Assembly (NCBI RefSeq): GCF_002210095.1
Contig: NZ_AQQR01000024.1
Span: forward strand, 1 to 56,578
DNA from: Marinibacterium profundimaris
GTDB lineage: Bacteria; Pseudomonadota; Alphaproteobacteria; Rhodobacterales; Rhodobacteraceae
Length of the DNA: 56,578 nucleotides
Direction: 5' to 3'
Shown piece after piece: positions 1-56,578 of this stretch. The notes beneath the pieces were generated by a model. It ran no database searches and had not been told where the DNA came from. It saw only the letters and a program-made list of their open reading frames with translations. The stretch's first letter is position 1, and each line of letters opens with the position of its first letter. The translations under genes were made by a program, and so were the position numbers.

Positions 1-42
1 TAATTTACGCCAGATCTTGTCCAAGAGATGGGGAGTAGCTCA
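1..42 (+). repeat. Diverged copy 1 of a direct repeat (ArdC-leader start)
   Basis: These bases match 36295-36335 at about 37 of 41 aligned positions with one gap. The other copy begins the structured leader in front of the ArdC-type gene. Similarity stops abruptly after GTAGCTCA, where AbiEii-like coding sequence takes over here and a hairpin follows in the other copy. It may mark an old recombination junction. Confidence 0.6.
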
Positions 43-580
43 CGTTGCCTTCGAGGATTTGTTCGGCGGCAAGCTCCACGCGGCAGTGGACCGACAACAC
101 CCGCGCGATCTCTACGACGTCAAACTGCTGTACGAGAACGAAGGGCTGTCAGACGACCTGTTTCGCACATTCCTGATCTATGTCACCAGCTCACCACGTC
201 CGGCACACGAACTCCTGAACCCTAACCTGATTGAACTTGACCAGCCATACGCGAGAGAATTCGAGGGGATGACCAGGATGCCGGTCGCGCTCGACGAGCT
301 GCTCGAAACCCGCAAGAGACTGTTCGCAGACATCCAGTCCCGTTTGGATGAGGAAGCCAGGCGCTTCCTGCTCACCCTTCACGACGGCACGCCCCAATTC
401 GATGCGATCGCCCGCCCGCAGGCTGGCGACCTGCCAGCCGTGAAGTGGAAGCTATTGAATCTGAACAAGCTGAAGGCCCAGAACCCCGCCAAGCACGCCG
501 CGCAGCGCGCCGCCCTCGAATCGCTCTTCAGCTATTCGGGGCCCGACGACACAGGGCGGTCTGGCCAGAAACGAACCTGA
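17..580 (+). CDS. AbiEii/AbiGii-type nucleotidyltransferase toxin, C-terminal fragment
   Basis: The protein matches the C-terminal half of the AbiEii (DUF1814) nucleotidyltransferase-like family, the toxin side of type IV abortive-infection toxin-antitoxin systems. The family hallmark FEDLFGGKL followed by RQHPRDLYDVKLL lies at about residues 13-36. The N-terminal part with the GSxxD-type nucleotidyltransferase motif is absent. The TTG at 17 is only a nominal start: the frame is open back to base 2, and the sequence before about base 43 matches the leader repeat rather than an AbiEii gene. No AbiEi-like antitoxin gene is visible. It is probably a non-functional remnant joined to foreign upstream DNA, unless the gene continues beyond the window edge. 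Confidence 0.7.
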   Translation: MSKRWGVAHVAFEDLFGGKLHAAVDRQHPRDLYDVKLLYENEGLSDDLFRTFLIYVTSSPRPAHELLNPNLIELDQPYAREFEGMTRMPVALDELLETRKRLFADIQSRLDEEARRFLLTLHDGTPQFDAIARPQAGDLPAVKWKLLNLNKLKAQNPAKHAAQRAALESLFSYSGPDDTGRSGQKRT

Positions 581-615
581 TCGTCTCCCCAACCTGACCA
601 CGGAGCCAGGGCAAC

Positions 616-1254
616 ATGTTCCAGGATTTCAATGCCGTTCGTCTGCACGTCGCGCTCGTGGGGGTCGAGCCGCTGATCTGGAGGCGTCTCGTCATCCCGT
701 CTGCCTGGACGCTGGACCGTCTCCACCTGGTCCTGCAGGCAGCCTTCAGCTGGACCGACAGTCACCTGCACGAGTTTCAGATCGGCGGTTTGCGCTACGG
801 TGATCCCGAGTTGCTCGACGACGGTTTCGAGGGCTCGAAGACGTTCAACTATCACGACGTGCGGTTGTCCGACTTCGTCAACCGGGCTGCGGCGTTTACC
901 TACGTCTATGATTTCGGCGACAGCTGGGAGCACCGTGTCACGCTCGAGGATTGGCTCTCGCTGGATCCACTCCCTCGACATGCCGAATGCGTGGACGGTG
1001 CAAGGGCTCGGCCGCCGGAAGATGTCGGGGGCTGCTGGTCATACGGAGAATTTCTCGACACGCTCGCAGATCCCGAGCACGAAGAGCACGAGCACAACCT
1101 ACGTTGGGCCGGAGGGTATTTCGATCCGGAATGGTTCGATCTCGAGCTGATCAACAAGGACTTGCGAAACACCTTCCGCACGAACGCCCGCAGGCGCTTG
1201 CATCAACCGAAGCCGCCGGCATGGAAAGCCACATGGTCGGGCAGAAAACCCTGA
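616..1254 (+). CDS. Plasmid pRiA4b ORF-3 family protein
   Basis: This 212-residue protein has the pattern of the pRiA4b ORF-3 family (PF07929), found on plasmids and transposable elements, whose biochemical role is not known. Diagnostic stretches are the N-terminal GVEPLIWRRLVIP followed by LDRLHLVLQAAFSW, the HLHEF segment near residue 56, YDFGDSWEH near residue 100, and the C-terminal AGGYFDPEWFDLELIN. The start at 616 follows a purine-rich stretch (GGAGCCAGGG). Length is typical for the family, so it looks intact. It lies downstream of the AbiEii remnant, in a block that appears to be accessory DNA. Confidence 0.85.
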   Translation: MFQDFNAVRLHVALVGVEPLIWRRLVIPSAWTLDRLHLVLQAAFSWTDSHLHEFQIGGLRYGDPELLDDGFEGSKTFNYHDVRLSDFVNRAAAFTYVYDFGDSWEHRVTLEDWLSLDPLPRHAECVDGARARPPEDVGGCWSYGEFLDTLADPEHEEHEHNLRWAGGYFDPEWFDLELINKDLRNTFRTNARRRLHQPKPPAWKATWSGRKP

Positions 1255-1321
1255 TCGTCATCAGAAAGACCACCCCGGCAGTCTTCGGCCCGCAGCCGAT
1301 GTCGTGGCCCGGGAACCGGGT

Positions 1322-2029
1322 TCAATAGTTCACCTGCTCGAAATCGTAGAGACCCTCGAAGTCGCGCCAGTCGACGAACACCGAACGATGGTTGATGTTC
1401 GGGCAATCGTCTCCCCATCGCTCGAGCCCGCTATGGGCGTCTGGCAACGCCCGCGGTATGGACGGCTGCCAGGAAAACTCTCCCTGCCTTCCATATGTGC
1501 CGCGGGTCACCAAGGCGTAGCGATTGCAACTGCCATCGCTGGACCTGCGCTGCCGTGCCTGGCGCACGTGATACACGCGGATGGACCGCACGAAGTTGAA
1601 CTCCGGCCCGCTGATGTCGATGTCCGCCCCGTGCTGCGCCAGCGCCAAGGCCCGGGCGACCGCCGGTTCTCTTGGCTCAACCGGGGCCGATAGAAATCCA
1701 GCCGATACAGGTGTTCCGGCAACCTTCAGAGGCGCTTTGCGCAGGGCTTCAGGTCGTGGGTGCGCGCCGTCAAATAGCACGTCGTGAACCGGGATATCGA
1801 AACGACCACTCGTCCTCGGTCGAAAAGAGGCGCCCATCGGGCATCGCCAGATCTGCAGCGGCGGCTCGACGGGCCAGGGCGTGATCCGCCGCATGAATTC
1901 GGCCCTCGCCTGGGTGCAGGGTACGGACGCCGGCCATCCTCCGGCGAGACACAGCAGGATGGCGCAATCAATCGGGTAGGATTGGGCTTCGGTCCGGGCC
2001 GCAGGTCCAGTGAGTGCGCAAAGTCCCAC
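1322..2029 (-). CDS. Conserved-looking protein of unknown function, possibly exported
   Basis: I do not recognise this 235-residue protein. Its low-complexity-free, Cys/Trp-containing sequence (PIDCAILLCLAGGWP near residue 20, RITPWPVEPPLQIWRCP near residue 50, FVDWRDFEGLYDF at the C-terminus) reads like a genuine conserved protein. The N-terminus up to about residue 17 could be a short or damaged signal peptide ending near EAQS. Only a GTG at 2029 (or an upstream CTG/ATT) is available as start, because an in-frame TAG lies about 30 bases further upstream, so the original 5' end may be lost. The neighbours are plasmid- or island-type genes, which suggests a mobile-element cargo gene. Confidence 0.55.
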   Translation of the reverse strand: MGLCALTGPAARTEAQSYPIDCAILLCLAGGWPASVPCTQARAEFMRRITPWPVEPPLQIWRCPMGASFRPRTSGRFDIPVHDVLFDGAHPRPEALRKAPLKVAGTPVSAGFLSAPVEPREPAVARALALAQHGADIDISGPEFNFVRSIRVYHVRQARQRRSSDGSCNRYALVTRGTYGRQGEFSWQPSIPRALPDAHSGLERWGDDCPNINHRSVFVDWRDFEGLYDFEQVNY

Positions 2030-2171
2030 AATGGAATTCAGGATGATGCGGGCAAACTATTTGAACATGGCTCGGCACTCGATCAACGCGAAGGTTCCAG
2101 GCACTATGCTTCAATAGTCTATCTTAGTCACGTGTGATTTATTTATGGAGGGGCCCGGCGGGATGCTGCCA

Positions 2172-2258
2172 CTACCTGCCGGCGGACAGGTTCTCCAAGA
2201 TTTCGGGGAACTCTTCTGCATTCAAGACCTTCGCCTTCGCCAGTATCTCCGAAGACAT
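2172..2258 (-). CDS. Tiny ORF (28 aa), doubtful
   Basis: ATG at 2258 opens a 28-residue frame (MSSEILAKAKVLNAEEF...) ending in TAG at 2172. It follows the stop of the next small frame (2274-2444) by 15 bases on the same strand. The amino-acid pattern is that of an amphipathic helix. It may be a small coupled gene or the tail of a decayed one. No family is recognised. Confidence 0.25.
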   Translation of the reverse strand: MSSEILAKAKVLNAEEFPEILENLSAGR

Positions 2259-2273
2259 TGGTGGTTCGATGAA

Positions 2274-2444
2274 TTAAGCTGGCATGTCTTCATCAATCCA
2301 GAGAACCGACAATTCTGCGTTGTCCCAGAGAATAACCCAGCCAACAGTTCGTTCGCCATCCTCGCCCAGAACGCGTGCGATGGAGGTGCCTTCCACTCTT
2401 TCAGAATTCACTGGCACATGCCCGCATATCTTGCCCCCACGCAC
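2274..2444 (-). CDS. Small ORF (56 aa), possible remnant
   Basis: Read from a GTG at 2444 to TAA at 2274, this frame gives a protein-like sequence with SIARVLGEDGERTVGW followed by a second Trp-containing strand ending in WIDEDMPA. Its regular beta-strand pattern suggests once-functional coding sequence. The upstream frame is closed by TGA at 2457-2459. A competing frame on the same strand (2401-2628) overlaps it, so a frameshifted older gene covering about 2270-2630 is possible. No family is recognised. Confidence 0.3.
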   Translation of the reverse strand: MRGGKICGHVPVNSERVEGTSIARVLGEDGERTVGWVILWDNAELSVLWIDEDMPA

Positions 2445-2684
2445 CGAACAAGGTGGTCAGGTTCTTGATGGGGTTTGAAGAATTCAGTGGGCATTGGAGA
2501 AGCTTCCAGTCGCGGCTTCCTCTAAGCGGAAGTGCCAGCAACCACTTGTTTTGATGATGAATTTTACCATCAGGGGCAAGCGCAATCCTGCTATTCTGCA
2601 AAACTCTCGTAATCATGGTTATGTGCAATTTGCGGTGAGGCCGACTGTACCGGGCGGGTCACGGGGCCCTCTTCCCGGCGCGGT

Positions 2685-4307
2685 CTAGAGGTTGAGCCCC
2701 GAGCGGCGCAGCCCGTCCAGGAACATCTCGCGGTGCGCGTCGCGCCGGAACGGATAGGACATCGCGATGGTCTCGGCGTCGCAGGCCATGCCCAGCTCGG
2801 TCAGCCGTCCGGCCGCCTCGCGCGCGGCGTCGCGGTCGCCCATCAGCCCCGACAATGCGATCCGCCGCTGCAGCGCGCGGCCATAGGTCGGATCCCAGGA
2901 CAGCGCGCGGCTCAGCCGGCTGTCGGCGGCGTCGAATTGTTCGTCGAGCATGTGCCACAGGCCCAGGTCGGCCTCGATCACCGCGCGGTAGGTATAGACC
3001 GGGTCCACCCGGAACAGCCGCTCCTGGTACTGCCGCGCCCGGTCGGAATGGCCGGAGAAGCCGTTGATGCAGCCGCCGAAATGGTAGTTCATCGCGGCAC
3101 TCGGGTTCAGCGCGATGGCGCGTTCGACATGCAGCAGCGCCAGGTCGTGGTTGCGGTTGGTCCAGAGCTCGCCCACCGCCGAGAGCGCATGGGCGATCCA
3201 GGCGCTGCGGTCGATCTCCATCGCGCGGCGGGCGGCCTCCAGCGTCGGGGTGAAGGCGGTGGCGCTGTCGGCGGCGGAGAAGCCACCCATCGCCTGCTGG
3301 AACCGGGCAACGGCCACCAGGCACAGCGGCACCGACCAGTCCGGGCTGCGCTCGGCGGCGCGGGTGGCCAGTCTTTCGGCCTCGATCAGCCCGTCGCGGT
3401 CGCGCTGGCCCACCAGCCAGGCGGCGCGCATCGCCAGCTCCCAGGCGGTCATGTCCTCGGGGCCCTTGCGCAGCACGCGCCGCGCCTCGGCGCCCTCCAG
3501 TTCGGGTGCGATGACCGTGGCGATCTGGGCGGCGATGTCCTCCTCCATGTCGATCAGGTCGCCCATGTCGCAGAGGATGCGGTGGCTCCAGATCTGGCAG
3601 CCCTCTTCGGCATCGGTCAGGCTGACCTGCACCTTCAGCCGCTGGCCGACCCGGTGAAAGCTGCCCTCGACCAGGTAGCGCGCCTTCAGCGCCACGCCCA
3701 GATCCCCCGCGCCCAGCCCGGCATCGGCAAACCGTTGGGCGGAATTGCGGGCGATCACCGGGAAATAGCGCCAGGCCGACAGCGCCGCGATCAGCTCGTC
3801 GGTCAGGCCCGAGGCCAGCGCGTCGGACCGCGCGCCGTCCGACAGATCGCGGATCGGCAGCACCGCGACGGCGGGCCGGTCAAAGGGTGTCGGCCCGGCG
3901 CAGGGGTCCGGAGACGGACCGGCCCCCGGACCGGCGACGGGGATCCCCGCGTGTCCGGCGGGGCGCGGCGGTTCGGGCGCGGCCGGGGCGGCGGCGGGCT
4001 GTTCCTGCGCCTCGCCCACGAACCGGATCCCGCGCCGCTGGATGGTGCGGATGAACCTCTGCGTGCTGCCGTCGTCGCCAAGCGCCTTGCGCGCGTCCCG
4101 GATCCGGCTGGACAGCGCGGCGTCCGACACGATGCGGTTGCCCCAGATCTCCTCGAAGATCTCGTCCCTGCTTACCACCCGGTCGCGGGCCGAAACCAGC
4201 ATGCGGATCAGGTCGAACACCTGCGGCTCCACCCGCACGATCTCTCCGCTCCGCCGCAGTTCAGCGCGGTCGGCATCCAGTTCGAAATCGGCGAAGACGT
4301 AGTTCAT
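2685..4307 (-). CDS. Winged-helix (OmpR/CadC-type) transcriptional regulator with TPR-like C-terminal half
   Basis: Residues 1 to about 95 form an OmpR/PhoB-type winged-helix DNA-binding domain (start MNYVFADFELD; VEPQVFDLIRMLV; SRDEIFEEIWGNRIVSDAALSSRI; IQRRGIRFVG). After an Ala/Pro-rich linker (about 100-150) comes a region resembling the TolB/adenylate-cyclase-associated segment (VAVLPIRDLS) and then Ala-rich TPR-like helices to residue 540. No transmembrane helix is evident between the halves, unlike true CadC. The ATG at 4307 is preferred over a TTG five codons upstream because the domain begins there. It is transcribed divergently from the methyltransferase, its most likely target. The stimulus cannot be read from the sequence. 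Confidence 0.85.
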   Translation of the reverse strand: MNYVFADFELDADRAELRRSGEIVRVEPQVFDLIRMLVSARDRVVSRDEIFEEIWGNRIVSDAALSSRIRDARKALGDDGSTQRFIRTIQRRGIRFVGEAQEQPAAAPAAPEPPRPAGHAGIPVAGPGAGPSPDPCAGPTPFDRPAVAVLPIRDLSDGARSDALASGLTDELIAALSAWRYFPVIARNSAQRFADAGLGAGDLGVALKARYLVEGSFHRVGQRLKVQVSLTDAEEGCQIWSHRILCDMGDLIDMEEDIAAQIATVIAPELEGAEARRVLRKGPEDMTAWELAMRAAWLVGQRDRDGLIEAERLATRAAERSPDWSVPLCLVAVARFQQAMGGFSAADSATAFTPTLEAARRAMEIDRSAWIAHALSAVGELWTNRNHDLALLHVERAIALNPSAAMNYHFGGCINGFSGHSDRARQYQERLFRVDPVYTYRAVIEADLGLWHMLDEQFDAADSRLSRALSWDPTYGRALQRRIALSGLMGDRDAAREAAGRLTELGMACDAETIAMSYPFRRDAHREMFLDGLRRSGLNL

Positions 4308-4505
4308 ACGGTCCACCCGCAAGCCCGAGGCGCGCCATCATACCCCGAAAACGCGAATTCTCCTACGGGTCCGCGTTTGCGGGGCCGCGCGCCAAATCCA
4401 CCGGATCTGCAGGCATCTCCACGGGCTCTGCATCCTGTCTCCAAGCGGCGCCGGGCAAAGCGGTGCATCACTCTGCCACGACCCGACAGGATATTGGAGA
4501 CGACG

Positions 4506-5333
4506 ATGAACATTGCCACCGAAACCGCCCCGGCGCCCGATCTCGCCGCCGTCAAGACAAAGCAGCAGGTCACCTGGTCGACCGGCGACTACCCGGCCAT
4601 CGGCACCACGGTGCAGATCGTGGGCGAGCGCCTGGCCGAGGCCATGGACCTGCGCCCCGATGCCCGCGTTCTGGACGTGGCCGCCGGCAACGGCAACGCC
4701 ACGCTGGCCGCCGCCCGGCGCGGCTGCAACGTGGTGTCGACCGATTACGTGCCGGCCTGGCTGAAGGCGGGCATGGCCCGGGCCGAGGCCGAGCGCCTGA
4801 CCGTGGCCTTCCGCGAGGCCGATGCCGAGGACCTTCCGTTCGAAGCCGGCTCTTTCGACGCGGTCATGTCCACCTTCGGCGTCATGTTCACCGCCAACCA
4901 GGAGGCCGCCGCAAGCGAACTGGCGCGCGTCTGCCGCTCCAGCGGGCGGATCGGGCTGGTGAACTGGACGCCCGAAGGCTTCATCGGAGAGGTCTTCCGC
5001 ACCATCGGCCAGCACGTGCCGCCCCCGCCCGGCCTGCGCTCTCCGCTGCAATGGGGCACCGAGGCCCGGATCGAGGAGCTTTTCGGCGACAAGGCCGCCG
5101 AGGTGACGCTGACGCGCAAGCATTTCGTCTTCCGCTACCGCTCGCCCGCCTTCTGGGTGGAACACTGGAGCCGCATCTACGGCCCGATGAACAAGGCGTT
5201 CGAGGCCGTGGGACCCGACGGGGCCGCCGCGCTCGAATCCGACCTGGTGTCGCTGGCCGCCGCGCGGTCGCGTGACGGGACCCAGATGATCGTTCCGGCC
5301 GAATATGCCGAGATCGTCATCCGCCGCGCCTGA
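4506..5333 (+). CDS. Class I SAM-dependent methyltransferase
   Basis: This 275-residue protein carries the Rossmann-type methyltransferase fold: motif I VLDVAAGNGN near residue 56, the acidic end of strand 2 (STDYV), motif II/III FREADAEDLPFEAGSFDAV near residue 105, and a post-motif GRIGLVNWTPEGF. This is the UbiE/COQ5-like Methyltransf_11 group, and the substrate cannot be assigned. ATG 4506 is preceded by a GGAGA ribosome site. The gene diverges from the winged-helix/TPR regulator across about 200 bases and is followed after about 105 bases by the globin and cyclase genes on the same strand, so it could be their first cistron. Confidence 0.85.
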   Translation: MNIATETAPAPDLAAVKTKQQVTWSTGDYPAIGTTVQIVGERLAEAMDLRPDARVLDVAAGNGNATLAAARRGCNVVSTDYVPAWLKAGMARAEAERLTVAFREADAEDLPFEAGSFDAVMSTFGVMFTANQEAAASELARVCRSSGRIGLVNWTPEGFIGEVFRTIGQHVPPPPGLRSPLQWGTEARIEELFGDKAAEVTLTRKHFVFRYRSPAFWVEHWSRIYGPMNKAFEAVGPDGAAALESDLVSLAAARSRDGTQMIVPAEYAEIVIRRA

Positions 5334-5437
5334 TCCGGCCCGGCAGGTGCCGGGTCCCGTCCCTGCCCGGCGCATCCCCGGCCGCCTGTCCCCCGGCCGG
5401 GGACCCCTTCATTTCCGAAGACTGATTGGAGAAAGCC

Positions 5438-5821
5438 ATGACGTGCTCTACCGCTTCCCTTCCCCAGGGGTCGCTCTTTACCCGCTACGGCGGCATTTCC
5501 GGGCTGCGCTCCGTCATCATGATGTTCTACGACGCGGTGCTGGACAGCGAGGTCATCGGCCATTTCTTCGATGACGTCGACATGGGCCGGCTGATCGATC
5601 ACCAGACCCGGTTCTTCGCCATGCTGATGGGCGGGCCGGCCGATTTTTCGAACGATCGCCTGGCCCGGGCCCATGCCCACCTGGACCTGACCCATGCCCA
5701 TTTCGACGAGGTCCGGCGCCTGCTGGCCGAAACGCTGGATGCCGCCGGTTTCGCCCCGGCGGACCGCGACATCGTCATGGCCGAGGTCGAAGCCCGCCGG
5801 TCCGTCATCGTCCGTTCATGA
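5438..5821 (+). CDS. glbN: Group I truncated haemoglobin (trHbN-like)
   Basis: This 127-residue protein aligns with group I truncated haemoglobins. Residues that can be placed by pattern are the distal Tyr31 (B10, in MFYDAVL), Gln56 (E11, in RLIDHQTRFF), the loop MGGP, and the proximal haem ligand His79 in RLARAHAHLDL followed by HAHFDEV. The Tyr/Gln pair is the one that stabilises bound O2 and underlies NO dioxygenation in characterised trHbN proteins. ATG 5438 has GGAGA eight bases upstream, so an in-frame TTG at 5426 is not preferred. It ends nine bases before the adenylate cyclase gene, an arrangement suggesting co-expression and perhaps haem-based gas sensing or NO protection linked to cAMP signalling. 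Confidence 0.9.
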   Translation: MTCSTASLPQGSLFTRYGGISGLRSVIMMFYDAVLDSEVIGHFFDDVDMGRLIDHQTRFFAMLMGGPADFSNDRLARAHAHLDLTHAHFDEVRRLLAETLDAAGFAPADRDIVMAEVEARRSVIVRS

Positions 5822-5830
5822 GGTAGCCCC

Positions 5831-6868
5831 ATGTTTCCCGAAGACCTCAGCGCGCGGCTCCTGAAATCCATCGGCGTGGGCGTCTGCCTCGCCGAGGCCG
5901 GGACGCGCCGCATCCTTTATGCCAATCCCACCTTCCTGGGCTGGTTCCCCGATGCCGCCTCCGGCACCGATCTTTGCGAGGCGGTCGGCGGGCTGGATCC
6001 CGTCCGCCTGGAAACCGACAGACCGTTCGAGCTGCGCACCAAGGTCAAGCGCCGCACCCTGGTGATCGAGACCCAGCTGCGCAAAGCCGAGCATGACGGC
6101 CGCCCGCTTCTGGTGATCGAATGCCAGAACGTGTCGCGCCTGCGCGAGACCGAGGCGATGATCGACAGCTACGCCGCCATGGTCGACCGCCGCACCCGCG
6201 ACCTGGAACGCGAGAAGACGCATGTGGAAAAGCTGCTGCTGAACATCATGCCGCGTTCGGTCTATGAGGAATACACCACCTTCGGCTCCGTCGCGCCGCG
6301 CCTGTTCGAGCCGGTGTCGGTGCTGATGCTGGATTTCGTGGGCTTCACCGAGATGGCCGCCGCCGCCGATCCCACCGTGACCGTGGGCGAGCTGAACGAC
6401 ATCTTCACCGCCTTCGACCGGATCGGAGAGCTTTGCGGCTGCGAACGGATCAAGACGATCGGCGATTGCTACATGGCGGTCGCCGGCCTGCCGCATCCGC
6501 ACCCCGATCATGCGCTGGCCGCCGCCCGCTGCGCGGTGAAGATGATGCGCTATCTCGACCGGCGCAACACCACGCACCAGCACCAGTGGCGCGCGCGGAT
6601 CGGCATTGCCTCGGGCTCGGTGGTGGGGTCCGTCGTGGGGATCCAGAAATATGTCTATGACGTCTTCGGCCCGGCGGTGAACCGTGCCGCGCGGCTGCAG
6701 CAGATCTCCGATCCGATGGAGATCACGATCTGCGGGTCGCTCATGGGTGAGCTGATCGACACGTTCGACATCTCGCCGCCACGGACCGAGGATCTGCGCG
6801 GCTTCGGCGAGGTTTCGGTCGCGACCCTGTCGGAACGGCGTCCCGCGGCGTCGGCGATCGCGTCGTGA
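5831..6868 (+). CDS. Class III adenylate cyclase with N-terminal PAS-like domain
   Basis: The 345-residue protein has a PAS-like N-terminus (about 10-105, with RRILYANPTFLGWFP), a coiled signalling helix (about 105-140, ending in EKLLLNIMP) and a class III cyclase homology domain (about 155-335). Catalytic residues visible are metal-binding Asp168 (LDFVGFTE) and Asp212 (TIGDCYM), purine-selecting Lys208 and Asp277, and transition-state Asn284 and Arg288 (VNRAAR). Lys plus Asp is the adenylate rather than guanylate signature, so the product is expected to be cAMP. No transmembrane helix is seen; the enzyme should be cytosolic. It follows the globin gene by nine bases and is probably translationally linked to it. 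Confidence 0.92.
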   Translation: MFPEDLSARLLKSIGVGVCLAEAGTRRILYANPTFLGWFPDAASGTDLCEAVGGLDPVRLETDRPFELRTKVKRRTLVIETQLRKAEHDGRPLLVIECQNVSRLRETEAMIDSYAAMVDRRTRDLEREKTHVEKLLLNIMPRSVYEEYTTFGSVAPRLFEPVSVLMLDFVGFTEMAAAADPTVTVGELNDIFTAFDRIGELCGCERIKTIGDCYMAVAGLPHPHPDHALAAARCAVKMMRYLDRRNTTHQHQWRARIGIASGSVVGSVVGIQKYVYDVFGPAVNRAARLQQISDPMEITICGSLMGELIDTFDISPPRTEDLRGFGEVSVATLSERRPAASAIAS

Positions 6869-6874
6869 TCGCGG

Positions 6875-7213
6875 TCAGTCCCGCCCTTCCCCGTCGCCGC
6901 GTTCGGCAAGGCGGCGGGGCAGGTCCGAGCTGACATGCAGAAGGTCCACGATCACGATCCGCGCCGGTTCCTCTATGAAGACAATGTAATGTCGGCCCAT
7001 CCGGGCAAAGCGCAGGTCCTCGGGCAGGTCCGGGTCCAGCAGGGCGCGGCAGGAGCGGCTGTGCACCATGCCGTCGGCCAGGGCGCTGCAATGGGCGATC
7101 AGGTCTTCGGCGTAAAGCTCGGCCTGGCGGGGGCCGAAGGTCTGCCACGTCCAGTCGGCGATGTCTTCCAGCGCGGCCTCGGCCTGCCGGGTCAGGACCC
7201 AGGTTCTGGACAT
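6875..7213 (-). CDS. parE: RelE/ParE family toxin
   Basis: This 112-residue protein matches the ParE branch of the RelE/ParE toxin superfamily. It starts MSRTWVLTRQAEAALEDIADWT, continues with QAELYAEDLIAHC, and ends with the beta-strand core FARMGRHYIVFIEE and IVIVDLLHVSSDLPRRL. ParE toxins poison DNA gyrase, but the gyrase target here is inferred from family only. The start at 7213 lies 10 bases after the antitoxin stop, the usual antitoxin-first order. The gene ends a few bases from the stop of the cyclase, which is convergent. Confidence 0.9.
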   Translation of the reverse strand: MSRTWVLTRQAEAALEDIADWTWQTFGPRQAELYAEDLIAHCSALADGMVHSRSCRALLDPDLPEDLRFARMGRHYIVFIEEPARIVIVDLLHVSSDLPRRLAERGDGEGRD

Positions 7214-7223
7214 CGGGTGTGCG

Positions 7224-7475
7224 CTACGGCGCGCGGCGGGCAAAGGCGCGGCGGATCGCGTCCTCTCCGCTGCCCTCGGCCAGATCGCCGGCGCGCGCCT
7301 GCCCGACCCCTTTCGCCAGCCGGTCGCGCAATGCGCCCGCCTCGGCCTCGTCCTGTTCCAGCAGCCGCAGCCCTGCGCGCAGCGCTTCCGAGGCATTCTG
7401 ATAGCGGCCGGAGGTGACGAGATCGTCGACGAAGCGCGACTGATGGTCGGTCAGGACGACATTGCGGGTGGCCAT
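7224..7475 (-). CDS. parD: ParD-like antitoxin (ribbon-helix-helix)
   Basis: This 83-residue protein starts with a ribbon-helix-helix domain ([17 protein letters not shown], then [18 protein letters not shown]), typical of ParD antitoxins. Its C-terminal helical tail ([20 protein letters not shown]) is the segment expected to wrap the ParE toxin. The ATG at 7475 has GGAG upstream; longer upstream frames have no ribosome site and read through the palindrome and terminator. ParD normally represses its own operon. Confidence 0.9.
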
Positions 7476-7504
7476 CGCGGTCTCCGTGGTCGGTGGGGTT
7501 CGAT

Positions 7505-7519
7505 TGGCAATATATGCCA
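7505..7519. promoter_or_regulatory. Candidate ParD operator
   Basis: TGGCA, five AT-rich bases, TGCCA forms a perfect 5-5-5 inverted repeat about 30 bases upstream of the parD start. The AT spacer could overlap the -10 region. Autoregulation through such a site is usual for parDE operons; the assignment is by position only. Confidence 0.5.
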
Positions 7520-7546
7520 TCCCGCCGGTTCGGTCCACCATCACGC

Positions 7547-7580
7547 GAAAACGCCGCCCCCGGAGACCCGGGAGCGGCGC
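7547..7580 (-). terminator. Rho-independent terminator of the ectABC-ask operon
   Basis: Read on the minus strand, a GC-rich stem (arms GCCGCTCCCGG and CCGGGGGCGGC around a short loop) is followed directly by TTTT. It sits about 30 bases after the aspartate kinase stop and before the ParD promoter region. Confidence 0.75.
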
Positions 7581-7611
7581 TAAATGTATCATGTACCGAG
7601 GCTCGGCCGGA

Positions 7612-9039
7612 TCAGGCGACCACGGCCAGCTTCGCTTCCTGCGGGATCAGCGCGTCGTGCAGCGCCTTGATCGCCGGCTTCAGGTTGTCGCGCTCCAGGA
7701 TGAACTGCACATCCACGTTGCGCGGTCCCTGGCTGGCGCCCACGGCTTCCAGGCCGGCACCCGCGATGGCCTGCAGGCCCCGCGTCAGCACCGAAAGGCC
7801 GTTCAGGTCGCGCCCGATGACCGAGGCCATCGACATGGTCCGCGAGGACACGCGCGCCGAGGGGTAGAGCTTGGCCAGGTCGGTTTCGACCTGCCGCATC
7901 TTGGCAAGCGACGCATCCAGGTAGTGCGTGATCGTGTTGGCGTTCGACACCTTGGACACGATGCGCACGTTGTGCCGCGTCAGCACCTCGAGCACGGCGG
8001 TGTCGTAGCCTTTCACGCCGACCATGTCCTGTTCGAACAGCTCCAGCGCGATGATGTCCAGGCCGGTGACGATCTCGACCGCCGGGTTCTCGGCCGGCTG
8101 GTCGTCGATCAGCGTGCCCGGATCGCCCGGATCGAAGGCGTTGGTCACCCGCAGCGGCACGCCCGAGCGGCGCAGCGTCTTGGCGGCCTTGGGGTGGATC
8201 GCCTCCATCCCCATGTTCGACAGCTGGTCGGCCACGTCGAAGTTCGTGCGGCCCAGCTTGCAGACGGCATCCTCGCCCACCAGCTTGGGGTCGGCCGAGG
8301 ACAGGTGGAATTCCTTGTGAATGATCGCCTCGCCCGCCCCGGTCAGGGCCGCGATCCGCGAAAAGGTCACTTCGGAATAGCCGCGATCGTAATGGCTCAT
8401 CAGGCCTTCGGCGCATTGCGCGTAGCCGGTGACGATGGGCATCTCGACCATCGGGTCGATATCCTCGAAGGCGCCTTCGATCCGCTGGTCCAGGGTCACG
8501 TCGCCCTCGTCCCTCCAGCCCGACAGATCCACGAACCGCGCATCGATCCCGGCCCGCTGCAGCAGCAGAGTGGTCACGAAGGCCGAATGCGTCTCGCCGA
8601 GGCCGGACAGAAGCTCGCGCGTCTGCTGCATGTGCTCGGACAGCCGGAAGTGGCCGTAGGAGCACAGGCGCTGCAGGTCGATCAGGCAGTTGCGCACGCC
8701 CAGAATCCGTTCGGTGACGAATTCGTCGGCCATCCGCAGGTCGCCCTTGTTGCTGAGCACCGCGTGATGGGCCGCCTTCATCGCCTCGGCGACGCGGTCC
8801 AGCTGGTCGTGCCAGCCGTGTTCCGTGTCGTCGTTGGCGAACAGGGCATAGACGCCGGGCTCGCCCGACTTCTTGTGCTCCAGCAGCAGGTTGGTGATGC
8901 CCCCGAAGGCCGAGACCACGAAGATCCGACCGTAGGGGTCATCCTTGTTGAGGAACAGCGTGTCGACAAGCTCGTTCACACGGCTCATCGACGTTCCGCC
9001 GATCTTCTCTACGGTATGCGACTTGGGATCAGGTGACAT
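7612..9039 (-). CDS. ask: Ectoine-cluster aspartate kinase (Ask_Ect)
   Basis: Aspartate kinase phosphorylates L-aspartate in the first step toward aspartate semialdehyde, the precursor of ectoine. The N-terminal amino-acid-kinase motif [23 protein letters not shown], and the C-terminal ACT-type region ([29 protein letters not shown]) are present. The 475-residue length and the position as last gene of the ect operon fit the specialised Ask_Ect isozyme, which in studied Proteobacteria is less feedback-inhibited than LysC. It follows ectC by 11 bases and is closed by a strong terminator. ATG 9039 precedes the conserved core by about ten residues, as in homologues. Confidence 0.93.
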
Positions 9040-9050
9040 GATTTCCCCCG

Positions 9051-9443
9051 TCAGGCGTCTTCCAGTGCATAGGAGCCGTCGGCGCGGTGAACTTCCTTGC
9101 CAGTGACCGGCGGATTGAAGCAGCAGGCCATGACGAGCTGCTCGTCGGCAATCAGCGTGTGCTTGTCATGCTCGTTCAGCGCATACATCACGCCGGGCTT
9201 GATCTCGTGCGATTCGCCGGTGGCCAGGTCGATGATCCGGCCCTTGCCTTCCATGCAGTAGACGCTTTCGAAGTGGTTCTTGTAGTGGAACGTGTGCTCC
9301 GACCCGGCTTCGAGGAAGGTGATGTGGAAAGAGAACCCCATCCCGTCGTTCGCCAGCAGCATCCGGACCGAGGACCATTGCGCGTCATTCACCACGCGGT
9401 CGCGTTCTTCTTCGATGATCTTGTTGAAATCGCGGACAATCAT
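9051..9443 (-). CDS. ectC: L-ectoine synthase
   Basis: EctC cyclises N-gamma-acetyl-diaminobutyrate to ectoine. The 130-residue protein is a typical cupin-fold EctC, from MIVRDFNKIIEEERDRVV through LANDGMGFSFHITFLEAGSE and KNHFESVYCMEGKGRI to the C-terminal CFNPPVTGKEVHRADGSY. Length and all core segments match the family. Its start overlaps the ectB stop by four bases (ATGA), implying translational coupling. Confidence 0.96.
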   Translation of the reverse strand: MIVRDFNKIIEEERDRVVNDAQWSSVRMLLANDGMGFSFHITFLEAGSEHTFHYKNHFESVYCMEGKGRIIDLATGESHEIKPGVMYALNEHDKHTLIADEQLVMACCFNPPVTGKEVHRADGSYALEDA

Positions 9444-10732
9444 TGTGCGTTCTCCATATTCTTCTGTTCAGCCATCACTTCGCGCGTCACGTCGAGCAGG
9501 ATGTCGAAGCCCTGTTCGAAGGTCGCGGTCGGCGTGGTCAGCGGGGCGAGGACCTTGATGACCTGGTCTTCGCTCCCGGAGGTTTCGATCACCAGCCGGC
9601 GCTTGTAGGCGCGGGCACAGATCTCGGAGGCAAGTTCGCCCGAACCGACATCGACACCCTGCATCAGGCCACGGCCCTTGAGCTTGGCGCCCGGCACTTC
9701 GGCCGCGACTTCGCGCAGGCGGCGGGTCATCAGTTCGGCCTTGCCGGCAAGTTCGGTCTGGAACCGGCCATCGGCCCAGAATTTCTCGATCGCGACGCGG
9801 GCGGTCACGAAGGCATGCGTGTTGCCACGGAACGTGCCGTTGTGCTCGGCCGGGCCGAACACGTCATATTCGGGACGCACCAGAACCATCGCCAGCGGCA
9901 GGCCGAAGCCCGACACGGATTTGGCCATGGTCACGATATCCGGCATCACGCCCATCTCCTCGAACGAGAAGAAGGTGCCCGTGCGGCCGCAGCCCGCCTG
10001 GATGTCGTCGATGATCAGCAGCGCGCCGTGTTTCTTCGCGATGTCGCCGATCTTGCGGACCCACTCGGCCGACGCAGCGTTCAGGCCGCCCTCGCCCTGC
10101 ACGGTTTCCAGCATGATCGCGGCAGGCGCGTCGATCCCGCCCGAGGCATCCGACAGCATCTGGTCCAGCAGCGCGGCCGAATCGACACCTTCGGCGAAGG
10201 CGTCGAAGGGCATGCGGGTCACGCCCTGGGTCGCCATCGCGGCGCCGCCGCGGTGATATCCGTTACCGGTCGCCGCCAGTGCGCCCATGGTCACGCCATG
10301 GAAGCCGTTGGTGAAGGCGATGATGTTGGTCCGGCCGGTAACCTTGCGGGCGATCTTCATCGCCGCCTCGACGGCGTTGGCGCCGGTCGGGCCGGTGAAC
10401 ATCACGCGATGGTCCATGCCGCGCGGGGCAAGGATATGCGTGTCGAAGGCTTCCAGGAAATCGCTCTTGGTCGACGTGTGCAGGTCGAGACCATGGGCGA
10501 TCCCGTCGCTGGTGATGTGATCGACCAGCGCGGCCTTCATGTCCGGGTCATTGTGCCCGTAGTTCAGCGAGGAACACCCGGCCAGGAAATCGATGTAGGT
10601 CTGGCCTTCGTTGTCCTTCAGCTCGGACCCGGAGGCCGAGGCGAAGATCGCGGGCATCCCGCGGCAATAGGAGCGTGCGGCGCTTTCGCGTCGTTCGAAA
10701 ATATCGGTCGTGGCGGTCATGTCCTTGGGCAT
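9440..10732 (-). CDS. ectB: Diaminobutyrate--2-oxoglutarate transaminase
   Basis: EctB converts aspartate semialdehyde to L-2,4-diaminobutyrate with glutamate as amino donor. The 430-residue class III aminotransferase shows MFTGPTGANAVEAAMKIAR, the PLP-binding segment LIIDDIQAGCGRTG, and the Schiff-base lysine in MAKSVSGFG. Start choice: ATG 10732 has AAAGGA eight bases upstream, whereas the ATG four codons later has a ribosome-like site too close to be used. It lies 36 bases after ectA and overlaps ectC by four bases. Confidence 0.96.
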   Translation of the reverse strand: MPKDMTATTDIFERRESAARSYCRGMPAIFASASGSELKDNEGQTYIDFLAGCSSLNYGHNDPDMKAALVDHITSDGIAHGLDLHTSTKSDFLEAFDTHILAPRGMDHRVMFTGPTGANAVEAAMKIARKVTGRTNIIAFTNGFHGVTMGALAATGNGYHRGGAAMATQGVTRMPFDAFAEGVDSAALLDQMLSDASGGIDAPAAIMLETVQGEGGLNAASAEWVRKIGDIAKKHGALLIIDDIQAGCGRTGTFFSFEEMGVMPDIVTMAKSVSGFGLPLAMVLVRPEYDVFGPAEHNGTFRGNTHAFVTARVAIEKFWADGRFQTELAGKAELMTRRLREVAAEVPGAKLKGRGLMQGVDVGSGELASEICARAYKRRLVIETSGSEDQVIKVLAPLTTPTATFEQGFDILLDVTREVMAEQKNMENAQ

Positions 10733-10768
10733 GAGACGTCCTTTCGTATCCGTAGATGTCAGTTGGGG

Positions 10769-11320
10769 TCAGGCGACTCGAGCAAGAGGGGCCGGTTGCG
10801 GCAGGTCGATGGTGACCATGTGCTCGGTCGCGTGCCGACCGTCGAAATGCGCGTGACGTTCGAAGTGGGGTTCGTCGTCCAGCTCGCCACCGATCTGCTT
10901 GGCAAAGCTGCGGAACAGCGCCCACGACGCTTCGTTGTCGCGCGTGATCGTCGTTTTCATGTTCTTCGCCCCGTCGCAGGCGTCGCGATTCACGAGCTCG
11001 AGCAACATCTTCTTGCCCAGGCCCAGGCCGCGCGCGGCCGGGCTGACCGCGACCTGCCAGACGAAGAGTTCGTCCTTTTCGGGGATCATGTGGCCCGAGA
11101 TCCAGCCGACGATCATGCCGTCCAGCTCGGCCACGACGCAGGTGTCACGGAAGTGATCCGCCTGCACGAGGTTGCAATACATGGAGTTCTCATCGAGCGG
11201 CTTGCACTTGCGCACCAGCTCCCAGATGCCCGAACCGTCCGTGGCGTCGGGCTTTCTCAAACGAAGGGCCGGAGCCGCTTTCGTCTCGGGGCTCGGCGTT
11301 TTCTCGATGTCTTTCGGCAT
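10769..11320 (-). CDS. ectA: L-2,4-diaminobutyrate N-acetyltransferase
   Basis: EctA acetylates diaminobutyrate with acetyl-CoA. This 183-residue GNAT protein has the family's RKCKPLDENSMYCNLV, WISGHMIPEKDELFVWQVAVSP, and the acetyl-CoA loop ARGLGLGKKML. It is first in the operon. A GAGGA ribosome site lies about 12 bases before ATG 11320, and a perfect palindrome lies just upstream of it. No ectD hydroxylase gene or ectoine transporter gene is nearby, so the product is expected to be ectoine rather than 5-hydroxyectoine unless ectD lies elsewhere. Confidence 0.96.
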   Translation of the reverse strand: MPKDIEKTPSPETKAAPALRLRKPDATDGSGIWELVRKCKPLDENSMYCNLVQADHFRDTCVVAELDGMIVGWISGHMIPEKDELFVWQVAVSPAARGLGLGKKMLLELVNRDACDGAKNMKTTITRDNEASWALFRSFAKQIGGELDDEPHFERHAHFDGRHATEHMVTIDLPQPAPLARVA

Positions 11321-11340
11321 GTGTCCAGCTTCCTCGAAAA

Positions 11341-11361
11341 CTACTTAGAGTGTCTAAGTAG
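11341..11361. promoter_or_regulatory. Palindromic operator, probable EctR site
   Basis: CTACTTAGA, three bases (GTG), TCTAAGTAG form a perfect 9-3-9 inverted repeat ending 20 bases before the ectA start. MarR-family proteins bind palindromes of this size, and the divergent gene at 11569 encodes a MarR protein. The site lies in the ectA leader or over its -10, so binding should repress the operon. Confidence 0.75.
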
Positions 11362-11568
11362 GTCATCGGAACTGAAACTTCAACATTCAAAGTAATTTTC
11401 TTCCCCGATGCGCTGTTTCGGCGCATTTCCGCGCCCCGAGGGCGCTCCAGGCGACGGAATGCTTAGCCAGCCAAGCGAAACGGGGAAGGTAGCGCTTGAT
11501 CTAATAAAGTAAACAGCAATATCGCTTCGTCTATTGAAGCTTTTGCCGGGGATGTGCATATGTAGTGC

Positions 11569-12081
11569 ATGCAAGTAAGCCGACCCGACCGCCTGGATGA
11601 GAGCCTCATCGCGCTGCGAAGGATCCTGCGCGCGACAGAATTGTTCGAGCGGGACCTTGCCACTTCGGCGGGTCTCACGCCCGCACAGCTGCGCGTTCTG
11701 CAGATCGTGGACGAACGCGAAAGCGTCACGCCCAAGGGGCTGGCGCGGCAGATGGGCGTAAGCCAGGCCACCGTGACCTCGCTGGTCGACAAGCTGGTAG
11801 CGCGCGGCCTCGTGGAACGGCAGCCCTCCAGCATCGACCGCCGGCAGACCAACGTGGTGATCACCGCCTCGGGGCAGGCGCGGCTGAAGGTGGCGCCGGA
11901 TGCATTGCAGCAGCGCTATGTCCGCGCCTTCGAGGATCTCGCCGACTGGGAGCAGGCGCAGCTTGTCTCCTCGCTTGAACGGGTCGCCGCGATTCTCGAC
12001 GCCGAAACGATCGACGCTTCGCCGGTTCTGACCACGGGAGAGATCCGGCCCGGCGGGCGCCTGCCCGAATCCCATAACTGA
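11569..12081 (+). CDS. ectR: MarR-family regulator of the ectoine operon (EctR-like)
   Basis: This 170-residue MarR-type winged-helix protein has its DNA-binding core at about residues 35-100 (LTPAQLRVLQIVDE, VTPKGLARQMGVSQATVTSLVDKLVARGLVERQPS, wing DRRQTNVVIT). Divergent placement from ectA matches EctR/EctR1, which represses ectABC-ask at low salinity in methylotrophs. The N-terminus LDESLIALRRILRATELFERDL also resembles EctR proteins. ATG 11569 has only a distant GGGGA; no better start exists. The osmotic stimulus is inferred from family and context. Confidence 0.88.
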   Translation: MQVSRPDRLDESLIALRRILRATELFERDLATSAGLTPAQLRVLQIVDERESVTPKGLARQMGVSQATVTSLVDKLVARGLVERQPSSIDRRQTNVVITASGQARLKVAPDALQQRYVRAFEDLADWEQAQLVSSLERVAAILDAETIDASPVLTTGEIRPGGRLPESHN

Positions 12082-12190
12082 GGCCCGCGCCGGACCTTTT
12101 GCCATCGGCCGCCTGACGCTGCGCGATCGCCAGCAGCATGCCCAGGTGATCGCGGTTCAACTGCGGCTTCCGCTGACCAGGTGACGGGGC

Positions 12191-13375
12191 TTACGCTTTG
12201 GCGCGCAGCTCCGCCTCCGGGGCGGCGCCGGTCGCGAAACGCGCCTTCAGCAGGCATTCCTCGTATTCCGACCGAACGTCGGAATCGTACACGACACCCC
12301 CACCGACATTGAAGATCGCCGCGCCGCCGTCATGCAGGGTAAGCGTGCGGATCGCGACGTTGAAACACATCCGGCCAGAGGGCGCGACAAAGCCGATCGC
12401 CCCGCAGTAGATGTCGCGCGGCTGGTCTTCCAGTGCGCGCAGGATCTTCATCGCCTGGATCTTCGGCGCGCCGGTGATCGAACCGCAGGGAAACAGCGCC
12501 GCAAAGATGTCGGAGACCGTCGCGCCGGGGCTCAGGCGGGCGCGGACCCTGCTGACCAGCTGGTGCACCGTGGGATAGCTCTCGATCCGGAAAAGCTCGG
12601 GCACATGGAGCGTGCCCAACTCGCAGAGCCGCGAGATGTCGTTGCGCAGAAGATCGACGATCATCAGGTTCTCGGCGCGGTTCTTGATATCCTGCCGAAG
12701 CGTCTCGGCCAGGGTGGCGTCTTCTTCGGGCGTTGCGCCGCGCCGGATGGTGCCCTTCATCGGGTGGGTTTCGATCCAGCGGTCCGCGTCGACCTCGAAG
12801 AACAGCTCGGGCGACCGTGACAGGATCACCGGGCCGCCCAGGTCCACAAGCGCGGCATAGCGCACCGGCTGCCGGTCGGTCATCCGGTCAAAAAGCGCCT
12901 CCGGCGCCCCGCTCCACCGCGCGTGGACCGGAAATGTCAGGTTCGCCTGATAGCAATTGCCGGCGCGCAGGTTCGCGTGCACCTGCTCGAAACGCGGCGC
13001 GTAGTCGTCGAAGGACCATGCGGGCCGGATGTCCGTCAGGCTGCCCGCAGCACTGTCCGCGCGCGCCCCGGCCGGCCCCGTCTCAGGCGCCTCGAACACC
13101 CCGAACAGGACCAGCGGCAACCGCCGCCCGTCGGGCATGTGATCGCGCAGCTTCGGCTCCAGCGCATAGCCGGCCTCGTAGCTGACATAGCCGGCGCACC
13201 ATTTCCCGGCCGCCTGCGCACGTTCGATCCGCGCCAGGGCCGCCGGCACCTCGTCGGCATGGTCGGCGCGGATCACCTCATCGGGGGCGGCAAAGCGCAT
13301 CTCGGTGCCCGCGAGATCGTCGCGCAGCAGGATGCCGGCGGCTCCCGGCAGGACACCGGTGTCGGGATCAGTCAT
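12191..13375 (-). CDS. pabB: Aminodeoxychorismate synthase component I
   Basis: PabB aminates chorismate to 4-amino-4-deoxychorismate for folate synthesis. The 394-residue chorismate-binding protein shows the PabB-specific lysine in HPMKGTIRRG (TrpE has Ala there), IVDLLRNDISRLC, FPCGSITGAPKIQAMKI and the final GGGVVYDSDVRSEYEECLLKA. The N-terminal tryptophan-binding pocket region is short, as in PabB. No pabA or pabC gene is adjacent. Its start overlaps the end of the Dabb gene by eight bases, so both are probably in one minus-strand transcript. Confidence 0.93.
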   Translation of the reverse strand: MTDPDTGVLPGAAGILLRDDLAGTEMRFAAPDEVIRADHADEVPAALARIERAQAAGKWCAGYVSYEAGYALEPKLRDHMPDGRRLPLVLFGVFEAPETGPAGARADSAAGSLTDIRPAWSFDDYAPRFEQVHANLRAGNCYQANLTFPVHARWSGAPEALFDRMTDRQPVRYAALVDLGGPVILSRSPELFFEVDADRWIETHPMKGTIRRGATPEEDATLAETLRQDIKNRAENLMIVDLLRNDISRLCELGTLHVPELFRIESYPTVHQLVSRVRARLSPGATVSDIFAALFPCGSITGAPKIQAMKILRALEDQPRDIYCGAIGFVAPSGRMCFNVAIRTLTLHDGGAAIFNVGGGVVYDSDVRSEYEECLLKARFATGAAPEAELRAKA

Positions 13376-13679
13376 CAGGGCTGGTAAGGGCCTGTGTCTG
13401 ATCGTAATCCACCGCGAACCGCAGCTCTCGCAGGGGTTTCACCTGGCGGATCGACTCGGCGTAGATCTCGTGCGCCTTGTAGGCTGCAAGCGCCGCATCG
13501 TCGGCGAATTCGCCGTAGACCACCACATCGACTTCCTTGCTGTTCGGGTCCGTCTTCCGGTTCACCGCGATCTCAAGGTGCTGCGCATGCGGGATGCCGG
13601 TCAGCTTCTGAAGGCCCCTGCGGATGGCCTCGATATTGCCGTCGGTCCCGGCGGTGAAGAAGACGATGTGACGGATCAT
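13368..13679 (-). CDS. Dabb (stress-responsive alpha/beta barrel) domain protein
   Basis: This 103-residue protein starts MIRHIVFFTAG and contains HLEIAVNRKTDPNSKEVDVVV, YGEFADDAALAAYKAHEIY: the Dabb dimeric alpha/beta-barrel domain (PF07876). Function in bacteria is mostly unknown. ATG 13679 begins the domain; the open frame continues upstream to 13820 without a convincing ribosome site. It overlaps pabB by eight bases. Confidence 0.85.
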   Translation of the reverse strand: MIRHIVFFTAGTDGNIEAIRRGLQKLTGIPHAQHLEIAVNRKTDPNSKEVDVVVYGEFADDAALAAYKAHEIYAESIRQVKPLRELRFAVDYDQTQALTSPDD

Positions 13680-13928
13680 GGCAGTCGGGGTCTCGTTCTG
13701 AAAATCTGCGGATCCTTCAAGCATTTGGCCGGATCCTTCCGCAGCAGAGTGTAAGCGCCGCGCCGCTGGCTTCAACCGGATAATCCCGGCCCCCGGCAAT
13801 CCGTCGCGCAGCATTTTCAAGGCGGATGGGGCCGCCGCCCCGCCGGATCTGCCCGCATATGCACGGGCCGTGACGCTGATCCGCCGCGCGGCGCAGGACC
13901 GGGGCAGGTGTCCGGCGGGGGTCGCGGT

Positions 13929-14624
13929 TCAGCCCGCGTTGCCCCGGTACAGCTGCACGACGTGAATGCGCGCGTCTTCCAGGTGTTCGCGCAACTCCGT
14001 GCGCAGCCGCTCGGCATCGCGGGCCGCGAGCGCCTCGATCAGCGGATCATGCGCGCGGGCAAGTTCGCGCGGATCGTCATAGACACGGCCCAGCAGCGCG
14101 ATACCGGCCCTCAGCTGCGTGGCGATCTGGTCGAACAGCCGGACGATCCGCATGTTGCCGCCCAATTCGCAGAGCATCCGGTGAAACGCATAATCCTGTT
14201 CCACCTGTTCGCCCAGCTGGCCTTCGTGGGCGAGCCGTTTCATCAGCGCGACCTGTCCGGACAGCTGGTCCAGATCGGCTTCGGTCATGCGCTCGACCGC
14301 GGCGCCGGCGGCATGCAGCTCCAGGCATTCGCGCAGGTCGTAGATCTCGTCGAGCTCGTCCGCCTCGTAGGCATGGACAAAGAACCCCCGGCGCGGATGC
14401 GTGACGATCAGGCCCTGGCTTTCAAGGAGCCGCAACGCCTCGCGCACCGGCGCGCGCGAGGTGCCCAGTTCGCGCGCCAGCCGCGCCTCGCCGACCTTCT
14501 CGCCCGGGCGCAGCCGTCCATCGCCGATGGCCATCAACACCTGGTTCGCGATCCGGTTGGCTAGATCGGTGTTCTCCAGCTCGGTGAACAGGGGTCCGCC
14601 GGTCGATCCTTCGTCGTTCATCAT
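13929..14624 (-). CDS. GntR-family regulator, FCD (FadR) type
   Basis: An N-terminal GntR winged helix (IANQVLMAIGDGRLRPGEKVGEAR region, then LARELGTSRAPVREALRLLESQGLI, and the wing THPRRGFFVHAY) is followed by an FCD effector domain (IYDLRECLELHAA, the metal-site-like DYAFHRMLCELGGN, and the C-terminal AHDPLIEALAARD). The start at 14624 is chosen over a 39-codon longer frame, because upstream residues are basic and unlike the family and a GGGGGAC site precedes 14624. It diverges from the aldolase-to-Dpp operon and is its likely repressor. The effector is probably a carboxylic acid from that pathway; this is inference. Confidence 0.9.
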   Translation of the reverse strand: MMNDEGSTGGPLFTELENTDLANRIANQVLMAIGDGRLRPGEKVGEARLARELGTSRAPVREALRLLESQGLIVTHPRRGFFVHAYEADELDEIYDLRECLELHAAGAAVERMTEADLDQLSGQVALMKRLAHEGQLGEQVEQDYAFHRMLCELGGNMRIVRLFDQIATQLRAGIALLGRVYDDPRELARAHDPLIEALAARDAERLRTELREHLEDARIHVVQLYRGNAG

Positions 14625-14742
14625 GCGCGGGTCGTCCCCCGTTGATCTTTTGCCTGGCCGCCGGACCGGACGCCGGGCAACAGCCGAATTTTTCATCACC
14701 AGCTTGTCACGAGTATAAATCTGCCGATAGTCTAGTTGCAAG

Positions 14743-14754
14743 ATTGTCGACAGT
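14743..14754. promoter_or_regulatory. Candidate GntR operator
   Basis: ATTGTCGACAGT contains the perfect 8-base palindrome TGTCGACA and resembles the ATTGT-NN-ACAAT shape used by several FCD-type GntR proteins. It lies in the divergent region between the GntR gene (starts 14624) and the class II aldolase gene (starts 14830). Confidence 0.45.
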
Positions 14755-14829
14755 TTTTGGATTCTGCGTCATGTCTTGCCACAACAATCAGCGATCGTGC
14801 CCCTGCCCGCCCCGCGAACGGAGACCCGA

Positions 14830-15600
14830 ATGACCCTGCAAGACCCCATCCGCACCAGCCTGGCCCCCGAACGGGTGGAACTGGCCGCCGCCTACCGGCT
14901 GATCGCGGAGTTCGGGATGGATGACAGCATCTTCACCCATATCTCGGCCAAGGCCCCCGCCGACGAGGGCGAACATGCCTTCCTCATCAATCCCTACGGG
15001 CTGCGGTTCGACGAGGTGACCGCCGGGGCGCTGGTGACCATCAACCTGGACGGCGAAATCCTGAAGGATCCCCATGGCGCGGGGATCAACAAGGCCGGCT
15101 TCACGATCCATTCGGCGGTCCATGCCGCCCGGCCCGACGTGGCCTGCGTGCTGCACACCCACACGGTGGCCGGTGTCGCCGTGGCCTCGATGAAGGAGGG
15201 GCTGCTGCCGCTCAACCAGTGGTCGGCGCCGTTCTTCAACCGCATCGCCTACCACGATTACGAGGGCATCGCGCTGAACCACGAGGAACGCGCCCGCATC
15301 GTGGCCGACCTCGGCGACCGCAACGCGATGATCCTGCGCAACCACGGTCTGCTGACCTGCGGCCGCTCGGTGGGCGAGGCGTTCCGCACGATGATGGACC
15401 TCGACCGCGCCTGCCAGGCGCAGGTGGCGATCATGGGCTCGGGGCTGACGCCCAACGTGCTGAGCGACGAGCTGGCGGAATACGTGGCCAGCCAGGAAGA
15501 AAGCTGGGCCGAACAGCACGATGCGAAGGGCAAGCCCGACGTGGAATGGGCCGCCTACCTGCGGCTGTGCAAGGCGCGCCACCCGGAGTTCGACCAATGA
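14830..15600 (+). CDS. Class II aldolase/adducin family protein
   Basis: This 256-residue protein has the zinc-site motifs of class II aldolases and epimerases: ISAK near residue 39, the VLHTHTVAG pair of histidines near residue 110, and LRNHGLLTCG with the third histidine near residue 175. Such enzymes cleave or decarboxylate hydroxy-acid or sugar-phosphate substrates; which one is not readable. It starts at ATG 14830 with GGAGA upstream and overlaps the next gene by four bases. As first gene of the operon it probably acts on the imported or hydrolysed compound. Confidence 0.85.
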   Translation: MTLQDPIRTSLAPERVELAAAYRLIAEFGMDDSIFTHISAKAPADEGEHAFLINPYGLRFDEVTAGALVTINLDGEILKDPHGAGINKAGFTIHSAVHAARPDVACVLHTHTVAGVAVASMKEGLLPLNQWSAPFFNRIAYHDYEGIALNHEERARIVADLGDRNAMILRNHGLLTCGRSVGEAFRTMMDLDRACQAQVAIMGSGLTPNVLSDELAEYVASQEESWAEQHDAKGKPDVEWAAYLRLCKARHPEFDQ

Positions 15601-16553
15601 AGGATGCCACGCTCGCCCAGCCGATCCTGACCGTCGCGCTGTCGGAAACATTCGACCTCGTGGCCAACATGGCCGAAGCCTCCGACCCGCGCGTGACCCT
15701 GGTGCGCCCGGACGAGGTCGAGGATCCGGGCGCCGTCACCTGCGCGTTGGCGTGGCGCCCGGCGGACGATGCATTCGATGCGTTTCCGAACATAAAGATG
15801 GTGGCGTCGATCGCTGCCGGCGTGGATTCGATCATGAATTGCCCCTCGCTGCCCTCCGGCGCCGTCGTGACCCGGGTTCGGGACGAGGAACAGGCCCGCA
15901 TGATGGCCGGCTTCGCGGTCTGGCATGTGGTTCACCACCACCGCAGGATGGGCGAGTATCTCGACAACCAGGCGACCGGAAGCTGGAGCCGCAAGTTCCG
16001 GGCGGACATGTCCTCTCAGGTGCCGATCGGATTGCTGGGCTTCGGCCTGATGGGCCAGCACGTGGCCAAAGCGCTTGTGGCGTTGGGCTATCCCGTGCTG
16101 GCGGCCAGCCGCTCGGGCGGCGCCTCGATGGACGGGGTCGAGATCGTCTCGGGCCCCGACGCTGTCAGCCGCGTGGCCGGCCGCGCCCGGATGCTGATCA
16201 ACCTGCTGCCGCTGACCGAGCAGACCCAGGATGTGCTGAACGCCGAGCTCTTCGCCACCATGCCCGAGGGCGCCGTGCTGATCCAGCTCGGCCGGGGCGA
16301 ACACATGGTCGAGGACGATCTGCTGGCCGCGCTCGACAGCGGGCACCTGGCCGCCGCCTCGCTGGATGTCTTCCGGCAGGAGCCGCTGCCGCGCGATCAT
16401 GTCTTCTGGAGCCACCCCAGGGTGGTCGTCACGCCGCACAAGGCCTCGGACACGACGCGCCACGAGGTGCTGCGCCAGCTGGCCGACAATTACACCGCCC
16501 TCGTGAGCGGGCAGACCCCTCCGGGCGCGGTCGACCGCGACGCCGGATACTGA
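15597..16553 (+). CDS. D-isomer-specific 2-hydroxyacid dehydrogenase (GhrA-like)
   Basis: This 318-residue protein is of the glyoxylate/hydroxypyruvate reductase A type. It has the NAD(P) loop GLLGFGLMGQHVA near residue 142, an active-site Arg in LIQLGRGEHMVEDD, and catalytic His in VTPHKASDTTRHEV. The N-terminal substrate domain is weakly conserved (ALAWRPADDAFDAFPNIKMVASIAAGVDS). It probably reduces a 2-oxo acid released by the upstream aldolase. It starts within the aldolase stop (ATGA). Confidence 0.88.
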   Translation: MKDATLAQPILTVALSETFDLVANMAEASDPRVTLVRPDEVEDPGAVTCALAWRPADDAFDAFPNIKMVASIAAGVDSIMNCPSLPSGAVVTRVRDEEQARMMAGFAVWHVVHHHRRMGEYLDNQATGSWSRKFRADMSSQVPIGLLGFGLMGQHVAKALVALGYPVLAASRSGGASMDGVEIVSGPDAVSRVAGRARMLINLLPLTEQTQDVLNAELFATMPEGAVLIQLGRGEHMVEDDLLAALDSGHLAAASLDVFRQEPLPRDHVFWSHPRVVVTPHKASDTTRHEVLRQLADNYTALVSGQTPPGAVDRDAGY

Positions 16554-16576
16554 ATCAAGCAATGGAAAGTACGCCG

Positions 16577-18199
16577 ATGACCGCCCCCACCCGCATCCTC
16601 ACCAACGCCAAGATCTGGTGCGGCCTGACCGAAGGCTTTGCCGAGGCGCTGGCCATTTCCGGCGACAAGGTGCTGGCCACCGGCACGGCCGAAGAGATCG
16701 GCGCCATGGCCGGACCCGAGACCGAGATCACCGATCTTGGCGGCAAGCTGGCCACGCCGGGCCTGAACGACGCGCACCTGCACCTGCATCTTTACGGGAT
16801 GAACCTGCGCCAGCTCGACCTGCGGCCCCATCACGGGGTCACCACGGTCGACAAGATCCTCGAGATGGTGAAGGCCGCCGCCGAGGCCACCCCCCCGGGC
16901 ACCTGGATCCTTGGGCGCGGCTACGACCACGACAAGCTGGAGGGCTTCCGCCATCCGCACAAGTCCGAGCTGGACAAGGTCGCGCCGGATCATCCCGTGA
17001 TGCTGACGCGCGCCTGCGGCCATACCTGCGTGGTCAACTCCACGGCGCTGGAAATCGCCGGGATCGGTCACAACACCCCCGATCCGCATGGCGGCAAGAT
17101 CGGCCGCGACCCCGGCGAGCTGAACGGGCTGCTGTGGGAAAACGCCCGCTTCCCGGTGCAACAGGCCCTGCCCGACGTCACCGCCGAGGACTACGCCGAC
17201 GCGATCTCGGCCGCCGGTGACATGCTGCTGAGCCTTGGCATCACCTCCTGCATGGAGGCCGGCATCGGCCTGGCCGCCGGCCTGCCCGAGCTGCGCGCCT
17301 ACCAGATCGCGCGCAAGGACGGGCGGCTGAAGGTCCGCGTGGCCGGCACGCTGATGGGCGACCTGGAAAAGAACCTGCTGGATGTGGCCTATGAAGAGGG
17401 CCTCGTGACCGGCGCGGGCGACGACATGTTCCGCATCGGGCCGGTGAAGATCTTCACCGACGGATCGGCCGGCGCCGGCACGGCGTGGATGACCCGCCCC
17501 TATTCCAACGACGAAACGAACTACGGCGTGCCCTGCCTCACGCCCGAGGAATGCGACGAACTGGTGATGAAGGCCCACAAGATGGGCTACCAGATCGCGC
17601 CCCATGCCATCGGCGACGCCGCGATCGGCATGGTGCTGGATTCCTACGAAAAGGCCTATGCCGAGATGCCCGATCCCGACCGGCGCCACCGGATCGAACA
17701 TTGCGGCTGGCACACGCCCGAGCAGCTGGAGCGGATGCAGGCGATGGGCGTGATCCCGGCCGGGCAGCCGTCGTTCCTGTATTTCTTCGGAGACGGCTAT
17801 TTCATGTGCCTGGGCGAAGAGCGGCCGCATCACTGCTATCCGTTCAAGACCTGGCTGGACGAGGGGCTGCACCCGTCGGCCTCCACCGATTGCCCGGTCA
17901 CGGACCCCGATCCGTTCCCCTGCCTTTACGCCATGACCGCGCGCAAGTCCGACACCGGCCGGGTGCTGGGCGACGGGCAACAGCTGTCCATGGCCGAGGC
18001 GCTGCATCTTTATACATACGAGGCCGCCTACGGCGTGCACGACGAAGAGCGCAAGGGCCGTCTGATCCCCGGGCAGCTGGCGGATATCGCGGTCTTCGAC
18101 ACCGACTTCTTCGAGATGGACACGCCCGAGCAGATCCTTGACGCCCAATGCCTGCTGACCATCCGGGGCGGCGAAACCGTGTTCGAACGGGGGGCCTGA
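16577..18199 (+). CDS. Amidohydrolase family protein, YtcJ-like
   Basis: This 540-residue amidohydrolase of the YtcJ (Amidohydro_3) type has the metal site NDAHLHLHL near residue 65, KIFTDGSAGAGT (metal-bridging Lys region), PHAIGDAAI, IEHCGW, and the terminal Asp in STDCPVTDPDPF. Enzymes of this family hydrolyse N-acyl, lactam or ester bonds; the substrate is unknown. ATG 16577 is chosen because GGAAAG lies nine bases upstream; ATG 16562 lacks a site. Its stop overlaps the permease start (TGATG). It has no signal peptide, so it is cytosolic and acts after uptake. Confidence 0.87.
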   Translation: MTAPTRILTNAKIWCGLTEGFAEALAISGDKVLATGTAEEIGAMAGPETEITDLGGKLATPGLNDAHLHLHLYGMNLRQLDLRPHHGVTTVDKILEMVKAAAEATPPGTWILGRGYDHDKLEGFRHPHKSELDKVAPDHPVMLTRACGHTCVVNSTALEIAGIGHNTPDPHGGKIGRDPGELNGLLWENARFPVQQALPDVTAEDYADAISAAGDMLLSLGITSCMEAGIGLAAGLPELRAYQIARKDGRLKVRVAGTLMGDLEKNLLDVAYEEGLVTGAGDDMFRIGPVKIFTDGSAGAGTAWMTRPYSNDETNYGVPCLTPEECDELVMKAHKMGYQIAPHAIGDAAIGMVLDSYEKAYAEMPDPDRRHRIEHCGWHTPEQLERMQAMGVIPAGQPSFLYFFGDGYFMCLGEERPHHCYPFKTWLDEGLHPSASTDCPVTDPDPFPCLYAMTARKSDTGRVLGDGQQLSMAEALHLYTYEAAYGVHDEERKGRLIPGQLADIAVFDTDFFEMDTPEQILDAQCLLTIRGGETVFERGA

Positions 18200-19137
18200 T
18201 GCTCAACGTCATCGCGCAGCGTCTGGTCCTGTCGGTTCCCGTGCTCTTCGGGGTGCTGCTGTTCGGCTTCCTGCTGATGCAGATCGTCCCCGGGGACCCG
18301 GCCCTTGTCGTCGCCGGGCCTTCGGCCACTCCCGACGTGGTGGCGGCGATCCGCGAGGAGATGGGGCTCGACAAGCCCGTCCTGGTGCAGTTCTGGTCCT
18401 ACCTGGAGCGGATGGCGCAGGGCGATCTCGGCCGCTCGATGATCTCGAACAAGGCGGTGACCGAGGAACTGGCCGCAGCACTTGGCCCGACGCTGGAGCT
18501 GATGATCGGGTCGATGCTCTGGTCGGTGCCGGTGGGCATAGCCATGGGGACCCTGGCCGCCGTTCTGCGCGGCTCGCTGGTGGACCGGGCGATCATGGCG
18601 CTGTCGGTCGCGGGTGTCTCGCTGCCGATCTTCTTCATCTCGCTGGTGCTGATCCAGTGGCTGGGCGTCACCTATCCGATGTTCACCTTCATCGGCCGGC
18701 CCGGGCCCTGGTACACGCCCGAAGGCTTCAACGGGCTGTTCCTGCCGGCGCTGTCGCTGGGTCTGATCCTGATCGGGCCGGTGGCGCGGATGACGCGGTC
18801 CTCGGTGCTGGAGGTGCTCAAGCTCGATCACGTGCGCACCGCCCGGGCCAAGGGTGTCTCGGAAACCCGGGTGATCCTGGCCCACGGGCTGCGCAACGCG
18901 CTGATCCCGGTGATCACGCTTGTGGGTCTCCAGGTGGGTTACCTGCTGGGCGGCGCGGTCGTGACCGAAACCATCTTCTCCTGGCCCGGTCTCGGCCGGC
19001 TTGCCGTGGGCGCCATCCTGTCGTCCGATTTCACCGTCGCCCAGGGCACGATCATGCTGTTCGCGCTGGGGTTCATCACCGTGAACCTGATCGTCGACAT
19101 TCTCTATTCCCTGCTTGATCCGAGGGTCCGGAAGTGA
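18199..19137 (+). CDS. Dpp/Opp-type ABC transporter permease (DppB-like)
   Basis: The 312-residue permease begins with an N-terminal TM helix (RLVLSVPVLFGVLLFGFLLM), the DppB-typical IVPGDPA, and five further TM helices. The EAA loop TARAKGVSETRVILAHGLRNALIPV and the final helix ending LDPRVRK complete the family pattern. It pairs with the next gene to form the inner-membrane channel of a peptide/nickel-class importer. Start ATG overlaps the amidohydrolase stop by one base. Confidence 0.92.
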   Translation: MLNVIAQRLVLSVPVLFGVLLFGFLLMQIVPGDPALVVAGPSATPDVVAAIREEMGLDKPVLVQFWSYLERMAQGDLGRSMISNKAVTEELAAALGPTLELMIGSMLWSVPVGIAMGTLAAVLRGSLVDRAIMALSVAGVSLPIFFISLVLIQWLGVTYPMFTFIGRPGPWYTPEGFNGLFLPALSLGLILIGPVARMTRSSVLEVLKLDHVRTARAKGVSETRVILAHGLRNALIPVITLVGLQVGYLLGGAVVTETIFSWPGLGRLAVGAILSSDFTVAQGTIMLFALGFITVNLIVDILYSLLDPRVRK

Positions 19138-19139
19138 CC

Positions 19140-20051
19140 ATGACAACAGCCAACGCGGCCCCGCCCGCCGAGCCGATCGAAGACGCCGACCAGGTCACCG
19201 CCCCCGCCCGCGCCCACTGGTTCCGCCGCCTGCTGCGCGACCGGGCCGCCGCGCTGGCGCTGGTGACGCTGGCGTTGATCATCCTGGGCGCCCTCTTCGC
19301 GCCGCTGCTGGCCACGCACGACCCGGCGTCAAACTCGCGCTCGATCATGACGCCGCCGATCTGGTCCCCCATGGGAGAGGCCGGCCACTGGCTCGGCACC
19401 GACGGGCAGGGCCGCGACATCTATTCCCGCCTTCTCTACGGCGCGCGGCTGACCCTGCTGATCGGCTTCCTGGCCGTGGGCCTGGGCGGCTTCATCGGCT
19501 CTCTGGTCGGCCTGCTGTCGGCCTTCAACGAACGCATCGACCCCTGGATCATGCGCACCATGGACGTGCTGCTGTCGTTCCCCGCGATCCTGCTGGGCCT
19601 GGCGCTGGTGGCGGTCATGGGACAGGGCGTGATTCCGGTCATCATCGCGCTGTCGGTGTCGTCCATCCCCGATTGCGCCCGCGTCGCCCGCGGCATCGCC
19701 ATCGGCGTGATGAAGCAGGAATTCATCGAGGCCGGCCGCGCCGTCGGCCTGTCGAACATCCAGCTGTTCAAGCGCTACCTCGTGCGCAACGCGATCTCGT
19801 CGATCATGATCTTCATCTCGCTGCGCTTCGGGCAGACCATCCTGATCGGCGCGACGCTCTCGTTCCTTGGCCTGGGCGCGCGCCCGCCGGCCGCGGAACT
19901 GGGCATGATGGCGTCTCAGGGGCGCGAGTTCCTGCTCTTTGCCCCGCATATCGCGGTCATCCCCTCGGTGGTGATCTTCATCATCGTGCTGTCGGCCAAC
20001 GTGGCCGGAGATGCGCTCCGCGACGTGCTAGACCCGCGCCTGCAGGCCTGA
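19140..20051 (+). CDS. Dpp/Opp-type ABC transporter permease (DppC-like)
   Basis: The 303-residue second permease has a cytoplasmic N-terminus, a TM helix at about residue 38, the DppC-typical WLGTDGQGRDIYSRLLYGAR, and the EAA loop EAGRAVGLSNIQLFKRYLVRN split across the expected position. It ends GDALRDVLDPRLQ. ATG 19140 follows GGAAG; a GTG at 19134 overlapping the previous stop is an equally possible start. It partners the DppB-like protein. Confidence 0.92.
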   Translation: MTTANAAPPAEPIEDADQVTAPARAHWFRRLLRDRAAALALVTLALIILGALFAPLLATHDPASNSRSIMTPPIWSPMGEAGHWLGTDGQGRDIYSRLLYGARLTLLIGFLAVGLGGFIGSLVGLLSAFNERIDPWIMRTMDVLLSFPAILLGLALVAVMGQGVIPVIIALSVSSIPDCARVARGIAIGVMKQEFIEAGRAVGLSNIQLFKRYLVRNAISSIMIFISLRFGQTILIGATLSFLGLGARPPAAELGMMASQGREFLLFAPHIAVIPSVVIFIIVLSANVAGDALRDVLDPRLQA

Positions 20052-20052
20052 G

Positions 20053-20130
20053 GCCGGCAGGACGCGCAACAAGACCAACAAAAACAACAACAAGACCAAA
20101 AAGAACCACCACTCGACCAACAAGGAACAC
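20053..20130 (+). promoter_or_regulatory. A/C-rich intercistronic leader upstream of the binding-protein gene
   Basis: From about 20066 to 20130 the plus strand is almost only A and C (repeated CAACAA, GACCAA, CCACCA units), in sharp contrast to the GC-rich surroundings. It would be an unstructured RNA segment just before the ribosome site of the solute-binding-protein gene. CA-rich stretches in this position are translation enhancers and GcvB-type sRNA targets in enteric dppA/oppA mRNAs. Whether the same holds here is inference. Confidence 0.5.
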
Positions 20131-20135
20131 ATGCA

Positions 20136-21719
20136 ATGAGAACGAAGACCAACAGGATACGCGCGGGCCTCGGCATCGCCACGGCCGTGGCACTGGCCCT
20201 GCCCGCCGCCGCGCAGGAACTGACCATCATCCGCAACCAGGACAGCAACCACTACGACCCGGCCCGCACCGCGGCGCTTTCGGGGTCCGAGGTGCTGTTC
20301 ATGCTGGCCGATACCGTCGTGGGCCTTGACGAGGACATGTCGACCATCGTGCCGCACCTGGCCAGCAGCTGGGAGGTCTCGGACGACGGCCTGGTCTATA
20401 CCTTCACGATCCGCGACGACGTCTCCTTCTGCGACGGCAAGAAGATGACGGCCGAGGACGTGGCCTATTCGCTGAACCGCTGGTACGACCCCGAGACCAA
20501 GTCGCCGGTCCGCTGGCGCATGGGCGACGTGAAATCCATCACCGCCCCCGACGACACCACGCTGGTCTACGAGCTGAACGCCCCGCATTCGGAGCTGCTT
20601 TATCAGCTGGCGCAAAGCTTCGGCTCGGTCGTCGACAAGGAAACCGTCGAAGCGCTCGGCGCCGATTTCGGCGTGACCGGCTTCAACGGCACGGGCCCGT
20701 TCTGCTGGGACAGCTGGACGCCCCGCGACAAGATGGTGCTGACCCGGCACGAGGGCTACAACTGGGGCCCCGCCAACTATGAGAACACCGGCCCCGCCCA
20801 GGTCGAAAAGATCACCTGGCAGATCGTGCCCGAGGCCGCGACCCGCACCGTCGCGATGCTGACCGGCCAGGGCGAGGTCTCTCCCTATGTGCCCTTCATC
20901 GGTGTCGACAAGCTGCGCCAGGCGCCCGGCGTCGAGATCGTCGAATCCGACCAGGCGTTCTGGACCAACTACATCGGCTTCAAGATCACCAAGGACATGG
21001 TCGACGACATCAAGGTCCGGCAGGCGATCAACCTGGCCGTGAACCAAGAAGCCATGGCAGAGGACCTGTTCTTCGGCGAGGTCGAGCCGGCGTTCTCCTA
21101 CATCTCCTCGGGCGCTCTCGACTGGGACGAGTCCCTGGACGACAAGCTGCTGACCTACGATCCCGAGAAGGCCGCCGCCCTGCTGGACGAAGCCGGCTGG
21201 ACGCTGAATTCCAACGGCGTGCGCGAAAAGGACGGGGTCGAGCTGGCGCCGCTGGCGATCACCTTCACCGGTGAATGGCAGCAGACGGTCGAAGCCGTGC
21301 AGGCCGACCTGCTGAAGGTCGGGATCAAGCTGCAGATCGAACCGATGGACGCGACCGTCTACTGGGGCAAGTCGGCGACCGACGAGTTCGACATGTATGT
21401 CATGGGCTTCCCCTATGTCTCGGCCGGCGACGCGCTGAACCTCTACTTCCGCTCGTCGAACATCCCCACGCCCAACCGGATGAACTACGACGATCCGAAG
21501 ACCGACGAGCTGCTGCTCACCGGGTCGCATGCCACCAGCGATGCCGACCGGGCGAGCGCCTACGGCGAGGTCCTGGCCACGGTGCATGACGAGGCCATCT
21601 GGCTGCCGGTCTACCACAAGCCGATGCAGATCGCCGTGTCGGACAAGCTCAAGCCCTTCGAGGCGCACAACATCTACGGTGCCGGGCTCTACAAGGGCCT
21701 GCAGCTGGGCTTCAAGTAA
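20136..21719 (+). CDS. Dpp/Opp-type periplasmic solute-binding protein
   Basis: This 527-residue family 5 extracellular solute-binding protein has a signal peptide (basic start, then LGIATAVALALPAAAQE with cleavage near residue 26). Family segments are DPARTAALSGSEV, LASSWEVSDDGLVYTFTIRDDV.F, YDPEKAAALLDEAGW and a C-terminal WLPVYHKP. It captures the substrate, perhaps a peptide-like or amide compound matching the two amidohydrolases, for the DppBC-like channel. The order (permeases first, binding protein third) is less common than binding protein first. An AAGGA site precedes ATG 20136. Confidence 0.92.
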   Translation: MRTKTNRIRAGLGIATAVALALPAAAQELTIIRNQDSNHYDPARTAALSGSEVLFMLADTVVGLDEDMSTIVPHLASSWEVSDDGLVYTFTIRDDVSFCDGKKMTAEDVAYSLNRWYDPETKSPVRWRMGDVKSITAPDDTTLVYELNAPHSELLYQLAQSFGSVVDKETVEALGADFGVTGFNGTGPFCWDSWTPRDKMVLTRHEGYNWGPANYENTGPAQVEKITWQIVPEAATRTVAMLTGQGEVSPYVPFIGVDKLRQAPGVEIVESDQAFWTNYIGFKITKDMVDDIKVRQAINLAVNQEAMAEDLFFGEVEPAFSYISSGALDWDESLDDKLLTYDPEKAAALLDEAGWTLNSNGVREKDGVELAPLAITFTGEWQQTVEAVQADLLKVGIKLQIEPMDATVYWGKSATDEFDMYVMGFPYVSAGDALNLYFRSSNIPTPNRMNYDDPKTDELLLTGSHATSDADRASAYGEVLATVHDEAIWLPVYHKPMQIAVSDKLKPFEAHNIYGAGLYKGLQLGFK

Positions 21720-21739
21720 CTTCAGGGACATCCCCGACT

Positions 21740-21761
21740 GGGTCGCCCTCCGGGGCGGCCC
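21740..21761 (+). terminator. Intercistronic hairpin (partial terminator or RNA stabiliser)
   Basis: GGGTCGCC, a six-base loop, GGCGGCCC form an eight-pair stem with one G-U pair, 20 bases after the binding-protein stop and 24 bases before the next start. There is only a weak T tract (CCCTTTCC). It probably stabilises the upstream binding-protein message or attenuates downstream expression. Confidence 0.45.
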
Positions 21762-21785
21762 CCTTTCCCCGCAAGGACCGAATTC

Positions 21786-23234
21786 ATGACCACCACCGTC
21801 ATCCGCAACGCCGCCTACATCATCGCATGGGATGCCGAGGCCGACAGCCACACGCTGCTGCAGGGCCAGGACATCGCCTTTGACGAGACCGGCATCCTTC
21901 AGGTCGGCGGCCGCTACGACGGCCCCGCGGACGAGGAGATCGACGGCTCGGACCGCATGGTCAGCCCGGGGCTGGTCGACATCCATTCCCACCCCTCCTC
22001 CGAGGCCATGAACAAGGGCATGCTGGACGAGCTGGGCTCGCCCGGCCTGCGCATGTCCTCGCTTTACGAATTCATGCCGCTGTTCCGCCCCGACGGCCAG
22101 GGCACGCCCTTCGCCGTCAAGACCGCCTATTCCGAACTGGCGCTGTCGGGCGTGACCACTCTGGTCGATCTGTCGGTCGCCTATCCCGAATGGCTGTCGC
22201 TGGCCGAGGCCTCGGGCCTGCGCGTCGTCATCGCGCCGATGTACCGCTCGGCCCGCTGGTATACCGACACCGGCCATTCCGTCGATTACGAATGGGCCGA
22301 AGACGACGGGCGCGGCGCCATGCAGGTCGCCATGGACACGATCGACGCGGCCACCGCCCATCCCTGCGACCGGCTGACCGCCATGGTCGCGCCCAGCCAG
22401 ATCGACACCTGTTCCGAGGCACTGATAAAGGACAGCTATGCCGAGGCCGAGAAGCGCGGGATCAAGATGCAGATCCACGCCGCGCAATCCATGGTCGAAT
22501 TCAACGAGATCACCACCCGCCACGGCATGACCCCGATCCAGTGGCTGGACAGCCTCGGCGTGCTGACCGACCGCACGATCATCGGCCACGGCATCTTCCT
22601 CAACGACCTGCACCCCTGGCCGGCCTGGCCCGATGGCGCGGATTTCGAGATGCTCAAGGCCTCCGGCGCCGCCGTGGCCCATTGCCCGACCGTGTTCCAG
22701 CGCCGCGGCGTGACGATGCACACCTTCGGCAAGTACATCCGCAATGGCGTGCCCATGGGCATCGGCACCGACACCTATCCCCACAACATGCTGGAAGAGA
22801 TCCGGCATGCGCTGATAAATTCGCGCATCACCTCCAAGAACGTCTACGACCTGCGCACCACCGACGCCTTCGACGCCGCGACCGTGGGCGGGGCGAAGAT
22901 CCTGGGCCGGGACGACATCGGCAAGCTGGCGGTGGGCTGCAAGGCCGACCTCTTCATGGCCGACATCCGGCATCCGGCCATGCGCCCGCTGCGCGATCCG
23001 CTGGCCTCGCTGATCTATGTCGCCGCCGAACGCGCGGTGACGGACACCTTCGTCGACGGCGCCGGGCTGGTGCGCGGCGGCGAGCTGAAGACCTTTGACC
23101 TGGATGCCGCGCTCGACGGGCTGGAAGACGCGCAGCGCCGGGCCGAGGTGGAATTCCAGCAGCTCGACTTCCGCGACCGCACCCATGACCAGGCCGCGCC
23201 GATCAACTACGCACCCGCCAAGGAACCCTCATGA
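21786..23234 (+). CDS. Amidohydrolase family protein (TrzN/SsnA-like deaminase type)
   Basis: This 482-residue protein has [10 protein letters not shown] (first two metal histidines) near residue 66, KMQIHAAQS (third His), IIGHGIFL (His), and [16 protein letters not shown] (metal Asp), matching the SsnA/AtzA-like branch of amidohydrolases that deaminate or dechlorinate ring compounds. The substrate is not readable. The C-terminal sheet ([16 protein letters not shown]) is intact. It overlaps the next ATPase gene by four bases, so it is embedded in the importer operon. Confidence 0.87.
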
Positions 23235-24220
23235 CAGCGACCCCGCTTCTTGACGTCCGCGACCTGGCCATCGAGTTCAAGACCGAGGGCGGCGCCGTGC
23301 GCGCCGTCGACGGGGTCAGCTTCTCGGTGGACCGGGGCAAGACCATCGGCATCGTCGGTGAATCCGGCTGCGGCAAGTCGGTGACGTCTCTGGGCATCAT
23401 GGGGCTGATCCCCACGCCGCCCGGCCGCTATGCCGGCGGCGAGGTCCTGTTCGAGGGCCGCGACCTTCTGAAGATGTCCGCCCAGGAGCGGCGCGGGCTG
23501 CGCGGCGGACGGATGGGCATGGTCTTCCAGGAGCCGATGACATCGCTCAACCCGGTCTACACGATCGGCGCGCAGATCATCGAATGCCTGAAGGCCCACG
23601 GCATGCGCAACGCCCGCGAGGCGCGCGACCGTGCGGTCGAACTGCTGGATCTCGTCCGCCTGCCCTCGCCCTCGTCCCGCGTCGACGATTATCCGCACCA
23701 GCTTTCAGGGGGCCAGCGCCAGCGCGTGATGATCGCCCTGGCGCTGGCCAACAACCCCGACCTGCTGATCGCGGACGAGCCCACCACCGCGCTTGACGTG
23801 ACGATCCAGGCGCAGATCCTCGACCTGATGCGCGACCTGTCGGACCGCACGGGGGCCGCGATCATGCTGATCACCCACGACCTCGGCGTCGTGGCCGAAA
23901 CCTGCGACGACGTGGTCGTCATGTATGCCGGCAAGGTCGTCGAACGCGCCCCGGCAAAGGACCTCTTCGACGGTCCGATGCATCCCTACACGCTGGGTCT
24001 CATGGCCGCCGTGCCGCGGCTGGATACCGATGCCGACCGTCTCGAAACCATCCCGGGTGCTGTTCCTCCGCCCTGGGCCATGCCAGCGGGCTGCCGATTT
24101 GCCTCGCGCTGCCCGCTGGCGACGGACCAATGCCGCCAGTCGCCGCCGCCCCTGCGCGAGATCGCCACGAACCGTCTTGTCGCCTGCTGGCGCGCCCCCA
24201 TCGAGGAGATCGCCGCATGA
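23231..24220 (+). CDS. Dpp/Opp-type ABC ATPase (DppD-like)
   Basis: The 329-residue ATPase has Walker A GESGCGKS near residue 42, Q-loop [12 protein letters not shown], signature [15 protein letters not shown], Walker [15 protein letters not shown]-loop THDLGVV, and the oligopeptide-family C-terminal extension with Cys residues ([14 protein letters not shown]). It should dimerise with the next gene product to power the importer. Start overlaps the previous stop by four bases. Confidence 0.93.
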
Positions 24221-25296
24221 AGCCCAATGTCCTCGATGTCTCCGGCCTGACCAAGCACTTCACCCTCGGAGGCGGCCTGTTCGGCCGCAAGAAGGGTGTC
24301 GTGCAGGCCGTCTCGGATGTCTCCTTTTCGGTGGCAGGGGGCGAGACCCTGGCGATCGTGGGGGAATCCGGCTGCGGCAAGTCCACCACCGGGCGCGCCC
24401 TGCTGCGCCTGCTGGAGCCCACCTCCGGCTCGGTGAAGCTGGACGGAGAAGAGGTCACCGGCCTCTCGCCCGGCCGGCTGCAGGCGTTGCGGCGCAACAT
24501 GCAGATGGTGTTCCAGGACCCCTTCGGCTCGCTCAATCCCCGCATGACCGTGCGCGAGACGCTGATGGAGCCGCTGCTGCTGCACAATGTCGCCACCGGC
24601 AAGCGCGCCCACGAGGCCACCGCGCGGCTGCTTGAAACCGTCGGGCTGGCGGCCCATCACGCCGACCGCTATCCGCATGAATTCTCGGGCGGGCAGCGCC
24701 AGAGGATCTGCATCGCCCGCGCCATCGCCACGCGGCCCCGGCTGATCGTCTGCGACGAGCCGGTCTCGGCGCTCGACGTGTCGGTCCAGGCCCAGGTGGT
24801 GAACCTGCTGCAGGACCTGCAACGCGAATTCGGCATGGCCTATGTCTTCATCTCGCACGATCTTTCGGTGGTGCGTCACATCGCCGACCGCGTGGCCGTC
24901 ATGTACCTTGGGCGCGTCGTCGAAGAGGCGCCTGCGGCGCAGCTCTTCGCCGATCCGCGCCATCCCTACACGCGCGCCCTGATCGAGGCCGCGCCCCGGC
25001 CGGTGCCCGGCCTGCGCATCGCCGCCGAGCCGCCCAAGGGCGAGGCGCCTTCTGCGCTGAACCCCGGCCCCGGCTGTGCCTTCGCGCCCCGCTGCCCCCT
25101 GGCCACCGATCTCTGCCGGACGACGCGCCCCGCGCTGGAACCGGCCGGCGCGGCGGGCCGGGTCGCCTGTCACCATTCCGAAACCGCCGCCGGGCTTTCC
25201 GTGGCCGAGGCACCGCCGCAATCGCCGCAACTGGCCGCGCGGCTGGCGGTCATGGCCAGGGCCCGCGCCGCGCAGGCCAGCGGAACCCCGGCATGA
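24217..25296 (+). CDS. Dpp/Opp-type ABC ATPase (DppF-like)
   Basis: The 359-residue second ATPase begins [15 protein letters not shown]. It has Walker [11 protein letters not shown]-loop [14 protein letters not shown], signature [14 protein letters not shown], Walker [18 protein letters not shown]-loop SHDLSVV and the Cys-rich extension [14 protein letters not shown]. The [13 protein letters not shown] insertion before the first helix is typical of DppF/OppF. ATG 24217 overlaps the DppD-like stop (ATGA). The C-terminus has an extra Ala/Pro-rich tail of about 35 residues. It is the last gene of the operon and convergent with the FkbM gene. Confidence 0.93.
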
Positions 25297-25308
25297 GCAC
25301 GCCGGGGT

Positions 25309-26163
25309 TCAGACGCCCCCGAAGGTCATCCCCGCCGGCAGTGCCACCGCGTCCTTGCGGTAGAACACGTAGGTCGGCGCGATCCACCTGAACGCCCTGT
25401 CGTCGCCCGGCGTATCCAGCGGCCCAAGCGCCAGCGCGCCGGTATCCGACCTCAGCAGCGCGCGGGCACCGCCCCAGTCCGGGCCCAGGATCGCGGCAAG
25501 GTCGTCCACCCCGGCGTAACATTCGCACAGGATGACGCGCGGCGGCTCTTCGGACAGAAGCCGCGCGGCGCCCCGCAGCACCGCGTGTTCGGCCCCCTCG
25601 GCATCGATTTTCCAAAGATCGCCGGCACTGCCGTTGTCGAACACCTGGTCCAGCCGCGACGTGCGGACCGTCTGCCTCCGCAGCCTGTCGCCGAACACCT
25701 TCGGGAACTGCGCCACCTGTTCTGCCGACAGCGTATGACCCTGGTTGTGGCTTTGCGACAGGATGATCTCGGCCATGCCATCGCAATCGCTCAGCGCGAT
25801 CCCGTGCACCTCGACCGAGGGCACCGCCATGGCCCGCAGACGGTCGGCCAGGCTTGCCACCGGCTCGAAGGCGATGACCCGCGCGGCGCCCAAAGACAGC
25901 ATTTCCAGCGCCGTCATGCCGATGTTGGCCCCGATATCCAGGCAGACATCGCCGTCGCGGACGAACGTTTCGAACAGCTTGTGATCGATATCGGCCTGCG
26001 GATGCGGCAGCCCGGTCAGCGCCCGCAGCACGTACCGCACCTCGTGCGGGTTGGAGAGGTCGAAGGACACCTCGTGACCGCAGATCTCCATCCGCAGGGG
26101 CCCCCTGTAGGAAATGCTGCCTTCAAGCTCGGAAACGTCGTTCAAGACCAGTCCCTTCCGCAT
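25309..26163 (-). CDS. FkbM family methyltransferase
   Basis: This 284-residue protein has SAM motif I VCLDIGANIGMTALEM near residue 75, ARVIAFEPVASLADRL (post-I acidic residue), and the FkbM-typical DLWKIDAEGAEHAVLRGA near residue 187. Members methylate hydroxyls of sugars and natural products. The N-terminal region (SYRGPLRMEICGHEVSFDL) may be a small accessory domain. ATG 26163 is chosen over a TTG three codons upstream. It stands alone, convergent with the Dpp-like operon. Confidence 0.85.
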   Translation of the reverse strand: MRKGLVLNDVSELEGSISYRGPLRMEICGHEVSFDLSNPHEVRYVLRALTGLPHPQADIDHKLFETFVRDGDVCLDIGANIGMTALEMLSLGAARVIAFEPVASLADRLRAMAVPSVEVHGIALSDCDGMAEIILSQSHNQGHTLSAEQVAQFPKVFGDRLRRQTVRTSRLDQVFDNGSAGDLWKIDAEGAEHAVLRGAARLLSEEPPRVILCECYAGVDDLAAILGPDWGGARALLRSDTGALALGPLDTPGDDRAFRWIAPTYVFYRKDAVALPAGMTFGGV

Positions 26164-26298
26164 ACCGCCCAAATCACGTGTACGGATTGCGGGTGCCTGT
26201 CTATCGGCGCGGCGTCAATGCCCTGAAGGCGCACGGCACGGGACAGTTGTAGCGGCGACCGGCCCTGCGCGCGGGCCGCCGCCTTCGGTCGCGGCGCG

Positions 26299-26853
26299 CT
26301 AACGGCGCCGGGCCAGGGGCGGCCACATCCGGGCAAAGACCCCGTCGCGCAGGATCAGACCGTGCAGCAGGGCCGCGCCGATGTGGATCGCGATCAGGGC
26401 CGCAATCGCGTAGGCCCCGTAGAAATGCAAGGCCTTGGCGGCGTTGGCCAGCGCCTCGGATCGCGGCACCAGCGTGCCGATCCCAAGCGCGTCGAGCCCC
26501 TCGATCGGAAAGCGTCCGGCCCGCACGCGGATGTAGCCGGCCAGCGGCATCACCAGCAGCAAGGTGTACAGCAGCACATGCGACACGCGCGCCGCCATTG
26601 CCTGAAGCGGGTGAAGCGTTTCGGGCACGGGCGGTGGCGGCCGGAGCCAGCGATAGGCCAGGCGCAGCAGCACCAGCAGGAACAGGATCACGCCGATGTT
26701 CTTGTGAAACACGAACAACGTGTTCTGCACCGGCCGGGCCAGCCCGTCCTGGATCATGATGAAACCTGCCGGAATCGTCAGCAGCACGAACAGCGCCACG
26801 ATCCAGTGCAACAGCCGCGCCGGCGTGCGGTAGTCCTGCGAGGGGTCGGTCAC
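26299..26853 (-). CDS. Cytochrome b561-type membrane protein
   Basis: This 184-residue protein with four TM helices is of the bacterial cytochrome b561 (CybB) family. Candidate haem-b ligands are His16 (ARLLHWIVALFVLL), His50 (FVFHKNIGVILFLL), and two histidines in the last helices (LHFYGAYAIAALIAIHIGAALLHG). Such proteins oxidise ubiquinol or shuttle electrons to periplasmic partners. It is monocistronic and divergent from the CDP-alcohol phosphatidyltransferase gene. Confidence 0.9.
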   Translation of the reverse strand: MTDPSQDYRTPARLLHWIVALFVLLTIPAGFIMIQDGLARPVQNTLFVFHKNIGVILFLLVLLRLAYRWLRPPPPVPETLHPLQAMAARVSHVLLYTLLLVMPLAGYIRVRAGRFPIEGLDALGIGTLVPRSEALANAAKALHFYGAYAIAALIAIHIGAALLHGLILRDGVFARMWPPLARRR

Positions 26854-26996
26854 GGGGAGTCTCCTCCTGCTTTACCCAGGGTCAGGGTAGCCCGCCGGGC
26901 CCGCCGATCAAGCGCGCTGTGGCCATGGCCGGCCGACAGGGCCTGTCGGTGCCCGCGCGCCTTGACCCCTGTCCGCATGCGCTAGAACTATGTCAC

Positions 26997-27731
26997 ATGA
27001 GCGTAACCTTCGAAGCGAAACCCCTGCAGGGCCGGACCCTTGAGCAGACCGGGCGGCGCCGCACCGGGCTGGTGCCGGGCATCGCGGCGGCGCTGGTCGC
27101 CTGGGCCATGGCGCAGATGCTGGTCTTTCCCTCGGTGCCGGTCACCGGCTGGGTGCCGTCGCTGGTGCTGCTGCTGGCCGGGATCGCGGCGATCACGTCC
27201 CTGATGGCCCGCCATTACCCGCATCCCGCCTTCGGCTGGGCCAATACGGTCACGCTGGTGCGGCTGGGCCTTGCGGTGTCGCTGGTGACGCCGCTGCTGG
27301 CGGGCATGCCGGCGGGCTGGGCCGTGGCGCTCCTGGGCGGCGTGGCGCTGGCGCTTGACGGCGTCGACGGCTGGCTGGCCCGGCGGCACGGGCGCACATC
27401 CGCCTTCGGCGCGCGGTTCGACATGGAGGTCGACTCGCTTCTGTCGGTGGTGCTGGCGGTTCATGCCATGCTGGGCGGCCCGGCCGGGCCCGTCCTGCTG
27501 GTGCTGGGGCTGACGCGCTATGTCTTTGTCGCCGCGACCTGGGCCCTGCCTTGGCTCGCCGCGCCGCTGCCCGAAAGCCTCCGGCGCAAGGCGGTCTGCG
27601 TGCTGCAACTGGCGACGCTGATCCTGCTTCAACTGCCGGGCTGGCCGCCCGCGCTGGCACTGGCGGCCTCGGCGGCCCTTCTGTGGTCCTTTGCGGTGGA
27701 TATCCTGTGGCTGGCCGGGCGGCGCGCGTGA
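26997..27731 (+). CDS. CDP-alcohol phosphatidyltransferase family protein
   Basis: This 244-residue integral membrane enzyme carries the CDP-alcohol phosphotransferase signature DGVDGWLARR followed by GARFDMEVDS (pattern D..DG..AR...G...D...D) near residues 120-145, in the usual place between TM helices. It would transfer a phosphoalcohol from CDP-alcohol (CDP-diacylglycerol or similar) to an acceptor, so a phospholipid-type head group is expected. It is first of seven genes with four-base overlaps. An extended N-terminus with two TM helices precedes the catalytic part. ATG 26997 lacks a strong Shine-Dalgarno. Confidence 0.88.
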   Translation: MSVTFEAKPLQGRTLEQTGRRRTGLVPGIAAALVAWAMAQMLVFPSVPVTGWVPSLVLLLAGIAAITSLMARHYPHPAFGWANTVTLVRLGLAVSLVTPLLAGMPAGWAVALLGGVALALDGVDGWLARRHGRTSAFGARFDMEVDSLLSVVLAVHAMLGGPAGPVLLVLGLTRYVFVAATWALPWLAAPLPESLRRKAVCVLQLATLILLQLPGWPPALALAASAALLWSFAVDILWLAGRRA

Positions 27732-29365
27732 CGCGCCCGGTCTCTCCCTGGGCCGCGACGGGCGGCGCCGTGGTGCTGTTCCTGGTGCTGATCCAGCCCA
27801 ACCATCCCGGCGCGATGACCTGGGGCGCGCTCAGGGTCTTTCCGCTGGAACTGCCGGTGATCCTGCTGCTGCTCCTGGCACTGGGAACGGGCGTCGGAGG
27901 TCGGATCCTCCGCGCGCTTCTGGTGCCGGTGCTCGTGCTGATCTTCGCGCTGAAAGTCGCGGATTACGCGATGTTCACCGCCCTTGGACGCGGGTTCAAC
28001 CCGGTGGCCGACGTGGCGCTGATCGACGCCTCCGTCCGGCTTCTGGCCTCCAGCATCGGGCCGGTCCGGACCGGTGCGGTGATGCTGGGCGCTCTGGGCG
28101 CGACCCTGCTGGTCGCGGCCGCGCTCTGGTGGGCGATGGGCTGCTGGATGCGGCTTGCCCCGCGCCGCCCTGCCCCGCGTCTGGCCGCGGGGGTCGTGGC
28201 GGCCCTGGCCGGGCTGGTGATGGTGGCCGAGGTCGGCCACACCATGGGGCGCTGGAGCCTGCCGCAGCCGCCGCCCGGCACCGCCTTTACCGCCCGCGTG
28301 GGCGCCGAACGGATGGCGCTTGCGCGGCGGACATGGGCAGACCTGCGCGCCTTCGACCTGGCCGCGCGGAGCGATCCCTTTGCCGGGCAGGCCGGGCTCT
28401 ACGATCTCGTCGACACCGACGTGCTTGTGCTTTTCGTCGAAAGCTACGGACGCACCAGTCTCGACACGCCGTTCTACGCGCAGACCCATCGCGCCACGCT
28501 GGCACGGGCCGAGGCAGCCCTGAGCGAAGCCGGGCTGGCCATCCGCTCGGGCCTTCTGCGCGCGCCCACCCGGGGCGGGCAAAGCTGGCTGAGCCACACC
28601 ACCTTCGCCACCGGGCTCTGGACCGACGACCAGGCGCGGTACCTCGCGGCCCTGGGCAGCGGGCGGCAGGGGCTGTTCCACCTGGCCCGCGACGCCGGGT
28701 TTCACACCGCCGCCGTGATGCCCGCGATCACGCAGGACTGGCCCGAGGCGCTTGGCATGGGCTTCGACACGATCCTCGCCGCGGAGGATCTTGGCTATGC
28801 GGGCCGGACGTTCAACTGGGTCACGATGCCGGATCAGTTCACCCTGGCCGCACTCGACCGGATCCTGCGCGGCCCCGGACGCACGCAGCGCGTCTTTGCC
28901 CAGGTGGCGCTGATCTCGTCCCATGCGCCGTGGGTGCCGGTGCCGCGGATGCTGGACTGGACCGACCTGGGCGACGGCACGGTCTTTGACGCCATGGCCG
29001 GGGCCGGCGATCCGCCCGAGGTCGTCTGGCGCGATCCCGACCGCGTGCGGGCCGCCTATCGCGACTCGATCGACTATGCCCTGCAGACGGTCTTCGCCTA
29101 TGTCGCGCGGCAGGCGGACGACCCGCCGCTGGTCTTCGTCCTGGGCGATCATCAGGCCGCCGGCTTCGTCGCCATGGACGACCGCGCCGAGGTGCCGATC
29201 CACGTGATCGGCCCCGCGCATCTGGTGGACCGGGTCGCGGCCTGGGGCTGGACCGACGGCCTGATCCCGGACGGGACCCTGCCGGCCGTCCCGATGGACG
29301 AGATGCGCGGCCGGATCCTGCGCACCTTCTCCGGCCCGACACGTGACACGGAGACCCGGACATGA
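27728..29365 (+). CDS. Sulfatase / LTA-synthase-like membrane hydrolase-transferase
   Basis: The 545-residue protein has about four to five N-terminal TM helices (to about residue 180) followed by a periplasmic alkaline-phosphatase-superfamily domain. Key patterns are DVLVLFVESYGRTSLD (first metal-binding strand), APTRGGQSWLSHTTFATGL (candidate Ser/Thr nucleophile region), FAQVALISSHAPWVPVP, and FVLGDHQAAGF (C-terminal Asp-His metal ligands). LtaS/OpgB/EptA relatives transfer phospho-head groups from phospholipids to sugars or lipids outside the membrane. Start is GTG 27728 overlapping the previous stop. With the CDP-alcohol enzyme it suggests assembly and transfer of a polar head group. Confidence 0.83.
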   Translation: MTRPVSPWAATGGAVVLFLVLIQPNHPGAMTWGALRVFPLELPVILLLLLALGTGVGGRILRALLVPVLVLIFALKVADYAMFTALGRGFNPVADVALIDASVRLLASSIGPVRTGAVMLGALGATLLVAAALWWAMGCWMRLAPRRPAPRLAAGVVAALAGLVMVAEVGHTMGRWSLPQPPPGTAFTARVGAERMALARRTWADLRAFDLAARSDPFAGQAGLYDLVDTDVLVLFVESYGRTSLDTPFYAQTHRATLARAEAALSEAGLAIRSGLLRAPTRGGQSWLSHTTFATGLWTDDQARYLAALGSGRQGLFHLARDAGFHTAAVMPAITQDWPEALGMGFDTILAAEDLGYAGRTFNWVTMPDQFTLAALDRILRGPGRTQRVFAQVALISSHAPWVPVPRMLDWTDLGDGTVFDAMAGAGDPPEVVWRDPDRVRAAYRDSIDYALQTVFAYVARQADDPPLVFVLGDHQAAGFVAMDDRAEVPIHVIGPAHLVDRVAAWGWTDGLIPDGTLPAVPMDEMRGRILRTFSGPTRDTETRT

Positions 29366-30339
29366 GCCGCGCCTGGATCCTCCCGGCGCAGGTGGCGGTC
29401 ACGGCGCTTCTGTTCGTGCTGCTCTGGCGGCAGCTTGACGGGGCCGAGGTCGCCCGGAAATTGTCGGGCGCCGCGCCGGGATGGCTTCTGGCGGCTCTTG
29501 TGGCGCTGATCCTTCAGACGGCGCTGTCGGCCCTGCGCTGGCAGATCGTCGCGCGGGCCTTCGGGATCGGGATGCGGCTGCGCCAGGCGATGGCCGAGTA
29601 TTTCCTGGCGCAGGCGGTCAACCAGTCGCTGCCCGGCGGCGTGCTGGGCGATGTGGGCCGGGCGGTCCGGGCGCGCGGCGCGGCGGGTCTTGCGCGGGCC
29701 GGCCAGTCGGTTCTGGTGGAACGGCTCTGGGGGCAGGCCGCCCTGTTCGCACTGCTGGTCGCAGGCGTGGCCGGGGTCACGCTGGCGCCCGGGGGCCTGC
29801 GCCTGCCCGACCCGCTGGTTCTGGGCGTGGCGCTTGCGGCGCTGATCGCGGGCGCGGCGGGGCTGATCCTGATGCGGGCGCGCGCCCTGCCGGACCGGGC
29901 CATGCGGATGCGGGATGCGCTGCTGCTGCCGGGCAGCTGGCCGTGGCCCGCGCTTCTCAGCCTTGGCACCGCCACGATGAACCTGCTGGCCTTCGCCTTC
30001 TGCGCGCGGGCCACCGGCACGGATCTGGGCCCGGCGGCGGTGCTGGCGCTGGTGCCGGTGATCCTCTTCACCATGGTCCTGCCCGTCTCGGTCAGCGGCT
30101 GGGGCCTGCGCGAGGGCGCGGCCGCGGCGCTCTTCCCGCTGGCGGGCGCCAGCGCCGAGGCGGGGCTTGCCGCCAGCGTGGCCTTCGGCCTCGTCTTCCT
30201 GGTCAGCGCCCTGCCGGGCCTGCCCGTCCTGATCTTCACCCGCCGGGCCGCCCGCCCGGCCGACCATCCCACCCCTCTCCCCGCCTGTCCCGGTTTGTCC
30301 GGCACCCCCCAGGCGGCCAGCACGGAGGCACCATCATGA
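29362..30339 (+). CDS. Lysylphosphatidylglycerol synthase TM-region (YbhN/UPF0104) protein
   Basis: This 325-residue polytopic protein has eight or so TM helices, with family marks ALRWQIVARAFG near residue 60, EYFLAQAVNQSLPGGVLGDVGRA near residue 75, and VLPVSVSGWGLREGAAAALF near residue 235. It has the flippase-like part of MprF without the aminoacyl-transferase domain. YbhN-type proteins often accompany lipid-linked glycan or head-group pathways. Here it may flip the product of the two upstream enzymes. The last about 30 residues (Pro/Ala/Thr-rich) extend past the usual family end. Confidence 0.85.
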   Translation: MSRAWILPAQVAVTALLFVLLWRQLDGAEVARKLSGAAPGWLLAALVALILQTALSALRWQIVARAFGIGMRLRQAMAEYFLAQAVNQSLPGGVLGDVGRAVRARGAAGLARAGQSVLVERLWGQAALFALLVAGVAGVTLAPGGLRLPDPLVLGVALAALIAGAAGLILMRARALPDRAMRMRDALLLPGSWPWPALLSLGTATMNLLAFAFCARATGTDLGPAAVLALVPVILFTMVLPVSVSGWGLREGAAAALFPLAGASAEAGLAASVAFGLVFLVSALPGLPVLIFTRRAARPADHPTPLPACPGLSGTPQAASTEAPS

Positions 30340-31334
30340 CATCACATCTTCACACCCGCCGCAGCATCCTGGGCGCCGGCGCCGCCGGGCTGACCCTGGC
30401 GGGGCTGGGCCTTGGCCCCCGCGCCGCCCAGGCGCAGGAGGCGGTGCGCCTGCAATTGTCCTGGCTCCACTCGGTGCAGTTCGGCGGCAGCTATATCGCG
30501 CAGCACAACGGCTGGTGGTCCGATCGCGGGCTTGACGTCGCGCTGGACCAGGGCGGCCCCAACGCCCCGGTGGAACCGCCGGTGGTCTCGGGCACGGCGC
30601 TGGTGGGGATCTCGGCCGCGGATTACACCGCCGCCGCCGCCGAACAGGGCGCGCCATTCCGCATCCTCGGCGTGGCCATGCAGAAGAACCCCTTCGTCAT
30701 CGCCTCGCTTCCCGGCAACCCGGTGAACCTGCCCGGCGATCTGGAGGGCAAGCGGATCGGCATGGCGCTGGCCAACACCCCGGTCCTGCAGGCGCTTTGC
30801 ACCCTCAACGACGTCGACATCGACGCGATCGAGGTGGTGCCCACGCAATATTCGGCGCAGCCGCTGGTCTCGGGCGAGGTCGATTGCCTGCTGTGCTGGC
30901 AGACCGACCTGCCGGTGGCCATGACCATGCAGGGGATCGACAATGTCACCATGCTGATGGCCGATCATGGCTATGCCGTGCATTCGCAGACCTACATCGC
31001 CACCGAGGACAGCCTGGCCAACCGCCGCGACCAGCTTGTCGCGCTGATGGCCGGCGAGGTGCAGGGATGGGAGGCCTATCGCCAGGACACCGCCGCCGCC
31101 GCCGCGCTGACGGTCGAGATGTATCCCGACGCCGGCCTGGACCTTCCCACGCAAGAGCTGCAGGCCGAGCGGCAGGTGCCGCTGATGTTTTCCGACCTCA
31201 CCGACACCCACGGCTTCGGCTGGTGGACGGACGAGACGGTCACCGCGAATATCGAAACCCTGGCCCTGCTGGGCCGCAACGTGACGCCGGACCTGTGGGA
31301 CCGTTCGATCCTCGAAGAGGTCCATGGCGCCTGA
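30336..31334 (+). CDS. THI5/NMT1-type ABC substrate-binding protein
   Basis: This 332-residue protein has a Tat-type signal (THTRRSILGAGAAGL, cleavage after AQAQ near residue 34), implying export folded. The mature part begins with LQLSWLHSVQFGGSYIAQHNGWW, the hallmark of THI5/NMT1-like binding proteins (ThiY, RibY, SsuA relatives), which bind pyrimidine, riboflavin-like or sulfonate ligands. The usual glycine-rich ligand loop is absent or altered (ISAADYTAAAAEQGAPF). It overlaps the neighbours on both sides, so the importer is embedded in the lipid operon. Ligand unknown. Confidence 0.88.
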   Translation: MTSHLHTRRSILGAGAAGLTLAGLGLGPRAAQAQEAVRLQLSWLHSVQFGGSYIAQHNGWWSDRGLDVALDQGGPNAPVEPPVVSGTALVGISAADYTAAAAEQGAPFRILGVAMQKNPFVIASLPGNPVNLPGDLEGKRIGMALANTPVLQALCTLNDVDIDAIEVVPTQYSAQPLVSGEVDCLLCWQTDLPVAMTMQGIDNVTMLMADHGYAVHSQTYIATEDSLANRRDQLVALMAGEVQGWEAYRQDTAAAAALTVEMYPDAGLDLPTQELQAERQVPLMFSDLTDTHGFGWWTDETVTANIETLALLGRNVTPDLWDRSILEEVHGA

Positions 31335-32124
31335 TCCGCATATCCCGGCCGAGGTGGTCTGCGAAGACCTCGCCAAGACCTTCGCGGACGGAACAGAGGT
31401 GCTGCGGCCCCTGTCGGTGACACTGCCCTCGGGCGGGACAACAGCGCTGGTCGGCCCGTCGGGCTGCGGCAAGTCCACGCTGTTGCGCATGATCGCCGGG
31501 CTGGAGCCGCCAAGCGCCGGGTCCCTGCGCATCGGCGGCGCGCCGCCCCGGGCCCTGCTGAAGCAGGCGGGCCTGTCGATGGCTTTCCAGGATCCGTCAC
31601 TGCTGCCCTGGCGGTCCGTGCGCGGCAATATCGAACTTGCGCTGAAGCTGGCGCGCCGGCCCGCCGCGCCGCAGGCCGTCGATGACCTGATCCGTCTGGT
31701 GGGCCTCGACGGCTTTGCCGGGGCCCGCCCCGCGACCCTGTCGGGCGGCATGCGCCAGCGCGCGGCGATTGCCCGTGCGATGGTGACCGAACCCCGGCTG
31801 CTGCTGCTCGACGAACCCTTCGGCGCCGTGGACGAGCTGACCCGCCGCCAGCTGGCCGAGGATCTGCCCCGCACCTGGGAGCCGCGCCAGACCACCACCC
31901 TTCTGGTCACCCATTCGATCACCGAGGCGGTGATGCTGTCGGACCGGATCCTCGTCTTCTCGCCCCGGCCCGCGACGCTGGTGGCCGATATCGCGGTCGA
32001 CCTGCCCAGGCCGCGCCGCGCCGCCCTGACCACCGATCCCGCCTTTCTGGGTCTGGCCGAACAGGTGGCGGCGGCCCTGGCCGAAGGCGTCGCGGGGGCA
32101 AACCGGCCCTGGGCCGCGCAATGA
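31324..32124 (+). CDS. ABC ATPase of the nitrate/sulfonate/taurine class
   Basis: The 266-residue ATPase has Walker A GPSGCGKST near residue 45, Q-loop MAFQDPSLLPWRSV (the LLPW motif is typical of SsuB/TauB/ThiZ), signature LSGGMRQRAAIARA, Walker B LLLLDEPFGAVDELTR, and H-loop THSITEAV. It overlaps the binding-protein gene by 11 bases and the permease gene by four. It energises import by the double permease. Confidence 0.92.
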   Translation: MAPDPHIPAEVVCEDLAKTFADGTEVLRPLSVTLPSGGTTALVGPSGCGKSTLLRMIAGLEPPSAGSLRIGGAPPRALLKQAGLSMAFQDPSLLPWRSVRGNIELALKLARRPAAPQAVDDLIRLVGLDGFAGARPATLSGGMRQRAAIARAMVTEPRLLLLDEPFGAVDELTRRQLAEDLPRTWEPRQTTTLLVTHSITEAVMLSDRILVFSPRPATLVADIAVDLPRPRRAALTTDPAFLGLAEQVAAALAEGVAGANRPWAAQ

Positions 32125-33707
32125 CGGCGGCCGCCACGGCGCACCGTCCGGGGAGGCACACGGCCCGGCGCTGGCAGGCGGCGGCGGGTCTTCTGCTGCT
32201 TCTGCTGGGCTGGGAATATGCCGGGCGGGCACTGAGCGGTGCCTTCATCCTCGCCGCGCCCAGCGAGGTGCTGGCCTGGACATGGCAGAACGCCGGGCTG
32301 ATGGGCCGCGCCATGGGCGAGACGCTGGGCAATGCCGTGCTTGGCTTCGTCTATGGCAATGCGGCGGCCGTGCTGTTGGCCTCGGTCGCGCTGCTCTGGC
32401 CCCGGACCGAGGCGCTGATCGGCGGTCTTGCGCTTTTGGTCTTCTGCCTGCCGCTGGTGGCGACCGGGCCGATCCTGCGCGTGCTCATGGGCCCCGGCGA
32501 CGGGCCGCAGATCGCGCTGGCCGCGCTGGCGGTCTATTACACGACGCTGGTGCCGCTGCTGGTCGGCCTGCGCGCCGCGCCGTCCAGCTGGTTCGACCTG
32601 GTGCGCAGCTACGGACGCGGACGCGGGGCCGAGCTGGTGCATGTGCGCGCCATGGCCGCCCTGCCCTATCTTTTCGCGGGCCTCCAGATCGCGGCGCCGG
32701 CGGCGATCCTGGGCGCCATGGTGGGCGAATTCACCGGGGCCGAGCGCGGGCTGGGCGTGCTGACCATCCGCGCGATGCGAGCGCTGGACGTGCCGGCGAC
32801 GTGGGCGCTGGCCAGCGTGTCGGCGGCGGTGGCGATCCTGGCCTATGCCGGTGTCGGATGGCTGGGCCGCAGGCTTTCGACCGCGCCGCCCCCGGTTCTG
32901 CTGGCCCCGCCGGCCGTGGCCGGGCGCCGTGGCGGCGGCGCGCTGGTGCAGGGCCTCGGTGTCGCGGTGCTGGCCCTGCTTCTGTGGTGGGGCGCGATGG
33001 AGGCCTTCGGGCTCAACCGCTTCTTCGCCAAGCGCCCCGGCGATGTCTGGGCCGCGCTGGTCACCGCGCCGGATGCCGCCGTCACGCGGGCGACGCTGGC
33101 CGTGGCCCTGCGGGAAACCGCCGCCTACGTGCTGCCCGGATACCTCGCCGGGCTGGCGATGGGCCTCGGGCTGGCGGTGGCGCTGGTGCTGCTGCCGGCG
33201 CTGGCCGCCGTGGCCATGCCGGTGGCCGTTGCCCTGCGATCCGTGCCGATCGTCACGACCGCCCCGCTCTTCGTGATGCTGCTGGGCCGGGGGGCCGTGG
33301 GCACGGTGGTGCTGGTCGCGGTGATGGTGTTCTTCCCCACCTTCGTGGCCTGCGCGCAGGGCCTGTCGCGCGCGCCGGGGCAGGCCAACGACCTCTTCGA
33401 CAGCTACGCGGCCGGGCGCCTGTCCCGGCTGATCCACCTGCGCCTGCCCGCCATGCTGCCCGCCTTCTTCGCCGCCGCACGCATGAGCGTTCCGGCCGCC
33501 GTCCTGGCCGTGACGGTGGTGGAATGGCTGGCCACCGGGCGCGGCATGGGCAGCCTGATGGCGATGTCGGCCTCGCTGTCGGATTACGACATGTTGTGGA
33601 GCACGGTCGTCGTGGTCTCTGTCCTGTCGGCCGCCTGCTATCTGGCCGTGGGCGGGGTGGAACGCCGGGTGCTGGCGGTCTACGCCCCCGAGCAGGGCGC
33701 GCGATGA
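32121..33707 (+). CDS. ABC permease with two fused permease domains (SsuC/ThiX-type)
   Basis: The 528-residue protein contains two tandem permease units. Unit 1 (about residues 20-255) has its coupling-loop region VHVRAMAALPYLFAGLQIAAPAAILGAMVGEF. Unit 2 (about 270-515) has LIHLRLPAMLPAFFAAARMSVPAAVLAVTVVEW at the matching place. Most members of this class are about 250 residues and work as homodimers. Here one polypeptide supplies both halves, and the halves have diverged. It has about 12 TM helices. It overlaps the ATPase and glycosyltransferase genes by four bases each. Confidence 0.9.
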   Translation: MTAAATAHRPGRHTARRWQAAAGLLLLLLGWEYAGRALSGAFILAAPSEVLAWTWQNAGLMGRAMGETLGNAVLGFVYGNAAAVLLASVALLWPRTEALIGGLALLVFCLPLVATGPILRVLMGPGDGPQIALAALAVYYTTLVPLLVGLRAAPSSWFDLVRSYGRGRGAELVHVRAMAALPYLFAGLQIAAPAAILGAMVGEFTGAERGLGVLTIRAMRALDVPATWALASVSAAVAILAYAGVGWLGRRLSTAPPPVLLAPPAVAGRRGGGALVQGLGVAVLALLLWWGAMEAFGLNRFFAKRPGDVWAALVTAPDAAVTRATLAVALRETAAYVLPGYLAGLAMGLGLAVALVLLPALAAVAMPVAVALRSVPIVTTAPLFVMLLGRGAVGTVVLVAVMVFFPTFVACAQGLSRAPGQANDLFDSYAAGRLSRLIHLRLPAMLPAFFAAARMSVPAAVLAVTVVEWLATGRGMGSLMAMSASLSDYDMLWSTVVVVSVLSAACYLAVGGVERRVLAVYAPEQGAR

Positions 33708-34753
33708 CACCTGCGGCCTTCGCGATCCCCGGCGATATGACCACGCTGACCGGCGGCTACATCTACGAACGCCGCCTGCTGGAGGGGCTGCGCGCGGCCG
33801 GGCGCGACGTGACGCACCTGGCCCTGCCTTCGGGCTTTCCCGATCCGTCAGGGGCCGAGACGGAAGCGGCTGCCGCGATGCTGCAGGCCGTCGGGCCGGA
33901 TCGGGTGCTGATCCTCGACGGGTTCGTCTCAGGCGCGATGGAAACCGCCCGGCTGGCCCGGGTGCGGGCGCCGATGGTTGCCATCGTGCACCATCCCCTG
34001 GCACTGGAGGAAGGCCTGTCCGAGGCCCGGCGCGCCCATCTCTACCGGACCGAGCGCGACAACCTCGCGCTGGTCCGCCACGTGATCGTGCCCAGCCCGC
34101 ACACGGCCCGGACGCTGGTCGACCGCTACGGCGTGCCGGGCGACAGGATCACCGTGGCCCGCCCCGGGGTCGACCCGGCCTCGGGCCCGCCGGACCCGGT
34201 GGATCCGCCCCTGATCCTGTCGGTCGGGATCCTGCATCCGCGCAAGGGGCACGACGTGCTGATCGCGGCGCTTGAGCATATCCGCGCCCTGCCCTGGACC
34301 TGCGTGATCGTCGGGCGTGACTGGGATACAGACCATGCCCGCGCGCTGGCCCGGCAGGCGGCGCAGACGGGGCTTGGCGCGCGGCTGAGGCTGGCTGGAG
34401 AGGTCGAACTGCCGCAGCTGCAGCGCCTCTACCGGCAGGCGACGCTCTTTGCGCTGGCCACGCGCTACGAGGGCTACGGCATCGTCTTTGCCGAAGCGCT
34501 GCGGCACGGGTTGCCGGTGATCAGCTGCCGGGTGGGCGCGGTGCCCGATACGGTGCCCCATGGCACCGGCCGGCTGGTGCCGCCAGACGATCCCCGGGCC
34601 TTCGCCGCCGCGCTGCAAGAGCTGCTTGCCACGCCTGCCGCCCTGCGCGACTGCCGCCTGGCCGCCCGCCTGGCCGGCGACGGCCTGCCGGGATGGCCCG
34701 AGACCGCGCGCCTTGCCGGCGACGTGCTGGAGACGGTGGCGCGCGACGGCTGA
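33704..34753 (+). CDS. Family 4 glycosyltransferase (GT-B fold)
   Basis: The 349-residue glycosyltransferase has an N-terminal glycine-rich acceptor loop (PGDMTTLTGGYIYERRLLEGL), IVHHPLALEEGL, and the C-terminal donor domain with LSVGILHPRKGHDVLIAALEHI near residue 175 and the EX7E-like ALATRYEGYGIVFAEALRHGLPVISC near residue 250. These support a retaining, nucleotide-sugar-dependent GT4 enzyme. It is cytosolic or membrane-peripheral. As last gene of the seven-gene operon it could glycosylate the lipid acceptor built by the first three products. Confidence 0.9.
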   Translation: MTPAAFAIPGDMTTLTGGYIYERRLLEGLRAAGRDVTHLALPSGFPDPSGAETEAAAAMLQAVGPDRVLILDGFVSGAMETARLARVRAPMVAIVHHPLALEEGLSEARRAHLYRTERDNLALVRHVIVPSPHTARTLVDRYGVPGDRITVARPGVDPASGPPDPVDPPLILSVGILHPRKGHDVLIAALEHIRALPWTCVIVGRDWDTDHARALARQAAQTGLGARLRLAGEVELPQLQRLYRQATLFALATRYEGYGIVFAEALRHGLPVISCRVGAVPDTVPHGTGRLVPPDDPRAFAAALQELLATPAALRDCRLAARLAGDGLPGWPETARLAGDVLETVARDG

Positions 34754-34775
34754 CCCCGGCGCCCGGCCGCCCGGC

Positions 34776-35969
<1,194 letters not shown>

Positions 35970-36294
35970 TGTCTTTCCTGTTTGTCAGAAGTGTCGTTCG
36001 AGGCTCGTGTCCGGCTTCCCCGATCATGACCGCATCGCGCCCGCTCTGCATGACTTTTGACACGCTCACCGCGATACGACCCCCCGGTCCCCTGCCGCGC
36101 CGTCCGCCTGACACCGGGCCCGCAGGCCCCGCGGTGCCAGAGGCCTCGGCGCGCACGCCGACACTTAATCAAATTAAATCAATGATTTGCACATTTCTCC
36201 AGGCACCCAAAGCCCCCCAACGGCAGATCACGCGCTGGTCTGTTGGCAGAGAAATGATATCAACCAACCCGATCAGCAGGTGCAACGAGTAGCT
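35970..36294. other. Gene-free stretch between pcaF and the ArdC-type leader
   Basis: No convincing gene is seen. Base use changes from GC-rich to AT-rich at about 36160. There is a short perfect inverted repeat AAATCA-A-TGATTT at 36177-36189 and a GC-rich imperfect hairpin around 36110-36135. The switch in composition probably marks the edge of inserted DNA. Confidence 0.5.
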
Positions 36295-36335
36295 TAAATT
36301 ACGCCAGATCCTGTCCAAGGGACGGGAGTAGCTCA
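36295..36335 (+). repeat. Copy 2 of the direct repeat (start of ArdC leader)
   Basis: Matches bases 1-42 of the window with four substitutions and one gap. Includes the hairpin GTCC-AAG-GGAC (36313-36323) and GGGAGTAGCTCAG, which looks like the 5' part of a tRNA but has no matching D-stem or 3' half. Confidence 0.6.
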
Positions 36336-36435
36336 GTCTGGCGGGGTTCCGGACGGAGCCCACCACCCACCACGGGGTTGATTTCAGGCCCGTTCTCCGA
36401 TCCGCGCGCGTGCGCTTCCTCAGACATCGGAGAAC
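36313..36435 (+). promoter_or_regulatory. Structured leader of the ArdC-type gene with ribosome-site-sequestering hairpin
   Basis: Three hairpins can be drawn: GTCC/GGAC (36313-36323); GGGTTCC, loop GGAC, GGAGCCC (36344-36361); and a perfect 10-pair stem GTTCTCCGAT (36392-36401) with ATCGGAGAAC (36426-36435) around a 24-base GC-rich loop. The last arm contains the GGAGA ribosome site of the gene starting at 36440, so the stem would hide it. This predicts control of translation, or the folded form could serve when the strand is single-stranded during conjugation. Confidence 0.6.
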
Positions 36436-36439
36436 AGTT

Positions 36440-37093
36440 ATGGCCAAGTCCAGGTTCGACGCCGCGGCGTCGATCACGAACGAACTCATTGCGATCATCG
36501 ACCGGGGTGTTCTGCCCTGGCGCAGACCCTGGCAGGTCGGCGGCAGTTTCGTGCCTCTCAGGCAGAACGGGGAGCCCTACCAGGGGATCAACAACTTCCT
36601 GCTGACCATGCGTACCCTGATGGCGGGGTATGTCTCGCCCTACTGGATGACGCTCAGGCAGCCGAACGAACCCGACGCAAGGATCGTGAAGGGGTCGAAA
36701 TCGTCGATCGTCATCTACTACGGCACGGCCGGACAAGACCCGACCGAGGATGCGTCCGAGGACACGGGCCCCGAAGACCGCAAGGCCGTCCCCTTCCTCA
36801 AATCCTACCGCGTCTTCAATGCCGACCAGATCGAAGGGCTCGACGCCCGGTTCCATCCCGAGCCGGCCGAGGTCCCAGCCACGCCCGAACGCGCGCCAAT
36901 CCCGCACATGCAAGGCTTCTTCGAGGCCATCGAAGCGTCTGTCAGTTTCACGGGCCGTGAAGCGTGTTATCTGCCCGCGCTCGACAAGGTCTGCGTGCCG
37001 CAGATCGAGCTCTTCGAGGACCCGCGCAGGGGCCATCGGCCTCGGCCAGCTCATGCCGGAGACGGCACAGGAACTGTGCGTCGATCCGCATGA
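36440..37093 (+). pseudogene. ArdC-like antirestriction protein, 3'-truncated
   Basis: Residues 1 to about 195 match the N-terminal ssDNA-binding (ArdC_N/DUF1738) part of plasmid antirestriction proteins: ITNELIAIIDRGVLPWRRPW, YQGINNFLLTMRTLMAGYVSPYWMT, KGSKSSIVIYYG, PFLKSYRVFNADQIEGL. The family continues with LPALDKVCVPQIELF into a zincin-like peptidase domain (HELxH). Here the match stops after IELFEDPRR at about 37025, and the remaining residues are out-of-frame transglycosylase sequence. The peptidase domain is therefore gone. ATG 36440 has GGAGA upstream. It is a scar of a conjugative element. Confidence 0.85.
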
Positions 37094-37301
37094 TCCGCAC
37101 CAAAGCCTCGACGGCTCCGCCCGCTACCTGCTTCTGCAGCTCCAAGACCTCGGATCGCTCGACCTCGCCCTCGCGGCTTACACCGCCGGACCCGATGCGG
37201 TGCGGCGGTATAGCGGCATACCACCCTCCGCCGAGACCCGTGGCCATGTCCGCAAGGTCTTCTCACTCTACCATTCGACACCTGGACAGTACTCGCCATA
37301 A
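37026..37301 (+). pseudogene. Lytic transglycosylase (conjugation type), C-terminal fragment
   Basis: Starting at 37026 in a different frame from the ArdC remnant, the sequence reads GAIGLGQLMPETAQELCVDPHDP, then ARYLLLQLQDLGSLDLALAAYTAGPDAV and TRGHVRKVFSLY. This is the SLT-domain core downstream of the catalytic Glu, as in VirB1/TrbN-type enzymes that open peptidoglycan for conjugation. The part with signal peptide and catalytic Glu is missing. The join to ArdC is direct, without an insertion sequence between, indicating a deletion fusing two genes of one element. Confidence 0.85.
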
Positions 37302-37598
37302 GTATCAAACCGGGGCGGCCGGCTGCGTCCTGTATCCCGGCGGCAGCCATGCGCCTGATGCATGGCCGCTGCCCTGTCCGACCCCCACAATGCGCGCAGA
37401 GCGCGGCCGGCCTGCCTGGTACCGCTCAAGACCCGCCAAGGGCCGTTAAGGTGACCGTCATTGAGGCAGGTTATGATGCAGCGTCGCAAATTTCCATTTG
37501 TAGACAAAACGTGTATCGCCTTCTCCGAAGCCGGCAGTATCCAAGAGAGGCGATGGCCCCTCGGTGCCGCATCCGATGACGCATGCTGGAGATCAATA

Positions 37599-38744
37599 AT
37601 GCGAACTCTTTCCCGGACCCCCGCGATCTGGCTGATGGCCATCCTTGCCCTGTCGCTGCTGTTCGCCACCTCCGGTCTTGCCCAGGAGGGAGGCGAGCGG
37701 CCGCCGACCCCCGTCACCGTCGTCACGCTTAAGGCGCAGGACGTGGTCCTGACCGCCGACCTGCCGGGCCGTGTCACCGCGTCGCGGGTCGCGGAGGTCC
37801 GTCCGCAGGTCAACGGGATCGTGACCGACAAGCTGTTCGAGGAAGGCCAGGCGATCGAGGAGGGACAGCCAATGTTCCACATCGATGACGACGTCTACGA
37901 AGCCGACCTTGCCGCCGCCCAGGCCAGCCTTGCCCAGTCGCGGGCCCAGCTGGATGCCGCCGAGCGGGAACTGAAGCGGGTCAACGACCTGCTGGACCGC
38001 AACGTCGCCACGCAGCAGGCCTATGACGACGCGGTGACCTCGCGCGATGCCGCCGCCGCCAGCGTCAAGGCGGTGGAGGCCAGCCTGCGCGCCAGCCAGA
38101 TCAACCTGGAACGGGCCACCATCAAGGCGCCGATCAGCGGGCTGGTGGGGCTGTCGCAGGTGACGCAGGGCGCCCTGGTGACCGCCGGACAATCCATGCC
38201 GCTGGCCGTGATCCGCGATATCGACCCGGTCTTCGTCGACGTGACGCAATCGGCGGCCAGCGTGCTGCGCTGGCGCCGGTCGGGCAACATCGTCCAGGCC
38301 GAACCGGACGCCGAAGTCCGCCTGCTGCTGGCCGATGGCAGTTACTACGAACAGAACGGCAAGCTTTCCGCCGCCGAACCGCATGTGAACGAGCTGACCG
38401 GCGTGGTGGTCGTGCGGTTGGAATTCCCCAACCCCGACGGGCTGCTGCTGCCCGGCATGTACGTTCAGGTCGAGGTGCCCGAGGCCACGATCCCCAATGC
38501 CATCCTTGCCCCGCAAGAAGGTGTCACCCGCAACCGCCGCGGCGTGCCGACCGCCTTTGTCGTGAACGCCGACAACGTCATCGAGGCGCGCACGCTGGAC
38601 GTGGTGGGCGACCAGGGCCCCTACTGGGTGGTAAGCGAGGGACTCGAAGCCGGGGACCGCATCGTCGTGGCCGGGCTGCAGAAGATCGCGCCGGGCGCTC
38701 CCGTCGCCCCCCAGGAACGCCAAGCCCCCGCGGCTTCGGAATAA
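37599..38744 (+). CDS. RND efflux periplasmic adaptor (AcrA/MexA family)
   Basis: This 381-residue membrane-fusion protein has a signal peptide (TPAIWLMAILALSLLFATSGLAQ), the lipoyl half ADLPGRVTASRVAEVRPQVNGIV, an alpha-hairpin (about 95-165), the second lipoyl half ATIKAPISGLVGLSQVTQGALVTAG, and a beta-barrel/membrane-proximal domain (LLLPGMYVQVEVPEA). There is no lipobox Cys at the signal cleavage site. GGAG lies eight bases before ATG 37599; the longer frame to 37461 is unsupported. It pairs with the RND pump that starts 21 bases later. No TetR regulator or outer-membrane channel gene is present. Confidence 0.93.
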   Translation: MRTLSRTPAIWLMAILALSLLFATSGLAQEGGERPPTPVTVVTLKAQDVVLTADLPGRVTASRVAEVRPQVNGIVTDKLFEEGQAIEEGQPMFHIDDDVYEADLAAAQASLAQSRAQLDAAERELKRVNDLLDRNVATQQAYDDAVTSRDAAAASVKAVEASLRASQINLERATIKAPISGLVGLSQVTQGALVTAGQSMPLAVIRDIDPVFVDVTQSAASVLRWRRSGNIVQAEPDAEVRLLLADGSYYEQNGKLSAAEPHVNELTGVVVVRLEFPNPDGLLLPGMYVQVEVPEATIPNAILAPQEGVTRNRRGVPTAFVVNADNVIEARTLDVVGDQGPYWVVSEGLEAGDRIVVAGLQKIAPGAPVAPQERQAPAASE

Positions 38745-38765
38745 ACAGGTCGGACAGGACAACAC

Positions 38766-41700
38766 ATGGCACGGTTCTTCATCGACCGACCCGTCTTTGC
38801 TTGGGTCATTTCCATCCTCATCATGGGCGTCGGCCTGCTGTCGATCCTGACGCTGCCCGTGGCGCAGTATCCGCAGATCGCGCCGCCCACGGTCACCGTC
38901 TCGGCCAGCTACCCGGGCGCCTCGGCGGAAACGGTCGCCAACACGGTCACCCAGATCATCGAACAGCAGATGACCGGCCTTGACGGGCTGCGCTACCTGT
39001 CATCGTCCTCGACCTCGGCCGGGACCTCCTCGGTCACGCTGACCTTCGAGACCGGGACCGACAGCGACCTGGCGCAGGTGCAGGTCCAGAACAAGGTCTC
39101 GCGCGCGCTCAGCCTGCTGCCGGAATCCGTGCAGCGGCAGGGCGTGCGCGTCGACAAATCCTCCTCCGGCTTCCTGATGGTGATCGGCCTGATCTCGACC
39201 AATGGCGAGATGGACCAGGCCGACCTGTCGGATTACCTGAACTCCAACCTCGTCGATGAATTCAGCCGGATCGAGGGCGTCGGCGGCGTGCAGGTCTTCG
39301 GCGCGCAATACGCGATGCGGATCTGGCTGGATCCCTCGAAGCTGGCCGCCTACGAGATGACGCCGACGGACATCGTCAACGCCGTCTCGGCGCAGAACGC
39401 GCAGATCTCGGCCGGGGCTTTCGGCTCGCTCCCGGCGGTGCAGAACCAGCAGCTGAACGCCACGATCACCGCGCAATCCCTGCTGCAGACGCCCGAGGAT
39501 TTCCGCAACATCGTCGTGCGCGCCGAAACCGACGGCGGCCTGGTGCTGCTTTCGGATGTCGCGCGGGTCGAGATCGGGGCCGAGAACTATTCGACCATCG
39601 CATCGTACAACGGGCAGCCCGCCAGCGGCATGGCCGTGCAGCTGGCCTCGGGCGCCAATGCGCTCGATACCTCGGAAATGGTGCGCGAGCGGCTCGAGGA
39701 CTACGCGCAGTTCTTCCCCGACGGCATGGAATACGTCATCCCCTACGACACGACGCCGTTCATCGAAATCTCGATCCACGAGGTGCAGAAGACCCTGATC
39801 GAGGCCATCGTGCTGGTGTTCTGCGTGATGTTCCTGTTCCTGCAAAGCCTGCGCGCCACGATCATCCCGACGCTTGCCGTGCCGGTCGTCATCCTCGGCA
39901 CCTTCGCCATCCTCGGTGCCTTCGGCTACACGATCAACGTGCTGACCATGCTTGCCATGGTGCTGGCCATCGGCCTTCTCGTCGACGACGCCATCGTGGT
40001 GGTCGAGAATGTCGAACGGATCATGGAGGAAGAGGGCCTTGGCCCGCGTGAAGCCACGCGGAAATCCATGGACCAGATCACCGGGGCGCTGGTCGGCATC
40101 GCGCTTGTGCTCTCGGCGGTGTTCATCCCCATGGCCTTCTTCGGCGGCGCCACGGGCGTGATCTATCGCCAGTTCGCCGTCACCATCATCTCGGCCATGA
40201 CCCTGTCGGTGGTCGTCGCGCTGACCCTGACGCCGGCGCTTTGCGCCACGCTGCTGAAGCCAAGCCACGGGGCGCCGTCCAGGTGGAACCCCTTCACCTG
40301 GTTCAACCGCGGCTTCGACAAGGTCACCCGCGGCTATGCGCGCATGGTGGGCTTCAACATCCGCCGGCCGGTGATCCTGCTGATGGTCTATGCCGGCATG
40401 GGCTACGGCATCTACTGGCTGTTCGACAACACGCCTCCCGGCTTTCTCCCCGACGAGGACCAGGGCATCCTGCTGACGATCGTGCAGGGCCCCACCGGCG
40501 CCACCGCCGTCCGCACCGAGGCCGTCCTCTCCGAGATCGAGGATTACTTCATGACAGCCGAGGGCGAGGAGGTGGCCTCCATGTTCACGGTCACCGGCTT
40601 CTCCTTCGCGGGACAGGGCCAGAACATGGGCCTGGGCTTCGTCAAGCTGACCGACTGGGACGAACGGCCCAACCCCGACCAGAGCGCACAGGCCATTGCC
40701 GGTCGCGCCTTCGGCCGGTTCATGGGGATCCAGGACGCCATGGCCTTCCCCATCGTGCCGCCGGCAGTGCCGGAGCTGGGCAACGTCTCGGGCTTCGATT
40801 TCTACCTTCAGGCCCAGGCCGGGCAGACCCACGAACAGCTTGTGGATGCGCGCAACCAGCTCTTCGGCATGGCCGCGCAAAGCCCGCTGATCGCCAGTGT
40901 CCGGCCCTCGGGGCTCGAGGATGCGTCGCAGTTCAACCTCGACATCGACTGGCGCGCCGCGGGCGCCCTGGGCGTGTCGCCCAGCAACCTGGGCAACCTG
41001 CTGTCGATCGCCTGGGCGGGCCGCTACGTGAACGACTTCAACGACAACGGCCGGATCAAGAGGGTCTATGTCCAGGGCGAGGCCGATGCCCGCTCGGGGC
41101 CGTCGGACCTGCAGAAATGGCGGGTGCGCAATGCCTCGGGCGATCTCGTGCCCTTCGACAACTTCACGCAGCAGAACTGGCAATACGGGCCTCAGGGCCT
41201 CTATCGCTACAACGGCATCCCCGCCGTGCAGATCCAGGGCTCCCCTGCCCCGGGCGTCTCGACCGGCGAAGCCATCGAAGAGATCGAGCGCCTCGTCGAT
41301 CAGCTGCCGCCCGGCTACCAGGTCGCCTGGACGGGCCTGTCGCTGGAAGAGCTGGAATCAGGCGGCCAGGCGCCGATGCTCTACGCGCTGTCGCTGGCGG
41401 CCGTGTTCCTCTGCCTCGCGGCGCTCTACGAAAGCTGGACAATCCCGATCTCGGTCATGCTGGCCATGCCCATCGGGGTCCTGGGGACGCTGTTCGCCGC
41501 CTGGTACGGCAACTTCCAGAACGGCGTGTTCTTCCAGGTCGGCCTGCTGACCGTCATCGGCCTGACGGGCAAGAACGCGATCCTGATCGTGGAATTCGCC
41601 CGCGACCGTTACGAGGCCGGCGAAGAGCTCTTCACCGCCGTGCGCGAGGCCGCACGTCAGCGTTTCCGCCCCATCGTGATGACCTCGGTCGCCTTCACGC

Positions 41701-41867
41701 TGGGCGTGCTGCCTCTGGTGCTGTCGCAGGGTGCGGGCTCGGGCGGGCGCCGCTCTGTCGGTGCGGCGGTCTTCGGCGGGACACTGACGGCGACGATCTT
41801 CGGCGTGCTCTTCGTGCCGCTGTTCTTCGTCATCGTACAGCGGATCTTCCGCCGCCGCCGGGCCTGA
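38766..41867 (+). CDS. RND multidrug efflux pump, HAE1 family (AcrB/MexB-like)
   Basis: The 1033-residue inner-membrane transporter starts MARFFIDRPVFAWVISI, has the proton-relay acidic pair in GLLVDDAIVVVENVERIMEEEG (TM4), the partner Lys in LTGKNAILIVEFARD (TM10), two large periplasmic loops, and GGATGVIYRQFAVTIISAM. Length and repeats are normal for HAE1. It exports hydrophobic or amphiphilic compounds with the upstream adaptor. The outer-membrane partner must come from elsewhere, as no TolC-like gene follows. A strong terminator ends the unit. Confidence 0.95.
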   Translation: MARFFIDRPVFAWVISILIMGVGLLSILTLPVAQYPQIAPPTVTVSASYPGASAETVANTVTQIIEQQMTGLDGLRYLSSSSTSAGTSSVTLTFETGTDSDLAQVQVQNKVSRALSLLPESVQRQGVRVDKSSSGFLMVIGLISTNGEMDQADLSDYLNSNLVDEFSRIEGVGGVQVFGAQYAMRIWLDPSKLAAYEMTPTDIVNAVSAQNAQISAGAFGSLPAVQNQQLNATITAQSLLQTPEDFRNIVVRAETDGGLVLLSDVARVEIGAENYSTIASYNGQPASGMAVQLASGANALDTSEMVRERLEDYAQFFPDGMEYVIPYDTTPFIEISIHEVQKTLIEAIVLVFCVMFLFLQSLRATIIPTLAVPVVILGTFAILGAFGYTINVLTMLAMVLAIGLLVDDAIVVVENVERIMEEEGLGPREATRKSMDQITGALVGIALVLSAVFIPMAFFGGATGVIYRQFAVTIISAMTLSVVVALTLTPALCATLLKPSHGAPSRWNPFTWFNRGFDKVTRGYARMVGFNIRRPVILLMVYAGMGYGIYWLFDNTPPGFLPDEDQGILLTIVQGPTGATAVRTEAVLSEIEDYFMTAEGEEVASMFTVTGFSFAGQGQNMGLGFVKLTDWDERPNPDQSAQAIAGRAFGRFMGIQDAMAFPIVPPAVPELGNVSGFDFYLQAQAGQTHEQLVDARNQLFGMAAQSPLIASVRPSGLEDASQFNLDIDWRAAGALGVSPSNLGNLLSIAWAGRYVNDFNDNGRIKRVYVQGEADARSGPSDLQKWRVRNASGDLVPFDNFTQQNWQYGPQGLYRYNGIPAVQIQGSPAPGVSTGEAIEEIERLVDQLPPGYQVAWTGLSLEELESGGQAPMLYALSLAAVFLCLAALYESWTIPISVMLAMPIGVLGTLFAAWYGNFQNGVFFQVGLLTVIGLTGKNAILIVEFARDRYEAGEELFTAVREAARQRFRPIVMTSVAFTLGVLPLVLSQGAGSGGRRSVGAAVFGGTLTATIFGVLFVPLFFVIVQRIFRRRRA

Positions 41868-41894
41868 GACCCCTGCCCTGCGCCTGGCGCAGAA

Positions 41895-41937
41895 CAAAAC
41901 GGCCGAAACACGGGTTGCCCATGTTTCGGCCGTTTTG
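41895..41937. terminator. Strong bidirectional-type terminator after the RND pump
   Basis: A 16-pair perfect stem (arms CAAAACGGCCGAAACA at 41895-41910 and its complement at 41922-41937, 11-base loop) with A-rich 5' and T-rich 3' edges. It lies 28 bases after the pump stop and separates it from the downstream RNA gene. Confidence 0.85.
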
Positions 41938-42065
41938 CTGAAAAACTGTTCACAAAATATTTATTTAATATCAGGGTGATAGCTGCCACAGAAACGCAAC
42001 GCGGCATTGCAGAATGGGCATGGCTGGGCTGTTGTGCAGCCGCAGCATCATGGCTATCTTTAGTT

Positions 42066-42152
42066 CCAGTGATCGGTTCTCCTCCTCCTCCCTTGAACCG
42101 GTCATTCTGATATGGCGGCATCCACTCCTCCCGGATGCCGCCTTTTCTTTTT
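42066..42152 (+). ncRNA. Cuckoo/CcsR-type small RNA (two CUCCUCCC hairpins)
   Basis: Hairpin 1 has a nine-pair stem (GATCGGTTC 42071-42079 with GAACCGGTC 42095-42103) around a loop with CCTCCTCCTCCC. Hairpin 2 has a perfect ten-pair stem (GGCGGCATCC 42114-42123 with GGATGCCGCC 42133-42142) around ACTCCTCCC and is followed by TTTTCTTTTT, a rho-independent terminator. Two adjacent hairpins that both expose an anti-Shine-Dalgarno-like CUCCUCCC loop define the CcsR/cuckoo RNAs of Rhodobacterales, induced by stress and often cotranscribed with a DUF1127 gene. No DUF1127 gene is present here. The 5' end is uncertain; a longer-range pairing GATAGC 41978-41983 with GCTATC 42053-42058 suggests a transcript from about 41970. 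Confidence 0.8.
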
Positions 42153-42234
42153 CCGACATGCCCCCTGCCCCCTTGGCCGCCCCATGGCGCTGCCCCGTGA
42201 CCCTGAGCGACATGAAAAGCGGTGACGATACCGA

Positions 42235-43074
42235 TCAGGCCGCGCTGTCCGACCGGGGGCGCAGGGACCGGGCCGAAAACAGCGCCAGACGCTCGGCTTC
42301 GGGCAGATCTGCGCGCAGCCCGGCGGCCAGGACCGTCTGTTTCACCAACCGCGCCACATGCCTGTCGTTCAGCCGCTGCGGCTGCGCGCGCTGACCGTCG
42401 CGGGAGACCCGGGTAAAGATCGGCCCCTCGGTGATCCCTGCGTGCTTCAGCCAGTGTTCCAGCGCATGGACGGCACACTGTCCGGGTCTGGCGTTGCGCG
42501 CCACGTGAACCGGCAGCGGCCCGGTCCGGCGCGCCACGACAATGCGCGCCCCGCCGGCGTGCAGGGACAGGCGCCCGGGTGCGGCGGGGGTCGTGTCCGG
42601 CCAAAGGTCCAGCCCGACAAGCTCGGCCCGGTTCAGCCCGGCAGCATGGCCCAGCAGCAGAATCGCCCGGTCGCGCAGCCCGCGCAGGTCGCGGGGCAGG
42701 GTGTTGGCCATGGCGCGGATCTCGGCGCCGCTGACCGGGTCCTTCCGCCGGGGGCGCAGCGGCGCCTGCCGGAGACGGTTCAGCGCCTCGGCGATCGGGC
42801 CGGTCCTGCGGTTCAGCTCCATCCCGCGCCGGCGGTACTGCCAGCCAAGGCCGGAGAGACGGCGTTCGATGCTGGCCCGCGACAGCGCAGGCGTTTCGCC
42901 GGATGGCCTGGCGAGTGCGGCGATGTACTCCGCGATCAGCTCCGGCGCGGGGGGAAGCGGCCGGGCCCCGCGCAGGTGGCACCAGCGGGTGAACTGGGCC
43001 CAGTCGGCCTCATAGGCCCGCCGGGTGGCGTCGGCCGGTGGCCGGGCCGATGTCGGATCGAAGCGCCTGTCCAT
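42235..43074 (-). pseudogene. Tyrosine recombinase/integrase, C-terminally truncated
   Basis: The protein has a core-binding domain (ATRRAYEADWAQFTRWC, then LSGLGWQYRRRGME) and the first half of the catalytic domain with the box I Arg region (LLLGHAAGLNRAELVGLDL). Where integrases have a box II HxLR motif and continue to HxxGH and the Tyr nucleophile, this one reads FSARSLRP and stops eight residues later. Box II His is replaced and the nucleophile Tyr is missing, so it should be inactive. ATG 43074 starts the usual N-terminus; frames to 43131 are unsupported. It is probably a relic of an integrated element. Confidence 0.82.
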
Positions 43075-43365
43075 GCGCCGGAGCATAGGCCGGAGGGCGC
43101 GAAAGGCAATATTATCGGACACGAACAGCAATGCCTGTCGCCTGAATCGAAGGCGGAAGCACGCCCGCCCCCCTCATCGACCCCGAGGCGATCAAGCGGC
43201 TGCCACGACTCCCCGGGGCGCGTGCCATGCCGCCCGGCACAGCGGCAGAGGCGACCGTCATTTTCGCCCTGGCCACCACGCGACATGTAACCGGCGTGAC
43301 ATTTCTGCCCGAGGATGCCTATACACCCGGGGGAGGGACAGAAAAGGCACAGGCGGATCAGGCGG

Positions 43366-44769
43366 ATGACTGGCACGGATACGGCGCGGGACACCTTGTG
43401 GAACGCGGCCTATGGCTGCACGATCATCCTGCTGATCCTGCTTCAGTCCCTGATGGAATGGACCGGCCTGACCTGGCCCGAAGCGCCCGCGGCCCTGGTC
43501 CTGCTGGTGGTCGTGGCCTTCCTGGTGCGGGCCGCGTCGCCTGTCGGGCGGGCCTTCCTTGCTGTCTCGGCGGCGCTGACGATCGGGCTGATCCTGACGC
43601 GGCCGGACTGGGGCGCGATCGTCTGGCCCGCGCTGGTCCGGACCGGGTTCCTCGCTGCCTTCTTCTGTTCGCTGTCGCTGCTGCGGAACGTCGCGCAAAG
43701 CTCTCCGGCGATGGCGACCGCCGGCACCTATCTGGCGAGCCAGCCGCCGGGGCGACGCTATCTGGCGCTGACCACCGGGGCGCATGCCTTCGCGCTGGTG
43801 CTGAACTACGGGGCGATCCAGCTTTTGGGCACGCTGTCGCTGACCAGCGCGCGGACCGAGCCGGACGACTACATCCGCAACACCCGCATCCGCCGGATGC
43901 TTCTGGCGGTGCATCGCGGCTTCGTGTCGTCGCTGTCGTGGTCGCCGCTGGCCTTTTCCATCGTCGTCATCGTCTCGGTCATTCCCGGCACCAGCTGGTC
44001 GGGCATCGTCGGGCCGGGGCTGGTGATCGGGGTCATGCTGCTGGGCACCGGCTGGGCCATGGACACGATCTTCAAGCCGCGCCCCTCGGGCCGCAAGCCT
44101 GCCGTGCAGGACCCGGGCCACTGGACCGCGCTGTTGCCGCTGGGCGGTCTGATGCTGCTGATGCTGGCCACGATCCTGCTGGTCGAAGAGACCCTGCATG
44201 TCCGCGTCATCGGCATCGTGCTGGTCGCGGTGCCGGTGATCTCGATGATCTGGCTGGCGATCCAGTTGGGAGATTCAAAGGCCTGGGCCGCGCGGATGAA
44301 GGCCTATGTGGTGGACGAATTGCCCGGCTTCCGGCGCGAGGTGCTGCTGATCGCCTCGGCCTCCTATATCGGGATCACCGGATCGGCCCTGGCCCTGCCC
44401 TGGATGGAGGCCTCGGGGTTCGACCTGGGCATGGTGCCGACCTGGCTGCTGTTGCTGGCGCTGCTCTGGATCGTTCCGGCGCTTGGACAGATCGGGGCGA
44501 ACCCGATCCTGTCGGTCTCGCTGATCGGCCCGCTTCTGCCGCCGGCCGCGCAGCTGGGGGTGACGCCGACGGCACTGGCCAATCCGCTGCTCTGCGGCTG
44601 GCTGCTGACCGGGCTGACCTCCCCTTTCACGGCCGTGACGCTGCTGATCGCGCGCTTCGGCGGGATCAGCCCGTTGCAGGTCGCGTGGGACTGGAACCGC
44701 GCATATTTCATCGCGATCGTGGCGCTGCTGTCGGGCTGGACGCTGGTCTATGCCTATGTCCTGACCTGA
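43366..44769 (+). CDS. Polytopic inner-membrane protein, transporter-like
   Basis: This 467-residue protein has roughly 10-12 TM helices with short loops, for example TIILLILLQSLMEW, ALVLLVVVAFLVRAA, LLPLGGLMLLMLATILL, TWLLLLALLWIVPALGQIGANPI. A mid-protein positively charged loop holds IRNTRIRRMLLAVHRGFVSSLSWSPLAFSIVVI. The overall shape resembles ion-transporter-superfamily carriers, but I cannot assign a family. ATG 43366 is preferred; a longer frame to 43315 is basic and lacks a ribosome site. It is convergent with the AAA+ regulator. GC-rich inverted arms at 44773-44780 and 44822-44829 lie between the two genes. Confidence 0.75.
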   Translation: MTGTDTARDTLWNAAYGCTIILLILLQSLMEWTGLTWPEAPAALVLLVVVAFLVRAASPVGRAFLAVSAALTIGLILTRPDWGAIVWPALVRTGFLAAFFCSLSLLRNVAQSSPAMATAGTYLASQPPGRRYLALTTGAHAFALVLNYGAIQLLGTLSLTSARTEPDDYIRNTRIRRMLLAVHRGFVSSLSWSPLAFSIVVIVSVIPGTSWSGIVGPGLVIGVMLLGTGWAMDTIFKPRPSGRKPAVQDPGHWTALLPLGGLMLLMLATILLVEETLHVRVIGIVLVAVPVISMIWLAIQLGDSKAWAARMKAYVVDELPGFRREVLLIASASYIGITGSALALPWMEASGFDLGMVPTWLLLLALLWIVPALGQIGANPILSVSLIGPLLPPAAQLGVTPTALANPLLCGWLLTGLTSPFTAVTLLIARFGGISPLQVAWDWNRAYFIAIVALLSGWTLVYAYVLT

Positions 44770-44832
44770 GGTCGCCGCCCGCCCCTTGCCCCGGGCCCCG
44801 TTGCGGGACGCCGGGACACCAGGGCGGCGGCG

Positions 44833-46497
44833 TCAGTTGATCATGTCGAGCTTCTTGTAGAGGTAGGAGCGCGACACGCCCAGATGCTCGGCCGCCTTCT
44901 TCTTGTTGCCCTTGAAGCGGATGATCGCGTCGCTGATCAGCCGGTTTTCGAGCTCTTCCAGCGATTCCTTCAGCTTCGTGTGCTTCAGCGGGGACGAGGC
45001 CGGCAGGCTTGACGCCTTGATCGCGGCAACCGGCGGTCCGCCCGGGCCGGGGCAGCCGTCGCGCTGGAAATCCGCGACCGTCAGGCGCCCGTCTTCGGCA
45101 AACATCATGGCGCGTTCGACCGCGGCGCGCAGCTGGCGCACGTTGCCGGGCCAGGATTTCTCCATCAGGTATTCCTGCACGCTGACGTCGATCTCGGGCG
45201 GGGGGCGGTTGCACTGCCGCGCCAGATCGGCGGCGAAATGCTGCAGCAGAAGGGGGATGTCTCCGATCCGCTCCGCAAGCGTCGGCATCGCGATCACCAC
45301 GGGGCTGATCCGGCAGAACAGGTCCAGCCGGAACCTGTCCTGCTCAATGAAGGTATCAAGATCGCGGGTCGTCGCGCTGATAAGGCGGACATCGACGCGC
45401 CTGAACGTCTCGCCTCCGACGCGTTCGACCAAGCGGTCCTGCAGCACCCGCAACAGCTTCGACTGCACCTCCATCGGCATGTCGCCGATCTCGTCGAGGT
45501 AGATCGTGCCGCGGTCGGCCAGCTCCAGCTTGCCCGCCTTGCCCTTGCAATCGCCGGCAAAGGAGCCCGGCTGGTATCCGAAAAGCTCGCTTTCCAAAAG
45601 CGCCCCGGGCAGTCCCTTCGCGTTCGCCGTCACCAGCCGCGCGTTGTGGCGCGAAGACTGCATGTGCAGCGCCTGCGCCACCAGCTCCTTGCCGGTGCCG
45701 TCTGCGCCCTGGATCAGGACGGGGATGTCCAGCGGCGCGATCTTGCGGATCTGGTCCTTGAGCGCGCGGATCGCAAAGCTTTCGCCGACGATCGCGTCCA
45801 GGAACGTCTCGGGCCCGGTCATCCCCACGGCCCTGGACCTGTAGCTGGCGATTTCCTCTTCCAGCGTGTTGATGCGCCGCGCCATCGCCTCCAGCTGCGG
45901 CGGGCCCTTGCACATGAGGCGCCCGATGGCGCCGACGATCCTGCCGTCGTGCTGGATCGGGTGACGCGACACGACGCGGTCGCGGCCGCCCAACCGGTGG
46001 ATCTGGCCGATCTCGGCCACGCCGGTGCGCAGCACGTGGTGCAGGCGCGATTCCTCGAACACCTCGCGCACGTCCCTGCCCACGATCTCGCCCGGACGCA
46101 GGCCAAGCGATCTTTCATGTTCAGGCGACAGATAGACCAGCCGTCCCTCGGCATCGACGACGGCCATCGCGTCATAGGGATCGGACAGCACGTGGTTCAG
46201 GATCTCGTAGGTGAAATCCACGCTCATGACGAAATCCAGCGCAGTGTCGGACGGCGGCGCCGACAGCAGCAAGAGACAGCCATCTTCCAGCTTCGTCACC
46301 AGGCCCAGGTACCGGCGGTCGCTCAGCAGGATCGGCACCAGCCGCCGCTCCAGCGCGCCCGCCAGCCAATCACTGTCGCCGATCATCGCCCTGACGCGCG
46401 GGTCGGATCCCGCGCCAAGCGCGATCCGGATCCCGCCGGCGGTGTCCGTGATGATGACGCCGCTGACCCCGGTGGCGGCTTCCTTCGCTTCAGGCAT
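44833..46497 (-). CDS. AAA+ enhancer-binding-type regulator (PAS, AAA, Fis HTH) without GAFTGA motif
   Basis: The 554-residue protein has an N-terminal sensory part including a PAS domain (about 98-205), a coiled linker (about 203-222), an AAA+ domain (about 232-465) and a Fis-type HTH (about 510-552, FKGNKKKAAEHLGVSRSYLYKKL). Walker A is GADGTGKE (264-271), Walker B TIYLDE (331-336), arginine fingers near 390 and 396. The loop that contacts sigma-54, normally GAFTGA, reads GSFAGD (311-316). Without it, activation through sigma-54 is not expected, so it may act with sigma-70 as TyrR does. It may control the sugar genes upstream. Confidence 0.85.
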   Translation of the reverse strand: MPEAKEAATGVSGVIITDTAGGIRIALGAGSDPRVRAMIGDSDWLAGALERRLVPILLSDRRYLGLVTKLEDGCLLLLSAPPSDTALDFVMSVDFTYEILNHVLSDPYDAMAVVDAEGRLVYLSPEHERSLGLRPGEIVGRDVREVFEESRLHHVLRTGVAEIGQIHRLGGRDRVVSRHPIQHDGRIVGAIGRLMCKGPPQLEAMARRINTLEEEIASYRSRAVGMTGPETFLDAIVGESFAIRALKDQIRKIAPLDIPVLIQGADGTGKELVAQALHMQSSRHNARLVTANAKGLPGALLESELFGYQPGSFAGDCKGKAGKLELADRGTIYLDEIGDMPMEVQSKLLRVLQDRLVERVGGETFRRVDVRLISATTRDLDTFIEQDRFRLDLFCRISPVVIAMPTLAERIGDIPLLLQHFAADLARQCNRPPPEIDVSVQEYLMEKSWPGNVRQLRAAVERAMMFAEDGRLTVADFQRDGCPGPGGPPVAAIKASSLPASSPLKHTKLKESLEELENRLISDAIIRFKGNKKKAAEHLGVSRSYLYKKLDMIN

Positions 46498-46783
46498 GTC
46501 CCCTCCTGCTTCTGCGGACGACGGCGGCTTGGTCGATCTCCCGTTCGACCACGGCTCGGACTGCGCCGAAGTGACCGCAGGTGCTTCACTCCCGCCATCA
46601 CTCTGTTCGGCAAAAGCACAAAGTCAACCGGATCAGGCCTTTTCATTCGACACTGCGTGCCCGTGCTCAAGGAAAAAGCGCCCCGGTTCCGGTGGGGCCT
46701 TGCGCCGGCCGGTCCGGTCCGTGCCGGCGTTCCGGACCGCCCGGTCGCCCCATGCCGGCCGTCTCCCCGGCGGGGTCCCTGCC

Positions 46784-47629
46784 CTACCCGTCCAGCGCCT
46801 CGCGGATATGCGCATAGCCCTCGCGATAGACGGCCTCCGGGCTCTCGGCGAAGTCGCGCCAGACCCGGGTCGCGGCCGCCAGCTCCGGCAGGCCCCGGCC
46901 GAAGGCCTCGATCGTCAGCCAGTCGTCATAGCCGATTTCGCGGATTGCCGCGAAGGTCTCGGCCCAGGGGATATTGCCCCGTCCGGGCACGCCCCGGTCA
47001 TTTTCCGACATGTGGATATGGACGACATCGCCGGAATGCCGCGTCAGCGCGCCGATCGGGTCGGTCTCCTCTATATTGGCGTGAAACGTGTCGTACATCG
47101 CCCGGATGTTGGGGTGATCCACCCGCGCCAGCAGGGCCGACAGGTCCGCCATGGTGTTGACCAGGTAGCATTCGAACCGGTTCAGAGCCTCCAGCCCGAC
47201 CGTCACGCCGACAGAGGCGGCGTGTTCGCCGATGCGCTGCTGGCTGTCCACCGCACGCGCGATCTCGTCCTCCGTCGGCCCCGTTCCCGAAAACTGGCCC
47301 AGCACCGAATGCAACGGGCCCGACACCGTCCGCGCGCCAAGAGCCGCGGTGCAGTCCAGAACCCATCTCATCCGCTCGACCCCCGCCTCGCGCAGCGCCC
47401 GGTCGGGCGAGATCAGGTCATGCGCCGGATCGCCAAGCGCCGACACCGCCGTGCGGTCAAGCCCCAGACCGTCCAGCATCCGACCGATCCGGGCATATTC
47501 ATCGGGGCCGCCGTCAAAGACGGGAATCTCGACCCCGTCGAACCCCGTCTCGCAGATATCCGCCAGCAGCGGTTCGTGCTCCGGCCCGATCCGTGTCGTC
47601 CAGAGAAACATGCACATGCCGATCTTCAT
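46784..47629 (-). CDS. Sugar-phosphate isomerase/epimerase (D-tagatose 3-epimerase-like TIM barrel)
   Basis: The 281-residue AP-endonuclease-2/xylose-isomerase-like barrel has the metal and catalytic ligands of ketose 3-epimerases in order: Glu in VGLEALNRFECYLVNT, Asp/His in AMYDTFHANIEE, His in VVHIHMSEND, and Glu in WLTIEAFG. It probably interconverts keto-sugars or sugar acids at C3. It is transcribed divergently from a related epimerase (47856), with two TGGT-N3-ACCA operators between them. Confidence 0.85.
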   Translation of the reverse strand: MKIGMCMFLWTTRIGPEHEPLLADICETGFDGVEIPVFDGGPDEYARIGRMLDGLGLDRTAVSALGDPAHDLISPDRALREAGVERMRWVLDCTAALGARTVSGPLHSVLGQFSGTGPTEDEIARAVDSQQRIGEHAASVGVTVGLEALNRFECYLVNTMADLSALLARVDHPNIRAMYDTFHANIEETDPIGALTRHSGDVVHIHMSENDRGVPGRGNIPWAETFAAIREIGYDDWLTIEAFGRGLPELAAATRVWRDFAESPEAVYREGYAHIREALDG

Positions 47630-47652
47630 TCACCGCTCCCTGTCCCTCCATC

Positions 47653-47663
47653 TGGTATTACCA
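47653..47663. promoter_or_regulatory. Candidate GntR operator 1 (TGGTATTACCA)
   Basis: Perfect TGGT-ATT-ACCA dyad, 24 bases upstream of the minus-strand epimerase start. Sites with TGGT/ACCA half-sites and three central bases are typical of FadR-type GntR proteins. One such protein is encoded at 49984. Confidence 0.65.
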
Positions 47664-47796
47664 AAAATGCCGACACTCAAGCAACGAAAACCGCAGATGT
47701 CCGCCGCGAACCCCACATCGACGGCGGAAAAGAAAGCCGTGGCGACGATGAAGGCAAAGAGCTGTCTCTTGACCGCCCCCCGAAGAATACGCAATC

Positions 47797-47807
47797 TGGT
47801 CCAACCA
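47797..47807. promoter_or_regulatory. Candidate GntR operator 2 (TGGTCCAACCA)
   Basis: Same TGGT-N3-ACCA geometry as operator 1, extended to TCTGGT/ACCAGA (47795-47809), about 50 bases before the plus-strand epimerase start. Its position suits control of the rightward operon. Confidence 0.6.
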
Positions 47808-47855
47808 GAACAGGATGCCGGGGTGTGCAGCCCGCGCATCGACAGGGAGGACAGC

Positions 47856-48743
47856 ATGCACCTTTCAACCCACAACTGGATGCGCGCCGAACCGCTTGAG
47901 ACCACCGTCCGGCGGATCAGGCAGTTCGGCTACGAGTCGATCGAGATTTCCGGCGAGCCCGACCAGTACGACGTGACCGAGACACGCGCCCTGCTCAAGG
48001 ACACCGGCATGCGGTGCTGGGGGGCTGTGACACTGACGCTGGGCGAACGCAACCTCGCGGCCAAGGACGAAGGACAGCGCGCGCGCTCGGTCGATTACGT
48101 CAAGTCCGTCATCACCATGGTCTCCGAACTGGACGGCCAGGTCGTGACCCTGGTGCCCGCCACCGTCGGCAAGGTCGTGCCCGATGCCACGCCCGAAGAG
48201 GAATGGGCCTGGGTCGTCGAGGCGACGAAGGAATGTTTTGCCCATGCCCAGGCGAAGGGCGTGAAGATCGCGATCGAGCCGCTGAACCGGTTCGAAACCT
48301 ACCTGTTCAACCGCTGCGCCCAGGCCCTGGCGCTGGCCGACGCGGTCAGCCCCGAATGCGGGGTCTGCCTGGATGCCTATCACCTCAACATGGAGGAATC
48401 CGACATCTACGCCGCGATCCGCCTGGCCGGAGACCGGCTGTTCGATTTCCACGTCGCCGACAACAACCGCTTTGCCGCCGGGCTGGGCCACCTGGACTGG
48501 CCCAAGATCGTCGGCACGCTGAAGGAGATCGGCTATGACGGTGCGCTGACCAACGAATTCGTGGCTCCCGTCGACCGGACGCCCGCCGCCATCTATCCCG
48601 ACATGGTCGAAACCGATCCGGTCGACATCTCGCCCGAGCAGCTTCAGTTCATCCAGGACCACGGCTCGTCCCTGCTGACCGAGAAATTCTACGCCGATCA
48701 GATGCGGATCACGGCCGAAACGCTTCTGCCGCTGATGAAGTGA
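47856..48743 (+). CDS. Sugar-phosphate isomerase/epimerase (TIM barrel)
   Basis: This 295-residue protein of the same fold as the divergent epimerase shows KIAIEPLNRFETYLFN (Glu), VCLDAYHLNMEES (Asp/His), LFDFHVADNNR (His) and ALTNEFVAP (Glu). The ligand set matches D-tagatose/D-allulose 3-epimerase-like enzymes, though the specific sugar is unknown. GGAGG lies before ATG 47856, and longer upstream frames are unsupported. It is first gene of a rightward unit with the enolase-superfamily enzyme, GntR regulator and dehydrogenase. Confidence 0.87.
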   Translation: MHLSTHNWMRAEPLETTVRRIRQFGYESIEISGEPDQYDVTETRALLKDTGMRCWGAVTLTLGERNLAAKDEGQRARSVDYVKSVITMVSELDGQVVTLVPATVGKVVPDATPEEEWAWVVEATKECFAHAQAKGVKIAIEPLNRFETYLFNRCAQALALADAVSPECGVCLDAYHLNMEESDIYAAIRLAGDRLFDFHVADNNRFAAGLGHLDWPKIVGTLKEIGYDGALTNEFVAPVDRTPAAIYPDMVETDPVDISPEQLQFIQDHGSSLLTEKFYADQMRITAETLLPLMK

Positions 48744-48795
48744 AACCGCGCGGGCGGCCCCCTGCCGCCGCCCGCCGCCCAAAAGGACGCGACAG

Positions 48796-49962
48796 ATGCG
48801 GATAAAGTCAGTCGAGGCGCGGTGGGTGCAGATCCCCATCGCGCAAGAGCAGCAGCATGTCAGCGATTTCGGCCGGCTCAGGACCTTCGACGCCGCCATC
48901 CTGCGGATCGAGACCGAAGATGGCCTTGTCGGCTGGGGCGAAGGCAAGAACGCCGCCGGAAGCGCCGGGCAGTACGCGGCTCTCGTCCACCTTCTGAACG
49001 CCGAATTCGGTCCGCGCCTGATCGGGCAGGATGCCGCCGCCATCACCCCGATCTGGGAACGCCTTTACAACGGTGTGCGCCACCAGGGCGCCGCCGCGCG
49101 CGGCCACACGATGCCCGAGCTCGCGCGCCGGGGCCTGAGCGTGGCCGCGATCAGCGCCATCGACATCGCGCTGTGGGATCTGCGGGGCAAGGCCCTGGGC
49201 GAACCGGTCTGGTCCCTTCTGGGCGGGCGCTCGGCCGAGCGCCTGCCGGCCTATGCCTCGGGCGGCTGGGCCGATGCCGGAGCCATCGGCGATCAGCTGA
49301 AATCCTATGTCGACGCCGGCGGCTTCGGCGCGGTCAAGATGCGCGTGGGGTCCATGGACGGCGCGCCGCATGCCTCGGCCGACCGGGTCCGGGCCGCCCG
49401 CGCCGCGCTGGGTCCGGGGATCGACCTGATGGTCGACGCCCACGGCACCTATACCGTGGCCGACGCCAAGCGCTTTGCCGCGATGGTCGCCGATTGCGAC
49501 CTCGCCTGGTTCGAAGAGCCGGTCACCGCCGACGACCGGGCCGGGCTGATCGAATTCCGCGCCGCCACCCACATTCCCGTGGCGCTTGGCGAAAGCGAGG
49601 CGACGCGGTTCGATTTCGCCGACCTTGCCGCGCGGCGCGCCGCGGACGTCCTGCAGCCGGATCCGGCCTTCTGCGGCGGCATCACCGAGACGATGCGCAT
49701 CGGCACCATCGCCTCGGCCTTCAACCTGCGGCTGGCGCCGCATCTCTGGGCCGGCGCGCCCGCGTTCTTTGCCGGGCTTCACGTGATCGCCGCCGCCCCC
49801 GCCGGCGCCATCGTCGAATTTTCGCTGGGCGCCAATCCGATGATCCACGATCTGTCGCGCGCGCCGGTCCGGGTCACCGACGGCACCATCGCCGTCCCCG
49901 ATGCGCCGGGGCTGGGGCTGGAGATCGACGAGGACATCATTGCCCGCTACACGAAGCGCTGA
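48796..49962 (+). CDS. Mandelate racemase/muconate-lactonizing (enolase superfamily) enzyme
   Basis: This 388-residue member of the MR subgroup shows base motif Lys181-x-Arg183 (VKMRVG), metal ligands Asp214 (MVDAHGT), Glu240 (WFEEPV) and Glu266 (LGESEA), and the opposite-face dyad Asp289 (QPDPAFCGG) and His316 (APHLW). The MR-type His-Asp dyad is used by acid-sugar dehydratases and racemases. With two epimerases, a dehydrogenase and a carbohydrate importer nearby, a sugar-acid dehydratase is the best guess. Confidence 0.88.
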   Translation: MRIKSVEARWVQIPIAQEQQHVSDFGRLRTFDAAILRIETEDGLVGWGEGKNAAGSAGQYAALVHLLNAEFGPRLIGQDAAAITPIWERLYNGVRHQGAAARGHTMPELARRGLSVAAISAIDIALWDLRGKALGEPVWSLLGGRSAERLPAYASGGWADAGAIGDQLKSYVDAGGFGAVKMRVGSMDGAPHASADRVRAARAALGPGIDLMVDAHGTYTVADAKRFAAMVADCDLAWFEEPVTADDRAGLIEFRAATHIPVALGESEATRFDFADLAARRAADVLQPDPAFCGGITETMRIGTIASAFNLRLAPHLWAGAPAFFAGLHVIAAAPAGAIVEFSLGANPMIHDLSRAPVRVTDGTIAVPDAPGLGLEIDEDIIARYTKR

Positions 49963-49983
49963 CCCCACGGTAAGGACCGGCCC

Positions 49984-50679
49984 ATGCAGGAACACGAGCT
50001 TCTCCCCGCGATCACCGCGCATGTGCTGAGCACCGCGCGCGCCAACAACGGCAAGGCCCCGTCCGAACGTCACCTGGCCGAACATTTCTCGGTCAGTCGC
50101 GGGCAGGTGCGCGAGGCGCTCGCGATCCTGGAATCGATGCAGGTGATCGAACGGCGCGCCAAGTCGGGCATCTATCTGGCCGAGGGTCACACCGGCATCG
50201 CCGCCATGGCCTTCTTTGCCCGGGCGGGCCTGCCGCTGGAAAACCGGCAGATCTACGAGGCGGTCGAGGTGCGCAAGATCCACGAGATCAAGGCCGCCGA
50301 GCTTGCCGCCGAACGCGCCACCGAAGAGAACTTTGCCCGGCTGGCCGACATCCTGGAGCGGTCCGAAGAGCGGCTGGCCCGGGGCATGGGGCTCGACAGC
50401 CTGGACCAGGAGTTTCACCTTGAAATCGTGCGCGCGACGCAGAACAGCGTGTTCCTGGGCATCTGCACCGCCTTCTACGAGGTCGGCGCGACGCGGCTGC
50501 AGCTGTATTTCCGCGATCCCGACCGGAACCGCAAATCCCACGAGGAGCACCGCCAGATCCACGATGCGCTGGTGGCCCGCGATCCGGCCCTTTCCGCCGC
50601 GCTCATGGTCTCGCACCTGCGCGGCGCGATGAGCTACTGGACGGAACTTCTGGAACCCGACGCCGACAGGTCCGCGTGA
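49984..50679 (+). CDS. GntR-family regulator, FCD (FadR) type
   Basis: The 231-residue protein has a GntR winged helix (APSERHLAEHFSVSRGQVREALAILESMQVIERRAKSG in overlapping parts, about residues 21-60) and an FCD domain with YEAVEVRKIHEIKAAELAAERAT and EFHLEIVRATQN; the histidines could bind a metal. It belongs to the group that senses sugar acids (UxuR/ExuR/DgoR-like). It sits in the catabolic unit and probably binds the two TGGT-N3-ACCA dyads at 47.65 and 47.80 kb. Its stop overlaps the next start. Confidence 0.9.
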   Translation: MQEHELLPAITAHVLSTARANNGKAPSERHLAEHFSVSRGQVREALAILESMQVIERRAKSGIYLAEGHTGIAAMAFFARAGLPLENRQIYEAVEVRKIHEIKAAELAAERATEENFARLADILERSEERLARGMGLDSLDQEFHLEIVRATQNSVFLGICTAFYEVGATRLQLYFRDPDRNRKSHEEHRQIHDALVARDPALSAALMVSHLRGAMSYWTELLEPDADRSA

Positions 50680-51668
50680 TGGCGCTGTCGATCTTCTCCA
50701 CCCATCCGCTGCATTCGCAAGTCACCGAGGCGCTCGCCGCCATCGGCCGCTATCGCGTGGCCAGCGCCCCCGTGGCCGAGGCGATCGCGGAGGAAAGCGC
50801 AGGGGCGGATGTCATCGTCGTGCGCGCGCCGATCCCGCCCAGGGTGATCGGGCGCCTGCCGGGTCTGCGGGCGCTGGTGCGGCACGGGGCCGGGCTCGAC
50901 ATGATCCCGATGGACGTGGCGACACGGGCCGGTGTGCTGGTGGCCAACGTGCCCGGCGCCAATGCGGTGACCGTGGCCGAACATGCGATCTGGTCGGCGC
51001 TGGCCCTGCTGCGCCGGTATCCGCAGGTGAACGGCGATCTGCGCGCGCAGGGCTGGGCGGCCGGCCGCGCGCATTCGGACGCGGGGCGCGAGGTCACCGG
51101 GCGGACAATCGGCATTCTCGGCATGGGCAACGTCGGGCAGGCGCTGGCGCGGATCGCCTCGGGCGGGTTCGGCATGTCCGTGCTTTGCCATACCCGCAGC
51201 CCCGGGCGCGTGCCGGACGGGATGACCGCCGCCGCGCTGGACGACATGCTGGAAGGCTCGGACATCGTCGCGCTGTGCTGCCCGCTGACGGAGGCCACGC
51301 GCGGCCTGATCGGCGAAGCGGCCCTGGCCCGGATGCGGCCGGGCGCCGTTCTGGTCAACGTCGCGCGCGGCCCGGTGGTGGACGAGGCGGCGCTGATCGG
51401 GGCGCTGCGATCGGGCCATCTGGCCGGCGCGGCGCTGGATGTCTTCGACACCCAGCCGCTGCCCCCGGATCATCCGCTGATGGCGCTGCCCAACGTGATC
51501 CTGACGCCGCACATGGCGGGCATCACCGAAGAAAGCATGTTGCGCATGGGCCAGGGCGTCGTCGATGCGATCCGCTGCATCGACGCCGGCACGCTGCCCG
51601 GCACGCTGGTCAATCCCGACGCCGTGCCGCTTTATCGCCAGCGGTTCGGCCTGCCGGGGCCGGCCTAG
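50679..51668 (+). CDS. D-isomer-specific 2-hydroxyacid dehydrogenase
   Basis: The 329-residue NAD-dependent dehydrogenase has GRTIGILGMGNVGQALARIA near residue 143, active-site Arg in VNVARGPVVDEAAL, and His in LTPHMAGITEESM. It resembles the phosphoglycerate-dehydrogenase-like or hydroxypyruvate-reductase-like group of sugar-acid clusters. ATG 50679 overlaps the GntR stop by one base (TGATG); a GTG three bases earlier is possible. Its stop shares the bases CTAG with the stop of the convergent ATPase gene. Confidence 0.87.
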   Translation: MALSIFSTHPLHSQVTEALAAIGRYRVASAPVAEAIAEESAGADVIVVRAPIPPRVIGRLPGLRALVRHGAGLDMIPMDVATRAGVLVANVPGANAVTVAEHAIWSALALLRRYPQVNGDLRAQGWAAGRAHSDAGREVTGRTIGILGMGNVGQALARIASGGFGMSVLCHTRSPGRVPDGMTAAALDDMLEGSDIVALCCPLTEATRGLIGEAALARMRPGAVLVNVARGPVVDEAALIGALRSGHLAGAALDVFDTQPLPPDHPLMALPNVILTPHMAGITEESMLRMGQGVVDAIRCIDAGTLPGTLVNPDAVPLYRQRFGLPGPA

Positions 51669-52729
51669 GCAAAGGCCAGGTTCCGCCCCGTCTCGCGGTC
51701 GAAGGTCAGCACCTTGTCGGGCTTCCAGCCAAAGCGCACCGTTTCGTCGCGCGTCACGCGGGTGCCCGCTGGCACCGTCGCATGCAGCCGCGTCTCGCCG
51801 AAGTCGAGCGACAGGATCTTGATGACCCCCTGGTCCTCGATGTCGAACACCCGCGCCTGCGCCGGGGCGCCCTGCTCCAGCACCACCGCCTCGGGCCGGA
51901 CACCGAAGGTCAGCGGACCGGTGCCGCCCGCCATGCCGGAGGCGACCGGCAGGCGCGCCCCGTTCAGATCGGCGGCGGTTCCCGACAGGGTGCCTTCGAT
52001 CAGGTTCATCGGCGGCGAGCCCACGGACCGCGCAACGAAAGTGTTCCGGGGGCGTTCGTAGATGTCCGAAGGCGTGCCGACCTGCACCAGCCGCCCCGAG
52101 CGCAGCACGCCGATCTTGTCGCCCATCGACATCGCCTCGACCTGGTCGTGGGTCACGTACAGGAACGTCGCGCCCAGATCGTTGTGCAGCGCCTTCAGCT
52201 CGACCCGCAGCGATTCCCGCAGCTTGGCATCCAGCGCCGACAGCGGCTCGTCCATCAGAAAGACCTGCGGTTCGCGCACGATGGCCCGGCCAATCGACAC
52301 GCGCTGCATCTCGCCGCCCGACAGCCGTTCGACCTTGCGGTCCAGCAGGTGGGTGATCTGCAGCGTCCGCGCCGCCCGGTCGACGCGCTGCGCGATCATC
52401 TCCTCGCTCATGCGCCGCACCTTCGGACGCAGCGGAAATTCAAGGTTCCCCCGCACGGTCAGCCGCGGGTAAAGCGAATATTGCTGCAGCACCAGCGCCA
52501 CGTCGCGCTCGGCCGCGGTCCAGCCGCCCACGTCCAGACCGTCGATCAGCACGCTGCCTTCGTCCAGCTTTTCCAGCCCGGCAATGGCGCGCAAAGCCGT
52601 GGTCTTGCCCGCCCCGGTGCGGCCCAGCAGGACAAAGAATTCGCCATCCTCCACCGTCAGGCTCAGGTCCTTCAGCGCGCGGGTGCCCCCGAAGCGCTTG
52701 GTGGCGTTCTTCAGCTCGACACGTGCCAT
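51665..52729 (-). CDS. Carbohydrate ABC ATPase A (MalK/UgpC-like)
   Basis: This 354-residue ATPase has Walker A reading GRTGAGKTT rather than the usual GPSGCGKST, Q-loop LVLQQYSLYPRL, signature LSGGEMQRVSIGRA, Walker B VFLMDEPLSALDAKLR, H-loop THDQVEAM, and a TOBE-like C-terminal domain. The unusual Walker A and GGEMQ signature are shared with two-ATPase importers such as the glycerol transporter GlpST. It is last in the minus-strand operon and should form a heterodimer with ATPase B. Start overlaps ATPase B stop by one base. Confidence 0.9.
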   Translation of the reverse strand: MARVELKNATKRFGGTRALKDLSLTVEDGEFFVLLGRTGAGKTTALRAIAGLEKLDEGSVLIDGLDVGGWTAAERDVALVLQQYSLYPRLTVRGNLEFPLRPKVRRMSEEMIAQRVDRAARTLQITHLLDRKVERLSGGEMQRVSIGRAIVREPQVFLMDEPLSALDAKLRESLRVELKALHNDLGATFLYVTHDQVEAMSMGDKIGVLRSGRLVQVGTPSDIYERPRNTFVARSVGSPPMNLIEGTLSGTAADLNGARLPVASGMAGGTGPLTFGVRPEAVVLEQGAPAQARVFDIEDQGVIKILSLDFGETRLHATVPAGTRVTRDETVRFGWKPDKVLTFDRETGRNLAFA

Positions 52730-53820
52730 CAGCCGGCCCTCCTCATGGATTGACCCGTCGCCGCATCGAAGAAATGCGCCCGCTCGGGGTCAAGCGACAC
52801 CCAGACCTTTTCGCCCTCGCCGCGCGCAAAGCCCGACTCGCAGCGCGCCCGAAGCGTTTCCCCGCCGATCCGGACATCGACGATGTCATGGCTGCCCAGC
52901 GGTTCCACGTTGGTGGTTTCCGTCTCGATCCCGCCCTGCCCCGGCTCGCGGGTCAGCAGGACCGCCTCGGGGCGGATGCCCAGCTTGGTGGCCGCGCCGT
53001 TCAGATGCGCAACCGCGCCGCCCGGCACCCGGAACCCTTCGGCCCGGCCGATCCGCAACAGCGCATCGGTGCCGGCGCCCTCGACCGCGACATCCGCAAC
53101 ATTCATCACCGGAGAGCCCACGAACTGCGCCACGAACAGGTTCGCGGGATGCAGATAGACCTCGTCCGGGGCGCCGACCTGCTGCAGCACGCCGTTATGC
53201 ATCACCACGATCCGGTCGGCCAGCGACATCGCCTCCACCTGGTCGTGGGTCACGTAGACCGAGGTGGAGTTGCGCGCGATATGCAGGCGCTTGATCTCGG
53301 CGCGCATCTGTTCGCGCAGCTTGGCGTCCAGCGCGCCGATGGGTTCGTCCATCAGCAGCGCCTTGGGCCGGCGCACCAGCGCCCGCCCGATCGCCACGCG
53401 CTGCATGTCGCCGCCCGACAGCGCCGAGGGCCGCCGCGACAACAGCCGCTCGATCCCCAGGAACCGCGCGACCTCCTTCACCTCGGACTCGCGTTCGGCG
53501 CGCGAACTGCTGACGGCGCGCAGCGGAAAGGCGATGTTCTCCTCGACCGTCATATGCGGATACAGCGAAAACGACTGGAACACGAAGGCGATATCTCGGT
53601 CCCCGGCCTTCAGGTCCTGCACCTCGCGCCCGTCGATGGTGATGGTGCCCGACGACACCGTCTCAAGCCCCGCGATGGCGCGCAGCGTCGTCGTCTTGCC
53701 ACAGCCGGACTGGCCCAGCATCACCACGAATTCGCCATCCTCGATCGTCAGGTTGACGTCCTTGAGCACCTGCACGGAGCCAAAGAACTTCTGCACGTTT
53801 GCCAGTTCGATCCGCGCCAT
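52729..53820 (-). CDS. Carbohydrate ABC ATPase B (MalK/UgpC-like)
   Basis: This 363-residue ATPase begins MARIELANVQKFFGSVQVL. It has Walker A GQSGCGKTT, Q-loop FVFQSFSLYPHM, signature LSGGDMQRVAIGRA, Walker B ALLMDEPIGALDAKLR, H-loop THDQVEAM, and a C-terminal regulatory domain (KLGIRPEAVLL). The frame runs further upstream, but ATG 53820 is the family start and overlaps the small membrane protein stop by one base. It works with ATPase A on the two permeases below. Confidence 0.92.
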   Translation of the reverse strand: MARIELANVQKFFGSVQVLKDVNLTIEDGEFVVMLGQSGCGKTTTLRAIAGLETVSSGTITIDGREVQDLKAGDRDIAFVFQSFSLYPHMTVEENIAFPLRAVSSSRAERESEVKEVARFLGIERLLSRRPSALSGGDMQRVAIGRALVRRPKALLMDEPIGALDAKLREQMRAEIKRLHIARNSTSVYVTHDQVEAMSLADRIVVMHNGVLQQVGAPDEVYLHPANLFVAQFVGSPVMNVADVAVEGAGTDALLRIGRAEGFRVPGGAVAHLNGAATKLGIRPEAVLLTREPGQGGIETETTNVEPLGSHDIVDVRIGGETLRARCESGFARGEGEKVWVSLDPERAHFFDAATGQSMRRAG

Positions 53821-54032
53821 CAGATCAGCTCTTCCTCTTCTTCTTCCTCGGCCTCGGGTTCGGGCGGGATGTGCGAGGTCACGAGAAAGGCGATCAGCCC
53901 GACGATGGTGATGGTCACCCCGTAGCGATGCAGCGGCTCGATCCAGGGCTGGCACAGCGCGATCAGCCCGAAGATCATCAGGCACTGGGCCGCGGGTTCG
54001 TAATACTTCTGGTTCTTTTCACGAAAGGTCAT
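53820..54032 (-). CDS. Small two-TM membrane protein with poly-Glu tail
   Basis: The 70-residue protein has a charged start (MTFREKNQKYYEPAAQ), TM helix 1 (CLMIFGLIALCQPWI), TM helix 2 (YGVTITIVGLIAFLVT), then a strongly acidic tail with seven consecutive Glu. It overlaps the permease gene by four bases and ATPase B by one, so it is part of the importer operon. Its position equals that of the small DUF2160-type protein in glycerol ABC operons, but the sequence differs. It may be an accessory subunit of the transporter. No family is recognised. Confidence 0.75.
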   Translation of the reverse strand: MTFREKNQKYYEPAAQCLMIFGLIALCQPWIEPLHRYGVTITIVGLIAFLVTSHIPPEPEAEEEEEEELI

Positions 54033-54991
54033 TTGCGGATCGCTCCGAAGGACATGCCCCTCAGCAGGTGGTTGCGCAGAAGGAAGGTGAAGATGGCGAC
54101 CGGCAGCAGGAACAGGAAGGCGCCGGCGGCGATCACGCTCCAGTCCGGCAGGCCGGATCCGACCTGGCTGGGGATATAGGGCGGCGCCGTCTGGGCGTTG
54201 CGGTTGGTCATCATCAGCGCGAAGGCGTATTCGTTCCAGGCGATGATGAAACAGAACACCGCCGTGGCCGCGATGCCGGTCAGCGCCTCGGGCAGGACGA
54301 TCTTCCAGAAGGCCTGCAGGCGGGTATAGCCGTCGACCAGCGCCGCCTCTTCGTATTCGCGGGGGATCTCGTCGATGAACCCCTTCATGATCCAGACCGA
54401 AAACGACAGGTTGAACGCCGTGTAAAGGATGATCAGCCCCAGATGCGTGTCATGCAGGCCCACGGTCCGGTACATCAGGAACATCGGGATCGCCACGACC
54501 ACGGGCGGCAGCATCCGGGTGCTGAGGATGAAGAACAGCCAGTCGTTCTCGCCCTTCACCTTGAACCTGGAAAACCCGTAGGCCGTCAGCGTGCCCATCG
54601 ACACCGCCAGGAAGGTCGAGATGATCGAGACGATCAGCGAGTTCTTGTAGCGGTCCCAGTAGCCCGAGGGCGTGATCTCGCCGCTGCGACGGTTGCGCAC
54701 GACGCTTTCGCCGTCGTCATAGATCAGCTGCTCCCACCAGGGCGCGGCGTCATAGGTTTCCTGGTCCACCGGCTCGCGCATCTGGCTGCGGCGGACGAAG
54801 AGCTTGGCGAAGGGCGTCAGCGTCGGTTCGAAGAACACGGTCGGCGGCACGGTGGTCGCCAGGCTGCGGGGTTTGAATGCGGTGGAGGCGATCCAGTAGA
54901 TCGGCGTCAGCATCACGATCAGCGCCACGAAGACGGCGGCGATCGCGGCCCGGTTCATCACGACTTCACGGGTTGTCTTGACCTCGGCCAT
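54029..54991 (-). CDS. Carbohydrate ABC permease (MalG/UgpE-like)
   Basis: The 320-residue permease has TM1 AAIAAVFVALIVMLTPIYWI, the MalG-typical PRSLATTVPPTVFFEPTLTP, YKNSLIVSIISTFLAVSMGT, and the EAA loop YEEAALVDGYTRLQAFWKIVLPEAL in overlapping parts. The first periplasmic loop (residues about 65-115, EPVDQETYDAAPWWEQ and nearby) is longer than usual. It pairs with the MalF-like permease one base upstream. C-terminus LRGMSFGAIRK is typical. Confidence 0.92.
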   Translation of the reverse strand: MAEVKTTREVVMNRAAIAAVFVALIVMLTPIYWIASTAFKPRSLATTVPPTVFFEPTLTPFAKLFVRRSQMREPVDQETYDAAPWWEQLIYDDGESVVRNRRSGEITPSGYWDRYKNSLIVSIISTFLAVSMGTLTAYGFSRFKVKGENDWLFFILSTRMLPPVVVAIPMFLMYRTVGLHDTHLGLIILYTAFNLSFSVWIMKGFIDEIPREYEEAALVDGYTRLQAFWKIVLPEALTGIAATAVFCFIIAWNEYAFALMMTNRNAQTAPPYIPSQVGSGLPDWSVIAAGAFLFLLPVAIFTFLLRNHLLRGMSFGAIRK

Positions 54992-54992
54992 A

Positions 54993-55895
54993 TCAGCGCG
55001 CCTTCGCCCGGTTGAGGTATTTCACGTAGATGTTGGTGATGGCGACCACCATGATCAGCACGATGTAGGCAAAGGCCGAACTCATGCCGGTCTGCCATTC
55101 CAGGAACGCCATCTTGTAAAGCCGGATCGCGATCAGCTCGGTCGTGGGCTGCGACGACAGGATGTAGGCGTGATCGAAGGTCTTGAAAGCTTCCATCGTG
55201 CGGAAGATGATCGCGATCATCAGGATCGGCGCCACCAGCGGCAGCGTGATCCTGAAAAAGGTATAAAGCGAACTTGCCCGGTCGATCTCCGCCGCCTCGT
55301 AAAGGTGTTTCGGCACGGCCGAAAGCCCGGCCAGCGACAGCAGCATGACAAAGGGCGACCACATCCAGATATCGACGATGGCGACGGCGTAAAGCGCCAC
55401 CTGCGGATCGGCCAGCCATTCGAATTTTCCCAGCCCCAGGAAGTAGTTGATGATCCCGAAGGACGGATCGTACAGCAGTTTCCAGAACAGGCCGACAACG
55501 GCCATGGACAGCATCATCGGCAGCAGCAGCAGCGTGGTGATCAGCCCTTTCATGGGGATCTGCCGGTTCAGCAGCATGGCCAGGCCAAAGCCCACGACCA
55601 CCTGCCCCGAAACCGAGATCAGCACGTATTTCGCGGTGATGGTGAAATTGCGCCAGATGAATTCGTCGCTCAGAAGCTCGCGGTAATTCTCCAGCCCGAT
55701 CCAGTTCGCCGGCGCCGTGGTCGATGCGCGGAAATCCGTGAAAGAGGTCCACAGCGAATAGAGCAGCGGAAAGACATTGAAGATGATGAGAAAGGCGATC
55801 GTCGGAATGATGAACAGATTCCGGATCGTCAGGTCGGACAGCCCGCGCGCGGCGGCGCGGGTATCCGGCTCTAGCCTGGTCATAACGTTGGCCAC
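54993..55895 (-). CDS. Carbohydrate ABC permease (MalF/UgpA-like)
   Basis: The 300-residue permease has TM1 IRNLFIIPTIAFLIIFNVFPLLY, the sugar-permease SFTDF, WIGLENYRELLSDEFIWRNF, and the EAA loop YEAAEIDRASSLYTFFRITLPLV split over the expected place. A GTG at 55895 has AGGA eight bases upstream and is chosen; ATG 55883, four codons later, has no ribosome site, and ATG 55934 is also open. It lies between the binding-protein gene and the second permease. Confidence 0.9.
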   Translation of the reverse strand: MANVMTRLEPDTRAAARGLSDLTIRNLFIIPTIAFLIIFNVFPLLYSLWTSFTDFRASTTAPANWIGLENYRELLSDEFIWRNFTITAKYVLISVSGQVVVGFGLAMLLNRQIPMKGLITTLLLLPMMLSMAVVGLFWKLLYDPSFGIINYFLGLGKFEWLADPQVALYAVAIVDIWMWSPFVMLLSLAGLSAVPKHLYEAAEIDRASSLYTFFRITLPLVAPILMIAIIFRTMEAFKTFDHAYILSSQPTTELIAIRLYKMAFLEWQTGMSSAFAYIVLIMVVAITNIYVKYLNRAKAR

Positions 55896-55971
55896 GTGGG
55901 TCGTCCTGCCTGTGAGATGTCTGGGCAGAGGCACGGCGGGCGCACCTCTGCCGGTTCCGGTGCCGTGCCGA

Positions 55972-56578
55972 TCAGTTCAGGCGGCCGTATTTCTCGAAGG
56001 TCTCGACCCAGTCGTTGGCCAGCGCATCCAGCGCCTCCTTCGCGGTGCCCTCGTCGCCCACGACAAAGGGATACAGCCGCTGGTTGGCCGAGGTCAGCAG
56101 TTCCGCGAATTCCGGCACCGCCCAGAAGTCCTTTACCCGGAACATGGTCTGGTAGAAGGCTTCGTTATAGGGCGTGGCGTTGCGGAATTCCTCGCTTTCC
56201 AGCGTCGCGGCATGGGCGGTATAGCCGCCCAGCTCGGCCCAGCGTTTCTGAACCTCGGGCTGGATGAACCATTCCAGGAAGGCATAGGCCTCGTCGATGT
56301 TCTCGGAATAGGAGACGATGGAAATCCCCTGCCCGCCAAGCGCCGCATGCTGGTCGCCGTCCGGGCCGGCCGGGTTGGCAAAGAACCCCGTGTTCGCGGC
56401 ATGCGGGTTCGTGGCCGGGTTCAGCAGCGCGGGGAAGAAGGCGAAGTAGTTCATCGACATCGCCGCCAGGCCCTCGGTGATCGCCTGGTTGTTTTCCACG
56501 AAGAAGGTCTTGGACCAGCCCGGCGGCGTGTAGCCGTAGAGCGTTCTCTGATTGCGGCCTTGTCAAGCGTGGGAAGTT
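55972..56578 (-). CDS. Carbohydrate ABC substrate-binding protein, partial, apparent frameshift
   Basis: The C-terminal about 185 residues of a family 1 extracellular binding protein are visible: YGYTPPGWSKTFFVENNQA, AAMSMNYFAFFPALLN, QGISIVSYSENIDEAYAFLEWF, and the end KYGRLN. The 5' part lies outside the window. Between about 56540 and 56546 the frame is broken: LPTLDKAAIRE is read one frame off from the following LYGYTPP, consistent with a one-base deletion. Either the gene is damaged or the base calls near this end are wrong. It is first in the importer operon. Confidence 0.82.

What the first reader, a model, noticed from the sequence alone, without database searches (positions are those of the whole stretch)
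26997..34753. Seven-gene operon fusing a lipid head-group pathway to a THI5-type importer
CDP-alcohol phosphatidyltransferase, LtaS-like sulfatase, YbhN/LPG-synthase-TM protein, THI5/NMT1 binding protein, ABC ATPase, double permease and GT4 glycosyltransferase follow one another with four-base overlaps (11 bases once). Such overlap argues for one process: import a small heterocycle or similar ligand and attach it, or a head group derived from it, to a glycolipid that is flipped and processed outside the membrane. I know of no characterised pathway with this set.
Basis: partly seen in the sequence, partly recalled or inferred. Interest (0 to 1): 0.8.

Follow-up and report, generated by a model that had tools for sequence, protein, structure and literature searches.

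The report
Lipid operon with swapped-in importer
A bacterium carries a seven-gene operon in which an importer appears to stand in for the enzymes that relatives use to build a ring compound from GTP, which the neighbouring genes then seem to sugar-coat, attach to a membrane lipid and move outside the membrane.

Summary
The operon is real: seven plus-strand genes, overlaps 4,4,4,11,4,4 bases. Its order recurs in Rhodobacterales, e.g. on Dinoroseobacter shibae pDSHI05. In 80 related lipid loci the slot filled here by the THI5-type ABC importer holds the importer (29), a PTPS-like/RibD_C/zinc-ADH/methyltransferase/RibA biosynthesis set (24) or a sugar-type ABC (9); 18 show no supplier, 12 of them cut short. 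Among 394 family genomes 65 have this GT4: 29 with only the binding protein, 30 only the PTPS-like gene, 3 both, 3 neither; those 3 are importer loci cut by contig ends. The biosynthesis set also sits with the same CDP-alcohol transferase in Rhizobiaceae, a gammaproteobacterium and Actinobacteria, with YbhN and the LtaS-like gene in Rhizobiaceae. Most likely the importer brings in what sister loci make from GTP; GT4 glycosylates it, the transferase puts it on a lipid, and the LtaS-like enzyme moves the phospho-head group to an outside acceptor. Import-for-synthesis is well supported by comparison; the chemistry is inferred. My paper searches found no description.

The parts
26299..26853 (-). 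cytochrome b561-type membrane protein, divergent neighbour; a relative is present in 62 of 80 loci
   Evidence: PF01292 5.8e-30; conservation; a cytochrome b gene is also in the biosynthetic clusters of Rhizobiaceae and Thiodictyon (25-36% identical where labelled)
26997..27731 (+). CDP-alcohol phosphatidyltransferase (PT); full D-x2-DG-x2-AR-x8-G-x3-D-x3-D motif
   Evidence: PF01066 7.9e-13; motif residues invariant in 10 of 10 aligned; 41-47% identical to PTs in PTPS clusters of Streptomyces, Microbacterium, Agrobacterium, Thiodictyon
27728..29365 (+). LtaS/OpgB/EptA-like membrane enzyme of the alkaline phosphatase superfamily (SULF), predicted phospho-head-group transferase
   Evidence: PF00884 7.7e-9; AlphaFold model pLDDT 94.7 best matches LtaP, MCR-1, LtaS, GacH; E238, S286, H399, H475 invariant in 57 aligned sequences and D474 in at least 90%
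29362..30339 (+). YbhN / LPG-synthase-TM family membrane protein
   Evidence: PF03706 2.1e-33; present in 69 of 80 loci
30336..31334 (+). NMT1/THI5-type substrate-binding protein (SBP)
   Evidence: PF09084 7.7e-36; model closest to thiamin-, formylaminopyrimidine- and PLP-binding folds, PQQ-binding PqqT at rank 24
31324..32124 (+). ABC importer ATPase
   Evidence: PF00005 8.5e-33
32121..33707 (+). ABC importer double permease (two BPD_transp_1 stretches in one protein)
   Evidence: PF00528, two stretches, 5e-31
33704..34753 (+). GT4-family glycosyltransferase shared by importer and biosynthetic loci
   Evidence: PF13692/PF00534/PF13439; found in 65 of 394 family genomes, each with importer or PTPS-like genes

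Best explanation
The operon is the import-fed version of a widespread, uncharacterised pathway that builds a lipid-borne head group from a GTP-derived nitrogen heterocycle. (1) SBP-ATPase-permease imports the heterocyclic alcohol (pterin-like or a ribitylamino-pyrimidine relative) that sister loci make with a RibD_C reductase, a PTPS-like protein, a zinc-ADH, a methyltransferase, and often RibA and an IMPase-type phosphatase. (2) GT4 adds a sugar. (3) PT joins the alcohol to phosphatidyl from CDP-diacylglycerol. (4) YbhN helps carry the lipid across the membrane. (5) The LtaS/OpgB-like enzyme moves the phospho-head group to an outside acceptor, in Rhodobacterales possibly periplasmic glucan; cytochrome b561 may set the redox state of the heterocycle. 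Shown by sequence comparison: gene content, conserved order, interchange of importer and biosynthesis, shared PT and GT4, folds. Inferred: ligand, every reaction, lipid and acceptor.
For: In 80 loci SBP (29), PTPS (24) and sugar-ABC binding protein or second permease (9) never share a locus. In 65 GT4 genomes of 394: SBP only 29, PTPS only 30, both 3, neither 3 (all three with the permease beside GT4 at a contig end). GT4 follows YbhN directly in 13 importer-free loci, with a 4-base overlap in 9. Epibacterium ulvae (L158) has PT-SULF-YbhN-GT-FkbM-cytb561-PTPS-MT-RibD_C-RibA-ADH-IMPase in one run. Agrobacterium pAt, Peteryoungia and Rhizobium SL42 have cytb, RibD, MT, GT4, PTPS, ADH, RibA, PT, YbhN, SULF side by side on mixed strands; Thiodictyon has most of them; Microbacterium and Streptomyces have PT with ADH-PTPS-GT4-MT. 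On the SULF tree one clade for importer loci is rejected (AU p 5e-5), while on the GT4 tree they are one side of a branch, as if the ABC-GT4 cassette moved between lipid loci. The best fold matches of SBP bind heterocycles; SULF resembles head-group transferases before sulfatases. OpgG and OpgH relatives are each near the locus in 30 of 80.
Against: No reaction or ligand was tested. With relatedness controlled on well-supported branches only 2 independent importer/biosynthesis contrasts remain (5 on all branches), so that test has no power. Three genomes carry both modules (G065, G352, G390), though G065's importer may be broken. One importer locus, L108, has sugar-ABC ATPase and permease relatives (53%, 30%) beside GT4. 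22 of 65 GT4 genomes lack SULF; 18 of these have an OpgH-type GT2 instead, so PT/SULF is not the only partner. No glucan gene is annotated within about 10 kb of the Agrobacterium, Peteryoungia and Thiodictyon clusters, and Actinobacteria are not expected to make such glucans (recalled), so the glucan acceptor is weak. In the window's genome OpgG is on other contigs. RibA is also a housekeeping gene (18 of 18 genomes). Lower-ranked fold matches of SBP bind taurine, sulfonates or bicarbonate. SULF's putative nucleophile is Ser; no NCBIfam model named the protein.
Confidence: 0.6

Rival explanations
1. Two neighbouring but separate pathways: importer or biosynthesis plus GT4 yield a free glycosylated pterin (as cyanobacteria and green sulfur bacteria make; recalled), while PT, SULF and YbhN decorate envelope glycans with an ordinary head group; they cluster through shared regulation.
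For: GT4 plus supplier occur without SULF in 22 of 65 genomes. GT4 beside a PTPS gene suits pterin glycosylation. PT-SULF occur with a sugar ABC and without GT4 in 9 of 80 loci (PT seen in 8 of the 9).
Against: PT is beside the PTPS gene in Rhizobiaceae, a gammaproteobacterium and Actinobacteria, 10 of 18 plasmid records viewed, which shared regulation in Rhodobacterales does not explain; single 12-gene run in L158.
Confidence: 0.17
2. The ABC system is an ordinary salvage importer (thiamine precursor, flavin or similar vitamin) that happens to be co-transcribed; the complementarity with PTPS genes reflects clade structure.
For: The family includes thiamin and formylaminopyrimidine binders and RibXY takes up riboflavin (passages of PMC4418817). 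Importer-type GT4s are one side of a branch; few independent contrasts.
Against: No Rfam match up to E 1 in window 25000-36000, only tRNAs in six relatives. PERM-GT4 overlap in 19 of 19. SBP and PTPS exclude each other in 59 of 62 GT4 genomes that have either.
Confidence: 0.12
3. The imported ligand is the sugar or polyol partner rather than the heterocycle, and the pathway's heterocycle is dispensable.
For: A sugar-type ABC replaces the module in 9 loci; an IMPase-family phosphatase is in 18 of 24 biosynthetic loci.
Against: The best fold matches of SBP are heterocycle binders; sugar-ABC loci lack GT4 in 9 of 9 whereas importer loci keep it in 28 of 29.
Confidence: 0.08

Closest known systems
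OpgB/MdoB phosphoglycerol transferase acting on phosphatidylglycerol (E. coli periplasmic glucans; PMC3818809, passages seen)
   Same: A membrane-anchored enzyme moves the phospho-head group of a phospholipid to a periplasmic glucan; the phospholipid itself is made by a CDP-alcohol transferase (recalled). OpgG/OpgH relatives lie beside many of these loci.
   Different: Here PT and transferase go with GT4, YbhN, cytochrome b561 and an importer or heterocycle-biosynthesis module; head group not shown; no OpgB or LtaS model matched in NCBIfam.
LtaS/LtaP/GacH and EptA/MCR-type transferases
   Same: Predicted fold of the catalytic part.
   Different: 10-14% identity in the Foldseek alignments; putative Ser rather than Thr nucleophile (my reading of the alignment; Thr recalled).
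ThiXYZ and RibXY importers (RibXY: passages of PMC4418817)
   Same: Binding-protein family and importer make-up; heterocycle ligands.
   Different: Double permease in one protein, coupling to GT4, no riboswitch found in the window, ligand unknown.
SCO6650-type PTPS homologue of Streptomyces (PDB 3d7j) and clusters with it
   Same: Sister loci carry this PTPS-like protein with RibD_C, ADH, methyltransferase, often RibA, GT4 and PT.
   Different: I found no paper on the function of such a cluster; the window lacks it and has the importer instead.

Membership tests
CDP-alcohol phosphatidyltransferases (PF01066) | Pfam match over cut-off and catalytic motif D-x2-DG-x2-AR-x8-G-x3-D-x3-D (motif recalled) | tested here: met
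   (49.5 bits, cut-off 22); motif residues invariant in 10 of 10, matched by regex in window
CDP-alcohol phosphatidyltransferases (PF01066) | identity of the alcohol acceptor | not testable with these tools
   no NCBIfam equivalog reaches its cut-off
LtaS/OpgB/EptA-type phospho-head-group transferases | alkaline phosphatase-superfamily fold closest to head-group transferases | tested here: met
   ranks 1-23 are LtaP, MCR-1, LtaS, 3lxq, 2w8d, GacH and PbgA; first sulfatase-type entry at rank 24
LtaS/OpgB/EptA-type phospho-head-group transferases | conserved metal ligands and nucleophile | tested here: inconclusive
   E238, S286, H399, H475 invariant in 57, D474 at least 90%, but their places were not checked against coordinates
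LtaS/OpgB/EptA-type phospho-head-group transferases | match to a named NCBIfam family such as OpgB or LtaS | tested here: not met
   0 families
NMT1/THI5 binding proteins (PF09084) | Pfam match over cut-off and fold | tested here: met
   (124.4 bits, cut-off 20.5)
ThiXYZ or RibXY transporters | pyrimidine or flavin ligand | not testable with these tools
   no binding data
ThiXYZ or RibXY transporters | thiamine or FMN riboswitch upstream (not universal) | tested here: not met
   no Rfam match up to E 1 in window 25000-36000
PTPS-like (SCO6650-type) biosynthesis cluster with lipid genes | PTPS-like gene present in the genome | tested here: not met
   Searches (E 1e-5; E 1e-15): none in G000
PTPS-like (SCO6650-type) biosynthesis cluster with lipid genes | shared GT4 and PT relatives | tested here: met
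   GT4 40-46% identical to the eight distant cluster members, PT 41-47% to four
Periplasmic-glucan decoration genes | linked to OpgG/OpgH | tested here: inconclusive
   not in the window (OpgG on other contigs); adjacent in D. shibae; each near 30 of 80 loci; none annotated near the PT-bearing Rhizobiaceae clusters viewed

The most novel reading that the evidence does not exclude
Bacteria of three classes in two phyla make a hitherto unknown kind of membrane lipid whose head group is a glycosylated pterin-like or ribityl-pyrimidine compound derived from GTP; in the proteobacterial versions a cytochrome b561 keeps it redox-active and an LtaS-like enzyme moves it onto an outside polymer. The organism of this window, Dinoroseobacter shibae and many relatives have given up synthesis and scavenge the heterocycle from their neighbours with a dedicated importer, a public-goods relation for a lipid head group.
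Probability: 0.38. Interest if true: 0.9.

Novelty: new variant of a known kind. Interest (0 to 1): 0.77.

Why it matters
If right, a heterocycle from GTP becomes a phospholipid or glycan head group, a chemistry I found described for no bacterium, and a cluster found in two phyla and annotated piecemeal as queuosine, riboflavin and phospholipid genes gets a common role. The swap of synthesis for import makes it directly testable: the importer's ligand names the product, and the biosynthetic genes of one strain should replace the importer of another.

Tried and rejected
Riboswitch as a clue to the ligand: none in the window, only tRNAs in six relatives. SULF by sequence in the PDB: no match up to E 1. 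RibA as a marker of the biosynthetic type: rejected, a RibA occurs in 18 of 18 genomes; RibA of biosynthetic loci shows a KMR(A/V)Y segment in 17 of 17, so I saw no sign of a changed product. PTPS as an ordinary QueD/PTPS: doubtful; the loci read HGAT in 24 of 24 and FGPAQ in 22 (two were called too short) where QueD has HGH and a Cys (motif recalled). The window's own FkbM methyltransferase (25309-26172) as part of the system: rejected, no gene of the 80 loci has it as best label, best match 32% and 62 bits; a different FkbM family is common there. Shared 8-mers between cytb561 and PT in 59 intergenic regions: at most 9 of 59, no regulator motif. Streptomyces plasmid SULF homologues as linked genes: the two seen are not next to the PTPS cluster. 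Papers: SCO6650, PTPS with CDP-alcohol transferase (35), GCH II with 6-pyruvoyl (60), pterin with Rhodobacterales (61), CDP-alcohol transferase with sulfatase (90): none; pterin with periplasmic glucan: one listing, a pig gut study (89).

Genes were called by my own script and labelled by best BLASTP hit, over 70 bits in the counts, against proteins of Pfam-checked families. 18 of 80 loci showed no supplier module (5 of them with GT4); 12 of these 18 lack full flanks. Sugar-ABC loci were counted by binding protein or second permease; ATPase labels alone (11 A or B loci besides L108) were not counted. OpgH-type GT2 counts drop three weaker hits, G380, G392 and G435 (38-40% identity, E about 1e-83), all with SULF; if they are counted, genomes with both rise from 1 to 4. 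Trees used 62 of 80 SULF rows and 53 GT4 rows, both quick searches. Plasmid PTPS records: 18 of 20 viewed.
Full report
What is there. Upstream and divergent is a cytochrome b561-type gene, 26299-26853; downstream and convergent is a 3-oxoadipyl-CoA thiolase. Below, PT is the CDP-alcohol transferase, SULF the LtaS-like protein, SBP the binding protein.

Conservation. SULF is found in 12 of 121 genomes, the own included. Stretches of up to 20 kb show PT-SULF-YbhN-SBP-ATP-PERM-GT4 in several genera. Gene calls and labels are mine. The full run, with or without an extra FkbM or YbhN gene, stands in 17 of the 29 importer loci; two more lack YbhN, one lacks GT4, and nine runs stop earlier (gap over 200 bases, missing or displaced genes). 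Annotated copies sit on Dinoroseobacter shibae pDSHI05 and on Alloyangia and Tateyamaria plasmids.

The slot between YbhN and GT4 has alternatives. Of the 80 loci, 29 hold the SBP importer, 24 a PTPS-like gene, 9 a sugar-type ABC system (counted by its binding protein or second permease), 5 GT4 alone and 13 none; no locus holds two. One importer locus, L108, also has sugar-ABC ATPase and first-permease relatives, and the Tateyamaria plasmid has carbohydrate ABC permeases about 4 kb past GT4, so exclusion of sugar ABCs is not absolute. The PTPS loci also hold RibD_C (22 of 24), a methyltransferase (21), zinc-ADH (19), an IMPase-family gene (18) and GTP cyclohydrolase II (17); in importer loci these are 0 of 29 except the IMPase, 1 of 29. 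Families. In 13 importer-free loci GT4 follows YbhN directly, with a 4-base overlap in 9. Epibacterium ulvae (L158) has one co-directional run PT-SULF-YbhN-GT4-FkbM-cytb561-PTPS-MT-RibD_C-RibA-ADH-IMPase.

Whole genomes. In 394 family genomes (own included) GT4 occurs in 65, SBP in 34, PTPS in 34. GT4 genomes: SBP only 29, PTPS only 30, both 3, neither 3; Fisher 8e-12 within GT4 genomes, not corrected for relatedness. The three with neither have the permease beside GT4 at a contig end, so each of the 65 has one module or a piece of it. SBP without GT4: 2 genomes (65% and 38% identical); PTPS without GT4: 1. Of the three with both, G065 has a stop inside its SBP match and its permease called in two pieces, so its importer may be decaying; G352 has two GT4 copies, one by each module. 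A second exchange appeared: 42 of the 65 have SULF and not the 626-residue OpgH-type GT2, 18 that GT2 and no SULF, 1 both, 4 neither (three weak GT2 hits in SULF genomes not counted). NCBIfam names the GT2 as MdoH.

History. On the SULF tree the three supplier types need at least 8 changes and importer against PTPS 5; branches with strong support force 3 for importer, 2 for PTPS and 2 for sugar ABC, each group against the rest. One clade for importer loci is rejected, AU p 5e-5. On the GT4 tree importer-type GT4s are one side of a branch (SH-aLRT 91), PTPS-type GT4s, including the most distant, on the other. If the distant ones root the tree, synthesis came first and an ABC-GT4 cassette later spread among PT-SULF loci. 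Against over-reading: on well-supported branches only 2 independent contrasts remain, too few for a test.

Beyond Rhodobacterales. Plasmid records with the PTPS-like gene number 20; I opened 18. PT is beside it in 10, mdoH in 2, neither in 6, of which three are lone PTPS genes in Streptomyces (unannotated ones labelled). Agrobacterium pAt reads cytb-RibD-MT-GT4-PTPS-ADH-RibA-PT-YbhN-SULF (mixed strands); Peteryoungia and Rhizobium SL42 add FkbM; the gammaproteobacterium Ca. Thiodictyon has ADH-PTPS-GT4-MT-cytb-RibD-PT and an unannotated SULF at 31-34%; Microbacterium has PT-ADH-PTPS-GT4-MT-YbhN and RibD; Streptomyces fungicidicus has PT, ADH-PTPS-GT4-MT, creatininase and RibA. The window's PT is 41-47% identical to four of these PTs. 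PT thus belongs to the heterocycle cluster across phyla, the strongest sign that heterocycle and lipid meet in one product.

Folds. The SBP model (pLDDT 87) is nearest to thiamin-, formylaminopyrimidine- and PLP-binding proteins, with PQQ-binding PqqT at rank 24 and taurine, sulfonate and bicarbonate binders after it. The SULF model (pLDDT 94.7) is nearest to LtaP, MCR-1, LtaS and GacH; E238, S286, H399 and H475 are invariant in 57 sequences, D474 nearly so. E. coli OpgB moves phosphoglycerol from phosphatidylglycerol to periplasmic glucan (PMC3818809, passages), a precedent for PT plus SULF, and OpgG and OpgH relatives are each near 30 of 80 loci. But the PT-bearing Rhizobiaceae clusters viewed have no glucan gene annotated nearby, so the acceptor stays open.

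Mechanism. Shown by comparison: importer and GTP-derived-heterocycle genes are alternatives serving the same GT4, PT, YbhN and SULF. Inferred: the importer's ligand is that pathway's product or a late intermediate; GT4 glycosylates it; PT links it to phosphatidyl; YbhN and SULF act across or outside the membrane; cytochrome b561 tunes redox. The sugar-ABC loci, which lack GT4 in 9 of 9, would then import the ready glycoside, a guess. RibD_C and RibA point to a ribitylamino-pyrimidine start, the PTPS-like protein to a pteridine; the latter lacks the usual HGH and Cys (recalled motif), so its reaction may be new.

Novelty. Every enzyme family is known; the combination is not, in the papers I could search. 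I file it as a new variant of lipid head-group pathways and keep the bolder reading, a new lipid class, as the novel case.

Noticed in passing
window 13929-25296: GntR/FCD regulator, class II aldolase, 2-hydroxyacid dehydrogenase, two amidohydrolases and an Opp/Dpp-type ABC importer with family-5 binding protein: looks like a catabolic import operon.
   Followed up: partly
window 36410-37093: ORF with the ArdC N-terminal domain (PF08401), a possible plasmid or mobile-element remnant near the thiolase.
   Followed up: no
L090 (PACL01000046.1): A 9.5-kb contig of a MAG titled Fulvimarina sp. NAT173 encodes the operon at 99-100% identity, although most other hits are titled Rhodobacterales: the title may be a misassignment, or binning mixed genomes.
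   Followed up: no
L028 and L170 (genome G065): This genome has both modules; its SBP match carries an internal stop and its permease is called in two pieces, while PTPS, MT, RibD_C, RibA, ADH and IMPase genes lie on another contig.
   Followed up: partly
L059 8881-13679; L176 8934-12300: Relatives of the SBP-ATPase-permease system (47-68% identical SBPs) with no GT4 or lipid gene labelled in the stretch, one beside a CoA-transferase III.
   Followed up: no
L027 4787-7231: One 814-residue open frame joins an OpgH-type GT2 with a C-terminal methyltransferase domain.
   Followed up: no
L193, L199, L201 (Streptomyces plasmids): Lone SCO6650-type PTPS genes with none of the pathway genes beside them, near cupin, MEKHLA, MBL-fold or discoidin proteins.
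   Followed up: no
loci L138, L144, L150, L154, L163 and four others: PT-SULF loci with a MalE/Ugp-like sugar ABC system instead of importer or biosynthesis, with an endonuclease/exonuclease/phosphatase-family gene in 6 of 9, OpgH in 7, OpgG in 5, and GT4 in none.
   Followed up: partly
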